Shown here one piece after another: positions 1 through 64,000 of a stretch of 64,000 nucleotides of DNA. The notes under the pieces are model-generated. The model saw only the letters and a program-made list of their open reading frames with translations, did not search any database and was not told where the DNA came from. Numbering within the stretch: the stretch's first letter is position 1; every line of letters starts with the position of its first letter. This DNA is from Microbacterium sp. 10M-3C3. Lineage in GTDB: Bacteria > Actinomycetota > Actinomycetes > Actinomycetales > Microbacteriaceae. Position numbers and translations under genes: made by a program. The stretch is from NCBI RefSeq assembly GCF_003931875.1, contig NZ_CP034245.1:2542001-2606000 (forward strand). The letters are read 5' to 3'.

Positions 1-177
1 CGCGAGGCGCTCGACGTGTACGTCGCCGCCGCGGCGGCCCGCGGGCGCGCGGATGCCGAGCGGGTGGCGGCCGCGGTGCGTCGCGCGGGCGGCGAGGCGC
101 TCGCCGCATCCGCCGATGAGCTGCCGCCACGGGTGGCCGACCGCTATCTCGCCCTCAAGGCGGCCGGACGGCTCTGA
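1..177 (+). CDS. DUF58 domain protein, C-terminal end (partial)
   Basis: Only the last 58 codons are inside the window, ending in TGA at 175-177. The tail reads as an alanine/arginine-rich helix followed by the ending RYLALKAAGRL, which I recognise as the usual C-terminus of actinobacterial DUF58 proteins. These membrane-associated proteins are typically encoded next to MoxR ATPases. That assignment rests on the tail alone, so the family is probable and the function unknown. It runs convergently towards katG, with a strong palindrome between them. Confidence 0.55.
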   Translation, partial: REALDVYVAAAAARGRADAERVAAAVRRAGGEALAASADELPPRVADRYLALKAAGRL

Positions 178-181
178 CCCC

Positions 182-247
182 GAGGGTGCACCCCGCACGC
201 GAGAATGCACCGCCGGGCGAGCGGGCTCGCCACGACGGTGCACTCTC
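182..247. terminator. Long imperfect palindrome between convergent genes
   Basis: Bases 201-212 (GAGAATGCACCG) pair with 236-247 (CGGTGCACTCTC) with one mismatch. The loop holds a second stem, GGCGAGC/GCTCGCC, at about 215-230. A further half-site, GAGGGTGCACC, lies at 182-192. The position between the ends of the DUF58 gene and katG fits a bidirectional terminator. It could also be a dispersed intergenic palindrome, since two other such families occur in this window. Confidence 0.5.
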
Positions 248-256
248 GGGAGGGGA

Positions 257-3041
<2,785 letters not shown>

Positions 3042-3063
3042 TCGTGCGGACGTGACGTCGCGA

Positions 3064-4059
3064 TCATCCGGAGGTGAGCGTCGGGGTTCCCGCCTCGTAC
3101 TCGGTGAGATCGCCGGTCTCCCCCTGCCGCACCGCGCGGCGTCCCAGCACGAGCATGTAGGCGAGGAACGCCGCCCACACCGCACCACCGACGGCGAGCT
3201 TGACGGCCACAGGCCACGGCGCCGGCGTGACGAACCCCTCGAAGACCCCCGACACCGCCAGCACGAACACGAGCCCCAGCGCGATCGTCCCGAGCGAGCG
3301 ACCCGCGGCGGCGAGCGCCGCCGCGCGCGTGCGCGGGCCCGGAGCCACCCACGCCCAGAAGATCTGCAGCCCGGCCGCTGCCGCGACGAACACGGCGGTG
3401 AGCTCCAGGAGACCGTGGGGAAGGATGAAAGCGAAGAAGACGTCGCCGCGGTCGAAGGCGAACATGACCGCGGCCGCCGTGCCCACGCCCACCGCGTTCT
3501 GCATCACGACCATGAGCGGCCAGACGCCCGTGATGCCGAACGCGACGCACTGCGCCGCGATCCACGCGTTGTTGGTCCACACGGTCCCGGCGAACACCGC
3601 GGCGGGGTTCTCGCTGTAGTACGACGTGAAGTCGTCCTGGGCGTAGGCGGCGAGGTCGGCCTCGTCGCCGAGCGCCGCCAGGACGGCCGGGCTGCCCGCG
3701 ATCCACAGGGCCACAAGGGCTCCCGCGATGACGAACCCGACGGCGACAGCCAGGGTCGTCCATCGCACGCGGTACAGCGCGGCCGGCAGCTGCAGCACGA
3801 AGAAGCGCGGGATGGCCGCGCCGATCCCCTCACGCACGCCCGTGAGTCGCAGACGCGTGCGCGCGAGCATGGTGGACACGTGATCGCCCTGCGGCGTGCG
3901 GCCGGCCGACGTCTTCAGATCGGCCAGATCGGCGGATGCGGCGCGGTAGCGGGTGACGAGCTCATCGACCTGCGCGCCGGTCAGCCGCCGCTCGCGGCTG
4001 AGCTCCTCGAGACGCTCCCATTCCGCCCGGCGGGCGGCCGTCAGGGCGTCGAGGTCCAT
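3064..4059 (-). CDS. Stage II sporulation protein M-like (DUF95) membrane protein
   Basis: The 331-residue protein begins MDLDALTAARRAEWERLEEL, a cytosolic helical region of about 100 residues. It is followed by roughly six hydrophobic segments. The conserved centre FTSYYSENPAAVFAGTVWTNNAW and the later FAFILPHGLLELTAVF are typical of SpoIIM/DUF95 proteins. These are widespread in non-sporulating actinobacteria and their role there is unknown. The ATG at 4057-4059 was chosen because a divergent gene starts 16 bases away and family members begin here. The upstream extension of the frame is antisense to that gene. Pairing with an RDD-family gene in divergent orientation is common in actinobacteria and points to a shared membrane function. 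Confidence 0.85.
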   Translation of the reverse strand: MDLDALTAARRAEWERLEELSRERRLTGAQVDELVTRYRAASADLADLKTSAGRTPQGDHVSTMLARTRLRLTGVREGIGAAIPRFFVLQLPAALYRVRWTTLAVAVGFVIAGALVALWIAGSPAVLAALGDEADLAAYAQDDFTSYYSENPAAVFAGTVWTNNAWIAAQCVAFGITGVWPLMVVMQNAVGVGTAAAVMFAFDRGDVFFAFILPHGLLELTAVFVAAAAGLQIFWAWVAPGPRTRAAALAAAGRSLGTIALGLVFVLAVSGVFEGFVTPAPWPVAVKLAVGGAVWAAFLAYMLVLGRRAVRQGETGDLTEYEAGTPTLTSG

Positions 4060-4075
4060 GTGTTTCACTGTACCC

Positions 4076-4888
4076 ATGGCACCCGCGCCCGCCGCGTCGA
4101 CCATCGCCCAGGACGAGACCCTCACCGGCGAGGCGGTCGCGCTCGACGTGCAGTCGGTCGGGTTCTTCCTGCGGGGTGTCGGGGCACTCATCGACGTCGT
4201 CGTCGGCGTGGCGCTGCTCCTGCTCGTCGCGGCCGTCGCGTCGTGGCTGGGCTCGATCGGCGCGCTGCCGCCGGAGGCGTTCCCGCCGATCACGATCCTC
4301 ATGATCGTGCTCGTCACCGTCGCCGTGCCGACCACGGTGGAGACGGCGATCCGCGGGCGCAGCCTCGGCAAGCTCGCCGTCGGCGGTCGCATCGTGCGAG
4401 CCGACGGCGGGGCGATCGGCTTCCGCCAGGCGTTCCTGCGGGCCCTGGCCGGTGTGCTCGAACTGTGGTTCACCCTCGGAGCGCTCGCGGCGGTGGTCGG
4501 CGCCTTCACGCCCCGGGCGCAGCGCCTGGGCGACCTCCTCGCCGGCACCTACAGCGAGCGCACCCGCACGCGCGCGCTGCCGCCGCCCGCCCCGGGCGTC
4601 CCGCCGGCCCTGACGGGGTGGGCGGCGACCGCCGACGTCGCGCGCATGCCCGACCGCGTCGCCGCGCGGGTCGCGCAGTTCGTTCGCTCGGCGGGCGGGC
4701 TGGACCCGGCCGCACGGCAGCGGATCGCCACGACCCTCGCCGCCGAGGTGCGCCCTTTCGTCTCCCCCGTGCCCGCCGTCGACCCCGACACGCTCCTGCA
4801 CGGCGTCGCCGCCGTGCGCCGCGACCGTGAGTACCGCGCTCTGCTGGAGGAGGACGCGCGGGCCGCTGCGCTCACGCCGCCGCTCTGA
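4076..4888 (+). CDS. RDD-family membrane protein
   Basis: The 270-residue protein has an RDD domain over about residues 25-160. It shows the early Arg in FFLRGVGALIDVVV, the pair of hydrophobic helices, and the GRSLGKLAVGGRIVRADG segment, ending in QRLGDLLAGTYSERTR. The C-terminal 100 residues are soluble and helical. RDD proteins are small polytopic membrane proteins, and some have been linked to ion transport. No specific substrate can be proposed here. The ATG at 4076 lies 16 bases from the divergent SpoIIM-like gene, so both transcripts must have very short or absent leaders. Start sites further upstream would overlap the neighbour. Confidence 0.85.
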   Translation: MAPAPAASTIAQDETLTGEAVALDVQSVGFFLRGVGALIDVVVGVALLLLVAAVASWLGSIGALPPEAFPPITILMIVLVTVAVPTTVETAIRGRSLGKLAVGGRIVRADGGAIGFRQAFLRALAGVLELWFTLGALAAVVGAFTPRAQRLGDLLAGTYSERTRTRALPPPAPGVPPALTGWAATADVARMPDRVAARVAQFVRSAGGLDPAARQRIATTLAAEVRPFVSPVPAVDPDTLLHGVAAVRRDREYRALLEEDARAAALTPPL

Positions 4889-4918
4889 CGCGCCGCATCC
4901 GCCGCCCCCTCGGAGGGG

Positions 4919-5125
4919 TCAGGCGCGGAGGGTCTCGTGGCGCACGACGACCCATCCGCGGGGGACGGACAGGCGGTCGGTGTGCGACGCGCACAGGTCG
5001 TGCGCGTGCGGGTCGCCGAACCGGCCGAGCGGTCCGATCGCGGCCATCTGGTCGCCGTAGTCGTACGTCAGCGTGGCCACGGCCTCGCGGGAGCAGCCGA
5101 CCTTCGAACACAGTCTGTCGCGCAC
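4919..5125 (-). CDS. DUF3499 family protein
   Basis: This 68-residue protein contains CSKVGCSREAVATLTYDYGD near the start and DLCASHTDRLSVPRGW later. The two Cys-containing motifs plus CxxH suggest a small metal-binding fold, as in other DUF3499 members. Its function is unknown. The GTG at 5123-5125 is supported by a -10 element (TAGGCT, 5137 to 5132 on the minus strand) six bases upstream, which implies a leaderless message. It sits beside the zincin-like gene, with whiB and manA nearby, an arrangement also known from M. tuberculosis (Rv3258c-Rv3260c region, from memory). Confidence 0.85.
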   Translation of the reverse strand: MRDRLCSKVGCSREAVATLTYDYGDQMAAIGPLGRFGDPHAHDLCASHTDRLSVPRGWVVVRHETLRA

Positions 5126-5233
5126 CGCGTCAGCCTAAGCTCCGCGACCGACATCGGCGCGGCGCCACCCCGGCCGTGGCCGCGTTCTCCCTTGCCCCGC
5201 ACCGGCATCGAGCCCCGCACCTAGGATGAGAGC

Positions 5234-5671
5234 ATGATGCGTCGTCGCCCTCGGGAGGCCCCTGCGCCGGCGCGACCCACCCGCCACGGACGGCACGGGC
5301 GCCAAGGCCGCAGCGCCGTCGTGCGCCCGCCGCTGCCGCCGCTGGACACGCGCGCCGAGAGGTTCGATCTCGCCGTCGGCACGGCCGCGGAGTTCCTGCG
5401 CTCGGCGTGGAGCGACCTGCGCGACGTGTCGTTCGAGATCGGCATCCTCCCTCCCCGCGCCGATGACGACGGCATCCCGCGCTGGCGCGTGCTGCGCGAG
5501 GAGAAGCGCATCATCCTCTATCGCGTGCCGATCGAGCGGCTCGGGCATCCCCACCGCGACGACGAGCTGCACCGGCGCATGATGATCGAGGGCGCGGTGT
5601 TCCGCGCCGCGGCGGAGTACCTCGACCGCGACCCGTGGGACCTCGGTCCGGAGCGGTTCCGCTACTTCTGA
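5234..5671 (+). CDS. Zincin-like metallopeptidase-family protein without HExxH
   Basis: The 145-residue protein has a basic Pro/Arg-rich N-terminus of about 35 residues. The conserved core follows: TRAERFDLAVGTAAEFL, RIILYRVPIERLG and a closing YLDRDPWDLGPERFRYF. It resembles the actinobacterial family annotated as possible metallopeptidases (M. tuberculosis Rv3259 type). The helix that would hold HExxH reads DELHRRMMIEGAVFR here, so the zinc ligands are missing and peptidase activity is doubtful. The ATG at 5234 follows TAGGAT at 5222-5227 by six bases, fitting a leaderless start. Confidence 0.75.
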   Translation: MMRRRPREAPAPARPTRHGRHGRQGRSAVVRPPLPPLDTRAERFDLAVGTAAEFLRSAWSDLRDVSFEIGILPPRADDDGIPRWRVLREEKRIILYRVPIERLGHPHRDDELHRRMMIEGAVFRAAAEYLDRDPWDLGPERFRYF

Positions 5672-5680
5672 GCCGGATGC

Positions 5681-7063
5681 TCAGGGGTAGACGACCAGCG
5701 GCGGCGCCGCCGCATCCGCGCCCCACACCGGATAGGACGCGAGCGCGCCGTCGGCCGCGTACGCGACGGCCGCTGCGATCGCACCCTGCGGGGCGACCTC
5801 GTACACGCCCGGTTCGCCGACGGGCACCGCGGCCGCGCCGCCCGCAGGGACGGACAGCTCCTGGACGACGCCGGACGGTGCCGTGATCGAGACCGTCGCG
5901 TCGGTGTCGAACCCCGTCACGACCAGCTGCGCGCCCGCGCCGGGGGCCACGGCGACGCGCGTCGGGACGTCGATCGCCGGCGCCGCCGCGTACCACGCGA
6001 AGTCGGACCCGGCCGTTCCCGTCGTCGTGCTCCACGCACCCGCCACGACCGGCGCGTCGGCCTCCACCGTCACGGTGTAGACCCCGGTGGGCAGGCCCGT
6101 CAGCTCCAGCTCCGCGGGGCGACCGGCCGACAGCGGCAGGCTCGCCGGCGCCTGCACATCCTGGCCGTCCGCGCCGCGCACGGAGATCCGGACGACGGTG
6201 TCGACGTCGGCGCTGAGCGCGCGCACGATCGTCGTGGCGCCCTGGCTGGCATCGGCGGACGCGACGGTCACCCCCGGGATGACGAGACGTGTCGCGGGCG
6301 CGGCGAGCGGGCTGACCCGATCGACGCCGACCGCGGTGAGGACGCGCACGAGACTGGACTGCAGCGACGCGGTCACCGGCGCCCCCGTGCTCGTCACGCG
6401 CACGACCGGGCTCTGCTCGGTCGGGAGCAGGCCCGCCAGCGGCACGATCACCTGACGCCCCGCGGGCACGACGCGGTCGCTCGCGCCGGGCGCCACCTGG
6501 GCACCGGACGCGCCGTACGTCGTCAGCTGCACGGTCGCCGCCACGGTGCCGGGGTTCGAGAGCACGAGGAGGTCGTTGGTCCCCGTCACGGTGGATCCGC
6601 CCACGAGCCACGACTCCAGCAGCGGCTGGCGGCACGCGGATGCGGCGGCGCCACGGAGGTCCGCACTCTCGACGGCGCTCGATCCGGCGGCGGCGAAGGC
6701 CGCGGGCGACGATCCGCTCGGCGCCGCCGAGAACGTCGCGGGAGCGACATCGGTCGGACCGGCAAGGGTGCCCGCCGTCGCACCGACGTCGGCGGGGCCG
6801 GATACGACGCTCTGGTCGGCCGCGACCGACAGGGCTCCCGCCTGCTCGACGTCGCGGCCGAGCGCGAGGAGCGGGCCGTCGCACGCGAGCAGCGTGTCGG
6901 CCGGCGGCGGGGTGGCGGTGACGGCGACCGGACGCACGGTCGCGCTCGGCCACGCGAACGCGACGCCGACGCCGACCGCGACCACCGTGGCCGCGGCGAC
7001 CGCTCCCCCCACGAGCAGGCGCGTGCTCGTCGTCGCCCAGCGCACGATCGGGTGCGGACTCAT
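5681..7063 (-). CDS. DUF5719 family secreted or membrane-anchored protein
   Basis: The 460-residue protein has one N-terminal transmembrane or signal-anchor helix (residues about 12-40, LLVGGAVAAATVVAVGVGVAFAW in shortened form). The rest is extracytoplasmic, rich in Ala, Val, Thr and Gly and predicted beta-rich, with repeated short stretches such as LVIPGVTV and VVAGAWSTTTG. I recognise it as the DUF5719 type that regularly follows a large glycosyltransferase gene in Microbacteriaceae. Its function is unknown, and a cell-envelope role is inferred from context. The ATG at 7061-7063 overlaps the stop of the upstream glycosyltransferase as ATGA, so translation is coupled. The frame extends upstream but inside that gene. 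Confidence 0.8.
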   Translation of the reverse strand: MSPHPIVRWATTSTRLLVGGAVAAATVVAVGVGVAFAWPSATVRPVAVTATPPPADTLLACDGPLLALGRDVEQAGALSVAADQSVVSGPADVGATAGTLAGPTDVAPATFSAAPSGSSPAAFAAAGSSAVESADLRGAAASACRQPLLESWLVGGSTVTGTNDLLVLSNPGTVAATVQLTTYGASGAQVAPGASDRVVPAGRQVIVPLAGLLPTEQSPVVRVTSTGAPVTASLQSSLVRVLTAVGVDRVSPLAAPATRLVIPGVTVASADASQGATTIVRALSADVDTVVRISVRGADGQDVQAPASLPLSAGRPAELELTGLPTGVYTVTVEADAPVVAGAWSTTTGTAGSDFAWYAAAPAIDVPTRVAVAPGAGAQLVVTGFDTDATVSITAPSGVVQELSVPAGGAAAVPVGEPGVYEVAPQGAIAAAVAYAADGALASYPVWGADAAAPPLVVYP

Positions 7064-9924
7064 GACGCCTCCTCCCGCACCGGCTGCGGACGTCGAACGA
7101 CGCGCGGACGCCGGAGGCCGACCACCCGCGGAAGACGCCGGGCGGTGCGACGGCTCGCCGCCGTCGGCGCGGCCAGCAGCAGGCAGATGCCGAGCAGAGC
7201 CAGTTGGACGAGGGCGATCAGGGCCGCGTATCGCTGCACGGCGGGCGCCGCATCCGCGCGCTCCTGCACGTCGGCGGTGACGCGCCACAGCGTGCCGCGG
7301 CCGGTGTCGCCGACGGGGTCGAGGTCGCTGCGCTGGTCGAGGGCGATCGCCGCACCGAGTCCACGGGCGGCGGCGGCCGAGGCGTCGCCGTCCGGCGAAC
7401 TGGCGAGCAGGATGAAGGCGATCCCGCGCGCGCCGAGCTCGCCCACCGCATCGGGGTCGGTCGTGGCCACGAGGTCGGCGGTCAGGGCGGCCAGGTCGCG
7501 ATCGCCGGAGTCCGGCACGGTGCGGGTGGCGCGCTCGGTGCTCTGCCCGTCGAGCGTCTCGCTCGCCCCCCAGACGACCCGGGCGAGGACGCCGTCGCCC
7601 TGCGGCGTGAGGACGAGTGTTCCGAGCCGGGCATCGCCGCGCCCCTCGGCCGCGACGTAGGCGGGGAGGGTGGACGTCGGTCCGTCGGTGAGGGCGGCGA
7701 CGTCACGGGCCTGCGCCGTCAGCGCCGGCACGGCGGCGACGGCGAGCGGCAGCGCGAGCACCGCCGCGAGCGCGGGGCGCAGTGCTCGCGTGCGCTCGGG
7801 GATGCCCGCATCGAGGGTGGTGACGGCGCCGGCGAGCGCCGCGGCCCACACGAGGCTCAGGGCGGGCCCCGCCCACACCGGCGCCGCCTCGAGGTCGCGG
7901 ATCGACACCGCGATCGAGACGGCGGCGAAGGCGGTCGCGAGACCCGTGAGGGCGAGGATCAGTGCCGCGACGCCGGCCGTCCACCGCGGCGTCAGCAGCG
8001 ACAGCAGCGCGAGCGCCGCGAGCGGCGCGGCCACGAGCGGCACCCACCACGTCGGGATGCCGGGAGGCCAGGACGCCCAGCCGCCCAGGTCGGGCGCCGG
8101 GAAGCCGGCCGCGAGCAGGAGCCGGCCCGCCGCATCCGCCGTCACTCCTCCGCCCTGCACGAGCCCCGGGTCGGCGACGAGGCTCAGGAGCCGTCCGTCC
8201 CGCACGCGCTCCCACACGAGCGGGGCGAACAGGACGAGGCTGGGGACGACGAGCCACACCGTCTTGGGCACGTCGCGCCCGTGCCGCAGGAGCGCGGTCG
8301 CGAGGATCATGAACGTCCAGATCACGAGCGCCGCGGGAGCGAGCGACGGGGCGCACGCGAGGAGCACGGCCAGCAGCAGCGATGCAGTGCCCGCGGCCGC
8401 CCACGAGCGGTGAGCCGTCGCCCCCGCGTAGAGCACCCAGGGCAGCACGAGGTGGGCGAGCACCGCCGCGGGGCGCCCCGACACGAGCGCGTCGAGGAAG
8501 GTCGGTGCGAGCGCCCACACGACGGCCGCGACGATGCGCAGGCCCGAGCGCTCGGTCACCCGGGTCGCCGCGAACCAGCCGCCGAGGACCGCGAGCGGCA
8601 GCGCGAGCAGCCACAGGACGACGAGGGCGCGGGAGGGATCGACCGGCGACAGACTGCCGATCGCGGCGACGACGGCGGCGAACGGGTCGGCCGCGCCGAC
8701 GTCGTCCAGCCCGATCGCGCGCTGACCGTATGCGGCGTGCGCCCACAGCTCGCCGAGCGTGGACGACAGCGGGAGCAGTCCGCCCCCGCCCAGCGACGAC
8801 CATGCGAGCAGCTTGGGGAACGCGGCCACCGACACCGCGAGCGCGGCGAGGACCGTCCACGCGCCGCCTCCGGTGAAGAAGCGGAGGTCGGAGCGGATCG
8901 GCGCCTCGGGATCGGCGCCGTCGCCGTCGAGGCGCACCCGCAGCTGCTCGCGCGTCACGCGCAGGGGCGCGATGCGTGCCCAGCCGCTCCGCCGCGACGA
9001 CCGCAGGCGTCGGCGGCTCCTTGCGACGGCACCGCCGCGCACGAGGGTCACGAGGGTCGCCGCCCACTCCGGCCACACCCGGCCCGGCTGCTTGCCCGCC
9101 AGATGAGTGACGGTGCGCCACACGGCCAGCGGCAGCAGCGAGAGCCAGTGCAGCGGCACGGCCGCGGCGGGCGCGTACGCGAGGCGGCGGTGCAGCTGCG
9201 CGCGCCGCGCGGCGTAATGCCGACGCGACGCCTTCTTGGCGGCCGGAAGCCCCGCGACGCCGTCTCCGGCGACCGCGACGACCGCGGCGGGCACGACCGT
9301 GACGCGCCCGCCGGCCAGCCGCGCGCGCACGCCGAGGTCGAGCCCCTCGTCGGCGCCGGCCAGGGCCGTGTCGAGTCCGCCGAGGTCGCGCCACGCGTCA
9401 CGGCGCACGAGGATGCCGCGCACGTCCGCCCCGAGCACGTCCTCCGCGGCGTCGTGCTGACCCTGATCGAGCTCGCCGGCGGCGAGCTCGATGGCCGAGC
9501 CCCGACGGGTCATCGCGACCCCGAGCGAGACGATCTCGCTGCGGTCGTCCCACGCGACCAGCTTGGGCGCGACGAAGGCGACGGATGCGGCGAGCTCGAG
9601 CGCGCCCGCGAGACGCGCGAGCGCGTCGGGGGCGGGAGCGGTGTCCTGCGCGAGCAACCACACCGCGTCGCCGCTCAGGCGCGGGGTGGCGAGGACCGTC
9701 GCCGCGGCGAAGCCGGTGCCGTGCGCGGCCGTGATGACGCCCTCGGCGCCCGAGCGGGCGGCGAGCTCGCGCAGCTCCTCGTCGGGTCCGCACAGCACGA
9801 TCGTCAGGGCGTCGGCCGGGCGCGTCTGCGCCGCGAGGGCGTCGAGGGTACGGCGCAGGTGGGCGGCGGCGGGGGTGCGCCCTTCCGGACGCACGACGAG
9901 GATCGCGTGTACTCGAGCGGGCAT
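7060..9924 (-). CDS. Large GT2 glycosyltransferase with polytopic membrane domain
   Basis: The protein has 954 residues. Residues 1-about 230 form a GT-A domain: ILVVRPEGRTP at the first strand, an acceptor-region LAQDTAPAPDAL, then VLGADVRGILVRRDAWRDLGGLD and DEGLDLGVRARLAGG. A basic linker follows, then about 12-14 transmembrane helices to residue 830, a short extracellular part and a last helix near 925. The canonical GT-A DxD reads QDT, so the catalytic metal site may be altered. It is linked to DUF5719, whiB and manA, an arrangement conserved in actinobacteria, so a role in wall glycan assembly is likely. Donor and acceptor are unknown. The ATG at 9922-9924 has TAGGCT nine bases upstream. 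Confidence 0.85.
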   Translation of the reverse strand: MPARVHAILVVRPEGRTPAAAHLRRTLDALAAQTRPADALTIVLCGPDEELRELAARSGAEGVITAAHGTGFAAATVLATPRLSGDAVWLLAQDTAPAPDALARLAGALELAASVAFVAPKLVAWDDRSEIVSLGVAMTRRGSAIELAAGELDQGQHDAAEDVLGADVRGILVRRDAWRDLGGLDTALAGADEGLDLGVRARLAGGRVTVVPAAVVAVAGDGVAGLPAAKKASRRHYAARRAQLHRRLAYAPAAAVPLHWLSLLPLAVWRTVTHLAGKQPGRVWPEWAATLVTLVRGGAVARSRRRLRSSRRSGWARIAPLRVTREQLRVRLDGDGADPEAPIRSDLRFFTGGGAWTVLAALAVSVAAFPKLLAWSSLGGGGLLPLSSTLGELWAHAAYGQRAIGLDDVGAADPFAAVVAAIGSLSPVDPSRALVVLWLLALPLAVLGGWFAATRVTERSGLRIVAAVVWALAPTFLDALVSGRPAAVLAHLVLPWVLYAGATAHRSWAAAGTASLLLAVLLACAPSLAPAALVIWTFMILATALLRHGRDVPKTVWLVVPSLVLFAPLVWERVRDGRLLSLVADPGLVQGGGVTADAAGRLLLAAGFPAPDLGGWASWPPGIPTWWVPLVAAPLAALALLSLLTPRWTAGVAALILALTGLATAFAAVSIAVSIRDLEAAPVWAGPALSLVWAAALAGAVTTLDAGIPERTRALRPALAAVLALPLAVAAVPALTAQARDVAALTDGPTSTLPAYVAAEGRGDARLGTLVLTPQGDGVLARVVWGASETLDGQSTERATRTVPDSGDRDLAALTADLVATTDPDAVGELGARGIAFILLASSPDGDASAAAARGLGAAIALDQRSDLDPVGDTGRGTLWRVTADVQERADAAPAVQRYAALIALVQLALLGICLLLAAPTAASRRTARRLPRVVGLRRPRVVRRPQPVREEAS

Positions 9925-9992
9925 GGCCCCGTCAGCCTAGGCGCGGGATCCGCCGCATCCGCGTCGCACGCGCCGGGCGCGTCGGAACGGCG

Positions 9993-10319
9993 TCAGCCGG
10001 CGCGGCGCTTGAGCTTGCGACGCTCGCGCTCGCTCAGGCCGCCCCAGATGCCGAAGCGCTCGTCGTTCTGCAGCGCGTACTCGAGGCACTGGTCGCGCAC
10101 GTCGCACGTCGTGCAGATGCGCTTCGCGTCGCGCGTCGACCCGCCCTTCTCGGGGAAGAACGCCTCCGGATCGGTCTGCGCGCACAGCGCGTCGCTCTGC
10201 CAGGCGAGCGGGTTGTCCTCGACGACATCGATGTCGCGACGGACGCCCGGCACTCCGAGCTGAATCGGATCGACGAACCAGTTCTCGGGTACACCGGAAC
10301 GATACTGAGACCCAGCCAT
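9993..10319 (-). CDS. whiB2: WhiB-family iron-sulfur transcription factor (WhiB2/WhmD-like)
   Basis: This 108-residue protein has the four-cysteine Wbl signature, Cys46, Cys69, Cys72 and Cys78 (CTTC then DQC), which binds a [4Fe-4S] cluster. The GIWGG turn at residues 90-94 follows, then the basic tail ERERRKLKRRAG. WhiB2/WhmD proteins control septation and cell-cycle genes together with the principal sigma factor. Position next to manA and the zincin-like gene matches the M. tuberculosis whiB2 locus as I recall it, which supports WhiB2 rather than another paralogue. The ATG at 10317-10319 has a GGGAG ribosome site. A good promoter lies at 10368-10396. Confidence 0.92.
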   Translation of the reverse strand: MAGSQYRSGVPENWFVDPIQLGVPGVRRDIDVVEDNPLAWQSDALCAQTDPEAFFPEKGGSTRDAKRICTTCDVRDQCLEYALQNDERFGIWGGLSERERRKLKRRAG

Positions 10320-10367
10320 GTCGTTCTCCCGCCTACTGCCCCTGCACGCCGGCCGCGTGTACGCATA

Positions 10368-10396
10368 ATTACACCGGTGTCATTCGCCCGGGTCAA
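10368..10396 (-). promoter_or_regulatory. whiB2 promoter with overlapping palindrome
   Basis: On the minus strand, TTGACC (10396-10391) and TGTAAT (10373-10368) are separated by exactly 17 bases, the ideal spacing for the vegetative sigma factor. Transcription would start about 40 bases before the whiB2 ATG. The perfect decamer ACACCGGTGT at 10371-10380 overlaps the -10 region and could be an operator. Confidence 0.65.
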
Positions 10397-10461
10397 GTCG
10401 CGGATACTAAACCCTCAATACACGGTTCACACTTGACCACGCGGACGGCGTGTCGCAGACG

Positions 10462-11634
10462 TTACGCGGACGCCGCCCCCGGCATCGCCACGAACGCGGT
10501 CCCCTCACCCGCCAGCGCGAGCGGGCTCTCCTCCGGCGTCGCGACGAGCGCCTGCCCCGGCTGGAGCGTGATGCGGTCCCCCGCGGCGCCCGTCACCTCC
10601 ACGATCCCCTCGACGGCGACGGCGACCGCGACGCCCGCGAACGCAACGGCCCGGCTGCCGTCGTCGATCGTCGCCGAGACCACCGTGAAATCGGGCACGC
10701 CCGGGTCGAACACCCGCACCCCGGCGGACACCGTGCGCGGCTCGAGCACCGGCGGAGCGGACGGTCGCGTGTCCACGACGTGCAGCAGCTCGGCCACGTC
10801 GATGTGCTTCGGTGTGAGGCCACCCCGCAGCACGTTGTCGCTCGCGGCCATCACCTCGATCCCGAGGCCCGACACGTACGCGTGCAGCACGCCGGCCGGC
10901 ACGAAGATCGCCTCCCCGCGGCGCAGCACGACGAGGTTCATCAGGAGCGCGACGACGACGCCGGGGTCGCCCGGGTACGCCGCCCCGAGCGACCGCGCGA
11001 GCGCGAGCTCTGCGGCGAACGCGGGCGCCTCGGCGCCGGCGAGCGAGCGGATGATCCCGTCCACGTCGTCGCTCGCCTCGGCGCTCAGCAGCCACCCGAG
11101 CGCCTCGCGCAGTACGCCGGCATCGTCCTCGCCCGCCAGACGGGCGGCGAGGGCGGCGACGCCGGGCGCGTCGCCGAGGGCCGCAACGAGCTCGCGTGTG
11201 CGTGAGAGCGGCCGAAGCCCCGCGAGCGCCTCGAAGGTCGCGCTGACGGCGACGATGAGCTCGGGCTTGTGATTGTCGTCGCGGTAGTTGCGCGTCGCTG
11301 CGTCCCGCGCGGGGCCCGCGGCCTCCTCGCGGGCGAAGCCCTCCTCCGCCTGCGCCTTGGACGGGTGCGCCTGGATCGACAGCGGCGCGCCCGCGGCCAG
11401 GAGCTTCACGAGGTACGGCAGCCGCGGCGCGACGCCGAGGCGGGCCGCGTGCGCGGGGAGCCACCGGTCGAGGGTCGTGTCGGCATCCGGCACACGCGCG
11501 GGAGAGCCGGGATGGTCGCCGAACCAGATCTCCGCCTCGGGCCGGCCCGACGGATCGCGCCCTTCGAGCTCCGCCAGCAGGGTCGTGGAGCCCCACGCGT
11601 AGTCGCGCGGCTCGTTCGAGATGCGGGTCAGCAC
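10462..11634 (-). CDS. manA: Mannose-6-phosphate isomerase, class I
   Basis: This 390-residue type I isomerase interconverts fructose-6-phosphate and mannose-6-phosphate, supplying mannose precursors. Zinc-site residues are visible: Gln88 and His90 in SIQAHPSKAQ, Glu125 in DDNHKPEL, and the later histidine in FVPAGVLHAYVSG. The signature GIEVMAASDNVLRGGLTPKH is intact. The GTG start at 11632-11634 is set by the conserved LTRISNEPRDYAWGS opening and by a TAGGCT -10 element six bases upstream. It is divergent from the O-antigen-ligase-like genes across a 40-base gap. The partner phosphohexomutase may be the gene at 59284. Confidence 0.95.
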   Translation of the reverse strand: MLTRISNEPRDYAWGSTTLLAELEGRDPSGRPEAEIWFGDHPGSPARVPDADTTLDRWLPAHAARLGVAPRLPYLVKLLAAGAPLSIQAHPSKAQAEEGFAREEAAGPARDAATRNYRDDNHKPELIVAVSATFEALAGLRPLSRTRELVAALGDAPGVAALAARLAGEDDAGVLREALGWLLSAEASDDVDGIIRSLAGAEAPAFAAELALARSLGAAYPGDPGVVVALLMNLVVLRRGEAIFVPAGVLHAYVSGLGIEVMAASDNVLRGGLTPKHIDVAELLHVVDTRPSAPPVLEPRTVSAGVRVFDPGVPDFTVVSATIDDGSRAVAFAGVAVAVAVEGIVEVTGAAGDRITLQPGQALVATPEESPLALAGEGTAFVAMPGAASA

Positions 11635-11640
11635 GCCCTC

Positions 11641-11667
11641 AGCCTAGAGGCGCGCGGAGGGTAGCCT
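11641..11667. promoter_or_regulatory. Divergent leaderless promoters of manA and the first ligase-like gene
   Basis: AGCCTA at 11641-11646 is TAGGCT on the minus strand, six bases before the manA GTG. TAGCCT at 11662-11667 lies seven bases before the plus-strand GTG at 11675. Both fit -10 hexamers of leaderless transcripts. The two polymerases would face away from each other from a shared 40-base region and might compete. Confidence 0.6.
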
Positions 11668-11674
11668 GAGAGGC

Positions 11675-13081
11675 GTGGCGGTCCACACCAAGCATCCGGC
11701 GTCGGCGCCGCCGGTCGCCCCGGTCCGGGAGAAGACCTCGCACCTCCTCCTGCGCGGCTGGTGCGTCTTCGTGCTGGTGCTGGCGCTCGGCGGGACGGCG
11801 TGGGTGCTCGCCGTCGGCGCGATCGCGGCCGGCGTCGTGACCGTCGCATCCGGCATCGTCTCCGCGGTCGTGTGGCTCGTGGTGCGGCCCCCCGTGCAGG
11901 GCCGGCGTATGCCGTGGTTCGCGCTGGGGTACGTCGCGTGGGCGGGACTGTCGATGCTGTGGAGCGCGTGGCTCGCGACCTCGGCGCTCACGTGGCTGCT
12001 CCTGGTCGTGACGACCTTCCAGGGACTGTTCGTCGCGGCGGTGCTGACGTGGCGCGACATCATCCGCGCGCTCGCGTCGGGGCTCAAGTGGATCATCGGC
12101 CTCTCGATCGTGTTCGAGCTGGCCGTCTCGTGGATCGTGCACGGACCGCTGCTGCCCGGATTCGCCGTGCCCGACCGCACATACGACCCGATCGTGTACT
12201 GGTCGCGCGACAACTTCTTCGATATCGACGGCCGCATCCAGGGGATCTTCGGCAACGCCAACCTCCTCGGCGGCGTCATGGTGCTCGCGCTCATCGTCTT
12301 CGGCGCGCGCTACGCCGCCCGCGCTCCCCGGCGGCCGCTGCTGATCGCGTGGATGGCCGTCGCGGCGTTCCTCCTCATCCGCGCGGGTTCGGCGACCTCC
12401 TTCGTCGCCCTGGCCGCCGTCGCCGTCGTGCTCGGCACCGTCCTGCTCATGCGCACGGCCCGGCGCCCCGGCGAGCGCACGCGCTGGTACCTCCTGTATG
12501 CCGCGGTCGCGGCGGTGGGCGTCGGCGTCGCGTGGTTCGGCCGCGACACGCTGTTCGGGCTGCTCGGCCGCTCGGCCGATCTCACCGGCCGCGAGGAGAT
12601 CTGGGCGCGCGTGCTCGACCGCGTCGCGGAGCATCCCGTGATCGGGTGGGGCTTCGCCACCCCGTGGCTGCCGTGGGAGCCGCGGTTCGACCGGTGGATC
12701 GTCGACCACGGCCAAACGGTCATGCAGGCGCACAACATGTGGCTGGACGTCCTGCTGCAGGTCGGCGTCGTCGGCGTCGTGCTGCTCGCCCTCGCCTACC
12801 TCGCGTTCCTGTGGCGCGCGTGGTTCTTCGCGATCGACCGCCCGCGGTTCGACCTGCGCGCCGACCGTCCCTACTCGCCGCTCACCCTCGTGCCGACCCT
12901 CACCGGCGCTCTCCTGCTCGTGCAGGGCGTGTCCGAATCGGGGCCGCTCCTGGTGTGGGGCTGGCTGCTGTTCGTGCTGTTCGCCTTCAAGATCAAGCAG
13001 GCGCCGCTGGTCGGCGTCGGCCCGGCCGAGCAGAGCATGGCGATAGAGCGCGGCGAGCAGCCGCAGGCCACGGCGCCGTGA
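11675..13081 (+). CDS. O-antigen ligase-like membrane protein (Wzy_C), first copy
   Basis: The 468-residue polytopic protein has about eleven transmembrane helices. It has the large extracytoplasmic loop typical of the WaaL/Wzy_C family: RIQGIFGNANLLGGVM before it and LTGREEIWARVLDRVAEHPVIGWGFATPW within it. A conserved His and Asn lie in AHNMWLDVLLQVG. Such enzymes transfer or polymerise lipid-linked glycans on the outer face of the membrane. In an actinobacterium this would be a wall or capsular polymer. The GTG at 11675 follows TAGCCT by seven bases. Its stop overlaps the next gene's GTG, and the two proteins are clear paralogues. Confidence 0.85.
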   Translation: MAVHTKHPASAPPVAPVREKTSHLLLRGWCVFVLVLALGGTAWVLAVGAIAAGVVTVASGIVSAVVWLVVRPPVQGRRMPWFALGYVAWAGLSMLWSAWLATSALTWLLLVVTTFQGLFVAAVLTWRDIIRALASGLKWIIGLSIVFELAVSWIVHGPLLPGFAVPDRTYDPIVYWSRDNFFDIDGRIQGIFGNANLLGGVMVLALIVFGARYAARAPRRPLLIAWMAVAAFLLIRAGSATSFVALAAVAVVLGTVLLMRTARRPGERTRWYLLYAAVAAVGVGVAWFGRDTLFGLLGRSADLTGREEIWARVLDRVAEHPVIGWGFATPWLPWEPRFDRWIVDHGQTVMQAHNMWLDVLLQVGVVGVVLLALAYLAFLWRAWFFAIDRPRFDLRADRPYSPLTLVPTLTGALLLVQGVSESGPLLVWGWLLFVLFAFKIKQAPLVGVGPAEQSMAIERGEQPQATAP

Positions 13082-14430
13082 CGCCGGGTCCGCCGCATCC
13101 GCTCTCGGGCCTGCGCGCCCTGCTCGCCTCCGCCGCGTTCGCCCGCGCCTACGCCCTCACCGCGCTGACCGCCGTCTTCGGAGCGCTCGCGATCGAGCGC
13201 ATCGCGGGCATCGTCACGATCGCGACGATCATCTCCGGACTCGTCCTCATCGGCCTCGCGATGCTCGTGGCCCGGCGCGCGGAGTACTCCCTCGTGCGCC
13301 TGGCCCCCACCACGCTCGCCGTCTTCGTCGCGTGGCTGCTCGCGACCGTCGCGTGGACGGGCGACCCGACGAGCACGCTCGTCAGCTGGCTCAGCCTCGC
13401 CGGGATCGCCGTCATCGCCGTCGTCGTCGCGCTCGTGCGCGACACGATCCAGACGGTCCGGGCCCTCGGTGACGTCATGCGCTTCCTGCTGTCGCTGTCG
13501 CTCGGTCTCGAGATCCTCTCGGGCATCATCTTCGACACGCCGCTGGATTTCCTGGGCATCCAGGGACGCATCACCGATTTCGGGCCGATCCAGGGCCTGT
13601 TCGGCACACGCAACCTCCTCGGCTTCGTCACCGTGATCGCGCTCATCACGTTCCTGATCGAGTTCCGCACCCTGTCGGTGCACTCGAGCGTCGCGATCTA
13701 CTCCGTCGTCCTCGGCGGGGTGACCGCGACGCTCACCGACTCCCCCACCGTCTTCGTCGTCGCCGTCGCCGTCGCCCTCGCCACCGCCGCGCTCGTGGTC
13801 GTCCGGAACGCGCCGCGTGAACGGCGATCGGCACTGCAGTGGGTGCTCGCCGTGGCCGTCATCGTCGGCGTCGTCGCCGGCTACGCGCTGCGCGGCCCGA
13901 TCGTCCGGCTCCTCGGCGCCGGCACCGATTTCTCGCTGCGCACGGATCTGTGGGCCGCGCTCGTGCCGGTCGTCCGCTTCCGGCCCGTGCAGGGCTGGGG
14001 CTGGTTCGGGCCGTGGGTGCCCTCGGAATTCCCCTTCAACGCGATCAACTTCGCGCTCAAGCAGAACCACGCGTCGGCCCTCAACGCCTACCTCGACGTG
14101 CTGCTGCAGGCCGGCTGGGCGGGACTGCTGCTCTTCCTCGCGTTCACCGGGGTGGCGCTCGTGCGCGCGTGGCTCGATGCGAGCCAGCGCCGGTCGGTCG
14201 TGTACGCGTGGACGCCGCTCATCCTCGTCGCGCTCCTCGTCGACTCGCTCTTCGAGAGCTTCACCCTGTCGGGATTCGGCTGGTTCCTGCTCGTGCTGTG
14301 CGCCGTCCGCGCCGGTCAGTCGCGCTCGTGGCGCGAGCGCATGGACCCGCCGATGCCCCCCGGACGCTCGGGGCTGCCCTCGGGGGGCATCGCGCCGGGC
14401 GGTCAGGGTCCTGACGGGCCGGCCCGGTAG
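13078..14430 (+). CDS. O-antigen ligase-like membrane protein (Wzy_C), second copy
   Basis: The 450-residue paralogue has the same layout: GLFGTRNLLGFVTV, then FSLRTDLWAALVPVVRFRPVQGWGWFGPW, then QNHASALNAYLDVLLQAGW. The ligase motif histidine is kept in NHASALNAY. The C-terminal 30 residues are Pro/Gly-rich and cytosolic. The GTG at 13078-13080 overlaps the previous TGA (GTGA), so translation is coupled. The open frame runs far upstream, but that part is antisense-like and out of family. Two adjacent copies suggest either two polymers or distinct polymerase and ligase roles, which sequence alone cannot decide. Confidence 0.83.
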   Translation: MTPGPPHPLSGLRALLASAAFARAYALTALTAVFGALAIERIAGIVTIATIISGLVLIGLAMLVARRAEYSLVRLAPTTLAVFVAWLLATVAWTGDPTSTLVSWLSLAGIAVIAVVVALVRDTIQTVRALGDVMRFLLSLSLGLEILSGIIFDTPLDFLGIQGRITDFGPIQGLFGTRNLLGFVTVIALITFLIEFRTLSVHSSVAIYSVVLGGVTATLTDSPTVFVVAVAVALATAALVVVRNAPRERRSALQWVLAVAVIVGVVAGYALRGPIVRLLGAGTDFSLRTDLWAALVPVVRFRPVQGWGWFGPWVPSEFPFNAINFALKQNHASALNAYLDVLLQAGWAGLLLFLAFTGVALVRAWLDASQRRSVVYAWTPLILVALLVDSLFESFTLSGFGWFLLVLCAVRAGQSRSWRERMDPPMPPGRSGLPSGGIAPGGQGPDGPAR

Positions 14431-14442
14431 GATCGACGCGCC

Positions 14443-15441
14443 ATGAGCGAGCCAGAACGCGCCCCGTCCGCAGCAGCGACCTTCGACCCGGCGTCTGCGA
14501 CCATCGCGATCGTCACGTACAACCGATCGTCGCTCCTCACGCGCCTCCTCGAGAGCATCGTCCGGATGGACCCCAAGCCCGGGCACGTCGTCATCATCGA
14601 CAACGCATCGGTCGACGACACCGGACCCGTCGTCGAGTCCTTCCGCGACCGCATCGGCACGGAGATCGTCTATCGCCGCCTCGACACGAACACCGGTGGC
14701 TCGGGTGGCTTCTCCGAGGGCATGCGCGTCGCCTACGAGCTCGGCTCCGAGTGGATCTGGCTCATGGACGACGACGTCGAGGTCATTCCCGACGGACTGG
14801 CCCGGATGGGGGCGTGGGCGCCGCGGTTCCGCAGCATCCAGGGCCGCCGGTACGACTTCGACGGCAGCGAGTTCTACTGGCAGTACCGCGTGGCCGAGGC
14901 GCTAGCCATCCCGATCCCCTTCGCCCCCGCGGGCTTCGACGAGTCGGGGTACAAGGAGATGAACTCGGGGTGCTTCGAGGGCATGTTCATCCATCGCGAC
15001 ATCGTCGCCAAGATCGGCCTCCCCGACCCGCGCTTCTTCATCTATTGGGACGACCAGCTCTACGGCTGGCTCGCGTCGCGCCACACCACGTCCGTGATCG
15101 TGGACGAGTTCGTCCTGCGACGCACGCGCGAGATCAAGCAGTGGGACATGGGCATCCGCCACATGAACGCGTCGAGCGACGCCTATCGGTACTACATCAT
15201 GCGCAACCGCGCGATCATCCAGCAGTACTACCGGGCGCACGGCGTCTACCGCGCTGTTCCGTTCACGATGGGGACGGCGCTGACCTTCGCGAAGGAGCTG
15301 ATCCGCCTCCTGGCGGTGGAACGAACGGTGCGCGGCACGAGCCACCTGTTCCGGGGCCTCCGCGACGGCCGGGCGATCGCGAAGGATGAGTCCTTCCGAC
15401 CGATGCCCCCGCTCGAGGCGTCGACTCAGCCCGTCGCGTAG
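14443..15441 (+). CDS. GT2 glycosyltransferase, galactofuranosyl/rhamnosyl-transferase-like
   Basis: This 332-residue soluble GT-A enzyme shows ATIAIVTYNRSSLLTRLLES, IDNASVDDT, the glycine-rich NTGGSGGFSEGM and a metal-binding LMDDDVEV. Asp-Asp is seen again in FIYWDDQLYGW. The NxGGSGGF stretch is shared with GlfT1/GlfT2 and related enzymes that use UDP-galactofuranose or dTDP-rhamnose. The donor cannot be fixed from sequence. It starts 12 bases after the second ligase-like gene, with TAGGAT nine bases before the ATG, so it may be both in the operon and separately transcribed. Its end overlaps the convergent ABC ATPase gene by 16 bases. Confidence 0.87.
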   Translation: MSEPERAPSAAATFDPASATIAIVTYNRSSLLTRLLESIVRMDPKPGHVVIIDNASVDDTGPVVESFRDRIGTEIVYRRLDTNTGGSGGFSEGMRVAYELGSEWIWLMDDDVEVIPDGLARMGAWAPRFRSIQGRRYDFDGSEFYWQYRVAEALAIPIPFAPAGFDESGYKEMNSGCFEGMFIHRDIVAKIGLPDPRFFIYWDDQLYGWLASRHTTSVIVDEFVLRRTREIKQWDMGIRHMNASSDAYRYYIMRNRAIIQQYYRAHGVYRAVPFTMGTALTFAKELIRLLAVERTVRGTSHLFRGLRDGRAIAKDESFRPMPPLEASTQPVA

Positions 15442-16172
15442 TCGGCGTTGTAGCGGTCGAGGACCTCGCCGATCGGGGCGTCCATCGCGAGAGTCCCCTT
15501 GTCGAGGTAGAGACCGCGCTCGCAGAAGCGGCGCAGGTCCTTCTCGTTGTGGCTGACGAAGAAGAGCGTCCGCCCCTCGGCGAGCAGCTCGTCGATGCGC
15601 GCGTAGCACTTCGCCCGGAACGCCTTGTCGCCGACGGCGAGCACTTCGTCGACAAGCAGGATGGGTTCATCGAGCTGCGACACGACGGAGAACGCCAGGC
15701 GCACCTTCATCCCGTTGGACAGGTGCTTGTACGGGGTGTCGACGAAGTCGCCGATCTCGGCGAAGTCGATGATGCCGTCGAACCTGCGATTGACCTCGGC
15801 GCGTGACATCCCGTGAAGGCCGGCGGTCAATCGCACGTTCTCCCGCACGGACAGATCGCCCACGAAACCGCCGGTGATCTCGATGAGCGGGGCGACGCCG
15901 CCGCGCACGTCGACCGAGCCCTCGTCGGGCAGGAGGACGCCGGCCACGAGCTTCAGCAGCGTCGACTTCCCCTGACCGTTCCGGCCGACGACGCCGATGG
16001 ACTCGCCGGGGCGTACGTCGAAGGAGACGTCGCGCAGCGCCCAGAACTCCCCTGGGCGACTGCGGCGCGCGGAGCCCGCGAACAGATCCTTGACGGTGCG
16101 CCGCCCGCGCTTGTTGCGGCGGAAGCGGACGCCGAGATCGCGGACGGCGATGACGGGTTCGGATGCGGCCAT
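15426..16172 (-). CDS. ABC polysaccharide exporter ATPase, short form (TagH/RfbE type)
   Basis: This 248-residue ATPase has Walker A GRNGQGKST, a signature written LSNGM and Walker B ILLVDEVLAVGD. The FVSHNEKDLRRFCERGLYLDKG ending places it in the polysaccharide/teichoic acid export group. It stops soon after the nucleotide-binding domain and lacks the C-terminal glycan-recognition domain found in the second ATPase at 24635. Export is therefore probably not coupled to a terminal sugar cap. The ATG at 16170-16172 overlaps the permease stop by one base (TGATG). The pair forms one exporter. Confidence 0.9.
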   Translation of the reverse strand: MAASEPVIAVRDLGVRFRRNKRGRRTVKDLFAGSARRSRPGEFWALRDVSFDVRPGESIGVVGRNGQGKSTLLKLVAGVLLPDEGSVDVRGGVAPLIEITGGFVGDLSVRENVRLTAGLHGMSRAEVNRRFDGIIDFAEIGDFVDTPYKHLSNGMKVRLAFSVVSQLDEPILLVDEVLAVGDKAFRAKCYARIDELLAEGRTLFFVSHNEKDLRRFCERGLYLDKGTLAMDAPIGEVLDRYNADYATG

Positions 16173-16963
16173 CACAGCTCCTTCAGCACCGGCCGCTCCA
16201 GGCGCCGGAAGACGACGACGCCGAGGGCGAGGATGCCGATCGACATCGCCGCCGCGACCGCGATGGACAGCGTGTCCCACTGATCGGGGAAGAAGCCCAT
16301 CCGGAACAGCGTGAAGATGCCCGAGAGCGGGTTGAACGCCGCGAGCTGCTCGAAGCCACCCGGAAGATCGACAACGCCGTAGATGATCGGCGACGCATAG
16401 AAGAGTGCGCGCAGCACGAGCCGGGTCGTGCGCTCGAGGTCGCCGAACAGCACGCACAGCGGGGCGACGATGAGCCCGAGGCCCACCAGCAGCACGCCCT
16501 GGAGCACGATGGCGACGGGGAAGAGGAGGAGGCCGGGGCCGACCGGCGCTCCCGCGACGACGGCGAAGAGCACGAGCACCGGGAGCGAGAAGAGGAACTC
16601 CATCCCCTTGCTCAGCACAATGCGATTGACCCAGATCGACCGCGGAATCGACGTGGAGCGAACGAGGCGCGCGTCTTTGTTGAAGGCACGGGTGAAGTCG
16701 GTGACCGCGGCGTTGAACCACACCCACGGGAGCAGTGCGGTGATGAGGAAGACGATGTAGGGCTGCTCCCCCACGGTCCGCTGGAAGACCTGGGTGAAGA
16801 CGAACCAGTAGATGGCGCTCATGACGAGCGGATCCAGGACCGACCACACGTAGCCCAGCGCGCTGGTGGCGTACCGGACCCTCAGGTCGCGAGCCGACAG
16901 CAACCACAGCGAGTGCAAGTAGCGCCGGGGCGATCCGGGGGCGCCGACGGCGGCGGAGGTCAC
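16172..16963 (-). CDS. ABC polysaccharide exporter permease (ABC2 type), first system
   Basis: This 263-residue permease has six transmembrane helices and the amphipathic opening LWLLSARDLRVRYATSALGYVWSVLDP typical of the TagG/RfbD/Wzm family. The GTG at 16961-16963 is preferred over upstream starts because TAGGAT (minus strand, 16976-16971) sits seven bases upstream, fitting a leaderless transcript. It is the first gene of a two-gene operon with the ATPase and is divergent from the GT2 gene at 17102. Its substrate is presumably a polyprenyl-linked glycan made by neighbouring enzymes. Confidence 0.88.
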   Translation of the reverse strand: MTSAAVGAPGSPRRYLHSLWLLSARDLRVRYATSALGYVWSVLDPLVMSAIYWFVFTQVFQRTVGEQPYIVFLITALLPWVWFNAAVTDFTRAFNKDARLVRSTSIPRSIWVNRIVLSKGMEFLFSLPVLVLFAVVAGAPVGPGLLLFPVAIVLQGVLLVGLGLIVAPLCVLFGDLERTTRLVLRALFYASPIIYGVVDLPGGFEQLAAFNPLSGIFTLFRMGFFPDQWDTLSIAVAAAMSIGILALGVVVFRRLERPVLKEL

Positions 16964-16970
16964 GCGAATA

Positions 16971-17095
16971 ATCCTATGGGCGAGGGCGCAGAGGGCCCTA
17001 TCCCCGCCGAACCGGGCGAACTCTTGCACGACCCTGCCGAACTTGCCGGAGCGGTTCGCGGTCCACCGTCAACCGACGTCCAGCGCGGATACGCT
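16971..17095. promoter_or_regulatory. Divergent leaderless promoters between exporter and GT2 gene
   Basis: The minus-strand -10 element TAGGAT (16976-16971) is seven bases before the exporter GTG. The plus-strand TACGCT (17090-17095) is six bases before the ATG at 17102. The 138-base gap therefore drives both directions. No clear -35 matches were found. Confidence 0.5.
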
Positions 17096-17101
17096 AGGCG
17101 G

Positions 17102-18130
17102 ATGCAGAGTGCCGGCGCCGACCCTCTCGTTTCCGTCGTGGTCCGAACGCGGAACCGCCCGACGCTCCTGCGGGAGGCACTGCGCGACATCCAAGCCCAA
17201 GAGTTCCAAGATTTCGAGATCGTGCTGGTTGACGACGGTGACGACGCCGCGGATGTCGAGGCCGTCCTCGATGACCTCGAGGAGCTTCGTGGACGCGTCC
17301 AACTCATCGATCACACATCCGGTCCGCACGGTCGAGCGCGGGCGGCGAACGCCGGACTGCGCGAGGCTCGAGGCTCGTTCGTCGTCCTGCACGACGACGA
17401 TGACAGCTGGTCCGCTGACTTCCTCGCGGTCACCACCGCATATCTGCTCGCCCACCCCGACGCCTGGGCCGTGGCCACGCACACCGAGGTCGTCGTGCAT
17501 CGCACCGACGGCGAGAGCGGCGAAGAGCGCGAAGAGCGCGTCCTCCTCACTCCCGAGCTGCGGGCGATCACCATTCCCGACATGCTCAAGGCGAATCGCA
17601 TCACGACGCATTCGTTCCTGTACCGCCGCGCAGTTCATGAGGAGATCGGCTTCCTGCGGGAGGACCTGCCCGCGCACGAGGATTGGGAGTTCTATCTCCG
17701 GTTCATCGCCCGGCATCCCATCGACCTGCTTCCGCTCCCGGCGCGAGCCTTCTGGCACCACCGACCCGAAGCTGTCGGCGATCAAGGCAACAGCGTCTTC
17801 GTCCTGGACGTCGACCACGAATCGACGCAGGCGCGCATCCGTGACGAAGAGATCCGCGCGGCGGCCGCGCGCACAGGCTGGGGACCCGCGCTGCACCTTT
17901 CGCATGTCGCCGCGTCGATGGAGAAGGCTCTCGACGCTCGAGCCGCGCAGCTCCGAGCCGATCACGACGACGTGCGCTCCCGGCTCGAGGCGATCGAGGC
18001 ACGGCTCGATGACCTGCTGCGAGCGCTCGGCGAGGTGCATCGGCGGGTCGACGAGACATCGGAGCTCGTGATGCAGCGCACCAGTGTCGGAGGGATGCTC
18101 CGTCGGGTCCGCAGCGCCCTGCGACGGTGA
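17102..18130 (+). CDS. GT2 glycosyltransferase with C-terminal coiled coil
   Basis: The 342-residue protein has a family 2 GT-A domain over about residues 8-230: VSVVVRTRNRPTLLREAL, IVLVDDGDDAADV, HGRARAANAGLREARG and the metal-binding VLHDDDDSW. EDWEFYLRF serves as the base-containing motif. Residues about 270-330 form a charged helix likely to be a coiled coil, perhaps for docking to a membrane partner. The ATG at 17102 is six bases from TACGCT. The frame is open far upstream, but only as antisense to the exporter genes. Donor and acceptor are unknown. Confidence 0.87.
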   Translation: MQSAGADPLVSVVVRTRNRPTLLREALRDIQAQEFQDFEIVLVDDGDDAADVEAVLDDLEELRGRVQLIDHTSGPHGRARAANAGLREARGSFVVLHDDDDSWSADFLAVTTAYLLAHPDAWAVATHTEVVVHRTDGESGEEREERVLLTPELRAITIPDMLKANRITTHSFLYRRAVHEEIGFLREDLPAHEDWEFYLRFIARHPIDLLPLPARAFWHHRPEAVGDQGNSVFVLDVDHESTQARIRDEEIRAAAARTGWGPALHLSHVAASMEKALDARAAQLRADHDDVRSRLEAIEARLDDLLRALGEVHRRVDETSELVMQRTSVGGMLRRVRSALRR

Positions 18131-18174
18131 GCGGGTCCGAGTGGACCGATCGCCGTTGGTAGTGTGTCCCGGTC

Positions 18175-19593
18175 ATGATTCACGCCGACGAGACCCCTCG
18201 CACTGCGCGCACGCGCGTCCTGCTGATCACCGGAGATCCGATCCGCTCGCGGATGGCGGGCCCAGCGATCCGGGTCTGGAACATGGCGGAGCAGCTCGCG
18301 CCGTTCTGCGACGTTCGGATCGTGTCGTGGAAGCGCATCGAGCGCACCAGTGATCGGTTCGGTCTGCACCATGTTCCGGAGTACGACGACACCGCCATGG
18401 CAGCCCACGAGAAGTGGGCCGACGTCATCGTCGTCCAAGGCATGTCCTTCCGCATCTTTCCTGTCATCGCGCGCACGGAGAAGATCGTGGTCGCGGATCT
18501 GTACGACCCCTTCCAGCTCGAGCAGCTTGAGCAGAACAAGCATGAGGAGCGCCCGGTCTGGGAGGAGGAAGTATGGAAGGCCGTCTCCCTGCTGAACCAG
18601 CAGCTCGCGCGCGCGGACTTCTTCCTGTGCGCAACGGACCGCCAGCGTGATCTCTGGCTCGGCAACCTCTCGGCTCTCGGCCGTCTGAATCCTGCGACGT
18701 ACGCGTCGGACCCGAACTTCGACAGGCTGCTCGCGATCGCGCCCTTCGGCCTGCCCGCCGAGCCTGCCGTGCGCACACGTGCGGCCATCAAGGGAGTGGT
18801 GCCGGGGATCGCCGCCGACGACAAGGTGCTCATCTGGGGCGGAGGAATCTACAACTGGTTCGATCCGGTCACACTGATCGAAGCGATGGCGATCCTGGCC
18901 CCCTCACGCCCGGACATCAAGCTCTTCTTCTTGAGCACCGCCCACTTCAATCCCGACGTCCCTGAGATGAAGGTCGCCACGGACGCGATCGCAAGGGCGC
19001 GCGAGCTCGGTGTGTACGGGACGAACGTGTTCTTCAACGATGGATGGGTGGAGTACGACGACCGCGTCAACTATCTGCTGGACGCCGATCTCGGGGTCAG
19101 CACCCATCCGATCCACGCGGAGACGCGGTTCTCCTTTCGCACCCGGATCCTGGACTATCTGTGGGCCGGGCTCCCTGTCGTGTCCTCAGACGGCGACGCC
19201 TTTGCCGACCTGGTGCGCAGCACCGGCTGTGGCCGGGTCGTCGCACCACAGGACGCCGCGGCACTCGCGGCGGCGGTGCGGGAGCTGCTCGACGATGCGG
19301 ATTCGCTGGACGTCGCCCGTCGCGCGGTGGCCGAGATACGAGAACAGTTCCGCTGGGAACGCACTCTGGCTCCTCTGGTGGAGTTCTGCCGGAACCCTGC
19401 GGTCGCCCCCGATCGCGGCACGATGCGTCGGTCCCCGATCGCGGATCGCGGCGGATTCGAGCGGATTCTCGCGATGCCGCGCGGGCGACGGCGCGATCTC
19501 GCGCTGCTCGTGCACTATCTGAGACGCGGTGGTCTCGCGCTCGTTCGCGAGAAGCTCGCAGAGCGACGCGCTCGAGTGACATCGGACGACTGA
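18175..19593 (+). CDS. GT4-like glycosyltransferase (GT-B fold)
   Basis: The 472-residue protein is GT-B-like. An N-terminal Rossmann opening, RVLLITGDPIRSRMAGPAIR, is followed by a second domain starting at DDKVLIWGGGIYNWFDPVTLIEAM. LGVSTHPIHAETRFSFRTRILDYLWAGLPVV is a nucleotide-sugar binding region containing the usual glutamate/arginine cluster. An extra basic tail of about 50 residues (RRGGLALVREKLAERRARV) may contact the membrane. TAGTGT lies nine bases before the ATG. It runs in the same direction as the GT2 gene 44 bases upstream and probably acts on the same glycan. Confidence 0.85.
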   Translation: MIHADETPRTARTRVLLITGDPIRSRMAGPAIRVWNMAEQLAPFCDVRIVSWKRIERTSDRFGLHHVPEYDDTAMAAHEKWADVIVVQGMSFRIFPVIARTEKIVVADLYDPFQLEQLEQNKHEERPVWEEEVWKAVSLLNQQLARADFFLCATDRQRDLWLGNLSALGRLNPATYASDPNFDRLLAIAPFGLPAEPAVRTRAAIKGVVPGIAADDKVLIWGGGIYNWFDPVTLIEAMAILAPSRPDIKLFFLSTAHFNPDVPEMKVATDAIARARELGVYGTNVFFNDGWVEYDDRVNYLLDADLGVSTHPIHAETRFSFRTRILDYLWAGLPVVSSDGDAFADLVRSTGCGRVVAPQDAAALAAAVRELLDDADSLDVARRAVAEIREQFRWERTLAPLVEFCRNPAVAPDRGTMRRSPIADRGGFERILAMPRGRRRDLALLVHYLRRGGLALVREKLAERRARVTSDD

Positions 19594-19606
19594 GTCGACT
19601 GATCGA

Positions 19607-21627
19607 TCAGTTCGCCGGGAGCGGTCCGCACTGATCGATCCGCAACAGCGACGAGTCCCCGTCGGTCGCCACTGTCGTGAAGAGTCCCGCCTGCACGGCC
19701 GCATGGATGGCGGCGAACTTGTTCCCCGAGGGATCGCCCCCACCGAACTCGTGCGGCGCGTAGACGACGAAGCGCACGCGTAGCGCATCGAGAGCCGCGC
19801 ACACAGCCGGATCGTCGCCGATGCCGTCGAGACGCGTCGCCAAGATCGCGCGCTGGGCGTCCCACTGTCCGTTGACGTGCGGAAAGACCGGCTCACGACC
19901 GCCGTACACGAGCGAGAGCGCAGAACCGTCCCAGGGATCTCCGAGGACGCGCTGGTCAGGCGGGATCCACGATGCCGAAGCGCGGAGGAACTCGATCTGC
20001 GCGGCCGACACGACCTCGGTCGAGGCCGCCGTCGATGGTAGGCGGAACACGAAGGCGACGTCGCGCGGCAGACCACCCACCGCGAGTCCGAGGATGGCGG
20101 ATGACGCGGTCGCCGCCGCGAGGACAAGCGGAAGGGTGCGCATCAGCCGACCGCGAACCCGCGCTGCCAGCGCGAGGATGCCGAAGGTCGCCAGTGTCAC
20201 CCCCAGTACCGGCAGGACCGAGCTGAGGCGGTAGCGGTCCTTGTACCACAGGGCGGTGAGCAGCTTCGTCAGCACATCGTCAGACCCGGCTGCGAGCGCG
20301 AAGAGGATCGCGACGCTCGCGTAGGCCACGGCCATCCAACGGAACCCGCGACGGCGCCCAGCCGCGACGATGCCGATCAGCACGGCCACGGCCAGCACAG
20401 CCGCCGGGAGCGTCGGACCGACTGCCACGCCCGTCGGCCACGATTGGGCGAGGACTTGGAGGAGGCCCTGTGCGATGGACTGATCACCGCGCGCCTGGGG
20501 TCCGCTGAGGCGGTCTGTGAGCGGGCGCTCGAACAGACCGAGCCCGAACACGGCGTATGAGAAGACGGCCGCGGTCATCAGCAGCGCCGCGGCGAGAAAG
20601 CCCACCAGGAGCATCCGCGCGCGACGCGCCGTCACCCCGCCTCTCGCAAGGGCTGATCGATAGGCGGCGACGGCTGAGGAGATGACGAACGGCGCGATGA
20701 TCAGCGCCCAGCTCGCCAGCACCCGCGGCTGCGCGAAGCACACCGCGACCAAACCGAGAGCCGCGGCGGTCGCAGCGGTCGAGCCCCCGAGGGCCGGCAA
20801 CCGGCGCGATTCGCCCCGCCGCAGTCCTCGGATCGCGACCGGCGCCGCGATTGCGACGGGAAGCACGGCCGTCGCGAGGAAGGTGGGATACAACGAGCCC
20901 CACGTCAGAAGCGTGTACGGCATCGCAGCGAACGTCGCGGAAAGCAGAGTGGCGACACAGCTCACCAGAACGCGATCGAACTGCGGCAGGAGCACGACGG
21001 CGAGCCACGCACTCCCGGGCACCCATATCGCCACAGCGACGGCGAGCCACGTCGCGTTGACCGCGACCGGGACACCCGCTCCACTGAGCTGTGCGGTCAG
21101 GGCGACGATCGAGTGCCACCCCGACGGGTAGAACGCCCACGTCTTGTCGGTTTCGATCAAGGTCCGCAATGTCAGCGACGACGCGTCACCCGTCTCGAGG
21201 ATGTGCGCGATCGCCGCAAGGTGGAAGACGTTGTCGTAGGTCTGGCTGATGCGACTCGGGTCCGGAACCTGGGAGAACGCGAGGAAGGCGATCGCGACCG
21301 CGGCAAGCCCCCAGGCGACGACGACCGAAGCCCGCGGCATGCGCGGCGGCGGCTCGTCGCGACCCCGCGGCGCAACCTTGCGCAGCAGCGTCCAGAGCGC
21401 CACGCCGACGACGGCGGCCGTGATGAGGACCGGAGCCGCCGTGAACGGTATCCGCACCAGCCCGGCGATCACTCCGGCAAGCCCGACGACCGCGATGCCC
21501 GACGCGCCACCGACCGCGATGCGAGCGTGAGCGGACAATCTCAGCGGCCACGTGGCCAACAGGCCGGGAACCATGATGACCGCCACTGCGACGAGCGCCG
21601 GAATGATCGCGCTCCCCCATGCCGAGC

Positions 21628-21631
<4 letters not shown>
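19607..21631 (-). CDS. DUF6541-type polytopic membrane protein, GT-C-like
   Basis: The 674-residue protein has about 13 transmembrane helices with a short first loop (DPSRISQTYDNVFHLAAIAHILETGD). A soluble extracytoplasmic C-terminal region of about 150 residues ends LLRIDQCGPLPAN. The conserved first-loop acidic residues and FYPSGWHSIVALTAQL are typical of DUF6541 proteins. These look like GT-C glycosyltransferases that use polyprenyl-phosphate sugars. Function is inferred from topology and context only. The ATG at 21629-21631 overlaps the GlfT2-like stop as ATGA, making it the last gene of the long minus-strand glycan operon. Confidence 0.8.
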
Positions 21632-24599
<2,968 letters not shown>

Positions 24600-24634
24600 T
24601 CATCACCCGGGTGAGCCGGGCGCCGAATCACGTG

Positions 24635-25840
24635 TCAGGCGAGAGCGACGTTCGCAGCGACCGAGCCGAGAGCGTTGGACGTGCCCGACACCGTGAACTC
24701 GACCGCGCCCATCAGAGCATGGGCGGTCGGATCGCTCACGCCGGAGAAGTTCGCATTGACGTAGTAGCTGCCGGGATTCAGCCGAGCGTCGCGCACGCGA
24801 AGATCGAACGACCTGTCGCTCGACAGCGGGGGGAGCTCGATCCCGAGAACATCGCTGTTGGATGCGAGCGCCATCTGACCGCTCGCCGTGTCGATGCTGA
24901 ATCCGAGCAGCCAGCGTGCAACGGGCTGCCGAACCGCGAGATGGATTCGCACGGTGAAGTCATCACCGACGCCCATCTCGTTCAATGGCCTCCCCCGCGA
25001 GTCCAGGATCTCGACCCGCTCGACCTCGACCGACCGGGACGTCTGCTCCGGGCGCGCCTTACCCACCGCGTTCTGCTCGAGAAGCTCGCGGAACCGCTCG
25101 ATCGCCGGTTCCGGCATGCCGTCGAACGCCATGCGGCCGCGATGCATGAGGATCACCCGATCGCACAGGGACTCGATCTGATCCAGCGCGTGACTGACGA
25201 TGATGATCGTCCGACCCTGTTGCTGGAACTCCTCGATCTTGTCCAGGCACTTCCGCTGGAACTGCTCGTCACCGACGGCGAGCACCTCGTCGACGAGCAG
25301 GATGTCCGGGTCGGTGTGGACGGCGATCGCGAAGGCCAGCCGGACGTACATGCCCGACGAGTAGAACTTGACCTGCGTGTCAATGAAATCGCCGACGCCG
25401 GAGAACTCCAAGATGGACGCGAAGTTGGCCGCCGTCTCCTCTCGGCTCAAGCCGAGCACCGCCGCATTGAGGTACACGTTCTCGCGACCGGTCAGGTCGG
25501 GATGGAACCCGGCGCCGAGCTCGAGGAGAGCGGCGATCCGCCCGCGCTGCTCGACCGTGCCCGACGTCGGTTGGATAATGCCGCCGATGACCTTGAGCAG
25601 TGTGCTCTTGCCTGACCCATTGTGACCGATCAGACCGATCGTCGCTCCGGCCCGGATGTCCAGGTCGACATCGCTCAGGGCCCAGAAATCCTGACGATGC
25701 CGCCGACCCGCTCGCCCGAGCGTGATGATCCGCTCCTTGAGCGACGAATCCTTCCGCACGGTGAACCGCTTGGATACGCCGTGGAGTCGAATCACCTCTG
25801 GGTGACGCTGATCGGCGGCCGGCGAACTCGGTTCGGACAT
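24635..25840 (-). CDS. wzt: ABC polysaccharide exporter ATPase with C-terminal glycan-binding domain (Wzt type)
   Basis: The protein has 401 residues. The ATPase domain covers about residues 15-255, with Walker A GHNGSGKST, signature YSSGM, Walker B ILLVDEVLAVGD and the H-loop IIVSHALDQIESL. Residues about 270-401 are a beta-rich domain like the Wzt carbohydrate-binding module, with GFSIDTASGQMALASNSD and LNPGSYYVNANFSG. In characterised Wzt proteins this module recognises a terminal modification of the glycan before export. The ATG at 25838-25840 overlaps the permease stop by one base (TGATG), as in the other exporter. glf begins 50 bases downstream. Confidence 0.92.
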   Translation of the reverse strand: MSEPSSPAADQRHPEVIRLHGVSKRFTVRKDSSLKERIITLGRAGRRHRQDFWALSDVDLDIRAGATIGLIGHNGSGKSTLLKVIGGIIQPTSGTVEQRGRIAALLELGAGFHPDLTGRENVYLNAAVLGLSREETAANFASILEFSGVGDFIDTQVKFYSSGMYVRLAFAIAVHTDPDILLVDEVLAVGDEQFQRKCLDKIEEFQQQGRTIIIVSHALDQIESLCDRVILMHRGRMAFDGMPEPAIERFRELLEQNAVGKARPEQTSRSVEVERVEILDSRGRPLNEMGVGDDFTVRIHLAVRQPVARWLLGFSIDTASGQMALASNSDVLGIELPPLSSDRSFDLRVRDARLNPGSYYVNANFSGVSDPTAHALMGAVEFTVSGTSNALGSVAANVALA

Positions 25841-26760
25841 CACAGCTCCTGCGCGAAGTTGCCCTGCAGCCGCAGGAAGACACGGTGGGCGACGAACAGC
25901 AGGACGACGCCGACGACGAGGGCGATCAACAGGCGGAGCGCGAGGAGCGGCGGTGAAGGCAGAGCGTCGCCGGCAACCCAGAACGCACGTTGGAAGCCGA
26001 GGATCGCCAGCGTCAGCGGGTTGTTCGTGTACAACTCGAGTGCGACCTGATTCGTGATGATGCCCTGCACCATCTGCCACGAATACACCACGGGCGACAT
26101 CCAGAAGAGCAGCATGGTTGCCACCTCGACGAGGTATTGGATGTCGCGAAGGTAGACGTTGATCGCCGCGAACAGGAGTGCGAAGGCGAGCCCGTAGACC
26201 AGCACCACGAGGAGAGCAGGGAAGACGTACAGGATGTCCGCGTGTAGCGGGGGGGCTCCGACCAGAATGGTCGCGACGAGCAAGACGACGATCTGAATCC
26301 CGAAGTTAAACAGCGCAGACCCCGTGCTCGCGAGAGGGAAGAGCTCGCGGGGCATGTACACCTTCTTCACAAGCCCCGCGTTCGCGAGTACCGACGCGGT
26401 GCCTCCGACGGCGATCTCCTGGAAGAGCCCCATGGCGGTGAGGCCGGTGAAGACGTACACCGCGAAGTCAGGGATGCCCCGCGCCGCGCCGAGGAAGTGG
26501 CCCAGAACCACGAAGTAGATCGCCAGCTGCACGAGTGGCCGCGCCAGCGCCCACAGGAATCCGAGCGCCGAGTCCTTATACCGGGCCTTGAGATCTCGCT
26601 TGACCAGCAGGTCAAGCATCTCTCGATGCGAGAAGATGTCGCGAGCGGATGCGAAGATGGCGCGGGGAGACATCCCGCCCACCGCTCCAACGGTCCGCAT
26701 CGGAGTGACGGCGAGCCGATCGAAGCGGGCCTGCGCAACGGCAGGGTCAAATTCAGGCAT
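25840..26760 (-). CDS. wzm: ABC polysaccharide exporter permease (Wzm type), second system
   Basis: This 306-residue permease has six helices and the N-terminal amphipathic stretch LLVKRDLKARYKDSALGFLWALARPL, as in Wzm/RfbA/TagG proteins. VKKVYMPRELFPLAS and NVYLRDIQYLVEV are further family marks. It forms the membrane half of the exporter with the Wzt-like ATPase that follows it. It starts 12 bases after the first RgpF-like gene. A possible -10 (TAAGAT) overlapping that gene's stop lies nine bases before the ATG, so an internal promoter is possible. The likely cargo is a rhamnose/galactofuranose polymer, inferred from neighbours. Confidence 0.9.
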   Translation of the reverse strand: MPEFDPAVAQARFDRLAVTPMRTVGAVGGMSPRAIFASARDIFSHREMLDLLVKRDLKARYKDSALGFLWALARPLVQLAIYFVVLGHFLGAARGIPDFAVYVFTGLTAMGLFQEIAVGGTASVLANAGLVKKVYMPRELFPLASTGSALFNFGIQIVVLLVATILVGAPPLHADILYVFPALLVVLVYGLAFALLFAAINVYLRDIQYLVEVATMLLFWMSPVVYSWQMVQGIITNQVALELYTNNPLTLAILGFQRAFWVAGDALPSPPLLALRLLIALVVGVVLLFVAHRVFLRLQGNFAQEL

Positions 26761-26772
26761 GTCGAACCAATC

Positions 26773-28743
26773 TTATCGCTCGTCCTGCGGAAGCACCGGC
26801 GCGTCCGCGCGCGACCGACGCCGAGGCGGACGCGCAGCGAGGAAGCGGCGGCCGAGAGCGCGCACCCGAGCAGTCCGGTCGTAAACCCGCAGCATCCGCT
26901 GCTCCTGGTGCGGGCGATGCAGGCGGAAGAAGATCGACAAGAACTCCCGGAACGATCCGTCGACGATCGGCCCCAGCCGCTTCAGGAACTGGATCTGATG
27001 CATGGTGTTCTCAGGGAGTGTCTGCGCGAGCTGGTCGAGGTTGTATTCGAGTGCGGTGTGGCTCGCCGCGAGGTAAGACCTGTTCGCGATCGTCCGGGCA
27101 TGGTATCCGCGCTCCCCCGCGGCGTACACGGGCAGACGCTCGAGTACGTGCGCGAGGCTGCCGTCGTCGTAGGCGCCGGCGAACTGCGCGTAACTCCACT
27201 CGTGCTCGACCAGAAGCCGCAGAGCCTCGGGCCGCGCGAAGAACATCGAGCCGAAGGGAGCGAGCGGACTGGTCTCATCGAGCGGGACGCGGATGTTCAG
27301 AAGTCGGCACAGCTCCTGCACGCCCGGCTTGTTCGCCCACCAAGCGTGCCCCATCGTCGGGTAACCCAGGTGGATCATCGGGGGGAACGCGAGCCCCAGG
27401 CCGCGCTCCTGCTGGAACAACGCCACGACATTTGCGGCGTACTCACGGGAGCGGAGGAGGTTCTCGAACTGCTGCCGCTGGAAGTGCGCGCCGACCGATC
27501 GACCGTCCTGCGGCGTCATCTTCGAGTGGATCTTGACGACCAGATCGTAGGCTCCGCTGAGCAGTTCATCTCGGCAGCCGATGAGGAAGGCGGACTGGTC
27601 GCGCCCGTCGTTGGAATCGACGACGCGCACCTCGCGCCGGCCGCGCGATCCTTCCCGTTCCTCGAGCATCCGCTCGATGACCTCAGCGCGCTCCAGGTCG
27701 GGTGTCGTGATGATGAGGTCGAACGAGCCCGGCAGGAGGTCGGCGCGAGAGAGGATGTCGCTCGTCATCTCGACGTAGTACACGTGCGCGACGACGAGCG
27801 TGCGAAGCGGCGCGCCGGCGTCGTACGTCGACGCGTCCTCACGGACGACCTCGAGCATGGCGGCATCTGTATTGAGGATCTTCGGGGCGACGTTCCTCGC
27901 GAGATCGGCATAGATGAGCTCCACCGGATATCCGTGCCGCTGTGCTGCCGACAGAGTCCACCGCCCCACCGACCCGAGCGCATCCATGAAAGGCGGCCAT
28001 TGGAAGAACGGGCGTCGCTTCAGCGTCGGGCAGCCGACGTCCATCAACTGCTCTGCGTACAGGACCGAGTGGTTCTCGATCTTGTCCGTCAAGGTGGGGA
28101 ACGCCACCTGTCCGCTGAAGCCGAGTCGGGTGAAGTGCTCGGTGAACACCCCTTCGTGCTTCACGACCGCATCGGAGTAGCTCGTCATCTCGGGCAGGTC
28201 TCGCCAGTACGCGATCCATTCCTCCGACTCCAGCATCGACCGACGCACGCCGAGCCAGTACGACTGCAGGTGGTAGGGAAGGTATCCGGTCTGGGTGAAG
28301 GGATGCGGCTCGACGCGGGTGTGGTCGGTCATCCCCCAGAAATGCAGCCGCGCGCGATCCATGCGATCGAAGACGGGGGCGAACGGTCGCACCGGACCGA
28401 ACCAGGTGTCGTTGACGAGGAGTACCTCGTCGAACTCTCCGATCCGATCCGCCATGGCGTCCAGACCGGCTTTGTACCCCCAGATGTCGTACCCGCGATT
28501 CTCGCGCTCGAGAACTTGGTCGGCAACGGCGGCCAATCGATTCCTGCCGAGGTCGCTGAGTGGCCCGTTGGACACGGCGAGAATGTGCGTGCAGTGCGCG
28601 CGCAACGCGCGAAGCGCATACGGGATGTAGTCCTCGACGTCACCCCGGGGGTCGTAGACGACGTAGATGAGAAGGCGTTGCCCTCCTCGCGGAAACTCGT
28701 CGGCCGGCCGCGCCGGGCTCGCGATGAGTTCTGCGGTCTTCAC
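26773..28743 (-). CDS. Rhamnan synthesis protein F (RgpF) family, first paralogue
   Basis: The 656-residue protein begins with a GT-like region: LLIYVVYDPRGDVEDYIPYAL, ENRGYDIWGYKAGLD and VLLVNDTWFGPV. The C-terminal RgpF domain is marked by IGCRDELLSGAYDLVVKIHSKM, FPPMIHLGYPTMGHAWW and SPLAPFGSMFFARPEALR. RgpF proteins extend rhamnose chains in streptococcal rhamnan synthesis. The rml genes next door supply dTDP-rhamnose, which agrees. The GTG at 28741-28743 has a GGGGAG ribosome site and overlaps the upstream paralogue's TGA (GTGA). An Arg-rich tail may bind the membrane. Confidence 0.88.
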   Translation of the reverse strand: MKTAELIASPARPADEFPRGGQRLLIYVVYDPRGDVEDYIPYALRALRAHCTHILAVSNGPLSDLGRNRLAAVADQVLERENRGYDIWGYKAGLDAMADRIGEFDEVLLVNDTWFGPVRPFAPVFDRMDRARLHFWGMTDHTRVEPHPFTQTGYLPYHLQSYWLGVRRSMLESEEWIAYWRDLPEMTSYSDAVVKHEGVFTEHFTRLGFSGQVAFPTLTDKIENHSVLYAEQLMDVGCPTLKRRPFFQWPPFMDALGSVGRWTLSAAQRHGYPVELIYADLARNVAPKILNTDAAMLEVVREDASTYDAGAPLRTLVVAHVYYVEMTSDILSRADLLPGSFDLIITTPDLERAEVIERMLEEREGSRGRREVRVVDSNDGRDQSAFLIGCRDELLSGAYDLVVKIHSKMTPQDGRSVGAHFQRQQFENLLRSREYAANVVALFQQERGLGLAFPPMIHLGYPTMGHAWWANKPGVQELCRLLNIRVPLDETSPLAPFGSMFFARPEALRLLVEHEWSYAQFAGAYDDGSLAHVLERLPVYAAGERGYHARTIANRSYLAASHTALEYNLDQLAQTLPENTMHQIQFLKRLGPIVDGSFREFLSIFFRLHRPHQEQRMLRVYDRTARVRALGRRFLAARPPRRRSRADAPVLPQDER

Positions 28744-30653
28744 GGACGGCTCCCCTTTCGCCCGCCGGTCAATCGGCCGATCATTCGGCGTCCCGCCGAC
28801 GCGATCGCATACGAACGAAAGGCCACGCGGTACAGCGGCCGCAGCCGACCGACGACGCGCGGATGGTTGAGGCGGAGGTACATGCGCGCCAACGCGACCG
28901 GCCCGCCGTACCCGGTCGATCCAGCCCGGTGCAGGAGGCGGATCTGCTCCACAGGCCACCCTCGCGTGGTGGAGGACATCTCATCCGTCTTGTATTCCAG
29001 CGCGGTGTGGCTGATCGCCGCGTGCTCAGCGCTCAGCACCGTGCGGGCGTGGTACCCGAGCTGTCCCGCCGCCGCCACCAGAACACGTTCCTGCACATGC
29101 GCCAGTCGTCCGAACCGTCGGGAGGAGCCCGAGTTGTAATCGCCGTATGACCACGGGTGAGCAGCGAGGAGGCGCAGCGCCGCCGGACGCGCCACGAACA
29201 TTCCCCCGTAGGGAGCGAGAGGTGAACCGACGTCGAGCGGCACGGAAATCCCGAGCATGCGACACAGCTCCTGCGCGCTCCCACGCAAGCCCGCCCAGCC
29301 ATTCCCCATCGTCGCGTAGCCGATGTGCATCATCGGCGGAAAGACGATTCCGAGTCGGGGCTCGGACTGGAACAGGGCAAGAAGATTTCTCACATACGGC
29401 TCGTCCTCAAGGAGATTCTCCCACTGGTAGCGCCGGAAGTAGCGCCGGACGTTCACGGTCTTGCGACTCTTGCGGCGGCTGTGGACCTTGAGTACGAGGT
29501 CGAAGTCGTCGGACAGGAGGACGTCCCGGCAGGCGACGAAGAGGTCGCTCATGTCGCGACCGGGACTCGCTGGAGTGACGCGTAGTTCGCTATCGTGCCC
29601 TGTACGCGCCGTCCATGAGTCGAGGACGGGCTGCAGGCGCGCGGCGGTCAATCCGTCAAGAGAGGTCACGACAGCCGTCACCGTGCCGGGCACCACCGCG
29701 AGGCGTTCGAGCAGATCGCTCAGACCCTCGACATCGCTCACATGTATGACAGCGGCGACGCGGAACGGCCGTTCCGGGTCATACGACGGCGGAGCTCCGG
29801 TCAAGATCTCCAGCATCCCCCCGATCGCGTTGAGCGCCTTCGGAGGAACGGTGCGAGCGAGGTGCTGCCAGATGAGGTCGGCAGGATATCCGCCGGCCGC
29901 GGCCTCCTCAGCGGTCTCGCGTCCGATGGCACCGAATCGCTCGAGGTGTGGAGGGAAACTGGAAAGCGACTCCACGTCGATGATGGGGAAGCCGTCCTGG
30001 ATCAGCGCTCGCGCGGCGAACAACGAAGCGTCATGGGAGCCATAGGCCGACCCCGGGTAGATTGCGCCGCACCTCAGTCCGGCTGACTCGAGACCGGCCA
30101 AGAGTTCGTGTGACGTGAGCGCGACCACGGCGCCTTCGAAGATGCCGCGGGCCACGGGCAGAGTATCCGCGCGAAGGGCCGTCCAGAGCCAGGAGTTTCG
30201 GACACACGGGAAGCCCTCGTCGGGGAATGCTTCGCGCTCGCCACGCGGACTCTCCACCGCTTCCCAGGCGTCCAGCCCGCGACGCTCCGCATCTGCGAAG
30301 AGGGGCTGGAGGTCGTGCACGGGGCCGAACCATGCGTCGCCCGTCAACACGACCTCGGCGACCTCGTACTCGGAGATCATCAAGTCGGCTTCGCGCAGAT
30401 AGATGCGGTGAGTCGCATCGTCTTCGACGATGACACGATCCGCGACGGCAGTCAGCCGCTGAATCTCGCCTTCGGGGAGAGGCGGGATCGCCACCACGGT
30501 GATCGCGCGCGCGAACGGACGCAGCGACTCGAGCGCGTGGAAGACGTACTCGTCGACCTCCGACGTCGCGCGACACAGGATGTAGACGAAGCCCCTCCTC
30601 GACGGACGCGTGCCGACGCCTGCTTCTCTCACGGTCTCGGAGGTACCATCCAT
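28740..30653 (-). CDS. Rhamnan synthesis protein F (RgpF) family, second paralogue
   Basis: The 637-residue protein has the same two-part layout as its neighbour. The C-terminal domain is well kept: VACRDVLLSDDFDLVLKVHSRR, FPPMMHIGYATMGNGWAG and SPLAPYGGMFVARPAALR. The N-terminal GT-like region is more diverged: EYEVAEVVLTGDAWFGPV replaces the first copy's VLLVNDTWFGPV, and the DxGYD motif (NRGYDIWGYKAG) is absent, reading THRIYLREAD. This copy may therefore use a different sugar or be catalytically weak in the first half. The ATG at 30651-30653 is preceded by AAGGA. It is the first gene of the seven-gene minus-strand run to 19607, separated from rmlA by 112 bases. Confidence 0.86.
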   Translation of the reverse strand: MDGTSETVREAGVGTRPSRRGFVYILCRATSEVDEYVFHALESLRPFARAITVVAIPPLPEGEIQRLTAVADRVIVEDDATHRIYLREADLMISEYEVAEVVLTGDAWFGPVHDLQPLFADAERRGLDAWEAVESPRGEREAFPDEGFPCVRNSWLWTALRADTLPVARGIFEGAVVALTSHELLAGLESAGLRCGAIYPGSAYGSHDASLFAARALIQDGFPIIDVESLSSFPPHLERFGAIGRETAEEAAAGGYPADLIWQHLARTVPPKALNAIGGMLEILTGAPPSYDPERPFRVAAVIHVSDVEGLSDLLERLAVVPGTVTAVVTSLDGLTAARLQPVLDSWTARTGHDSELRVTPASPGRDMSDLFVACRDVLLSDDFDLVLKVHSRRKSRKTVNVRRYFRRYQWENLLEDEPYVRNLLALFQSEPRLGIVFPPMMHIGYATMGNGWAGLRGSAQELCRMLGISVPLDVGSPLAPYGGMFVARPAALRLLAAHPWSYGDYNSGSSRRFGRLAHVQERVLVAAAGQLGYHARTVLSAEHAAISHTALEYKTDEMSSTTRGWPVEQIRLLHRAGSTGYGGPVALARMYLRLNHPRVVGRLRPLYRVAFRSYAIASAGRRMIGRLTGGRKGSRP

Positions 30654-30765
30654 CGATCGTCGTCCTTCGGTGCGGATCAGGTGACGGGCGCACGACCCGT
30701 GCGCAAAGCCGTGAGTCTAACCTGCGGGGTTGCGGGCCCTTCTCAGATTCCGCGCGCCCGTGGCG

Positions 30766-32714
<1,949 letters not shown>

Positions 32715-32716
32715 CC

Positions 32717-34141
32717 ATGACCGACGGCATCCAGTTCGGTAAACCCCTGCAGGTGACGACCACCCCGATCCCGGGGCTGATCGTGTTGGACCTGCCGGTG
32801 CACGGCGACGCCCGCGGCTGGTTCAAAGAGAACTGGCAGCGGGAGAAGATGACCGCGGCCGGCATCGCGCTGCCTGATTTCGGGCCGGTGCAGAACAACA
32901 TCTCCTTCAACGACCAAGTGGGCACCACCCGGGGCATTCACGCGGAGCCGTGGGACAAGTACGTGTCCGTCGCGACCGGGCGGATCTTCGGCGCCTGGGT
33001 CGACCTGCGCCAAGGCCCCACGTTCGGTGCCGTCTACACGACCGAGTTGGACCCGTCGCGGGCGATCTTCGTGCCCCGCGGCGTCGGGAACTCCTACCAG
33101 ACCCTCGCACCCGACACCGCGTACACGTACCTGGTGAACGACCACTGGTCCCCCACCGCGACCTACACCTTCCTCAACCTCGCCGACGAGACCGCCGCGA
33201 TCAACTGGCCCATCCCCCTGGACACGGTCGAGATCAGTCAGAAAGACAAAACCCACCCGCGCCTGGGCGAGGTGACCCCGATGCCCCCGAAGCGGATCCT
33301 CGTGACCGGCGCGAACGGGCAACTCGGCAAGGCATTGCGCGACGAGTTCGGCGAGCACCCGCACATCGAATACGCCACCCGCGCCGACCTCGACCTCACC
33401 TCCCCGAACCTGGCCGACGCGCGCCGGTGGCGGGAGTACGGCACCATCATCAACGCCGCCGCCTACACCGCCGTCGACAAAGCCGAAACCCCCGAAGGCC
33501 GCGTCGCCGCGTGGGCGGCGAACGCGACCGCCGTCGGCACCCTCGCCCGCATCGCCACCGAGAACGGCATCACCCTCGTCCACATCTCCAGCGACTACGT
33601 GTTCGACGGCACCGCACCGGGCGAGTACACCGAAACCGACCCGGTCTCCCCCCTCGGCGTCTACGGGCAGACCAAAGCCGCCGGCGACACCCTCGCCGCC
33701 ACCACCCCCCGCCACTACATCATCCGCACCAGCTGGGTCATCGGCGACGGCAACAACTTCGTCCGCACCATGGCCGCCCTCGCCCAACGCGGCGTCAACC
33801 CGAAAGTCGTCAACGACCAGCACGGGCGCCTCACCTTCACCCCCACCATCGCCCACGCCATCCGCCACCTCCTCGACACCCACGCCGACTACGGTACCTA
33901 CAACGTCACGAACAGCGGTGAGCCCACCACCTGGTACGACATCGCCCGCCAGGTCTACCAGCTCACCGGACACGACCCCGACCGCGTCACACCCGTCACC
34001 ACCACCGACTACTACGCCGGCGCCACCGACCCCATCGCCGTACGACCGGAGAACAGTGCGCTCGACCTGTCCAAGATCGAGTCGACAGGGTTCGAAGCGA
34101 GAAGCCATCTCGGGCGTCTGGGCGAGTACCTCATCGCGTGA
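32717..34141 (+). CDS. rmlCD: Fused dTDP-4-dehydrorhamnose 3,5-epimerase and reductase
   Basis: The 474-residue protein joins two enzymes. Residues 1-about 185 are an RmlC-type cupin: DARGWFKENW, the catalytic His75 in TTRGIHAEPWDKY, and FVPRGVGNSYQTL. Residues about 190-474 are RmlD: Rossmann LVTGANGQLGKAL, HISSDYVFDGTAPG and YGQTKAAGD with the Tyr/Lys pair. It therefore carries out the third and fourth steps to dTDP-rhamnose in one chain. Such fusions are known in Microbacteriaceae. The ATG at 32717 is used, but a GTG at 32711 overlapping the rmlB stop is also possible and would add two residues. No separate rmlC or rmlD exists in the window. Confidence 0.93.
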   Translation: MTDGIQFGKPLQVTTTPIPGLIVLDLPVHGDARGWFKENWQREKMTAAGIALPDFGPVQNNISFNDQVGTTRGIHAEPWDKYVSVATGRIFGAWVDLRQGPTFGAVYTTELDPSRAIFVPRGVGNSYQTLAPDTAYTYLVNDHWSPTATYTFLNLADETAAINWPIPLDTVEISQKDKTHPRLGEVTPMPPKRILVTGANGQLGKALRDEFGEHPHIEYATRADLDLTSPNLADARRWREYGTIINAAAYTAVDKAETPEGRVAAWAANATAVGTLARIATENGITLVHISSDYVFDGTAPGEYTETDPVSPLGVYGQTKAAGDTLAATTPRHYIIRTSWVIGDGNNFVRTMAALAQRGVNPKVVNDQHGRLTFTPTIAHAIRHLLDTHADYGTYNVTNSGEPTTWYDIARQVYQLTGHDPDRVTPVTTTDYYAGATDPIAVRPENSALDLSKIESTGFEARSHLGRLGEYLIA

Positions 34142-34178
34142 GCGCAGCACTCACGTTCCCGAGGAGGAATCGCTCACG

Positions 34179-34586
34179 ATGACATCCATGCGCCGATTCG
34201 TGGCCCGCGCGTGGCGCTCGAGCGCCGTGCGCTACGTCATCGTCGGGGGTTTGGCGTTCCTGGTCGACTTCGGGCTACTCGCCCTCCTGCATGATGCGCT
34301 CGGGGTGTCGTTGATCATCGCCACACCCACCGCGTTCTTGATCAGCTTCGCCTTCACGTTCGTCGTGCAACGCGCACTGACCTTCGGATCCGACGCGGAT
34401 TGGCGAGTCAGCGCCGTGAAGTACACCCTTCTCGTCGCATTCAACACTGTGGCGACGACGGCCATCGTGGCAGGTGCGGCAGCCCTGTCGTGGCCTTGGG
34501 AGGCCGGGAAGATCATCGCCGTCGCCAGCACCACGATCTGGAACTACTTCGGGTACCGCTACTGGATCTTCCGCCCGCCACGCTGA
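34179..34586 (+). CDS. GtrA-like membrane protein
   Basis: This 135-residue protein has four transmembrane helices and the GtrA family marks FVARAWRSSAVRYVIVGGLAF near the start and VASTTIWNYFGYRYWIF at the end. GtrA-type proteins are thought to flip polyprenyl-phosphate-linked sugars outward for side-chain glycosylation. The ATG at 34179 is set by GAGGAGG at 34161-34167, 11 bases upstream. A second ATG at 34188 is too far from it. It sits 37 bases after rmlCD, and its end overlaps the convergent DUF2304 gene by 28 bases. Confidence 0.88.
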   Translation: MTSMRRFVARAWRSSAVRYVIVGGLAFLVDFGLLALLHDALGVSLIIATPTAFLISFAFTFVVQRALTFGSDADWRVSAVKYTLLVAFNTVATTAIVAGAAALSWPWEAGKIIAVASTTIWNYFGYRYWIFRPPR

Positions 34587-34978
34587 GGAGCGCCCTGCTC
34601 GCCGTCCGTTGCGGATTCTTCCTCGAGCCGGCGAACAGCGCGTGCCAGATCGTCCATCTCCGTTCGCGTGATCGCTGCCTCTTCGCTGAGACGGCGGATA
34701 CGCGCTTCGGCGCGGGTCAGCTCCCAAGACAAGTGCAGCGCGACGCCGACGAGAAGGACGATCGACAGCGCGAAGAGCAGATTGGAGGGGACCTCCACCC
34801 CCAGAACCGCAGCGGTGAAGGCGAGCAATTCCGGGAACGCGGACAGGACGAGAAGAGCGAGCCCGATCACGAGCCAGAGGGTCGCGTACTTCTCGCGGAG
34901 CTGCCTCCGCAAGAGAAGAACGATGATCAGCCCGAGAACGAGGAGCGCGAAGACGATGCCGGCGATGGTGAAGATCAT
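34559..34978 (-). CDS. DUF2304 family small membrane protein
   Basis: The 139-residue protein has three transmembrane helices in residues 1-90, with the typical LLLRRQLREKYATLWLVIGL between the first two. A charged coiled-coil tail of about 45 residues follows (ARIRRLSEEAAITRTEMDDL). DUF2304 proteins are regularly encoded next to DPM-like glycosyltransferases, and a scaffolding role is presumed but unproven. Its ATG at 34976-34978 overlaps the stop of the GT2 gene (ATGA), which supports a joint function. Confidence 0.87.
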   Translation of the reverse strand: MIFTIAGIVFALLVLGLIIVLLLRRQLREKYATLWLVIGLALLVLSAFPELLAFTAAVLGVEVPSNLLFALSIVLLVGVALHLSWELTRAEARIRRLSEEAAITRTEMDDLARAVRRLEEESATDGEQGAPQRGGRKIQ

Positions 34979-35706
34979 GGATAGACCGTGCTCGAAGATG
35001 GACGACGGCGCATGAGCGCCAGGCTGAGGGCGAAGACGGCCCGCAGCAGGTAAACGGTCGAGCCAAAGGGATTTTGACTCGGCCGCCCCGATGCGCGCGG
35101 CCGCATGGCGACGGGAACCTGCGTCACCGTCAATCCAGCGTGGACAGCGGCGACGAGCGAGTCGACCGTATCGCCCAAGTATTCGGCTGGGTAGTACTCC
35201 ACGTATTGCTGGATAGCGCGCACATTGGCCGCACGGAACCCACTCGTCACGTCCGTCAAGCGCGTGCGGGAGACGCGGGAAAGCACAGCCGCGAGCAACT
35301 TCATAGCCCAGCGACGCGGGCCTCGTGCGGAGTAATCCCCGACGTCGGCGAATCGCGCCCCGATCGAGATGTCGGCGCGCTCCAGGCCAGCGAGAACGGT
35401 CGAGATGTCCTGAGGATTGTGTTGACCGTCCGCATCGACTTGGATCGCGCGGTCGTAGCCATGGCGGTGCGCGTACAAGAAGCCCGTTCGCATGGCGCCG
35501 CCCACGCCCAGATTGAATGGCAGGGACAGCACGACAGCGCCAGCTTCCCTCGCCCGATCGGCAGTCGCGTCAGCCGAGCCGTCATCGATGACCACGATGT
35601 CGTAAGCCTCCGGAGCTGACCGAATCTCACGAACCGTGTTGCCGACATTCGCCGCCTCGTTCCAGGCGGGAACGATGACGAGCGTGCGTGGCAGAGGACT
35701 ACTCAT
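34975..35706 (-). CDS. DPM-like GT2 glycosyltransferase (polyprenyl-phosphate sugar synthase)
   Basis: The 243-residue GT-A enzyme has VIVPAWNEAANVGNTV, VIDDGSADAT, FNLGVGGAMRTGF and the metal-binding QVDADGQHNPQDI. SGFRAANVRAIQQY is also visible. It lacks large membrane domains, as in DPM1-type enzymes that load a hexose onto undecaprenyl phosphate. Together with DUF2304, GtrA and the large membrane protein next to it, it forms a lipid-linked sugar modification cassette. Three in-frame ATGs exist. The one at 35704-35706 is chosen because TAGGCT (35720-35715) lies eight bases upstream, leaderless-style. Confidence 0.9.
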   Translation of the reverse strand: MSSPLPRTLVIVPAWNEAANVGNTVREIRSAPEAYDIVVIDDGSADATADRAREAGAVVLSLPFNLGVGGAMRTGFLYAHRHGYDRAIQVDADGQHNPQDISTVLAGLERADISIGARFADVGDYSARGPRRWAMKLLAAVLSRVSRTRLTDVTSGFRAANVRAIQQYVEYYPAEYLGDTVDSLVAAVHAGLTVTQVPVAMRPRASGRPSQNPFGSTVYLLRAVFALSLALMRRRPSSSTVYP

Positions 35707-35736
35707 CGGCATCGAGCCTAGCAGCGACATGCGGGC

Positions 35737-37836
35737 TCACCCACTGCCGCCGGCGTCGCGCACCGCGTATATCCGCATATCCTCGGGCCCCTGCTGGATC
35801 TCCTGCGCCAGTTCGACGCAGGGTTGATCGAGCGGCACGGCGGAGAGGACCCAGGCCACGTGCTCCTGCGCGAACGGACTGCAGGAGTCGAACGTCATCT
35901 GGATCTGATCTGGCGCTGGGTTCCGGGGCGCAGGATCGCCCTCACCGGAAACCCACGACGTCGTCGCAAGGCGGTTCCACACCGTCTCATAGGACTTGGT
36001 CGGATCGATGTCCTCCCACATCTGCGACGAGGGAGCCCCTTGCACACCGTTGTAGGTCTTCACACCTGCCTCAACCAGCATCATCGTCGGGATCAACGAC
36101 GAGTTGATCCCGATCCACGCTCCCTCGCGCTGCTCGTCGAACCGTTGGACGGCCTGGACGGTTGCGGTCTGACGGAGATCCAGCGCCCCGACGTAGAGCG
36201 GATTGACCACCGCGGATTGCGCCAGGCTGAGAACGAGCAATCCTCCGCTCGCAATTGCAACACGGTCGCCCGCGAAGAACCCGCAGACCGCGATGAAACC
36301 CAGAGCGAACAGGGTGCCGACCGCGAGGTCACGGCGGGCGATCAGCTCGAGCAGCGCGCCCGCACCCACCAGATCGACCGAGCGGGCGACGACGACCGCG
36401 ACCATAGCCGTGGCACCGACGACGGCGGACGTCGGGACCCACCAGGGTATGCGCCCCAGGCCCCGATCGCGCGCTTCGGCGAATCGGGCGGCGAGAACGA
36501 GCGTCAGCACGAAGCTGAGTACTCCGAAGCCGATCCGGAGCCGCGAGTACGTCGTCCGATCGAGGAAAAGCGCGTGGGCGATCGCATCCCAGCCCGGCAC
36601 GTACAAGAAGGCGAACATGACGACGCCCACCAGGATGAGCGCGACAGTGAGCCAGTCGACCGCCGCACCTGCCCGGCGGCGTCGGAACAGCAGCCACACC
36701 AACGCCGCGACGAGCGTCAAGCCCGGAAGGAAGAACGTCGATGCCTCCGAGGGATTCACGCTGAGCGGCACGCCGTTCGTCTTCCCCAGGGCGAACGAGA
36801 TGACCCCGGAGAACAGCTGCGCCAACTCGCTCGGGCTGGCGCCTCCGACGCTCTGAAGGCGCTCCCCGGGATACACCGTCGAGGTGAAGGCCTCGATGGT
36901 GTGCCATCTGGTGAGCATCCACACCACCATCACCGCTCCTCCCGCAACGCCGGCGGCGAGAAGGGGCACGATGTCGCGCACGCGTTCGATGAACCGAGGT
37001 CGTCCCAGATCCCGAGACGCGATGGCACCCAGCCCGAACGCGGCCACGACGAGGGTGACCGGAACGATGAACGGTACGTAGATCCCCATGCCGAGCGAGA
37101 CGGTCACGTATCCGGATAGTCCGGAGAGGATCCACACGCCTCTTCGCCGTCGCGATTTCAACGCCCAGAGGATGGCGGCCATCACGAGGCTCGCCCAGAT
37201 CGCCGGATAGAGCGTGAGTGACAGGTACCACCATTGGAAGAACGGCGAGAAGAAGAACGCCGTGGCCAAGGCAGCGCTGGTGAGGGGACGGCGCGGCAGA
37301 AGCGTCACGGCGAGGAGATAGCCGGCCGCGATGACCCCCAAACCAGGGAGCCACCACTTGAACGCCATGGCCTGGTCGAAAGGCAGGAAGAAGAAGCCGA
37401 GGAGATGGGGGCGGAAGATCGTCGACCAATCGACGGACGGCAGGTCGTTCTGCACCGTCGCATCCATCCCGCCAGGAAATGTCTCGTTCCACACGGGCAG
37501 ACCCTGTTCCACCTGGGAGATCACCCAGCTGGTCTGGACGAACCACTCATCGCTGCGTATGGCTCTCGGCTCGCCCGCGATAAGGGAATGGTCATCGCCC
37601 GAAGCCACCATGTCGTGGACGATCCCCGTCGAACTGCCCGTGATCCCGAAGGCGACGAGGACGACGAAGATACCGCCGAGCAGAGCGAGCGGCCAGGCGA
37701 GAACGCGCCGATTCGGGAGCCCGTCCGGACGCGGCTCCACGAAACGGTTCCAATGATCACGCGCTGCAGACCATCGCTCAGCACGCGTTCGTCGGGTCGC
37801 TTCGCCATTCGTTGCCGGCGTCTGTGGACTAGTCAT
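35737..37836 (-). CDS. Large polytopic membrane protein, probable GT-C glycosyltransferase
   Basis: The 699-residue protein has about 14 transmembrane helices, a soluble N-terminus of about 45 residues and an extracytoplasmic C-terminal domain of about 150. The first large loop holds acidic and aromatic residues (EPRAIRSDEWFVQTSWVISQ, then NDLPSVDWSTIFRPHL), the layout of GT-C enzymes. FFFSPFFQWWYLSLTLYPA is a conserved aromatic helix. I recognise the type from actinobacterial glycan clusters but know no specific function. It is followed 30 bases downstream by the DPM-like gene, so it may transfer the sugar that cassette supplies. The longer upstream frame is rejected as antisense-like. Confidence 0.78.
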   Translation of the reverse strand: MTSPQTPATNGEATRRTRAERWSAARDHWNRFVEPRPDGLPNRRVLAWPLALLGGIFVVLVAFGITGSSTGIVHDMVASGDDHSLIAGEPRAIRSDEWFVQTSWVISQVEQGLPVWNETFPGGMDATVQNDLPSVDWSTIFRPHLLGFFFLPFDQAMAFKWWLPGLGVIAAGYLLAVTLLPRRPLTSAALATAFFFSPFFQWWYLSLTLYPAIWASLVMAAILWALKSRRRRGVWILSGLSGYVTVSLGMGIYVPFIVPVTLVVAAFGLGAIASRDLGRPRFIERVRDIVPLLAAGVAGGAVMVVWMLTRWHTIEAFTSTVYPGERLQSVGGASPSELAQLFSGVISFALGKTNGVPLSVNPSEASTFFLPGLTLVAALVWLLFRRRRAGAAVDWLTVALILVGVVMFAFLYVPGWDAIAHALFLDRTTYSRLRIGFGVLSFVLTLVLAARFAEARDRGLGRIPWWVPTSAVVGATAMVAVVVARSVDLVGAGALLELIARRDLAVGTLFALGFIAVCGFFAGDRVAIASGGLLVLSLAQSAVVNPLYVGALDLRQTATVQAVQRFDEQREGAWIGINSSLIPTMMLVEAGVKTYNGVQGAPSSQMWEDIDPTKSYETVWNRLATTSWVSGEGDPAPRNPAPDQIQMTFDSCSPFAQEHVAWVLSAVPLDQPCVELAQEIQQGPEDMRIYAVRDAGGSG

Positions 37837-37904
37837 TCGTATGCGATCCAGCCCGGAAGGAGATGAGGGCCTCGGGAAGGATACCCGATCGGCGCGCGCT
37901 TCAC

Positions 37905-40277
37905 TCAGCCCACGACGACACTCTGGCAACCGAGGAGCCGATTCGCGCCGGGACCGACGTTGATCGCATACGTGCACACGGTATGCGAGCCCTTCGCAAG
38001 AGCGAAGCGCAGATCGATCCCGTGCGCCCCGCCCGCGGAGGGGTAGGCGCGGGCGACATCGGGACGCAGGACGTCGGCTCGAGCGATCGCCGTTCCGATG
38101 CCGTCCACGTACACATGGATCGTGAGCGCCTCGGTTGAGTCCGGATCGATCGTCCATCCCTGCAGACGGATGCCTGTCTGGTCTTCCGTGACACTGGTGC
38201 CACCGAACGGCGACGGATCGACGGCCGTCACTTGACGGCACCCCAGCAGGGCGTTCCCGCCCGGGCCGCGATTGATGCCGTACGCGCACACCTGGTGGAC
38301 CCCGGGAGCGACCTCGAAAGAGGCATCGATACCGTGTCGAGGGCCGTACCCGGGATACACGTCGCCCACATCGGGACGATCGATGTCGGCTCGCCCCGCT
38401 GTGCCGACTCCGTCGATGTAGAAGTGCACATCGATAGAAGCCGTGGTATCAGGGTCGATGGCCCACCCCCGCACCCGGATCGTCGAGCCCGTCACCGCCG
38501 TGTCGATCCCCCCGAACGGATTGCCCGAAAGTATCTGCACGGAGCGGCATCCGAGCGTTGTGTTGACGCCCCACCCGACATTGATCCCGTAGGCGCAGAC
38601 CGCGGCCGCACCCGCCGGAGCGTCCACGTGGGCGTCGAATCCGCTCGTAACGCTCGCGTTCGGATATTGCGCGAGGATGTCGTCCCGTCGCACCGTCGTC
38701 TGCACAGCCGTGCCGCTGGAGCCACGGTAGATGTGAACGTTGAGCGGATCAGACGTATTGGGGTCTACGGCCCATCCCCGGACTCGGAAACCTCCCGGCT
38801 CCGGGAAGATGTCTTCCATCTGGCCCACCGGGTCCGGTGATTGGCTCACCGTGATCGAACTGCAGCCGAGCAGCTTGTTCATACCACGGCCGACGTTTAT
38901 CCCGTAGACACACACTTCGTGAGTCCCGATCGCGGCGGGGAGGGCGAGGTCTATGCCATGGTTGTCACCCATTCCCGGGAAGACGGCGCCGACGTCAGGG
39001 CGTGAGGCGTCTGCGGTGTAGGCCGACCCGATGCCATCGATGTAGACATGGACGGCGAGCGGCTCGGTCGTGTCGGTGTCCAGCGTCCAGCCGGTGATCT
39101 TCAACCCGCCGGCCAGTGCCTCGACTGTGGCGCCACCATACGGCGACGCTGTCTCCACACGCACGCTCTGGCACTCGAAGGTGGTGTCCGCGCCCGCTCC
39201 CACGTTCTTGACCGTGACGCACACCCGCGTGTCACCGCCCACCACCTCGAACGAGCGTCGGATTCCATGCCTGTCGCCGTAGCCGGGGTAGGCTGCGCCG
39301 ACGTCCGGACGATTGTCGTCCGCCGCGAACTGCCCCAGCTGCTCACCGTTCGCGGTGACTGTGACGGTCAACGCCGTGGACGGCTCATTCGGGTCGAGCG
39401 CCCATCCGAGCACGGTGATGAGTCCTCGATCCACCTCGACGTTGAATCCGCCGAATGGGGAGTTCTGCGTGCTGGTCGTTCCGAACCAGTCCGTGAAGAG
39501 GCGCCAGAAGTTGCGGTTCCCGTATGACGAGCAACCATCGCCCGTGCCATAGAGGTTGGCCAGCGCGGCTGCGTTCGGCACATAGGGCGTGTAGATGTAG
39601 AGACCCGCAGTCGCCTGGTTCTCGATGTAGACGCGCTGGGTGCCGCAGTTGTTGTACGGGTGGTACAGGATGTTGTTCCACTTGCCCGCCTGATACCCGA
39701 ACGACGCGGGGTTGAGGCGGTAGATCTCGTATTGGCGCGCCCCGTAGTAGAGCTGACGGAACAGTCCCGCGGTCGCGCTGTCACACGGCGCGGTGTCGGG
39801 GCAGCCTTGACCGAGCGCGTAGTTGTACTGGCGGGCCGACGGTGAAGGATCGGTGATGAGCGACTGTTCCTTCTCCAAAACGACCAGGAGAACTTTCTGG
39901 CTCACGCCGCACGATCGCGCGACCCGGTCGATGATCGTCGCCGCGCTCTCGTCCGGGGCGCCCACGTACCCGTTGCAGTATCGATCCGCGGCAATCGAAG
40001 CAGTGGGCTGGCGGTAGTCCTTGAGGCATGTGTATCCCGCACTGCACCGAGGGAGCCTCTGCTGCAAGAACGCCTGGATATCGGACGCGCTCATCGCGTT
40101 CGCGTCGTAGAACGTCGCGTCGTCGATGATGTTGCCAGGATTCCAGTCCGCGGCATTCGCCGCCTGGGCGGAGGGAGACGGCGCGACCGTGACGGAGACG
40201 CCGACCAGGAGCGCCGCCGCGCAGAGTGCGGTGGAGAAGACGGCGAGCCACGTGCGCGCGCGTGCGTACCTGATCAC
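37905..40277 (-). CDS. Secreted protein: lysozyme-like N-terminal domain plus five about 100-residue repeats
   Basis: The 790-residue protein has a signal peptide ending near SPSAQAANA (residue about 40). Residues about 45-270 hold IIDDATFYDANAMSASDIQAFL, CGVSQKVLLVVLEKEQSLI, ARQYNYALGQGCPD and FRQLYYGARQYEIYRL. This resembles a lytic-transglycosylase fold with a glutamate where catalysis would be expected. Five degenerate repeats follow, each with the core SPFGG, GWAxDPDT, VHVYxDGxGTA, RPDVGxxYPGYG and CxYGINVGxGxNxLLGC. Repeats 1 and 3 are the most diverged. Proteins of this kind are often labelled hemagglutinin in actinobacteria. The GTG at 40275-40277 overlaps the lipoprotein stop (GTGA). 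Surface binding to wall glycan is inferred. Confidence 0.75.
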   Translation of the reverse strand: MIRYARARTWLAVFSTALCAAALLVGVSVTVAPSPSAQAANAADWNPGNIIDDATFYDANAMSASDIQAFLQQRLPRCSAGYTCLKDYRQPTASIAADRYCNGYVGAPDESAATIIDRVARSCGVSQKVLLVVLEKEQSLITDPSPSARQYNYALGQGCPDTAPCDSATAGLFRQLYYGARQYEIYRLNPASFGYQAGKWNNILYHPYNNCGTQRVYIENQATAGLYIYTPYVPNAAALANLYGTGDGCSSYGNRNFWRLFTDWFGTTSTQNSPFGGFNVEVDRGLITVLGWALDPNEPSTALTVTVTANGEQLGQFAADDNRPDVGAAYPGYGDRHGIRRSFEVVGGDTRVCVTVKNVGAGADTTFECQSVRVETASPYGGATVEALAGGLKITGWTLDTDTTEPLAVHVYIDGIGSAYTADASRPDVGAVFPGMGDNHGIDLALPAAIGTHEVCVYGINVGRGMNKLLGCSSITVSQSPDPVGQMEDIFPEPGGFRVRGWAVDPNTSDPLNVHIYRGSSGTAVQTTVRRDDILAQYPNASVTSGFDAHVDAPAGAAAVCAYGINVGWGVNTTLGCRSVQILSGNPFGGIDTAVTGSTIRVRGWAIDPDTTASIDVHFYIDGVGTAGRADIDRPDVGDVYPGYGPRHGIDASFEVAPGVHQVCAYGINRGPGGNALLGCRQVTAVDPSPFGGTSVTEDQTGIRLQGWTIDPDSTEALTIHVYVDGIGTAIARADVLRPDVARAYPSAGGAHGIDLRFALAKGSHTVCTYAINVGPGANRLLGCQSVVVG

Positions 40278-40786
40278 TGGCCCGACTCGACCGTCGACGG
40301 CGCCGACTGCGCACGTGTCGTCGAGGACGTGTAGACGACGCGGAACGTCACTGCGCCGTCCGCGGGCACCGCCACCGTCATCACGCCGCAGTATGTGACG
40401 CCGTTGCCCGCGATGCCCTCGACAGACGCCGTGGCGGAAACGCCTTCGATCGAGAGCGTGCACGTCCCGCCGTCCTCGGCGATGTTCGGCACCATGGCCG
40501 TGACGGCCACGTTCCCTCCCTCGCGCTCGGCGGTCACGATGAGCACCTCGCCGTTGTAGGGGAGGTCGGAGCCGGATGTCTCCGTCGGCCGCGGCGACGC
40601 CGTCACGACCGCCGTCGCGGTGGGCGTCGGGGTCGGCCCCGACGAAGACGAGGAGGACGGCGCGCTCGGTGTCGCTCCGGTCCCGGCAGACGAGGCGCAC
40701 CCCGTGAATGCGAGCAGACCGACGCTGAGCGCACACAGCGCGCCCAAGCGGATGCGGGCCAAAGGAGAAACAGGGATGCGGCGCAC
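40274..40786 (-). CDS. Small secreted lipoprotein
   Basis: The 170-residue protein has a signal peptide with lipobox LLAFTGC, a Ser/Thr/Pro-rich linker of about 35 residues, and a compact domain with two cysteines (GGTCTLSIEG and VTYCGVMTV) likely to form a disulfide. No known family is recognised. The GTG at 40784-40786 is preferred because CACAAT lies six bases upstream. GTG at 40790-40792 is an alternative. It overlaps the repeat-protein start as GTGA, so the two are translated together and may act together at the cell surface. Confidence 0.75.
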   Translation of the reverse strand: MRRIPVSPLARIRLGALCALSVGLLAFTGCASSAGTGATPSAPSSSSSSGPTPTPTATAVVTASPRPTETSGSDLPYNGEVLIVTAEREGGNVAVTAMVPNIAEDGGTCTLSIEGVSATASVEGIAGNGVTYCGVMTVAVPADGAVTFRVVYTSSTTRAQSAPSTVESGQ

Positions 40787-40898
40787 GCTCACATTGTGCG
40801 GGCGCCTTTGCAATCGACCCCCATCCCACGCCGAGTTGTCACGCGGTTGTTATCGCCCGATGCAGAGATGCGGCAGTCGGATCGGGCTGAGGACGCGG

Positions 40899-41963
40899 TC
40901 ACAGCTCGGCGTGGAGCGCCCACGTGCGCTCCGCGGCTTCGCGCCACGAGAACGAGCGCCCGCGGTCGGACGCGAGCACGCGCAGCCGGGTGGCCGCGGG
41001 CCCGCGCACGGCGGCGACAGCGCCGCGGAGGTCGCCCGTCGCGGACAGGACGGCCGCCTCGGCGAACACCTCGCGATGCGTCGGCGTGTCGACCGCGGCG
41101 ACGGGGACGCCGGCGGCGAGCGCCTCGACGCCGCGCCACGGCCACCCGGCGACCCGGGAGGTCGCGACGAAGGCGTCCGCGACCGACAGCACGGCGGCCC
41201 GGTCATGACGATCGGCGGCCGGGACCGGGATGACGCGGTCGGCGGCGACGCCCGCGGCGGCGGCGACCGCGCGCGCCGTCTCCATGGCGTGTGCGTCCGC
41301 GACGAAGACCGCTGCCGTGGCATCCGCGGGAACCGCCCCGAAAGCCACCGGGTCGGGCGCGTCGAGAACGACCACGCGGCCCGGCAGACCCAGCGTGCGC
41401 AGGCGGCCTGCCGCATCCGTCGGCACGCGGAAGTCGGCCGGCGGCGCGCCGGCGATGACGCGCACGCGGGTCGCCGCCTTGGGCGCGATCTGCGCGAGGG
41501 TCTCGGCCATCGCGTGGGTGGGCACGACGATCGCGTCGGCGTGCTTCTGCGCCCGCTTGAGCATGGCTCGGTGCCAGAGCACCTCGGCGCGCGGGAGCGC
41601 GTCGGGCTCCTGCCACGGACGCAGATCCCAGAGCGTCACCACGATCTGGTGCGTCTCGTGCACGCGATCGTGCTTGACCAGCGGCGCCAGCAGGGTCGGC
41701 GCGTGGATGAGGCCGGGGCCGACCCCGGGCGCGACGCCGAGCGGCCACGACGCGGCGAGCTCGCGCCGCGGCAGCATGAGCGTCGTGACGTCGGCGAGCC
41801 CCGGCGGAGCGTCGAACTCCCCGCGCGGGACGATCGCGCCGACGTCGGCGCCGCGCGGGGCGGCGGCGACGAGAGCGCGGGTGAGCTCCCGCGAGGCTTC
41901 GGCCAGCTCCGTCGTCGTGGGCGCGACGAGCTGGTCGAGCACGACACGGAGCGTCGCGGTCAC
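40899..41963 (-). CDS. GT4/GT1-type glycosyltransferase (GT-B fold)
   Basis: The 354-residue protein has no membrane segment. The N-terminal half includes QIVVTLWDLRPWQEPDAL and HADAIVVPTHAMAETLAQI. The second half holds the sugar-nucleotide site in DAFVATSRVAGWPWRGVEALAAGVPVAAVDTPTHREVF. The usual E-x7-E motif is shifted, with the acidic residue in RGVEALAAG. A wall or lipoglycan mannosyl/glucosyltransferase is plausible. The GTG at 41961-41963 overlaps the LCP gene's TGA (GTGA), so the two are translationally coupled. Confidence 0.83.
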   Translation of the reverse strand: MTATLRVVLDQLVAPTTTELAEASRELTRALVAAAPRGADVGAIVPRGEFDAPPGLADVTTLMLPRRELAASWPLGVAPGVGPGLIHAPTLLAPLVKHDRVHETHQIVVTLWDLRPWQEPDALPRAEVLWHRAMLKRAQKHADAIVVPTHAMAETLAQIAPKAATRVRVIAGAPPADFRVPTDAAGRLRTLGLPGRVVVLDAPDPVAFGAVPADATAAVFVADAHAMETARAVAAAAGVAADRVIPVPAADRHDRAAVLSVADAFVATSRVAGWPWRGVEALAAGVPVAAVDTPTHREVFAEAAVLSATGDLRGAVAAVRGPAATRLRVLASDRGRSFSWREAAERTWALHAEL

Positions 41964-43423
41964 GAGCCGGGGTCGGGGGTCGGAGACGGCGGATGCAGCT
42001 GGTTCTGGACGATCTCGCGGATCTTGTCCCACTGCGGGTTGAACTCGTCGATGCCGCCCTCGGGCGTCAGCTCGATCGTGGCGACCTGCTGCTCCTTCGC
42101 CTTGAGCGCGAGGTCCATGAGCGTCGGCACGAGCGCCTGCGGGATGTCGGTCTTCACGAACTCGGTGCTCGCGGCGGCGACGTTCTGGAAGTTCGTCAGC
42201 ACCGCCTGCGGCGACGCCTGGGCGAGCAGGGCCTCCTGCAGTTGGCGCTGGCGCTTCATGCGGTCGAAGTCGCTCGTCGTGTAGCGCGACCGGGCATACC
42301 ACTGCGCGGTGTCGCCGTCCATGTGCTGGGGCCCTGCCTCGATCCAGCCGATCGCCCACCGGTCGGCCGGCTCGCCCGGGTACGTGGGCCCCCAGCCCTT
42401 GGGCAGGCGCTGCTCTACGGTGATGTCCACCCCGCCGAGGGCGTCGACGAGGGCGGCGAAGTTGTGCATGTCGATGAAGACGTAGTACGGGATCGTGATG
42501 CCGAGGATCCCCTCGGCCGCGTCCTTCGTCGCTTCGATACCCGGCTCGGATCCGTTCCCGACGGCATCCGGATACAGCTTGTTGCCGTCCTGGCAGACCT
42601 CGACCTCGGTGCGGAGTTGGTTGATGCCGCTCCCCCATCCGCACGTCGCGTTCGCATAGCCCTCATGCCCGTTGGGATACTTGTCGGCCATGGGGCCGGG
42701 CGCGAACGGGAAGTTCGGCATGTCGCGGGGGATGCCGGTGATGGTGACCGCGCCGGTCGTGGCGTTGACCGACACGACGGAGATGCTGTCGAAGCGCATG
42801 GAGTCGCGGCCCTCGCCGCTGTCGGCGCCGAGCAGCAGGATGTTGTAGTAGCCGTCCTGCGGCGGCACGACCGGCGCGCTGCTGCCGAAGATGGCGCCGA
42901 GCGTGTCGCGGACGGTGCCGGTGGTCTGCGCGGCCCATGCGGCGCCGCTGCCGGCGACGACGAGCAGCGCGATGCTGAGCCCCGCGATGCCGAAGCGTGC
43001 GAGGCTGCCCGTGCGGACGAGCCGCACCAGTCGCAGCGTGTCGATCGTGAGCACGATCCACAGCACCACGTAACCGACCAGCGCGACCTGCACGAGCGTC
43101 AGCGGCACCCACCGCAGGAGCGACAGCCACGGGGGGAGCCACGCGCCGAGCATGATGGCCGACAGCTGCGTGGGCGCGAGCACGAGGAACAGGGCGGCGA
43201 TCACGAGCGCCGCCCACAGCGCGAGCGTTGCGCCGAGCCCGAAGCGCCCGAGGCGCCGGTTGCCGGCGAGCACCTGCGCCGAGCCGGGGATGAGGAAGTT
43301 CAGGACGACGAGCCACCAGCCGCGGCGGGTCATGACCTGGCGCGAGGCGGTGTCGGGGTTGCGGAGAGGCCGCGCCTCCACGACGGATGCGGCGCGCGGC
43401 CGCGCGGCGGCGGCGACGCTCAC
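41960..43423 (-). CDS. LytR-CpsA-Psr (LCP) family wall-glycan ligase
   Basis: The 487-residue protein has about four N-terminal transmembrane helices (residues 30-160), then the extracytoplasmic LCP catalytic domain. Motifs include [25 protein letters not shown], the pyrophosphate-binding [13 protein letters not shown] and [24 protein letters not shown] with its conserved arginines. LCP enzymes move glycans from lipid carriers to peptidoglycan, which fits the polysaccharide genes upstream. The GTG at 43421-43423 overlaps the purE stop (GTGA), so its expression may depend on purE transcription. The M. tuberculosis counterpart also lies close to purE and purK. Confidence 0.93.
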
Positions 43424-43935
43424 AGCGCCTCCTTGAGACGCCGGTTCTTCTCCTCGACCTGCGCCTCGAGGTCGCGTGCGTACTGCTCGATACGGTCGCC
43501 GAGGGCGGCGTCGGCGGTGCCGAGGATGCGTGCGGCGAGGAGCCCGGCGTTCTTGGCGCCGTTGATCGACACGGTCGCGACCGGGATGCCACCGGGCATC
43601 TGCACGATGCTCAGGAGCGAGTCCAGCCCGTCGAGCGTCGCGAGCTGCACGGGCACGCCGATGACCGGCAGCGCGGTGACGGAGGCGAGCATGCCCGGGA
43701 GGTGGGCTGCGCCGCCCGCACCGGCGATGATCGCCTTCAGGCCGCGTCCGCGGGCCTCGCGGCCGTAGCGCATGAGCTTGTCGGGCGTGCGATGCGCCGA
43801 CACGACCTCGACCTCGTGCGGCACGCCGAGCTCGGTCAGCGCCTGCGAGGCGTCGCTCATGACGCGCCAGTCGGAATCGGAGCCCATGACGACCCCGACC
43901 AGGGGCGCGTCGGAGGAGTGCAGTGGCCGGGTCAC
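43420..43935 (-). CDS. purE: N5-carboxyaminoimidazole ribonucleotide mutase
   Basis: The 171-residue enzyme rearranges N5-CAIR to CAIR in purine synthesis. The class I PurE signature is complete: [24 protein letters not shown] with the catalytic histidine, [20 protein letters not shown] and [16 protein letters not shown]. The C-terminal helix is extended by about ten residues. The GTG at 43933-43935 follows TAGCCT (43947-43942) by six bases, so purE has its own leaderless promoter although purK is 48 bases upstream. Its partner PurK makes the substrate. Confidence 0.96.
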
Positions 43936-43983
43936 CGGACCAGGCTAGGCCGCAGCCCTGCGAGAACGCCGCAACGGCGCACG

Positions 43984-45120
43984 TCAGTCGAGGAAGTGCG
44001 CCGCCGCGGCGCGCGCCTGGTACACCGCGTCGTCGAGGTCGTCGCCGACGACGTTGACGTGGCCGACCTTGCGGCCCGGGCGCGGCGCCTTCCCGTACGT
44101 GTGGATCTTGGCGGTCGGATGCGCCGCCATCGCCGGCGCGAACCGGTCGGTCATGGCGCCCTCGGCGGGGCCGCCCAGGATGTTGACCATGACCGACCAC
44201 GGCGCCGCCGCATCCGTCGCCCCCAGGGGCAGATCGAGCACGGCCCGCACATGCTGCTCGAACTGGCTCGTGATCGCGCCGTCCTGCGTCCAGTGCCCGC
44301 TGTTGTGCGGCCGCATCGCGAGCTCGTTGACGAGGATCCGCTGGTCGGTGGTTTCGAAGAGCTCGACCGCGAGCATGCCGGTCACCCCGAGCCCCTCCGC
44401 GATCGCGACGCCGAGGTCGGCGGCGGCACGGACCAGGCGGGCATCGGCGCGGGGCGCCGGCGCGAAGACCTCCGCACACACGCCGTCGCGCTGGACCGTC
44501 TCGACGACGGGGTAGACCGCGATCTCGCCCGACGGCCGGCGCGCGACCTGCTGAGCGAGCTCCCGCGAGAAGTCGACGAGCTCCTCGACGAGGAGCTCGC
44601 CGCCACGGCCGTCTTCGGCGAGCGCCGCGAACCAGTCCGCCGCCTCCGTCGCGGCACCGACGACGCGCACGCCCTTGCCGTCGTATCCTCCGCGCGGAGT
44701 CTTCACGACGGCGCGACCGCCGTGGTCGTCGAGGAAGGCCTGCAGCGCCTCCTCGTCGGCGACCGCGGCCCAGTCCGGCTGCGGCGCCCCGAGCTCGGCC
44801 ATGCGGCGGCGCAGCACGATCTTGTCCTGCGCGACGGCGAGCGCCTCGGGCCCCGGGTGCACGCGCACGCCCGCCTCGACGAGTGCGGCAAGCACGTCCT
44901 GCGGCACGTGCTCGTGGTCGAAGGTGACGACGTCGACGTCGCGCGCGAACGCGAGCACCGTGTCGGCGTCGCGGTTGTCGCCGATCGCCGTCGCCGCGAG
45001 GGACGCGGACATGCCCGGCGCCTCGGCGAGCACGCGCACCTCGATGCCGAGCTCGGTCGCCGGTGCGATCATCATCCGCGCGAGCTGTCCGCCCCCGATG
45101 ATGCCCACTCGCAGTGCCAT
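43984..45120 (-). CDS. purK: N5-carboxyaminoimidazole ribonucleotide synthase
   Basis: The 378-residue ATP-grasp enzyme makes N5-CAIR from AIR, bicarbonate and ATP. It shows RVGIIGGGQLARMM at the N-terminus, FDHEHVPQDVL, the ATP-binding AVVKTPRGGYDGKGVRVV and the metal site region ELFETTDQRILVNELAMRPHNSGHWTQDG. The ATG at 45118-45120 has GAGAGGAGC just upstream as a ribosome site. It is placed before purE, as usual in actinobacteria. Confidence 0.96.
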   Translation of the reverse strand: MALRVGIIGGGQLARMMIAPATELGIEVRVLAEAPGMSASLAATAIGDNRDADTVLAFARDVDVVTFDHEHVPQDVLAALVEAGVRVHPGPEALAVAQDKIVLRRRMAELGAPQPDWAAVADEEALQAFLDDHGGRAVVKTPRGGYDGKGVRVVGAATEAADWFAALAEDGRGGELLVEELVDFSRELAQQVARRPSGEIAVYPVVETVQRDGVCAEVFAPAPRADARLVRAAADLGVAIAEGLGVTGMLAVELFETTDQRILVNELAMRPHNSGHWTQDGAITSQFEQHVRAVLDLPLGATDAAAPWSVMVNILGGPAEGAMTDRFAPAMAAHPTAKIHTYGKAPRPGRKVGHVNVVGDDLDDAVYQARAAAAHFLD

Positions 45121-45183
45121 GCCGCTCCTCTCGTCCGTGTGCTCCCATCCTCTCGCGGATGAGGCGCCCGCGCAGGCGCGGGC

Positions 45184-45738
45184 TCAGGCGGGCGCGGTGT
45201 CGAGCGATGGCGGCTGCGCGTCACGGTGGGCGAGGATCTGGTTCACCTCGACCTGGTCGACGAGCACCTCGTGCACGAGCTGCACGTCGGGGATGTTCCG
45301 CAGTCGCAGGGGCGCATCGACGCCGTTGGAGAGGACGAGCGTGCCCGTGCCCCACAGCCGCTGCAGAGGTCCGCGGCGCATCTGCACGGTGTAGCCGCGG
45401 ACGTGCCCGAGCTCGCTGCGTCGCGTCGCCAGCAGACCCGACCGCGCGATGACCCGGCGCGTCGTGATCGTGTACGACTGCGACCACCACACCGCCCACG
45501 GGATGACCACGAGCAGCAGCACGGCGGCGGCGGCCGCGGTCAGCAGCATCCAGTCCTCGAACGGAGGGCGGAGGTTGCCGTAGAAGTACCCGATGGCACC
45601 CGCCACAGCGATGAGGACGAGGGCCGACCAGAACAGCCGCCGCGCGTGCGGTCGGATGCGCGCCACCCGCAGCTCGGGCGTCGGCGCGCCCGGCGCGGGC
45701 ATGCGCGGGCGTCCGCCGTACGTCGTGGGCTGGGTCAC
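45184..45738 (-). CDS. PH-domain (bPH2/YdbS-like) membrane protein
   Basis: The 184-residue protein has two transmembrane helices (residues about 35-55 and 65-85). A bacterial PH-like domain then contains QSYTITTRRVIARSGLLATRRSEL and VQMRRGPLQRLWGTGTLVL. Proteins of this group sit at the membrane, and their ligand is usually unknown. The GTG at 45736-45738 follows CACAAT by six bases. It is also found between birA and purK in mycobacteria (Rv3278c, from memory), so the gene is part of the conserved backbone. Confidence 0.85.
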   Translation of the reverse strand: MTQPTTYGGRPRMPAPGAPTPELRVARIRPHARRLFWSALVLIAVAGAIGYFYGNLRPPFEDWMLLTAAAAAVLLLVVIPWAVWWSQSYTITTRRVIARSGLLATRRSELGHVRGYTVQMRRGPLQRLWGTGTLVLSNGVDAPLRLRNIPDVQLVHEVLVDQVEVNQILAHRDAQPPSLDTAPA

Positions 45739-45813
45739 GCTCTCATTGTGACGCGCCCCGCCGACATGCGGGGTCGCACACGCGGCGCGGCGCCCTCCGC
45801 GCGGGCACGCGCG

Positions 45814-46605
45814 TCAGCGGACGTGGACGACGTCACCGGCCGAGACCGGGATCTCCTCGACGCCGGAAGCGACGACGAGACGGCCGTCCTCGTCGATGCG
45901 CTGGGCACGCCCCGCGAGGACGCGTCCGCCGGGGAGGGAGACCTCGACGTCCTTGCCGAGGGTCGCGCACAGGGCCTCGACCTCGGCTCGCACTCCCGCC
46001 GCGCCGGCGTCGCCGTTCGTGCGCAGGAGGGCGCCGAGCTGCTCGTCGAGCGCGGCGAGGTAGTCCGCGAGCAGCCGGTCGTCGTCGCTGTCGTGACCGA
46101 TCGCGGCGAACGAAGTCGCCGTCGCGACCGGCAGGTCGACGCGCGACATGCGGGTGTTCACGCCCGCGCCGATGACCACCGCATCCGGATGCCCCGGCAC
46201 GACCTCCGCGAGGATGCCGGAGATCTTCGCGCCGTCCACGAGCACGTCGTTGGGCCACTTCAGGCGCACGGTGTCGCCGCCGGGGAGCTGAGCGGCCACG
46301 GCGCGCGTCATCGCGGCGCCCGCGATGAGCGGGATCCACCCGCGCGCGTGCGGGGGAAGGTCATCGACGCGCACGAGCACCGACACCGCGAGCGCGGCGC
46401 CGGGCGGCGCGACCCACGTGCGGTCCAGGCGCCCGCGTCCCGCGCGCTGGTCGGTGGTCAGCAGCACGGACAGATGCGGCCACGCCTGCGGGTCGGCCGC
46501 GACGGCGGCGAGGACGTCGGCGTTCGTCGAGTCGGTGGTCTCGACCACCTGCAGCCGCGGGCTCACGGCCGCGGCGCGCGGGTATCCGCTCTCCGGAATC
46601 GGCAT
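45814..46605 (-). CDS. birA: Biotin--[acetyl-CoA-carboxylase] ligase
   Basis: The 263-residue monofunctional ligase attaches biotin to the carboxylase alpha subunit encoded at 55042. It shows ETTDSTNADVL, the biotinyl-AMP loop QRAGRGRLDRTWV, LKWPNDVLVDGAKISGILAEV and a C-terminal SH3-like part. There is no N-terminal DNA-binding domain, so it is not a repressor. The ATG at 46603-46605 lies six bases from TAGGGT (46617-46612). A GTG two codons upstream is less likely. It is separated from the divergent downstream genes by a palindromic repeat. Confidence 0.94.
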   Translation of the reverse strand: MPIPESGYPRAAAVSPRLQVVETTDSTNADVLAAVAADPQAWPHLSVLLTTDQRAGRGRLDRTWVAPPGAALAVSVLVRVDDLPPHARGWIPLIAGAAMTRAVAAQLPGGDTVRLKWPNDVLVDGAKISGILAEVVPGHPDAVVIGAGVNTRMSRVDLPVATATSFAAIGHDSDDDRLLADYLAALDEQLGALLRTNGDAGAAGVRAEVEALCATLGKDVEVSLPGGRVLAGRAQRIDEDGRLVVASGVEEIPVSAGDVVHVR

Positions 46606-46674
46606 GCCCACACCCTACGACCGCCACCCGCCCCCTTCGCGGCCTTGACAGGCGGCGAGACACGGCCGGTTGCG

Positions 46675-46737
46675 GGCGAATCGGCCGGATGCAGGAGGAA
46701 TCGCGCCGGATCGTACTGATCTCGGCCGATTCGCCTG
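46675..46737 (+). repeat. Palindromic repeat family 1, copy 1
   Basis: This 63-base element has ends GGCGAATCGGCCG and TCGGCCGATTCGCC as inverted repeats. It differs from copy 2 (47738-47800) at three positions. It lies 109 bases before the winged-helix/nuclease-fold gene at 46847. No transposase is present. Confidence 0.85.
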
Positions 46738-46846
46738 TATCCGGCGCGCGCGGGAGCTCCCCTCCACAGTCGCGCGGACGTACGCACTCCGGGCGGAAGT
46801 CTGTGGATGCCGTTGACGGGCGCACGCGCGCCGCGACTCTCGAGGG

Positions 46847-47692
46847 GTGGCATCACCGCGAGTACTCCGCCCGTTCCTCGATCACCGCGGCATCCTGAAC
46901 CGACGCACCGCCGAAGAGGCGGGGTGGCGACCGGACGCGCTACGCCGCGCGGTGCGGCGGGAGGGCCTCACCGCGCTGGGACGATCGTGGATCGTCGACG
47001 AACGCGCGACGCCCGAGGTGGCTTGGGCGGCCGAGCTCGGGGGGTGGGTGACCTGCTTGACCGCGGCCGCGATGCTCGGGTGGTGGCAGCCGCCGGCGGC
47101 GGACGACCGACCGCACATCGTCCTGCCTCGATCGGCACGGCGTAAACCCGAAGGCGTGCATGCGCACTGGTCGATCGGCCTGGTGCCCAGGTCATCTCGA
47201 AGCCTCCTCGACCCTGTCGAGAACGTCCTCTTCCTCGTCGCGTCGTGCGTCCCCTTCGACGACGCCCTCGCCGTCTGGGAGTCCGCGCTTCGCGTCGGGT
47301 CCGTCACGCGCGAGCATCTCGCGCTCGTCCCCTGGCGCGGAGAACAAGCCCGACGGCTCGCGGATGCGGCGACACACCTCTCCGACTCGGGGTTGGAGTC
47401 GCTGATGGCCGGCCGCCTGCGCCGTCGTGGCGTGCGGGTCGTGCAGCAGCCGGTCATCGGCGGCCGACCCGTGGACGGACTGGTCGGCGCGCGCCTGGTC
47501 TACCAGATCGACGGATTCGCGCATCACTCGGACCCGCGTCAGCGCCGGAGCGACATCGCCCATGACCGCCTGCTGCGCAGCCTCGGCTACACCGTGCTGC
47601 GCTTCGACTACCGCGAGATCGTCCACGAGTGGCCGCGCGTCGAAGCCGAGATCATCCGCGCGATGGTCCACGGCCTTCACCTTGCGCACTGA
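46847..47692 (+). CDS. Winged-helix plus DUF559-like nuclease-fold protein
   Basis: This 281-residue protein is intact. The N-terminal 60 residues look like the AbiEi-type winged helix: [21 protein letters not shown], then LGRSWIVDE. Residues about 180-275 match the DUF559/Vsr-like PD-(D/E)XK fold: Glu in [16 protein letters not shown], Asp in [17 protein letters not shown], then [31 protein letters not shown]. The usual catalytic Glu/Lys pair reads Q-I-D, so activity is uncertain. Proteins of this kind are numerous in Microbacteriaceae and uncharacterised. The GTG at 46847 follows GAGGG closely. A 7-base inverted pair TCCACAG (46763-46769)/CTGTGGA (46801-46807) lies upstream. Identical-orientation 63-base palindromes flank the gene. 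Confidence 0.75.
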
Positions 47693-47737
47693 GCGGCTCG
47701 CCGCATCCAGCGTCGCCGTGGCGCGTCGCGGAATGCA

Positions 47738-47800
47738 GGCGAATCGGCCGAACGCAGGAGGAATCGCGCCGGATCGTACTGATTTCGGCCGATTCGCCTG
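47738..47800 (+). repeat. Palindromic repeat family 1, copy 2
   Basis: This is a 63-base copy in the same orientation as copy 1, with terminal inverted repeats GGCGAATCGGCCGAA/TTCGGCCGATTCGCC. It starts 45 bases after the winged-helix/nuclease-fold gene and ends about 105 bases before the accD promoter. Confidence 0.85.
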
Positions 47801-47905
47801 CTCGGGGCGCGCGGGCCGGCGGGCGGGATCCTCGGATGCGGCGGGGCACAGCGGTCGGGCGGATGCGTTGTGGCGACCCTCCAACGTCGCCGCGATGCGC
47901 GCCGA

Positions 47906-47911
47906 TAGGGT
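47906..47911 (+). promoter_or_regulatory. accD -10 element
   Basis: TAGGGT ends seven bases before the accD GTG at 47919, fitting a leaderless message. It decides against the in-frame GTG at 47910, which overlaps the element. The birA gene uses the same hexamer. Confidence 0.55.
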
Positions 47912-47918
47912 GGAATCC

Positions 47919-49508
47919 GTGACCGAGCAGCACGATCTCTCCACCACCGCCGGCAAGATCGCGGATCTGCGGGCCCGCTACCAGGAGGCCGTCCTCGACG
48001 CCGAGGAGGCCGCGCGCGCCAAGCAGCACGCGAAGGGCAAGCTGACCGCGCGGGAGCGGATCGAGATGCTCGTCGACCCCGGCTCCTTCGTCGAGCTCGA
48101 CGAGTACGTGCGCCACCGCACGACGGCGTTCGGGATGGACAAGTCGCGCCCCTACGGCGATTCGGTGGTGACCGGCACCGGCACGATCCACGGCCGCACG
48201 GTCGCCGTCTACGCGCAGGACTTCTCCACTTTCGGCGGCTCGCTCGGCGAAGCGGCCGGCGACAAGATCATCAAGGTCATGGAATTCGCGCTGCGCAGCG
48301 GCATCCCGATCATCGGCATCCTCGACTCGGGCGGCGCGCGCATCCAGGAGGGCGTCGTCGCACTCGGCAAGTACGGCGAGATCTTCCGCCTGAACACCGC
48401 CGCCTCGGGCGTCATCCCGCAGATCTCGATCATCATGGGGCCGGCCGCCGGCGGCGCCGTCTACTCCCCCGCGCTCACCGACTTCGTGATCATGGTCGAC
48501 AAGACGAGCCAGATGTTCGTCACCGGCCCCGACGTCATCAAGACCGTCACCGGCGAGGACGTCGGCATGGAGGAGCTCGGCGGCGCGTACACGCACAACA
48601 CCCGGTCGGGTGTCGCGCACTACCTCGCCGAGGACGAGGACGACGCGATCGACTACGCCCGCTCGATGCTGAGCTTCCTCCCCGACAACAACCTCGACGA
48701 GATCCCGGTGTACGAGACGGCGTTCGAGTTCGAGACGACGGATGCGGACCGCTCGCTCAACCTCGTCATCCCCGACTCGCCGAACCAGCCCTACGACATC
48801 CACACGGTCATCGAGCACGTCGTCGACGACGGCGATTTCCTCGAGGTGCAGCCGCTGTTCGCGCCGAACATCGTCATCGGCTTCGGCCGCGTCGAGGGTC
48901 GCACGGTCGGCATCATCGCCAACCAGCCGTCGCAGATGGCCGGCACGCTCAACATCGACGCCGGTGAGAAGGCGAGCCGTTTCGTGCGGTTCTGCGACGC
49001 GTTCTCCATCCCGATCGTCACCCTCGTGGACGTGCCGGGTTACCTCCCCGGTACCGACCAGGAGTGGACCGGCGTCATCCGCCGCGGCGCGAAGCTCCTG
49101 TACGCGTACGCCGAGGCGACCGTGCCGCTGGTGACGGTGATCCTGCGCAAGGCCTACGGCGGCGCCTACATCGTCATGGGCTCGAAGCAGCTCGGCGCCG
49201 ACATCAACCTCGCGTGGCCGACCGCCGAGATCGCCGTGATGGGCGGTCAGGGCGCGGTGAACATCCTCTACCGTGGCGAGATCAAGCGCGCCGAGGAAGC
49301 GGGCGAGGACGTCGCGGCGGTGCGCACGCGCCTGGCGAACGAGTACACCTACAACGTCGCCTCGCCGTTCCTCGCCGCCGAGCGCGGCGAGCTCGACGGG
49401 ATCATCGAGCCGGCGCAGACGCGCGTCGCGATCGCGAAGGCGCTGCGGGCCCTGCGCGGCAAGCGCGCGAGCCAGCCCGCGAAGAAGCACGGGAACATCC
49501 CGCTGTGA
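47919..49508 (+). CDS. accD5: Acyl-CoA carboxylase beta subunit (carboxyltransferase)
   Basis: The 529-residue carboxyltransferase transfers carboxyl groups from biotin to acetyl- or propionyl-CoA. It shows [57 protein letters not shown], the oxyanion-hole region [14 protein letters not shown] and [13 protein letters not shown]. The pattern is that of AccD5/PccB-type proteins, so propionyl-CoA is the likelier substrate. The start is set by the promoter seven bases upstream. The stop overlaps accE (GTGA). The complete enzyme would include AccA (55042), AccE and BirA-added biotin. Confidence 0.93.
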
Positions 49509-49756
49509 GCGCGGATGCGACGACCGCTCAGGGGGACGCGCTCGACGCCGCGCGACCCCGCGTGGACGTGCGCCGTGGCAACCCCACGGACGAGGAGCTC
49601 GCCGCGGTGATCGCCGTCGTCGACGCGGCGTGGACGCAGGAGGCTGCGGCCGCCGTCGCCGCCGAGCCGGCGCGCCGCTCCCGCTGGCAGCTGTCGGCCC
49701 GCGGCCTGCGCACGCCGCTCCCCCGCGAGCAGGGGTGGAGCGGCTCCGTCGGCTGA
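49505..49756 (+). CDS. accE: Acyl-CoA carboxylase epsilon subunit
   Basis: The 83-residue protein matches actinobacterial carboxylase epsilon subunits: [21 protein letters not shown], then [24 protein letters not shown]. In Streptomyces and mycobacteria this small subunit stabilises the alpha-beta complex and raises activity. The GTG at 49505-49507 overlaps the accD stop (GTGA), giving coupled translation. The N-terminal 15 residues are Ala/Asp-rich and poorly conserved. Confidence 0.9.
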
Positions 49757-49799
49757 CCGGCGGGCGACTGAAGCATCTCGTCGCGGATGTCCCCCGAAA

Positions 49800-49959
49800 T
49801 ACCTACAGACGGACGGTCCAAAGCCCCGCCATACTGAAGGAGCTGGAACGCCTTGTGCGTTCGGCCGGACTGCTCTCCAGCCAGCTCCGGTCACGCGGAC
49901 GGTTTTCGGGTAACCGTCCGCCGAGGCGAGGGGCGGGCGGCTTCGCCGCCCCTCGCCTC
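49800..49959 (+). ncRNA. Candidate structured RNA in a convergent gap
   Basis: The gap between accE and the minus-strand membrane protein (285 bases) carries several strong stems. GGAGCTGG (49839-49846) pairs with CCAGCTCC (49881-49888). CGGACGGTT (49896-49904) pairs with AACCGTCCG (49912-49920). A second copy of CGGACGGT at 49810-49817 could compete for the same partner. A 14-pair terminator-like hairpin closes the region. TACCTA at 49800-49805 might be a -10 element, but no good -35 is seen. A free-standing small RNA is possible. A set of terminators is the plainer alternative. Confidence 0.3.
49923..49959. terminator. Strong bidirectional terminator hairpin
   Basis: Bases 49923-49936 (GAGGCGAGGGGCGG) and 49946-49959 form a perfect 14-pair stem around a nine-base loop. 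It lies between the convergent accDE and two-component system transcripts. No T-run follows, which is common in high-G+C actinobacteria. Confidence 0.75.
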
Positions 49960-50041
49960 CATCTCTCGGCTCGCCGGTCCGGTCACCCCCCCAGCCCCGG
50001 ACCGGTGGGCCGAGACGTGCGCCCGGGTCGGGCGCGGCGGG

Positions 50042-51094
50042 TCACGCGGACGGCTGCGCGGGACGGGCGATCTCCCGCCAGAGCTCGACGCTGTCTTCGT
50101 CCGACAGCCCGTCGCTCTCGCCCGACCGCCCGACGATCGTGACCGCGGTGTCGGAGTGCGGCGAGGTGCGGATGATGAGGCGCGTCGAGCTCGCACCCTG
50201 CAGGATCTCAGCCAGCTCGCGCCGGATCTCGACGAGCGAGGGCTCCGCGATGCCCTCGAGCCCGCCTTCGTCGAGCATCGTCACGGTGATGCCGCGCCGC
50301 CGCGCGTTCTCGAGCTCGGCGCGCACGACGTCGTCGAGAAGGCGCGGGCCGCGCAGCTCGTCTCGCAGTCGTCCCTCGGCCAGGCGCGCCTCCAGCCGCT
50401 CCGCGGCGCGCAGATTGCCGCCGGTCTCGATCGTGCGACCGAGGATGGGCCCGGCCGCCTGCAGCGCGCGCTGCACCTGCACGCGTCGTTCGCGCTGACG
50501 CCCGGCCTGCGACGCCTGCCACGCCGACGCCGCCTGCTGCAGCTCGGCGAGCTGGCGGGTGTCGCGCGCGGCGCGGTCGAGCGCCGCCATGAGCAGCTGC
50601 GCGGCGGCCACCCACACGACCGAGCCGACCAGCCCGAGGCTGAGGGCCGGGAGCAGCCCGATCCAGAGGATCGTCGACACTGCGACGGCCGCGAGGCCCA
50701 CCCACGCGACGATCGGCCGGCGCCGCACCATCACGATCGTCATCAGCGCGCCGATGCCGCCGATCGTCCACGTCGCGAACGGCTGCGTGCGCGAGTCCGG
50801 ATCGACCGCCCAGAAGACGGCGTTCGGAACGACGACGGCGACCCCGATCGCCAGGGCGCCGGCCCACACGGGAAGCGTGCGGTCGCGGCCGGGCACGGCG
50901 CGGGCCGGCGCGGCGCCCGAGCGCGGGCGTAGACCCCACAGCACCCACAGCCACGTCACCACCAGGTACAGCGGCAGCACCAGGAAGATCACCCACGGCT
51001 GGTCCACACGACCGCCCGACCACGCGAACCCGCGCGCGGCGAGGTACGCCGTGAAGGCGAGGGCGATGATGGAGACGATCGACCGGACGCTCAC
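50042..51094 (-). CDS. Six-helix membrane protein linked to a two-component system
   Basis: The 350-residue protein has about six transmembrane helices (residues 1-185), then a helix rich in Gln, Arg and Ala (LAELQQAASAWQASQAGRQR) and a C-terminal alpha/beta domain of about 120 residues. That domain resembles the shape of a histidine-kinase ATP-binding domain, but the N, G1 and G2 boxes are missing. It may be a degenerate sensor that pairs with the kinase. No known family is recognised. The GTG at 51092-51094 overlaps the kinase stop (GTGA). It is the last gene of a three-gene operon. Confidence 0.7.
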   Translation of the reverse strand: MSVRSIVSIIALAFTAYLAARGFAWSGGRVDQPWVIFLVLPLYLVVTWLWVLWGLRPRSGAAPARAVPGRDRTLPVWAGALAIGVAVVVPNAVFWAVDPDSRTQPFATWTIGGIGALMTIVMVRRRPIVAWVGLAAVAVSTILWIGLLPALSLGLVGSVVWVAAAQLLMAALDRAARDTRQLAELQQAASAWQASQAGRQRERRVQVQRALQAAGPILGRTIETGGNLRAAERLEARLAEGRLRDELRGPRLLDDVVRAELENARRRGITVTMLDEGGLEGIAEPSLVEIRRELAEILQGASSTRLIIRTSPHSDTAVTIVGRSGESDGLSDEDSVELWREIARPAQPSA

Positions 51095-52344
51095 CAGCGG
51101 TCCCCGCTCTCCCACTCCATCGTCACCGTGGTCCCCGCCCCGCTCGAGTCGATCTCCGTGCGCCCGCCCACGGCGGTGACGCGCGCGAGGATCGATCCGC
51201 GGATGCCGAGGCGGTCTTCCGGGATCGCGGCGACGTCGAACCCTTCGCCGGTGTCGCGCACGCGCACGCGCACGCGGCCGGGAACCCCCGTGCCGTGCAG
51301 CTCCACGGCGAGTCCCTGCGCGTTCGCGTGCTGCACGGCGTTGGCGACGGCCTGGAGGGCTGCGAGCACGAGCGCGCGAGCGACACGACCGGGCACGCGG
51401 GGCGCGTCGGGCTCGATGCGGCGGTCGACGCGCAGCTGCACGCCCATCTCGGTCGCCGCCTTCTCCAGCTCGTCCGCAAGCTGGGCGGCGTCGACGGGCT
51501 CGTCGCTGCCCTCCCACGCGTCCTTCTCGGCGTTGGCCAGGCGCGTGAGCGCCTCGCGGGCCATGCTCACCGCGAGAGTCCGCTCGCGGGGCGTGGTGGC
51601 GCGCTCGGCGGCCAGCAGAGCGCCGAGCACGCTGTCGTGCATGAGGGCGGCGACGGCGACGCGCTCGCTCTCGGTCGCGTCGGCAGCCGCTGCATCCGCG
51701 TAGCTCGCGACGGCCCGCGCGCGCGTCTCGTCCACGTTGGCGGCCACCGAGCGGTAGGTCCACCCGAGCACGACCAGGACGCTCCCCAGGATCAGTGCGA
51801 ACGACACGTCCAGTCCGACCGGGAGGAAGAAGTCGGGATCGAACCCGCCCTGGACGAGCCGCACCAAGCCGAAGAGGAGCGGTGTAACGATGAGGAACGC
51901 GACCTGCAGCGACATCGGGAAGGCCACGACCGTCGCCCCGGTGACGACATTGAGGAGGAAGAAGATCCATGGCTCCTCGGTCGGAACCGGGTTCGATCCC
52001 ACCGTGACGAAAGGCCATGCCACGAGCGCCAGCACGTACACGACCGCGAAGATCCCCGAGAACACCCGCGCGAACGTCCCGAACACGCACGCGACGATCA
52101 TCGCCAGGAGCGGGACGAAGACCGCGAGCACGAGCGGCACGTGCCAGCCGGGCCGCTCGTCGCCCGGGCCGAGCGCCGCGACGAACGCCTGGGCCCCGAG
52201 AACGAGGCAGATCGGGCCCGCGAGCAGCGTGATCAGCCGCTCGATGCGGGCGCGGGTGAAGGAACCGAGGTTCTCCGTGGTCTCCCGGGAATGAGGGATG
52301 CGGCCCCACGCGGCGTCCAGGACGGACCGGCCGCTGTCAGCCAT
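51091..52344 (-). CDS. Sensor histidine kinase, NarL/DesK type
   Basis: The 417-residue protein has a short cytosolic start and about six transmembrane helices (residues 30-195). The dimerisation/phosphoacceptor motif is VAALMHDSVLGALL, with the histidine before Asp. An HATPase domain follows with N-box LQAVANAVQHANAQG, G1 VRDTGEGFD and G2 RLGIRGSILARV. It should phosphorylate the LuxR-type regulator encoded directly upstream. The signal is unknown, and the lack of an extracellular domain suggests intramembrane sensing. The ATG at 52342-52344 overlaps the regulator by eight bases. Confidence 0.9.
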   Translation of the reverse strand: MADSGRSVLDAAWGRIPHSRETTENLGSFTRARIERLITLLAGPICLVLGAQAFVAALGPGDERPGWHVPLVLAVFVPLLAMIVACVFGTFARVFSGIFAVVYVLALVAWPFVTVGSNPVPTEEPWIFFLLNVVTGATVVAFPMSLQVAFLIVTPLLFGLVRLVQGGFDPDFFLPVGLDVSFALILGSVLVVLGWTYRSVAANVDETRARAVASYADAAAADATESERVAVAALMHDSVLGALLAAERATTPRERTLAVSMAREALTRLANAEKDAWEGSDEPVDAAQLADELEKAATEMGVQLRVDRRIEPDAPRVPGRVARALVLAALQAVANAVQHANAQGLAVELHGTGVPGRVRVRVRDTGEGFDVAAIPEDRLGIRGSILARVTAVGGRTEIDSSGAGTTVTMEWESGDRW

Positions 52345-52999
52345 CCCGGTCGCCTTCGGGCTGCTGCAGGATGCCGTCCTCCATCGCACGGCGCAGCAGA
52401 TCCACCTTGGTCGGGGCGGGGCGACCCACCTCGACGTACTTCACGCGGACGCGCGTGATGTTCTCCTTCGCCGTGGAGTAGGCGACGCCGAGCCGCTCGG
52501 CGACCGCCTTCAGCGGCAGCCCCGCGGCGTACAGGCGCAGCACCTCGCGCTCGCGCGCCGACAGCTGCGCGTCGGCGAACTCGCGATCGGCTTCGACGGC
52601 ACTGGCCCACTCGACGTTGTTGAGGGGCTCGCCGCTCGCGACCGTGCGGACGGCGGCGATCACCTCGTGGATGGGCGACGCCTTGCTGACGATGCCCGTC
52701 GCCCCGGCCGCCAGCGCCTCGCGCACCGCGGCGGGCCGGTCGGCGACGCTGTGGATGATCACGCTCGACCCGTCGGCGACGAGGCGCTGCACGTTCTCGG
52801 TCACGGTCGTGCCGTCGCCGAGCGTGAGGTCGAGCACGACGACGTCGGCGGGGGCCTCGCCCGTCGTCACCCGCCACGCCAGGTACTCCGACACGTTGCT
52901 GCCCGAGAAGACCACGGCGGTGTCCTGCTCGCGTGCGCACGCGGCCTCGAGTCCGAGGCGCACCGATTCGTGGTCGTCGATGAGGGCGACGCGCGTCAT
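52337..52999 (-). CDS. LuxR/NarL-type response regulator
   Basis: This 220-residue protein has a receiver domain with the acidic pair in ALIDDHESV, the phosphoacceptor in VVVLDLTLGDG and the conserved lysine in IVSKASP. The LuxR-type helix-turn-helix is LSAREREVLRLYAAGLPLKAV, then YSTAKENITRVRVKY. Two in-frame ATGs occur. That at 52997-52999 is chosen because TACGAT (53012-53007) is seven bases upstream, while the earlier one overlaps this hexamer. It is the first gene of the regulator-kinase-membrane protein operon. Confidence 0.92.
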   Translation of the reverse strand: MTRVALIDDHESVRLGLEAACAREQDTAVVFSGSNVSEYLAWRVTTGEAPADVVVLDLTLGDGTTVTENVQRLVADGSSVIIHSVADRPAAVREALAAGATGIVSKASPIHEVIAAVRTVASGEPLNNVEWASAVEADREFADAQLSAREREVLRLYAAGLPLKAVAERLGVAYSTAKENITRVRVKYVEVGRPAPTKVDLLRRAMEDGILQQPEGDRDG

Positions 53000-53018
53000 G
53001 ACGGCCATCGTATCGGGG

Positions 53019-54284
53019 TCAGCGGCCGAGGACCGCGACCGCCTCGACGTGATGCGAGTGCGGGAAGAGATCGAGCGCGCGGACGGGGCGCAGCGCGCGG
53101 TAGCCGAGGCCCGCGAACGTGCCGAGGTCGCGCGCGAGGGCGACCGGGTCGCACGCGACGTAGACGACTGATCGCGGGCGGAGGGCCGCGATCCGCTCGA
53201 CGACCTCGCCGCCGGCGCCGGCGCGGGGTGGGTCCAGGAGGACGGTGCCCGCCGACAGCCGCGCCCGCTCGCGCGCCGAGGCGTCGGCCTCGAGCTGCGC
53301 GAGGTAGCGGTCGACGCGCGCGGTCACCGCCCGGGCCCCCACCCACTCGGCGAGGTTCTCGCCCGCGTGCTCCGTCGCCCGCGGGCTGGACTCGACGCTC
53401 GTCACACGCGTCGCCGGGCCGCCGAGCTCTCCCAGCGCGGCGGCGAACAGACCCACTCCGCCGTACAGGTCGAGGTGCGCCGCATCCGGATCGACCGGGA
53501 GGTCGGGGAACGCCGCGCGCAGCTCCCCCGCGACGACGGACGTGAGCGTGTGCGCCGCGAGGCGGTGCACCTGCCAGAACCCGTCGACGTCGACGTGGAA
53601 CTCGCGGCCGCCGACCCGCTCGCGGACGGTCTCGCCGGCCGTGCCGCCACGGGCGCCGTCCGGGCGGGAGAGCACGCGCACGCGACCGTCGGCGGGCTGC
53701 GCGAGGTCGACGCGGCCGGGCGCCTGGCGGCCGAGACGCGCCGCGGCCTGGGCGACGGCGCCGGTCGCGAGCGGCAGATCGGGCACCTCGATGACGCGGT
53801 GGCTGCGGGCCGCGTACGGACCGACGCGCCCCTCGTCGTCGACGTGCAGGCTCACGCGCGTGCGCCACCGTGTGCCGTCCTCCGTCTCGCGCTGCTCGCC
53901 GTCGGCGAGCGCCGGCTCGATGCCGGCCGCCGCCTCGACCCGCCCGATGCGGGCGAGGGCGTCGCGCAGCACCGCCAGCTTGAGCTCCCGCTGGCGCGCG
54001 AGGACGATGTGCCCGAACTCCGCGCCGCCGGGCCGGTCCTCCGGCGCCACGGCGACATCGGCCGCCGCCCACACGTGCGACTGCCGTTCGGGCGCGGCGT
54101 CGATCACGTCCACCGTCTCCGCGCGCCAGAAGGACTTCTTGCGGGTGTCGGTCAGGCGCGCACGCACGCGCTCGCCCGGCAGCGTGTCGGAGACGAACAC
54201 GACCCGGCCGTCCAGACGCGCGACGAAGACGCCGCCGTGGGCGACGTCGACGATGTCGAGCTCGACGAGATCTCCCGCATCCAT
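53019..54284 (-). CDS. TRAM-domain RNA (uracil-5-)methyltransferase
   Basis: The 421-residue protein has an N-terminal TRAM domain (residues 1-60: VELDIVDVAHGGVFVARLDGRVVFVSDTLPGE). The SAM-binding domain has HLDLYGGVGLFAAALG, LLDPPRAGAGGEVVERI and the catalytic-cysteine motif VVYVACDPVALARDL. These mark the TrmA/RlmC/RlmD family, which methylates uridine in tRNA or 23S rRNA. The exact target cannot be told. The ATG at 54282-54284 has GGAGGG upstream. It stands alone, divergent from maf. Confidence 0.92.
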   Translation of the reverse strand: MDAGDLVELDIVDVAHGGVFVARLDGRVVFVSDTLPGERVRARLTDTRKKSFWRAETVDVIDAAPERQSHVWAAADVAVAPEDRPGGAEFGHIVLARQRELKLAVLRDALARIGRVEAAAGIEPALADGEQRETEDGTRWRTRVSLHVDDEGRVGPYAARSHRVIEVPDLPLATGAVAQAAARLGRQAPGRVDLAQPADGRVRVLSRPDGARGGTAGETVRERVGGREFHVDVDGFWQVHRLAAHTLTSVVAGELRAAFPDLPVDPDAAHLDLYGGVGLFAAALGELGGPATRVTSVESSPRATEHAGENLAEWVGARAVTARVDRYLAQLEADASARERARLSAGTVLLDPPRAGAGGEVVERIAALRPRSVVYVACDPVALARDLGTFAGLGYRALRPVRALDLFPHSHHVEAVAVLGR

Positions 54285-54315
54285 CCCTCCAGCCTCCCAC
54301 GGCTACGGTGAAGGC

Positions 54316-54963
54316 ATGCGCGTGTGCCTCGCCTCGACCTCCCCCGCGCGGCTGATGCTGCTCCGCCAGGCTGGCATCGAGCCGCTCGTCCGTCCTCCCG
54401 CCGTCGACGAGGAGGCCGTCATCGAGGCCACCGAGCGCGCGGAGGGGCGGCGCCTCCCCGCCGACGAGCACGTGCAGCTGCTCGCGCGGCTGAAGGCGGC
54501 CGACGTCGCCGACCCGCTCGCGGCGGAGGGCTTCGAGGGGTACGTCATCGGCGGCGACTCGATGTTCGAGCTCGACGGCGACATCCTCGGCAAGCCCTAC
54601 ACGTCGGCGGCGGCCACGGCGCGCTGGCACGGCATGCGGGGGCGCACCGGTGTGCTCCACTCCGGTCACAGCGTCGTGCTCGTCGAGGACGGCCGGATGC
54701 GGGAGGCCCACGCCGTCGCGCGCGCCTCTGTCACCTTCGCCTCCGACGTCGACGACGAGGAGATCGCCGCGTACGTCGCGACGGGCGAGCCGCTGCTGGT
54801 CGCCGGGGCGTTCACCGTGGACAGCCGCGGCGGCGCGTTCATCGAGCGCGTCGAGGGCGATCCCTCGACCGTCGTCGGGATGTCGCTGTCGACCCTCCGG
54901 CACCTGGTCCGCGAACTGGGAGGGGACTGGACGGGGCTGTGGAATCGGGAGCCGTCCTCGTAG
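54316..54963 (+). CDS. maf: Maf-family nucleotide pyrophosphatase
   Basis: This 215-residue protein has the Maf opening RVCLASTSPARLMLLRQAGI, then VIGGDSMFELDGDILGKP in place of the usual AADTVV segment, and AAYVATGEPLLVAGAFTVDSRGGAFIERVEGDPSTVVGMSL. Maf proteins hydrolyse non-canonical or excess nucleoside triphosphates and affect septation. The replaced acidic segment is typical of the actinobacterial subgroup. The ATG at 54316 is six bases after TACGGT. It sits upstream of accA, as in M. tuberculosis. Confidence 0.92.
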   Translation: MRVCLASTSPARLMLLRQAGIEPLVRPPAVDEEAVIEATERAEGRRLPADEHVQLLARLKAADVADPLAAEGFEGYVIGGDSMFELDGDILGKPYTSAAATARWHGMRGRTGVLHSGHSVVLVEDGRMREAHAVARASVTFASDVDDEEIAAYVATGEPLLVAGAFTVDSRGGAFIERVEGDPSTVVGMSLSTLRHLVRELGGDWTGLWNREPSS

Positions 54964-55041
54964 GGTTCCGCGCATTCTTTCCGGCGTTTCTTGTGCAGGG
55001 TGCTCAAAAGACCGCCCTGCGCGGTCGCTAGGCTGGCATCC

Positions 55042-56808
55042 ATGCCGGAAATCGCCAAGGTCCTCGTTGCCAACCGCGGCGAGATCGCCGTCCGTATCAT
55101 CCGCGCCGCCCGCGACTCGGGGCGCGCGAGCGTGGCGGTGTACGCCGACCAGGACCGCGATGCGCTCCACGCTCGTCTCGCCGACGAGGCCTACGCGCTG
55201 GAGGGTGCCACGAGCGCCGACACGTACCTGTCGATCGAGAAGATCCTGTCGGTGGCCCGTCGGTCGGGCGCCGACGCGGTGCATCCGGGCTACGGATTCC
55301 TGGCCGAGAACGCCGACTTCGCGCGCGCCGTCATCGGCGCGGGGCTCGTGTGGGTCGGCCCGTCCCCCGAGGCCATCGAGGCGCTGGGCGACAAGGTGAC
55401 CGCGCGTCACGTCGCCGAGAAGGTCGGCGCGCCCCTCGCTCCGGGAACGCCGGGCCCGGTCGCCGGAGCCGACGAGGTCGTCGCGTTCGCCGAGACCGTC
55501 GGTCTGCCGATCGCCATCAAGGCCGCGTACGGCGGCGGCGGACGCGGGCTCAAGGTCGCCCGCACGATCGAGGAGATCCCGGAGCTCTTCGATTCGGCCA
55601 CGCGCGAGGCGGTCGCTGCGTTCGGGCGCGGCGAGTGCTTCGTCGAGAAGTACCTCGACAAGCCGCGCCACGTCGAGACGCAGTGCCTCGCGGATGCGGC
55701 GGGCAACGTCGTGATCGTCTCCACGCGCGACTGCTCGCTGCAGCGCCGCCACCAGAAGCTCGTCGAGGAGGCCCCCGCGCCGTTCCTCACCGACGCCCAG
55801 AACGAGACCCTGTACGCCGCGTCGAAGGCGATCCTGCGCGAGGTCGGATACGTCGGGGCCGGCACGTGCGAGTTCCTCATCGGCGCCGACGGCACGATCT
55901 CGTTCCTCGAGGTCAACACCCGCCTGCAGGTCGAGCACCCGGTCTCGGAGGAGGTCACCGGTCTCGACCTCGTGCGCGAGCAGTTCCGTCTCGCCGAGGG
56001 CGAGGAGCTCGGCTACGACGACCCCGCCCCGGCCGGCCACTCGATCGAGTTCCGCATCAACGGCGAGGACCCCGGCCGCAACTTCCTCCCCCAGCCCGGC
56101 CCCATCCACGTCTTCAAGACGTTCGGCGGCCCCGGCGTCCGACTCGACTCGGGCGTCACCGCCGGCGACAGCGTGTCGGGTGCGTTCGACTCCCTGCTGG
56201 CGAAGATCATCGTCAGCGGTCGCGACCGCACGGAGGCGCTCGAGCGGGCGCGCCGCGCGCTCGACGAGTTCGAGGTGGCGGGGCTGCCGACCGTGCTGCC
56301 CTTCCACCGCAAGGTCGTGCGCGACCCCGCCTTCACCGCTGAGGACGGCGTCTTCGGCGTCTACACGCGCTGGATCGAGACCGAGTTCGTCAACGACATC
56401 CCGCCGTGGGACGGCGAGCTGGAGACCCCGGCCGAGCCGGCCGGGCGTCACACCGTCGTCGTCGAGGTCGGCGGCAAGCGCCTGGAGGTGAGCCTCCCCG
56501 ACCGCATCGCGAGCGCCCCGACCGCCATCGGCCGTCCTGCGGCCGCGCCGCCGTCCCGCCGCTCGCACGCCGCATCCCCCAACGCCGGAGCCTCGGGCGA
56601 CGCCGTCAAGGCCCCGATGCAGGCGACCGTCGTCAAGGTCGCCGTCGCGGAGGGTCAGCCGGTGGTGAAGGGCGACCTCGTCGTCGTGCTCGAGGCGATG
56701 AAGATGGAGCAGCCGATCCAGGCGCACAAGGACGGCGTGATCGGCGCGATCGACGCGACGCCGGGCACGACCGTGTCGGCCGGCCACCAGCTCCTCACGA
56801 TCGCCTGA
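55042..56808 (+). CDS. accA3: Acyl-CoA carboxylase alpha subunit (biotin carboxylase plus BCCP)
   Basis: The 588-residue protein has a biotin carboxylase domain over residues 1-about 450, with [65 protein letters not shown] and [21 protein letters not shown] linker follows, then the biotin carrier domain with the lysine motif [10 protein letters not shown] near residue 552. It matches the AccA3/BccA type that serves several beta subunits. The ATG at 55042 follows TAGGCT by seven bases. Biotin is added by the BirA at 45814. Its 3' end faces the lpdA-like gene across a palindromic repeat. Confidence 0.95.
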
Positions 56809-56820
56809 CGTCACGCTGAG

Positions 56821-56883
56821 CAGGCGAATCGGCCGAAGTCAGCACGAATCCGCGGATTTCCTCCTGATTTCGGCCGATTCGCC
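56821..56883 (-). repeat. Palindromic repeat family 1, copy 3 (inverted)
   Basis: Read on the minus strand, this 63-base element aligns without gaps to copy 2, with about ten differences. The terminal 15-base inverted repeats are unchanged. It lies between the convergent accA and lpdA-like genes and could also end transcription. Confidence 0.8.
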
Positions 56884-56939
56884 CGTTCTCGACGCGGCGC
56901 GCCCGCGGCGCGGCCGCGGCGCGAGGGGGCCCGAGTGGC

Positions 56940-58379
56940 TCAGTCGGCGCGGTCGACGATGTGCATCGCGCGCGTGGCGTCGGTGATGCTGCTCGACAGC
57001 GACGGGTAGACGGCGAACACGCGCGAGACCTGGTCGACGGTGAGGCGCCGCTCGACGGCGATCGCGACCGGGTAGATGAGCTCGGAGGCACGCGGGCCCA
57101 CGATCACGCCGCCGATCACGGTGCCGCTTCCCTTGCGCGCGATGATCTTCACGAACCCGTCCTTGGTGCCCTGCATCTTCGCGCGCGGGTTCGACGACAG
57201 CGGCAGCTTGCGCACCACGCCGTCGATCGTGCCGTCGGCGATGTCGTGCTCCTGCCAGCCGACCGTGGCGATCTCGGGGGCGGTGAAGATGTTCGCGGCG
57301 ATCCGACGGCGCTCCAGCGGGATCACCACGTCGCCGAGCGCGTGGAACACCGCCGTGCGGCCCTGCATCGATGCGACGGATGCCAGCGGCATGAACGTCG
57401 TGCAGTCGCCGGCGGCGTAGATGTTGGGCACCGACGTGCGCGCGACGCGGTTGACGCGGATGTGCCCGGACTCGGTCATCTGCACGCCCGCCTCCTCGAG
57501 ACCGATCCCCGCCGTGTTGGGGATCGAGCCGACGGCCATGAGGCAGTGCGAGCCCTCGATCGTCTGACCGTCGGCGAGCGTCACGACGACGCCGTCGCCG
57601 GTGTTGACGACGCTCTGCGCGCGCGCCTTCGACAGCAGCGTCATGCCGCCGCGCTTGAACACCTTCTCCAGCACCGCCGCGGCATCCGAGTCCTCGCCCG
57701 GCAGCACCTGGTCGCGGCTGGAGACGAGCGTCACGTGCGCGCCGAGGTTCATGTACGCCGAGGCGAACTCCGCGCCCGTGACGCCCGACCCGACGACGAT
57801 GAGGTGCTTGGGGAGCGCCTTCATGTCGTACAGCTGCGTCCACGTGAGGATCCGCTGCCCGTCGGGCTTCGCCGACGGCAGCTCGCGCGGTGACGCACCC
57901 ACCGACACGACGAGCGTGTCGGCCTCGATGCGGTCGAAGTCGGTGCCGCCGGCCTCGGTCGAGACGATGACGGCCGCGTCGCCGTCGAGGCGGCCATGAC
58001 CGGAGATGAGGCGCACGCCCGCCTCGACGAGCGACGCGCGCATGTCGTCGGACTGCTGGCGCGCGAGCGAGAGCACACGGGTGTTGACGGCGGCCATGTT
58101 GATGGCGACCTGGGGCTTGAGCGGCCGCCCGTCGCCGCTCTTGGCGAACAGCTCCACGCCGAGGTCGCTCGCGCGCGCGATCGCGACCGCCGCATCCGCC
58201 GTCGCGATGAGCGTCTTCGACGGCACGACGTCGGTGATGACGGCCGACCCGCCCACCCCCGCGCGCTCGACGAGGGTCACCTCGGCTCCGAGCTGCGCGG
58301 CGGCCAGCGCCGCCTCGTATCCGCCGGGACCGCCGCCGATGATGGCGACGCTCTGGGTGCGCTCGAAGCTCAAGGACAT
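56940..58379 (-). CDS. lpdA: LpdA-like NAD(P)H flavoprotein lacking the redox disulfide
   Basis: The 479-residue protein has the disulfide-reductase fold: FAD motif AIIGGGPGGYEAALAAAQLG, NAD-binding VVGSGVTGAEFASAY, and PNIYAAGDCTTFMPLASVASMQGR. The dimerisation domain ends FAVYPSLSSSI. The stretch that normally carries CxxxxC reads GGSAVITDVVPSKTL, so both redox cysteines are missing. It therefore cannot be a true lipoamide dehydrogenase. M. tuberculosis LpdA (Rv3303c) is similar and acts as a quinone reductase. The ATG at 58377-58379 has GGAGG and a CAGAAT -10 six bases upstream. Confidence 0.9.
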   Translation of the reverse strand: MSLSFERTQSVAIIGGGPGGYEAALAAAQLGAEVTLVERAGVGGSAVITDVVPSKTLIATADAAVAIARASDLGVELFAKSGDGRPLKPQVAINMAAVNTRVLSLARQQSDDMRASLVEAGVRLISGHGRLDGDAAVIVSTEAGGTDFDRIEADTLVVSVGASPRELPSAKPDGQRILTWTQLYDMKALPKHLIVVGSGVTGAEFASAYMNLGAHVTLVSSRDQVLPGEDSDAAAVLEKVFKRGGMTLLSKARAQSVVNTGDGVVVTLADGQTIEGSHCLMAVGSIPNTAGIGLEEAGVQMTESGHIRVNRVARTSVPNIYAAGDCTTFMPLASVASMQGRTAVFHALGDVVIPLERRRIAANIFTAPEIATVGWQEHDIADGTIDGVVRKLPLSSNPRAKMQGTKDGFVKIIARKGSGTVIGGVIVGPRASELIYPVAIAVERRLTVDQVSRVFAVYPSLSSSITDATRAMHIVDRAD

Positions 58380-58417
58380 GCCTCCATTCTGGTGGTCCCG
58401 CGCCCGGCCCTCGCGCG

Positions 58418-58447
58418 TTGGCGCCGACCACGCCGGGTTCCTAGAGT
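58418..58447 (+). promoter_or_regulatory. Promoter of the purine nucleoside phosphorylase operon
   Basis: TTGGCG (58418-58423) and TAGAGT (58442-58447) are 18 bases apart. The gene's ATG follows after GGAGGG, six bases later. The leader is therefore extremely short, although a ribosome-site-like sequence is present. Confidence 0.55.
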
Positions 58448-58453
58448 GGAGGG

Positions 58454-59287
58454 ATGCCGCAGACCCACGGGAATCCGCTCGACGAGCCCGCCGCCGACCC
58501 CTTCGAGATCGCCGCCGAGGCGGCCGCCGACATCGCCCGTCTCACCGGCGTCGACCGTCATGACATCGCCGTGACGCTCGGAAGCGGCTGGGGACGCGCG
58601 GCCGAGCTCATCGGCGAGACCGTCGCGACGATCCCCGCCCCCGACGTGACGGGGTTCAGCAAGCCCGCGCTCGAGGGGCACGTCGGCACGCTCCGCAGCG
58701 TCCGCACCGCGGCGGGGAAGCACGTGCTCGTCATCGGCGCGCGCACGCACTTCTACGAGAACCACGGCGTCCGACGGGTCGTGCACAGCGTGCGCACCGC
58801 CGCCGCGACCGGCGCCTCGACGATGATCCTCACGAACGGCGCCGGCGGCGTCCGCGAGACGTGGACGCCCGGTCAGCCCGTGCTCATCAGCGACCACATC
58901 AACCTCACGGCGGCGTCGCCGCTCGAAGGCGCCACCTTCATCGACCTCACCGACCTGTACTCGTCGCGTCTGCGCGACCTCGCGCGCTCGATCGACCCGT
59001 CGCTCGACGAGGGCGTGTACTGCCAGTTCCGCGGGCCGCACTACGAGACGCCCGCCGAAGTGCAGATGGCGAAGATCATCGGCGGCCACATCGTGGGCAT
59101 GTCCACGGCGCTGGAGGCGATCGCCGCCCGCCAGGCGGGGATGGAGATCCTGGGCATGTCGCTCATCACGAACCTCGCGGCCGGCATTCAGACGACGCCC
59201 CTCAGCCACGAGGAGGTGCTCGAGGCCGGCCGCGCCGCCGAGCCCGTCATCTCCGCCCTCCTCGCACGCATCATCGAGGCCCTGTGA
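58454..59287 (+). CDS. punA: Purine nucleoside phosphorylase (trimeric type)
   Basis: The 277-residue enzyme cleaves purine nucleosides with phosphate in the salvage pathway. It shows AVTLGSGWGRAAELI, HFYENHGVRRVVHSVRTA, the phosphate/base region LTNGAGGVRETWTPGQPVLISDHINLT and FRGPHYETPAEVQMAK. GMSTALEAIAARQAGMEILG is the PNP/MTAP family 2 signature. The ATG at 58454 is six bases from TAGAGT. Its TGA overlaps the GTG of the phosphohexomutase gene, so ribose-1-phosphate formed here can be passed to that enzyme. Confidence 0.94.
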   Translation: MPQTHGNPLDEPAADPFEIAAEAAADIARLTGVDRHDIAVTLGSGWGRAAELIGETVATIPAPDVTGFSKPALEGHVGTLRSVRTAAGKHVLVIGARTHFYENHGVRRVVHSVRTAAATGASTMILTNGAGGVRETWTPGQPVLISDHINLTAASPLEGATFIDLTDLYSSRLRDLARSIDPSLDEGVYCQFRGPHYETPAEVQMAKIIGGHIVGMSTALEAIAARQAGMEILGMSLITNLAAGIQTTPLSHEEVLEAGRAAEPVISALLARIIEAL

Positions 59288-60981
59288 GCACCCCGGGGAG
59301 CGACGCGGCGTCGGGCGACGCGCTGCTCGACGACGCCCGCGCGTGGCTCGCGCAAGACCCCGACAAGACCACGCGCGCGGAGCTGCGCGCCCTCGTCGAC
59401 GCCGCCGCATCCGGAGACGACGCCGCGCGCGCCGACCTCGCCGACCGCTTCTCGCAGCGGCTCGCGTTCGGCACCGCCGGCCTGCGCGGCGCCCTCGGCG
59501 CGGGCCCGAACCGCATGAACCGCGTGCTCGTCGCGCAGGCCGCCGCGGGCCTCGCCGCCTACCTCCGCGAGCGCGCCGGCGACGACGAGACCCCGCGCGT
59601 CGTGATCGGATACGACGGCCGGCGCAACTCCGACGTCTTCGCGCGCGACTCGGCGGAGATCTTCGCCGGCGGGGGCCTGCACGCGATCCTCCTGCCGCGG
59701 ATGCTGCCGACGCCGGTGCTCGCGTTCGCCGTGCGCCATCTCGACGCCGCGGCCGGCGTCATGGTGACGGCGAGCCACAACCCGCCCGACGACAACGGGT
59801 ACAAGGTCTACCTCGGCGGCGCCGACGAGGGCGCGCAGATCGTCTCCCCCGCCGACGCCGAGATCGCCGCGCACATCCAGGCGGTCGCCGATCGCGGCGA
59901 CATCGCGCTCATCCCCCGGTCGGTCGGGTACGCCAACGCGACCGACGAGCTGGTCGACGCGTACGTCGCCGCGACGGCCGCCGTCGCGCCCGCCCCCGAG
60001 CGTGCGGAGCTGCACTGGGTGTACACCGCGATGCACGGCGTCGGGTGGGACACGCTGTCGCGGATCCTGGATGCGGCGGGGTACCCGCATCCGACCGTCG
60101 TGGCCGCGCAGATCGAGCCGGACGGGGCGTTCCCCACGGTGGCGTTCCCGAATCCCGAGGAGCCCGGCGCGATGGACCTCGCGTTCGAGACCGCCCGGCA
60201 GGAGGGCGCGGAGCTCATTCTCGCGAACGACCCCGACGCCGATCGGCTGGCCGTGGCGATCCCCGATCCCGACGCCGACGGCGGCTGGCGGCGGCTGAGC
60301 GGCAACGAGGTGGGGCTGCTGCTGGGCCGGCGCGCCGCGCGGGCGGCCGAGGGCACGCCCGGCGCGTCGCTCGCGTGCTCGCTCGTCTCCTCCCCGGGGC
60401 TGCAGGCGATCGCCGAGCGGTACGGCCTCGGCTTCCACGCGACGCTCACGGGCTTCAAGTGGATCTCGCGCGCGCCCGGCATCGTCTACGGGTTCGAGGA
60501 GGCGCTCGGCTATCTCGTGAACCCCGACACCGTCCGCGACAAGGACGGCATCTCCGCGGCCGTCGCGGTGCTCGGGCTCGCGGCCGAGGCCCGCGGGCGC
60601 GGGGCCGACCTCGCGACGCTGCTGCGCGAGCTGCGCGACGAGTTCGGCGCGTACGCGAGCGACCAGATCTCCGTCCGCGTGACCGAGGTGTCGGAGATCG
60701 CCGCGATCATGGCCGCCCTCCGCGCCGAGCCGCCCGCCCGCGTGGGCGAGGTCGAGGTCGAGCGCATCGACGACCTCCGCGACGGGTTCGAGGGGCTGCC
60801 GCCGGGCGACGTGCTGCGCATGTGGCTCGCCGACGGCTCGCGACTCATCGTGCGCCCGTCGGGCACCGAGCCCAAGCTCAAGATGTACCTCGACGTGCGC
60901 GGCGCGACGGAGAAGAAGGCGCGCAAGCGCCTCGCCGCCCTCGCCGACGGCGCGCGCGAGCTCCTCGCCCGCGTGCGCTGA
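59284..60981 (+). CDS. pmmB: Phosphohexomutase/phosphopentomutase (PMM/PGM family)
   Basis: The 565-residue protein has the four-domain alpha-phosphohexomutase layout. The catalytic serine lies in GVMVTASHNPPDDNGYKVY, metal binding in ILANDPDADRLAVA, the sugar loop in GFEEALGYLVNPD and the phosphate loop in VRPSGTEPKLKMYLDV. The FGTAGLRGALGAGPNRMN opening places it with PmmB/Pgm2-type enzymes, which often act on ribose-1-phosphate. The GTG at 59284 overlaps the nucleoside phosphorylase stop (GTGA), which suggests that role here as well as mannose metabolism. Confidence 0.92.
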   Translation: MSTPGSDAASGDALLDDARAWLAQDPDKTTRAELRALVDAAASGDDAARADLADRFSQRLAFGTAGLRGALGAGPNRMNRVLVAQAAAGLAAYLRERAGDDETPRVVIGYDGRRNSDVFARDSAEIFAGGGLHAILLPRMLPTPVLAFAVRHLDAAAGVMVTASHNPPDDNGYKVYLGGADEGAQIVSPADAEIAAHIQAVADRGDIALIPRSVGYANATDELVDAYVAATAAVAPAPERAELHWVYTAMHGVGWDTLSRILDAAGYPHPTVVAAQIEPDGAFPTVAFPNPEEPGAMDLAFETARQEGAELILANDPDADRLAVAIPDPDADGGWRRLSGNEVGLLLGRRAARAAEGTPGASLACSLVSSPGLQAIAERYGLGFHATLTGFKWISRAPGIVYGFEEALGYLVNPDTVRDKDGISAAVAVLGLAAEARGRGADLATLLRELRDEFGAYASDQISVRVTEVSEIAAIMAALRAEPPARVGEVEVERIDDLRDGFEGLPPGDVLRMWLADGSRLIVRPSGTEPKLKMYLDVRGATEKKARKRLAALADGARELLARVR

Positions 60982-61006
60982 CCCCGCCGGGCTCATTCGC
61001 CGTCCC

Positions 61007-61075
61007 GTTCGGGGCGCGATTGCGGCGGCGGGGCGCGCATTCGACGCCCCGAGCGGCGCGGAGGCGCCCCAAACG
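61007..61075 (+). repeat. Palindromic repeat family 2, copy A
   Basis: This 69-base element has outer arms TTCGGGGCGC and GCGCCCCAA and inner arms CGGGGCGCGC and CGCCCCGA. It ends 109 bases before the broken winged-helix/nuclease-fold gene. It shares architecture and most bases with copy B (62157-62226). Confidence 0.7.
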
Positions 61076-61184
61076 CATGGCGCCGACGAGGCACCTCTCC
61101 TCCACACCCCGCCGACGACCGCATCCGCCTCGAGAAATCCGGTGACGCCGTGGTGGGGAGCGCGGCGGGCGGCAGGGTGTCCCC

Positions 61185-62151
61185 ATGCGAATCGCCGGCC
61201 GCGTCATCCTCCTGCGGCGTCACGACCTGCTCTCCGACCTGGCTGCGCGCGAACTCCGGCGCGAACGGGAGGAGGGGCGCCTTTTCGTGGTGCGCCCGGG
61301 TGTGTTTGCCCGGCGGCCCGACGGCGATGCGCTCTCTTCGGAGGAGAAGATGCTCGTCCGCGCCGTCGCGTGGGATTGGGTGGCGGATGCGGCGCCCGTC
61401 ATCTCGCACCTCTCCGCCGCCGCGGCGCACGGCCTCCCTGTATGGGGCCCAGAGGACTCGCGGGTGCACGTGATCGTGCCAGAAGAGCGTCCCGGTCGTG
61501 CCGCGCAGCTCGTCCGTCACCGCGGTGCGCTGGCGGACGACGACGTCGTCCTCCGCCACGGCATGCGCGTGACCTCCCTCGAGCGGACCGTCGCCGACGT
61601 GACGCGCACGGCGACCCACGACAGCGCCGTGGCCGTGGCCGACGCCGCGATGCGCGCCTGCGCCTTCCGCGCACCCGGCGACTACGACCAGCGCGCGGCG
61701 GAGGGCTTCCGTGCCCGGTGCCTGGAGATCGCCCGGCGCAGTGCGCACGGGGCCGGTCGGGCGGCGCGCGTGCTGCGGGTTCGCGGACGGCCGGTCGCAG
61801 CTCCCCGGCGAGAGTGTGAGCCGGGTGCGCCTGCACCAGCTCGGCTTCGCGCCGCCGGACCTCCAGGTGCCGGTGGCCGCACCGCGAGGTCGGTGGTTCT
61901 GGATCGACTTCGGACTGCGCGACGTCTCGGCGTCGGGCGAGTTCGATGGCACGGGCAAGTACCGCGACGCCCTGCTTCGCGCAGGGCTCACACCGGAGGA
62001 GGTTCTCGAGAAGGAGAAGGAGCGGGAGGACTGGATCAGGGGGACGACCGGCCGACCGCTCGTGCGCTGGCGCTCCGCGCACATCTCCACCCCTCAGGCG
62101 CTCGCGGCACGGCTGGCCGCCTTCGGGGTCGCGCCGCCTTCCTCCCGCTGA
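61185..62151 (+). pseudogene. Winged-helix plus nuclease-fold gene, broken by +1 frameshift
   Basis: The first 197 codons encode an AbiEi-type winged helix (LLRRHDLLSDLAARELRRER, VVRPGVFARRP) and a middle domain (SHLSAAAAHGLPVWGP, VTSLERTVADVTRTA). Then the frame breaks in the G run at 61777-61779: reading VLR, dropping one G, gives FADGRSQLPGESVSRVRLHQLGF in the +1 frame. This continues through WFWIDFGLRD, GEFDGTGKYRDALLR and EKEREDWIRGTTG to the stop at 62149-62151. Removing one base restores about 321 residues of a normal family member with an intact E-D-ExK-like nuclease core. A recent mutation or a sequencing error is equally possible. Confidence 0.82.
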
Positions 62152-62156
62152 GCGGG

Positions 62157-62226
62157 GTTCGGGGCGCACGCGCGCCGGTCGGGGCGCGCCCGGTCCGCCC
62201 CGACGCTGCATCCGCGCCCCAAAACG
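62157..62226 (+). repeat. Palindromic repeat family 2, copy B
   Basis: This 70-base element is in the same orientation as copy A, with arms TTCGGGGCGC/GCGCCCCAA outside and CGGGGCGCGC/CGCCCCGA inside. It begins five bases after the end of the broken winged-helix/nuclease-fold gene. Confidence 0.7.
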
Positions 62227-62273
62227 GCATCGGCGAACGAGAGCGCCGCCGGGGCGGCCGTAGGCTCGGGCGC

Positions 62274-62867
62274 ATGCTGCTGACCGACGCCGTCCTCCTC
62301 GCGAACGCGCACGTGCGGCTGGAGCCGCTCGCCGAACGCCACACGCCCGGCATCGCCGCCGCCGCGCGCGGGCTCGAGCACGCGTGGTTCACGTCGGTGC
62401 CCGATCCGGATGCGGCGGCCGCCGACGTCGCGCAGCGCCTCGCGTGGCGCGACGAGGGTCACATGAACCCGTGGGCGATCGTGCGCGACGGCGATGTCGT
62501 CGGCGGGGAGGTCGTCGGCGAGACGACCTTCTGCAACGTCGACCAGGCGAACCGCCACGTCGAGATCGGCCACACGTGGCTCACGCCGGCCGCGCAGCGG
62601 ACGGCGGTGAACACCGCGGCCAAGCTCCTCCTCCTCGCCCACGCGTTCGAGCAGTGCGACGCGATCGCGGTGGAGTTCCGCACGCACTGGCACAACCGCG
62701 CGTCGCGTGCGGCGATCGAGCGCCTGGGCGCGAAGCGCGACGGCGTGCTGCGCAACCACCGCATCGGGCCGGACGGGATCCTCCGCGACACGGTCGTGTA
62801 CTCGATCCTGCCCGGCGAGTGGCCGGCGGTGCGCCGCGGACTCGAGGCGCGGCTCGCGCGCGGCTGA
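62274..62867 (+). CDS. GNAT-family N-acetyltransferase
   Basis: The 197-residue protein matches RimJ/RimL-type acetyltransferases: HVRLEPLAERHTPGIAAAAR, GETTFCNVDQANRHVEIGHTWLTPAAQRTAVNTAAKLLLL and VEFRTHWHNRASRAAIERLGAKRDGVLRNH. This group acetylates ribosomal protein or other amino groups using acetyl-CoA, and the substrate is unknown. The ATG at 62274 follows TAGGCT (62261-62266) by seven bases, which separates it from the long open frame that runs in from the broken gene upstream. Confidence 0.88.
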   Translation: MLLTDAVLLANAHVRLEPLAERHTPGIAAAARGLEHAWFTSVPDPDAAAADVAQRLAWRDEGHMNPWAIVRDGDVVGGEVVGETTFCNVDQANRHVEIGHTWLTPAAQRTAVNTAAKLLLLAHAFEQCDAIAVEFRTHWHNRASRAAIERLGAKRDGVLRNHRIGPDGILRDTVVYSILPGEWPAVRRGLEARLARG

Positions 62868-62884
62868 CGCGGGACGGCGCGACG

Positions 62885-64000
62885 TCAGCCGTCGATGACG
62901 GCGGCGAGCTCGTCGAGGAAGCCGGCGAAGTCCGTGCCACGGCGGACGATCCGCTGCACGCTGTCGCGCTCGCTGAAGACCTCGACGAACTGCTCGAACA
63001 CGGTCTGGAACGCCTCGCGGTCGGCCTCGGAGAAGGCGACGAGCGCGACGACCTGCACGCGCCCCTCGCCCCACGGGATCGACGGATCCGCGATGCCGAT
63101 CGCGATGCGCGTGCGGGTCGCGGTCATCCCCATCGCGTGCGGCACGGCGAGGGCGTCGGTGAACGCCGTCGACGACAGCCGCTCGCGCTCGATCGTGCGC
63201 TCGATGTAGTCGTCGTCGATCACGCCCTGCGCCACGAGCATCCGCCCGAGGCGGCGGATGACGCCCTCCTCGCCGTCGTCGGCGCCGAGGCCCCGCACGA
63301 ACGCGGAGGCGTCGAGGTAGCGGCCGAGCTCGGTGCGCAGCCGCGCGAGGCGCCGCGCGCGGCGGATGCGGGCCGCCGCCGACTGCACGCGGTCGACGTC
63401 GGCGTCGGTGAGGAACGGCTGGATGCGGACGATCCGGTCGCCCGGCAGCGGAGCGTCGATCGTGGTCAGCACGAGGTCGGAGTCGATCGCGTCCCACTCG
63501 GGGTCGACGCGCGTCTCGACGCCGACGACCTCGATCGCCTGCCCGAGCGAGCGGGCGACGCTCGAGCGCAGCAGCTCGTGCAGCTCGTAGTATCCCGGGC
63601 ACACGATCGTCGCGGTGAGCAGCTGATCGGCGCGACGGCTGCGCTCGAGGCGACCGCCGACGTGCATCGCGATGTAGGCGATCTCGTCGTCGAGGATGGG
63701 GATGCCGAGGCTCTGCTGCAGGCCGCTCGCGATGTAGACCGCGACGTCGAAGATCATCGGATACGTCGATTTGAGCGAGCGCGTGAGGGGGTTCCGCGAC
63801 CACGCCTGCTCGCGTGCGCGGTGCCGCAGGTTCTGCACGTGCAGGGCGAGGCGCAGCACGAAGTCCTCGTGTGCGATGTCGACGAGGAACTCGGATGCGG
63901 CGCGCTCGACGACCGCCCGCACCGCCGCCTCGACCTCGGGGTCGAGGCGCGCACGGGCGTCGTCGGCCGCCGGCGACCCCGGCGCGACCACGCGCGTGAG
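62885..64000 (-). CDS. PRD/PTS-EIIA transcriptional regulator, BglG/MtlR type (partial)
   Basis: At least 371 codons are visible and the 5' end lies outside the window. The frame is open through position 64000, so the GTG at 63989-63991 is probably internal. A PRD domain ends the first third: VDIAHEDFVLRLALHVQNLRHRA, then ILDDEIAYIAMHVGGRLERS with its phosphorylatable histidine. An EIIB-like linker (TATIVCPGYYELHELLRSSV) follows, then an EIIA-type domain with VPHAMGMTATRTRIAIGIADP. Such proteins sense PTS sugar flux by phosphorylation and activate sugar-uptake genes. The likely missing part is a DNA- or RNA-binding N-terminus and a first PRD. Confidence 0.85.
   Translation of the reverse strand, partial: LTRVVAPGSPAADDARARLDPEVEAAVRAVVERAASEFLVDIAHEDFVLRLALHVQNLRHRAREQAWSRNPLTRSLKSTYPMIFDVAVYIASGLQQSLGIPILDDEIAYIAMHVGGRLERSRRADQLLTATIVCPGYYELHELLRSSVARSLGQAIEVVGVETRVDPEWDAIDSDLVLTTIDAPLPGDRIVRIQPFLTDADVDRVQSAAARIRRARRLARLRTELGRYLDASAFVRGLGADDGEEGVIRRLGRMLVAQGVIDDDYIERTIERERLSSTAFTDALAVPHAMGMTATRTRIAIGIADPSIPWGEGRVQVVALVAFSEADREAFQTVFEQFVEVFSERDSVQRIVRRGTDFAGFLDELAAVIDG

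Follow-up and report, generated by a model that had tools for sequence, protein, structure and literature searches.

A nuclease gene bracketed by palindromes in Microbacterium: what looks like an undescribed partnership of enzyme and genomic repeat

Why should an intact nuclease-fold gene (gene A) of Microbacterium sp. 10M-3C3 lie between two nearly identical palindromes? The initial annotation, made from a 64,000-nucleotide stretch of DNA (hereafter the window), had offered two answers: the protein and the palindrome form a cognate pair, recalling REP elements and their RAYT enzymes, or their adjacency is a coincidence because such palindromes are often intergenic. As it had described, the two 63-base palindromes bracketing gene A have the same orientation and differ at three positions. 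The comparisons presented here argue for the first answer, and the arrangement looks like an undescribed partnership of an enzyme and a genomic repeat. The features concerned are listed in Table 1.

Table 1 Features at and around the two nuclease genes; the first row gives genome coordinates and all other rows give positions in the window
Feature	Position	Strand	Remark
Analysed stretch	2542001-2606000	forward	part of a single-contig 3.39-Mb genome
birA, left neighbour of gene A	45814..46611	-	fixed point for the occupied/empty comparison
Family-A palindrome, upstream copy	46675..46737	+	60/63 identical to downstream copy
Gene A, intact	46847..47692	+	281 aa (281 codons)
Family-A palindrome, downstream copy	47738..47800	+	direct-repeat match to upstream copy
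accD-type carboxyltransferase gene, right neighbour of gene A	47919..49508	+	codon-based gene call begins at 47895; name presumed from sequence type
Third family-A copy, dispersed	56821..56883		84% over 63 bases
Family-B palindrome, upstream of gene B	61007..61074		direct motif pair CGGGGCGCG, 19 apart
Gene B, frameshift-broken	61185..62151	+	AbiEi-like N-terminal part from 61185; nuclease part, in another frame, 61711-62151
Family-B palindrome, downstream of gene B	62157..62225		motif pair 20 apart

The flanks of gene A also align as an 80-nt direct repeat with 89% identity, and their similarity score of 122 was reached by none of 500 dinucleotide shuffles of the downstream flank (maximum 34). 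In the two flanking palindromes, 22/32 (upstream) and 25/32 (downstream) arm positions pair, and none of 200 shuffles folds as low as either single strand (z -5.2 and -6.4). Family A occupies 21 distinct places in the 3.39-Mb genome at E<=0.02; the third copy in the window lies between the converging genes 55042-56808 (+) and 56940-58379 (-) of the codon-based gene calls. The most similar pair among 20 compared copies is the one that flanks gene A. Across 59 genomes of the genus (E<=0.001), family A was found in its own genome only, save for one match each in genomes G033 and G047. The upstream palindrome had been described as ending exactly 109 bases before the start codons of both gene A and a second gene of this type, gene B. 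That figure depends on where the palindrome is taken to end, the outer arms giving 111 and 110 bases. The equal spacing is taken as a coincidence, because the interval between the upstream element and the beginning of the protein match differs among 57 loci (quartiles 127-162); a fixed 109-base spacing is thus unsupported.

The gene A product consists of an AbiEi-type winged helix with a middle domain (about residues 3-176) and a DUF559/Vsr-like nuclease domain (about residues 181-279), a fusion already recognised in the initial annotation and upheld here by both sequence and structure model. The winged helix, a further AbiEi domain and a catalytic fold like that of Vsr, its acidic and histidine residues conserved, are all present, and the predicted structures of gene A and of a gene-B homolog both model as AbiEi plus I-Bth0305I/Vsr nuclease, these folds being among the matches listed. 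The putative catalytic residues E184, D210, R233, D236 and D240 are invariant in 82/82 proteins, while the invariance of Q220, D222, G223 and H227 is partly by construction, as they formed part of the search pattern. Variability in these 82 proteins is 2.42 bits for a modelled helix at residues 29-38, presumably the DNA-reading helix, and lower for the middle domain (1.95 bits) and the nuclease domain (1.31 bits). PADLOC returned no match for gene A and matched the gene-B homolog to AbiEi models; the nuclease match to MTES_1575 (Pfam PF18741; E 1.8e-6, 28.3 bits) lies below the cut-off of 38.2. Some sources name such proteins 'very-short-patch-repair endonuclease' or 'DUF559 domain-containing', and no role for them was found in the literature looked at.

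How general is the bracketing? Homologs were found in 53/59 sampled genomes of the genus at E<=1e-20 and, at E<=1e-15, in 49/296 genomes and 25/114 genera of the class. In the best 80 of 157 named loci, drawn from Microbacterium, Cryobacterium, Leifsonia, Agromyces, Mycetocola and others, the two flanks of the gene were alike beyond the 99% point of 1600 shuffles in 67/80, and 5/169 neighbouring genes passed the same test. Four of the 47 genes in the window also passed, gene A being one of them. Outside the Microbacteriaceae, 8/17 usable loci exceeded a score of 34 (99% of shuffles: 31) and 9/17 stayed below threshold; L290, on a short contig and with a score of 818, was dropped from this count. 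The arrangement therefore extends past the Microbacteriaceae and is less often detected there. Set against these numbers, the earlier suggestion of coincidence did not survive: chance or a general richness in palindromes is ruled out by the neighbour-gene and shuffle controls, together with the control on outlying stretches given below.

The other genes of this kind in the same genome are mostly bracketed as well, by palindromes of other families. Gene B, disrupted by a frameshift, belongs to a sister subfamily of AbiEi-nucleases with the motif D...EFDGxxKY. Palindromes are still present on both of its sides and score 56 against each other, above all 500 shuffles (maximum 45). The initial annotation was right that they belong to an unrelated family, but they match better inverted (56) than direct (35), and the gene they enclose is broken. 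Family B was rejected as a dispersed family; elsewhere in the genome it has partial matches only, the best with E 7e-7 over 46 bases among the 40 of 51 candidates scored. A protein search found five further homologs of gene A (L029-L033), and the repeats around them differ, being of the CGTCGGAGGATCG type at L029, of the TTCGGGAGGAGATC type at L030 and of others at L031-L033. The similarity between upstream and downstream flanks was unreached in 500 shuffles per locus at genes A and B, L029, L030 and L032, and was reached by 1/500 at L031; bracketing at L033 is weak, because 17/500 shuffles reached its similarity. Altogether, 6/7 genes of this kind are bracketed at <=1/500 shuffles, five besides gene A by other families. 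The gene at L031 (G000:C1 around 901862-902524) has an in-frame TAG and, by eye, a right-hand element that is only half a palindrome; here the gene may be degenerating along with its element.

The L030 family has 16 places in the genome and the L029 family at least 8, the latter a lower bound from 40 of 80 scored candidates. The hundreds of copies that the initial annotation associated with mere coincidence are thus absent from the three families. Its further expectation concerned genes lacking a palindrome; most nuclease genes are bracketed, but 13/80 named loci lack a detectable (above-threshold) flank pair, and bracketing is not exclusive to the nuclease, since four unrelated genes in the own genome are bracketed too, three by L030-family and one by L029-family copies. 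These pairs (L213-L215, G000 3181551/3182477, 187623/188681 and 655036/657015; L216, 26253/27180) lie 0.9-2.0 kb apart. Close pairs of the L030 family exceed the random expectation: there are 4 pairs of neighbouring copies no more than 3 kb apart, against a random mean of 0.21, and one of these pairs encloses the nuclease gene. Hidden nuclease copies inside close palindrome pairs were rejected as a candidate, since tblastn with 30 homologs (E<=1e-4) found none between the pairs.

A question raised by these findings is whether the palindrome follows the protein. For 83 loci, protein identity was compared with the best flank similarity; 470 pairs of loci whose outer neighbours matched by tblastx were set aside, and 2933 pairs were kept. 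The results showed that palindromes were alike in 28/123 non-syntenic pairs with at least 55% protein identity and in 3/2810 below that value. By identity class, a similarity above 45 was seen in 0/380 pairs (<40%), 3/2430 (40-55%), 9/71 (55-60%), 9/41 (60-70%) and 10/11 (>70%). The mean protein identity of the palindrome-similar pairs, 0.65, was reached by none of 5000 permutations. Over the whole identity range, the rank correlation among the non-syntenic pairs is weak (rho 0.07; 12/1000 permutations as high; 1/83 proteins read on the wrong strand), and a clean correlation over all protein distances was rejected; coupling emerges only once identity exceeds about 55%. The palindrome family of genome G191 was not found in seven other genomes, save for one match in G047. 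Palindromes thus resemble one another where the proteins do, between species and also when the loci differ, and the suggestion that nuclease-fold protein and palindrome are cognate is well supported by these sequence comparisons, from which we infer that the protein may also bind, cut and spread the palindrome. Chance adjacency is refuted by the bracketing controls and these counts, and an additional role of the palindromes as terminators is possible.

The same counts weigh on a homing-type explanation, according to which a nuclease cut independent intergenic palindromes and its gene was copied in, the bracketing being the footprint of the insertion. Because their sequence tracks the protein across species, such independence does not hold for the palindromes; moreover, a classical homing site is interrupted by its gene, whereas both flanking targets are whole here. 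We consider such an invader unlikely.

What the palindromes have in common is their geometry, not their sequence. Elements of unrelated sequence share one plan, in which two direct copies of a motif are followed by two inverted copies. Among 112 elements from above-threshold loci (those shorter than 60 or longer than 105 left out), 93 contain an internal direct 11-mer repeat (>=9/11), compared with 20/112 after shuffling, and its offset is 19 in 66/93 and 18 in 9/93. A strict four-half-site detector was positive in 40/80 upstream and 41/80 downstream flanks and in 2/153 stretches further out in the same loci; the strict geometry was found on both sides in 26/80 loci and on neither in 25/80. 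Read from its sequences, family A has four half-sites of the type CAGG(n)CGAAT, the direct pair 19 apart, in the order CAGGCGAATCGGCCG, then CAGnACGAAT (CAG 19 bases on), then the inverse. The L031-L033 elements look different, with longer outer arms and the 19-base repeat missing.

If folding of a strand kept the palindromes symmetrical, changes in one arm should be compensated in the other. No compensation was seen in family A (83.9% paired vs 84.8% shuffled; 0.697 vs 0.711 in a second comparison), in the L030 family (0.729 vs 0.742) or in the G191 family (0.719 vs 0.768), where 4/20 copies below 60% identity without gaps were left out and 14 distinct rows remained; the test is of limited power, many positions being invariant. 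Rfam gave no match at gathering score in 46000-64000. With these two results, an RNA hairpin or terminator was rejected as the main cause of the symmetry. Because the arms vary independently, the symmetry seems to be kept by the reading of each half-site and not by strand folding, which favours half-sites in double-stranded DNA.

The placement of the copies bears on two further explanations. In the own genome, gaps between convergent genes hold 26/43 placed copies of three families according to codon-based gene calls, against a small background in which convergent gaps make up 506/5157 intergenic bases of the window, and 37/38 measured dispersed copies lie within 51 nt of a stop codon. In family A, 17/18 measurable copies have their closest stop codon at a distance of 12-51 bases; so narrow a range might point to a preference at insertion. 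In G191 the placement is mixed (n=21), with 5 copies convergent, 6 codirectional, 6 divergent and 4 inside open frames. Terminators and REPs commonly stand close behind stop codons where genes converge, and such a placement would be expected if the palindromes were ordinary terminators or REP-like repeats, spread by another enzyme such as a RAYT and adjoining the nuclease genes by chance. This explanation is at odds with the excess of bracketed nuclease genes over bracketed neighbours (67/80 against 5/169), with the different families around paralogs, with the lack in three families of the arm covariation that an RNA hairpin needs and with the lack of an Rfam match, and we regard it as highly improbable.

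The second explanation is an autoregulator with a scattered regulon, in which an AbiEi-like repressor would use the upstream palindrome as its operator and the dispersed copies as further operators, the nuclease domain being otherwise employed. AbiEi is described as repressing its own promoter through an inverted repeat of 11 bp, which reaches 23 bp on either side of 3 bp (PMC3985639); some 110 bases separate the upstream element from the gene A start codon, and the arms of the palindromes vary independently, as operator half-sites would. However, the dispersed copies stand mostly behind genes, a second copy lies behind the nuclease gene itself, and the putative catalytic residues are invariant; in G191 the placement is mixed (5/21 convergent). 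We consider such an autoregulator improbable.

The history of the copies can be followed at the birA-accD junction, birA being found in 243/247 genomes at E<=1e-60. Among the 30 best-matching birA loci, the junction contains the gene in 8, no gene in 13 and a solo palindrome in 1, with 8 not assignable. The 13 gene-less spacers (95-204 bases) hold no clear palindrome, because they reach at most 18/30 arm matches, and the solo palindrome (L233, genome G191) reaches 21/30. The comparison of occupied and empty sites called for in the initial annotation therefore yielded occupied, empty and solo states, but no excision to the base, the gene-less sites being too diverged for base-level alignment. 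The solo state probably arose when the gene was lost between its two copies, to judge from this one locus, and other histories are possible. One gene-less spacer (L232) contains a short direct-repeat array of the GGAGAGGAG type, which may be a remnant or some other repeat.

Copy number is not simply tied to the gene, because G050 has at E<=0.001 just two copies, both flanking its gene, and G191 has about 20, with no nuclease homolog within 1.5 kb of its palindromes at 28 G191 loci. On contig 17 of G191 (35630-36065; L317, L318 and L322), three copies of the G191 palindrome lie about 170-195 bases apart, by eye inside a proline-/glutamate-rich open frame. One dispersed copy was followed in three related genomes, being present in G224 and G140 and eroded in G050, and the sequences point to vertical inheritance in place with decay. 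The idea that a sister genome lacks a dispersed palindrome precisely was rejected at the one site looked at, where the copy had decayed instead, and no new insertion of a dispersed copy was seen in the sites compared.

Several known systems share parts of this arrangement. REP/REPIN-RAYT systems are described as having palindrome copies beside the gene as well as dispersed ones, with singlets that decay and with certain palindrome groups linked to certain enzymes (PMC3116915, PMC8049555). As in such a REPtron, the enzyme gene here is flanked by its own palindrome family (67/80 loci) and dispersed extragenic copies exist (21, 16 and at least 8 places). In contrast, the enzyme is an AbiEi plus Vsr-type nuclease and not an HUH/Y1 tyrosine transposase like RAYT; the element has four half-sites with 19-bp direct spacing; the GTAG/CGTC tag is missing at the foot of the family-A consensus (20 copies); and a family occupies 8-21 places in its own genome, not hundreds. 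With regard to the single-stranded hairpin substrate of a REPtron, the arms here pair well and show no covariation in three families. Two of the five REPtron features tested failed, namely the transposase type and, in family A, the tag. The resemblance to REP/RAYT noticed in the initial annotation accordingly holds for behaviour (PMC3116915, PMC8049555, PMC8266576) but not for homology, the machinery being unrelated, and, as far as the open-access literature shows, we rate the pairing as new by machinery and analogous to a REPtron by behaviour.

The homing endonuclease I-Bth0305I (EDxHD, Vsr fold) is described as dimerising on a target of nearly 60 bp (PMC3943268). Unlike it, genes of the gene A type are free-standing and chromosomal and lie between two whole presumed targets, with more copies elsewhere. 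With regard to the interruption of its own target by an EDxHD homing gene, two whole palindromes flank the gene here and one solo palindrome occupies the same junction in G191. Unlike in the AbiE type IV toxin-antitoxin system, no AbiEii toxin gene lies beside gene A, its neighbours being birA and the accD-type gene, and unlike the AbiEi antitoxin, the protein has an added nuclease domain and palindromes on both sides as well as dispersed. The MTES_1575-type Vsr REase, to whose family the nuclease has its below-cut-off match, is characterised as a single domain within a large HEPN/helicase protein, in passages that mention no palindrome (PMC3710099). In the open-access literature, which leaves most subscription papers and all preprints outside, no description linking these nucleases to palindromes was found.

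Overall, we favour, with a probability of roughly 0.6, a two-part system in which an AbiEi plus Vsr/EDxHD PD-(D/E)XK nuclease recognises, cuts, maintains or spreads a private palindrome. This palindrome of about 60-80 bp would offer four half-sites, a direct pair spaced by about 19 bp and an inverted pair, to be read in double-stranded DNA by the N-terminal AbiEi-type module. Given the inverted repeat bound by AbiEi and the target of nearly 60 bp on which I-Bth0305I dimerises, the fused protein would most simply bind its four-half-site element. The nuclease domain would then nick or break the element, and repair from another copy would homogenise, multiply or move it. Bracketing would persist if the unit travels and passes on as palindrome-gene-palindrome, and gene loss between the two copies would leave a solo palindrome, as the single birA-accD case suggests. 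Because about 20 intact targets exist in a living genome, cutting must be restrained somehow; these uncut targets, the decay of copies and the poor match between copy number and gene (G050, G191) argue against easy spreading. A wider version of this two-part reading, for which we see about even odds, is that these genes form an actinomycete selfish or domesticated class, convergent with REP/RAYT, in which AbiEi-Vsr nucleases recognise, cut and copy such private palindromes with four half-sites by repair, and that paralogs shifted their target together with their palindromes while keeping the 19-bp geometry.

Most such nucleases carry a readable DNA partner, and the target sequence, hence the specificity, would be readable from the genome for many variants. 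The system thereby provides a ready test of how a DNA-binding nuclease shifts its specificity along with its target. If the nuclease does spread or homogenise the palindrome, bacteria would have arrived at partnerships of a repeat with an enzyme on at least two occasions, using unrelated enzymes, and the persistence of REP-like repeats would become testable in a second system.
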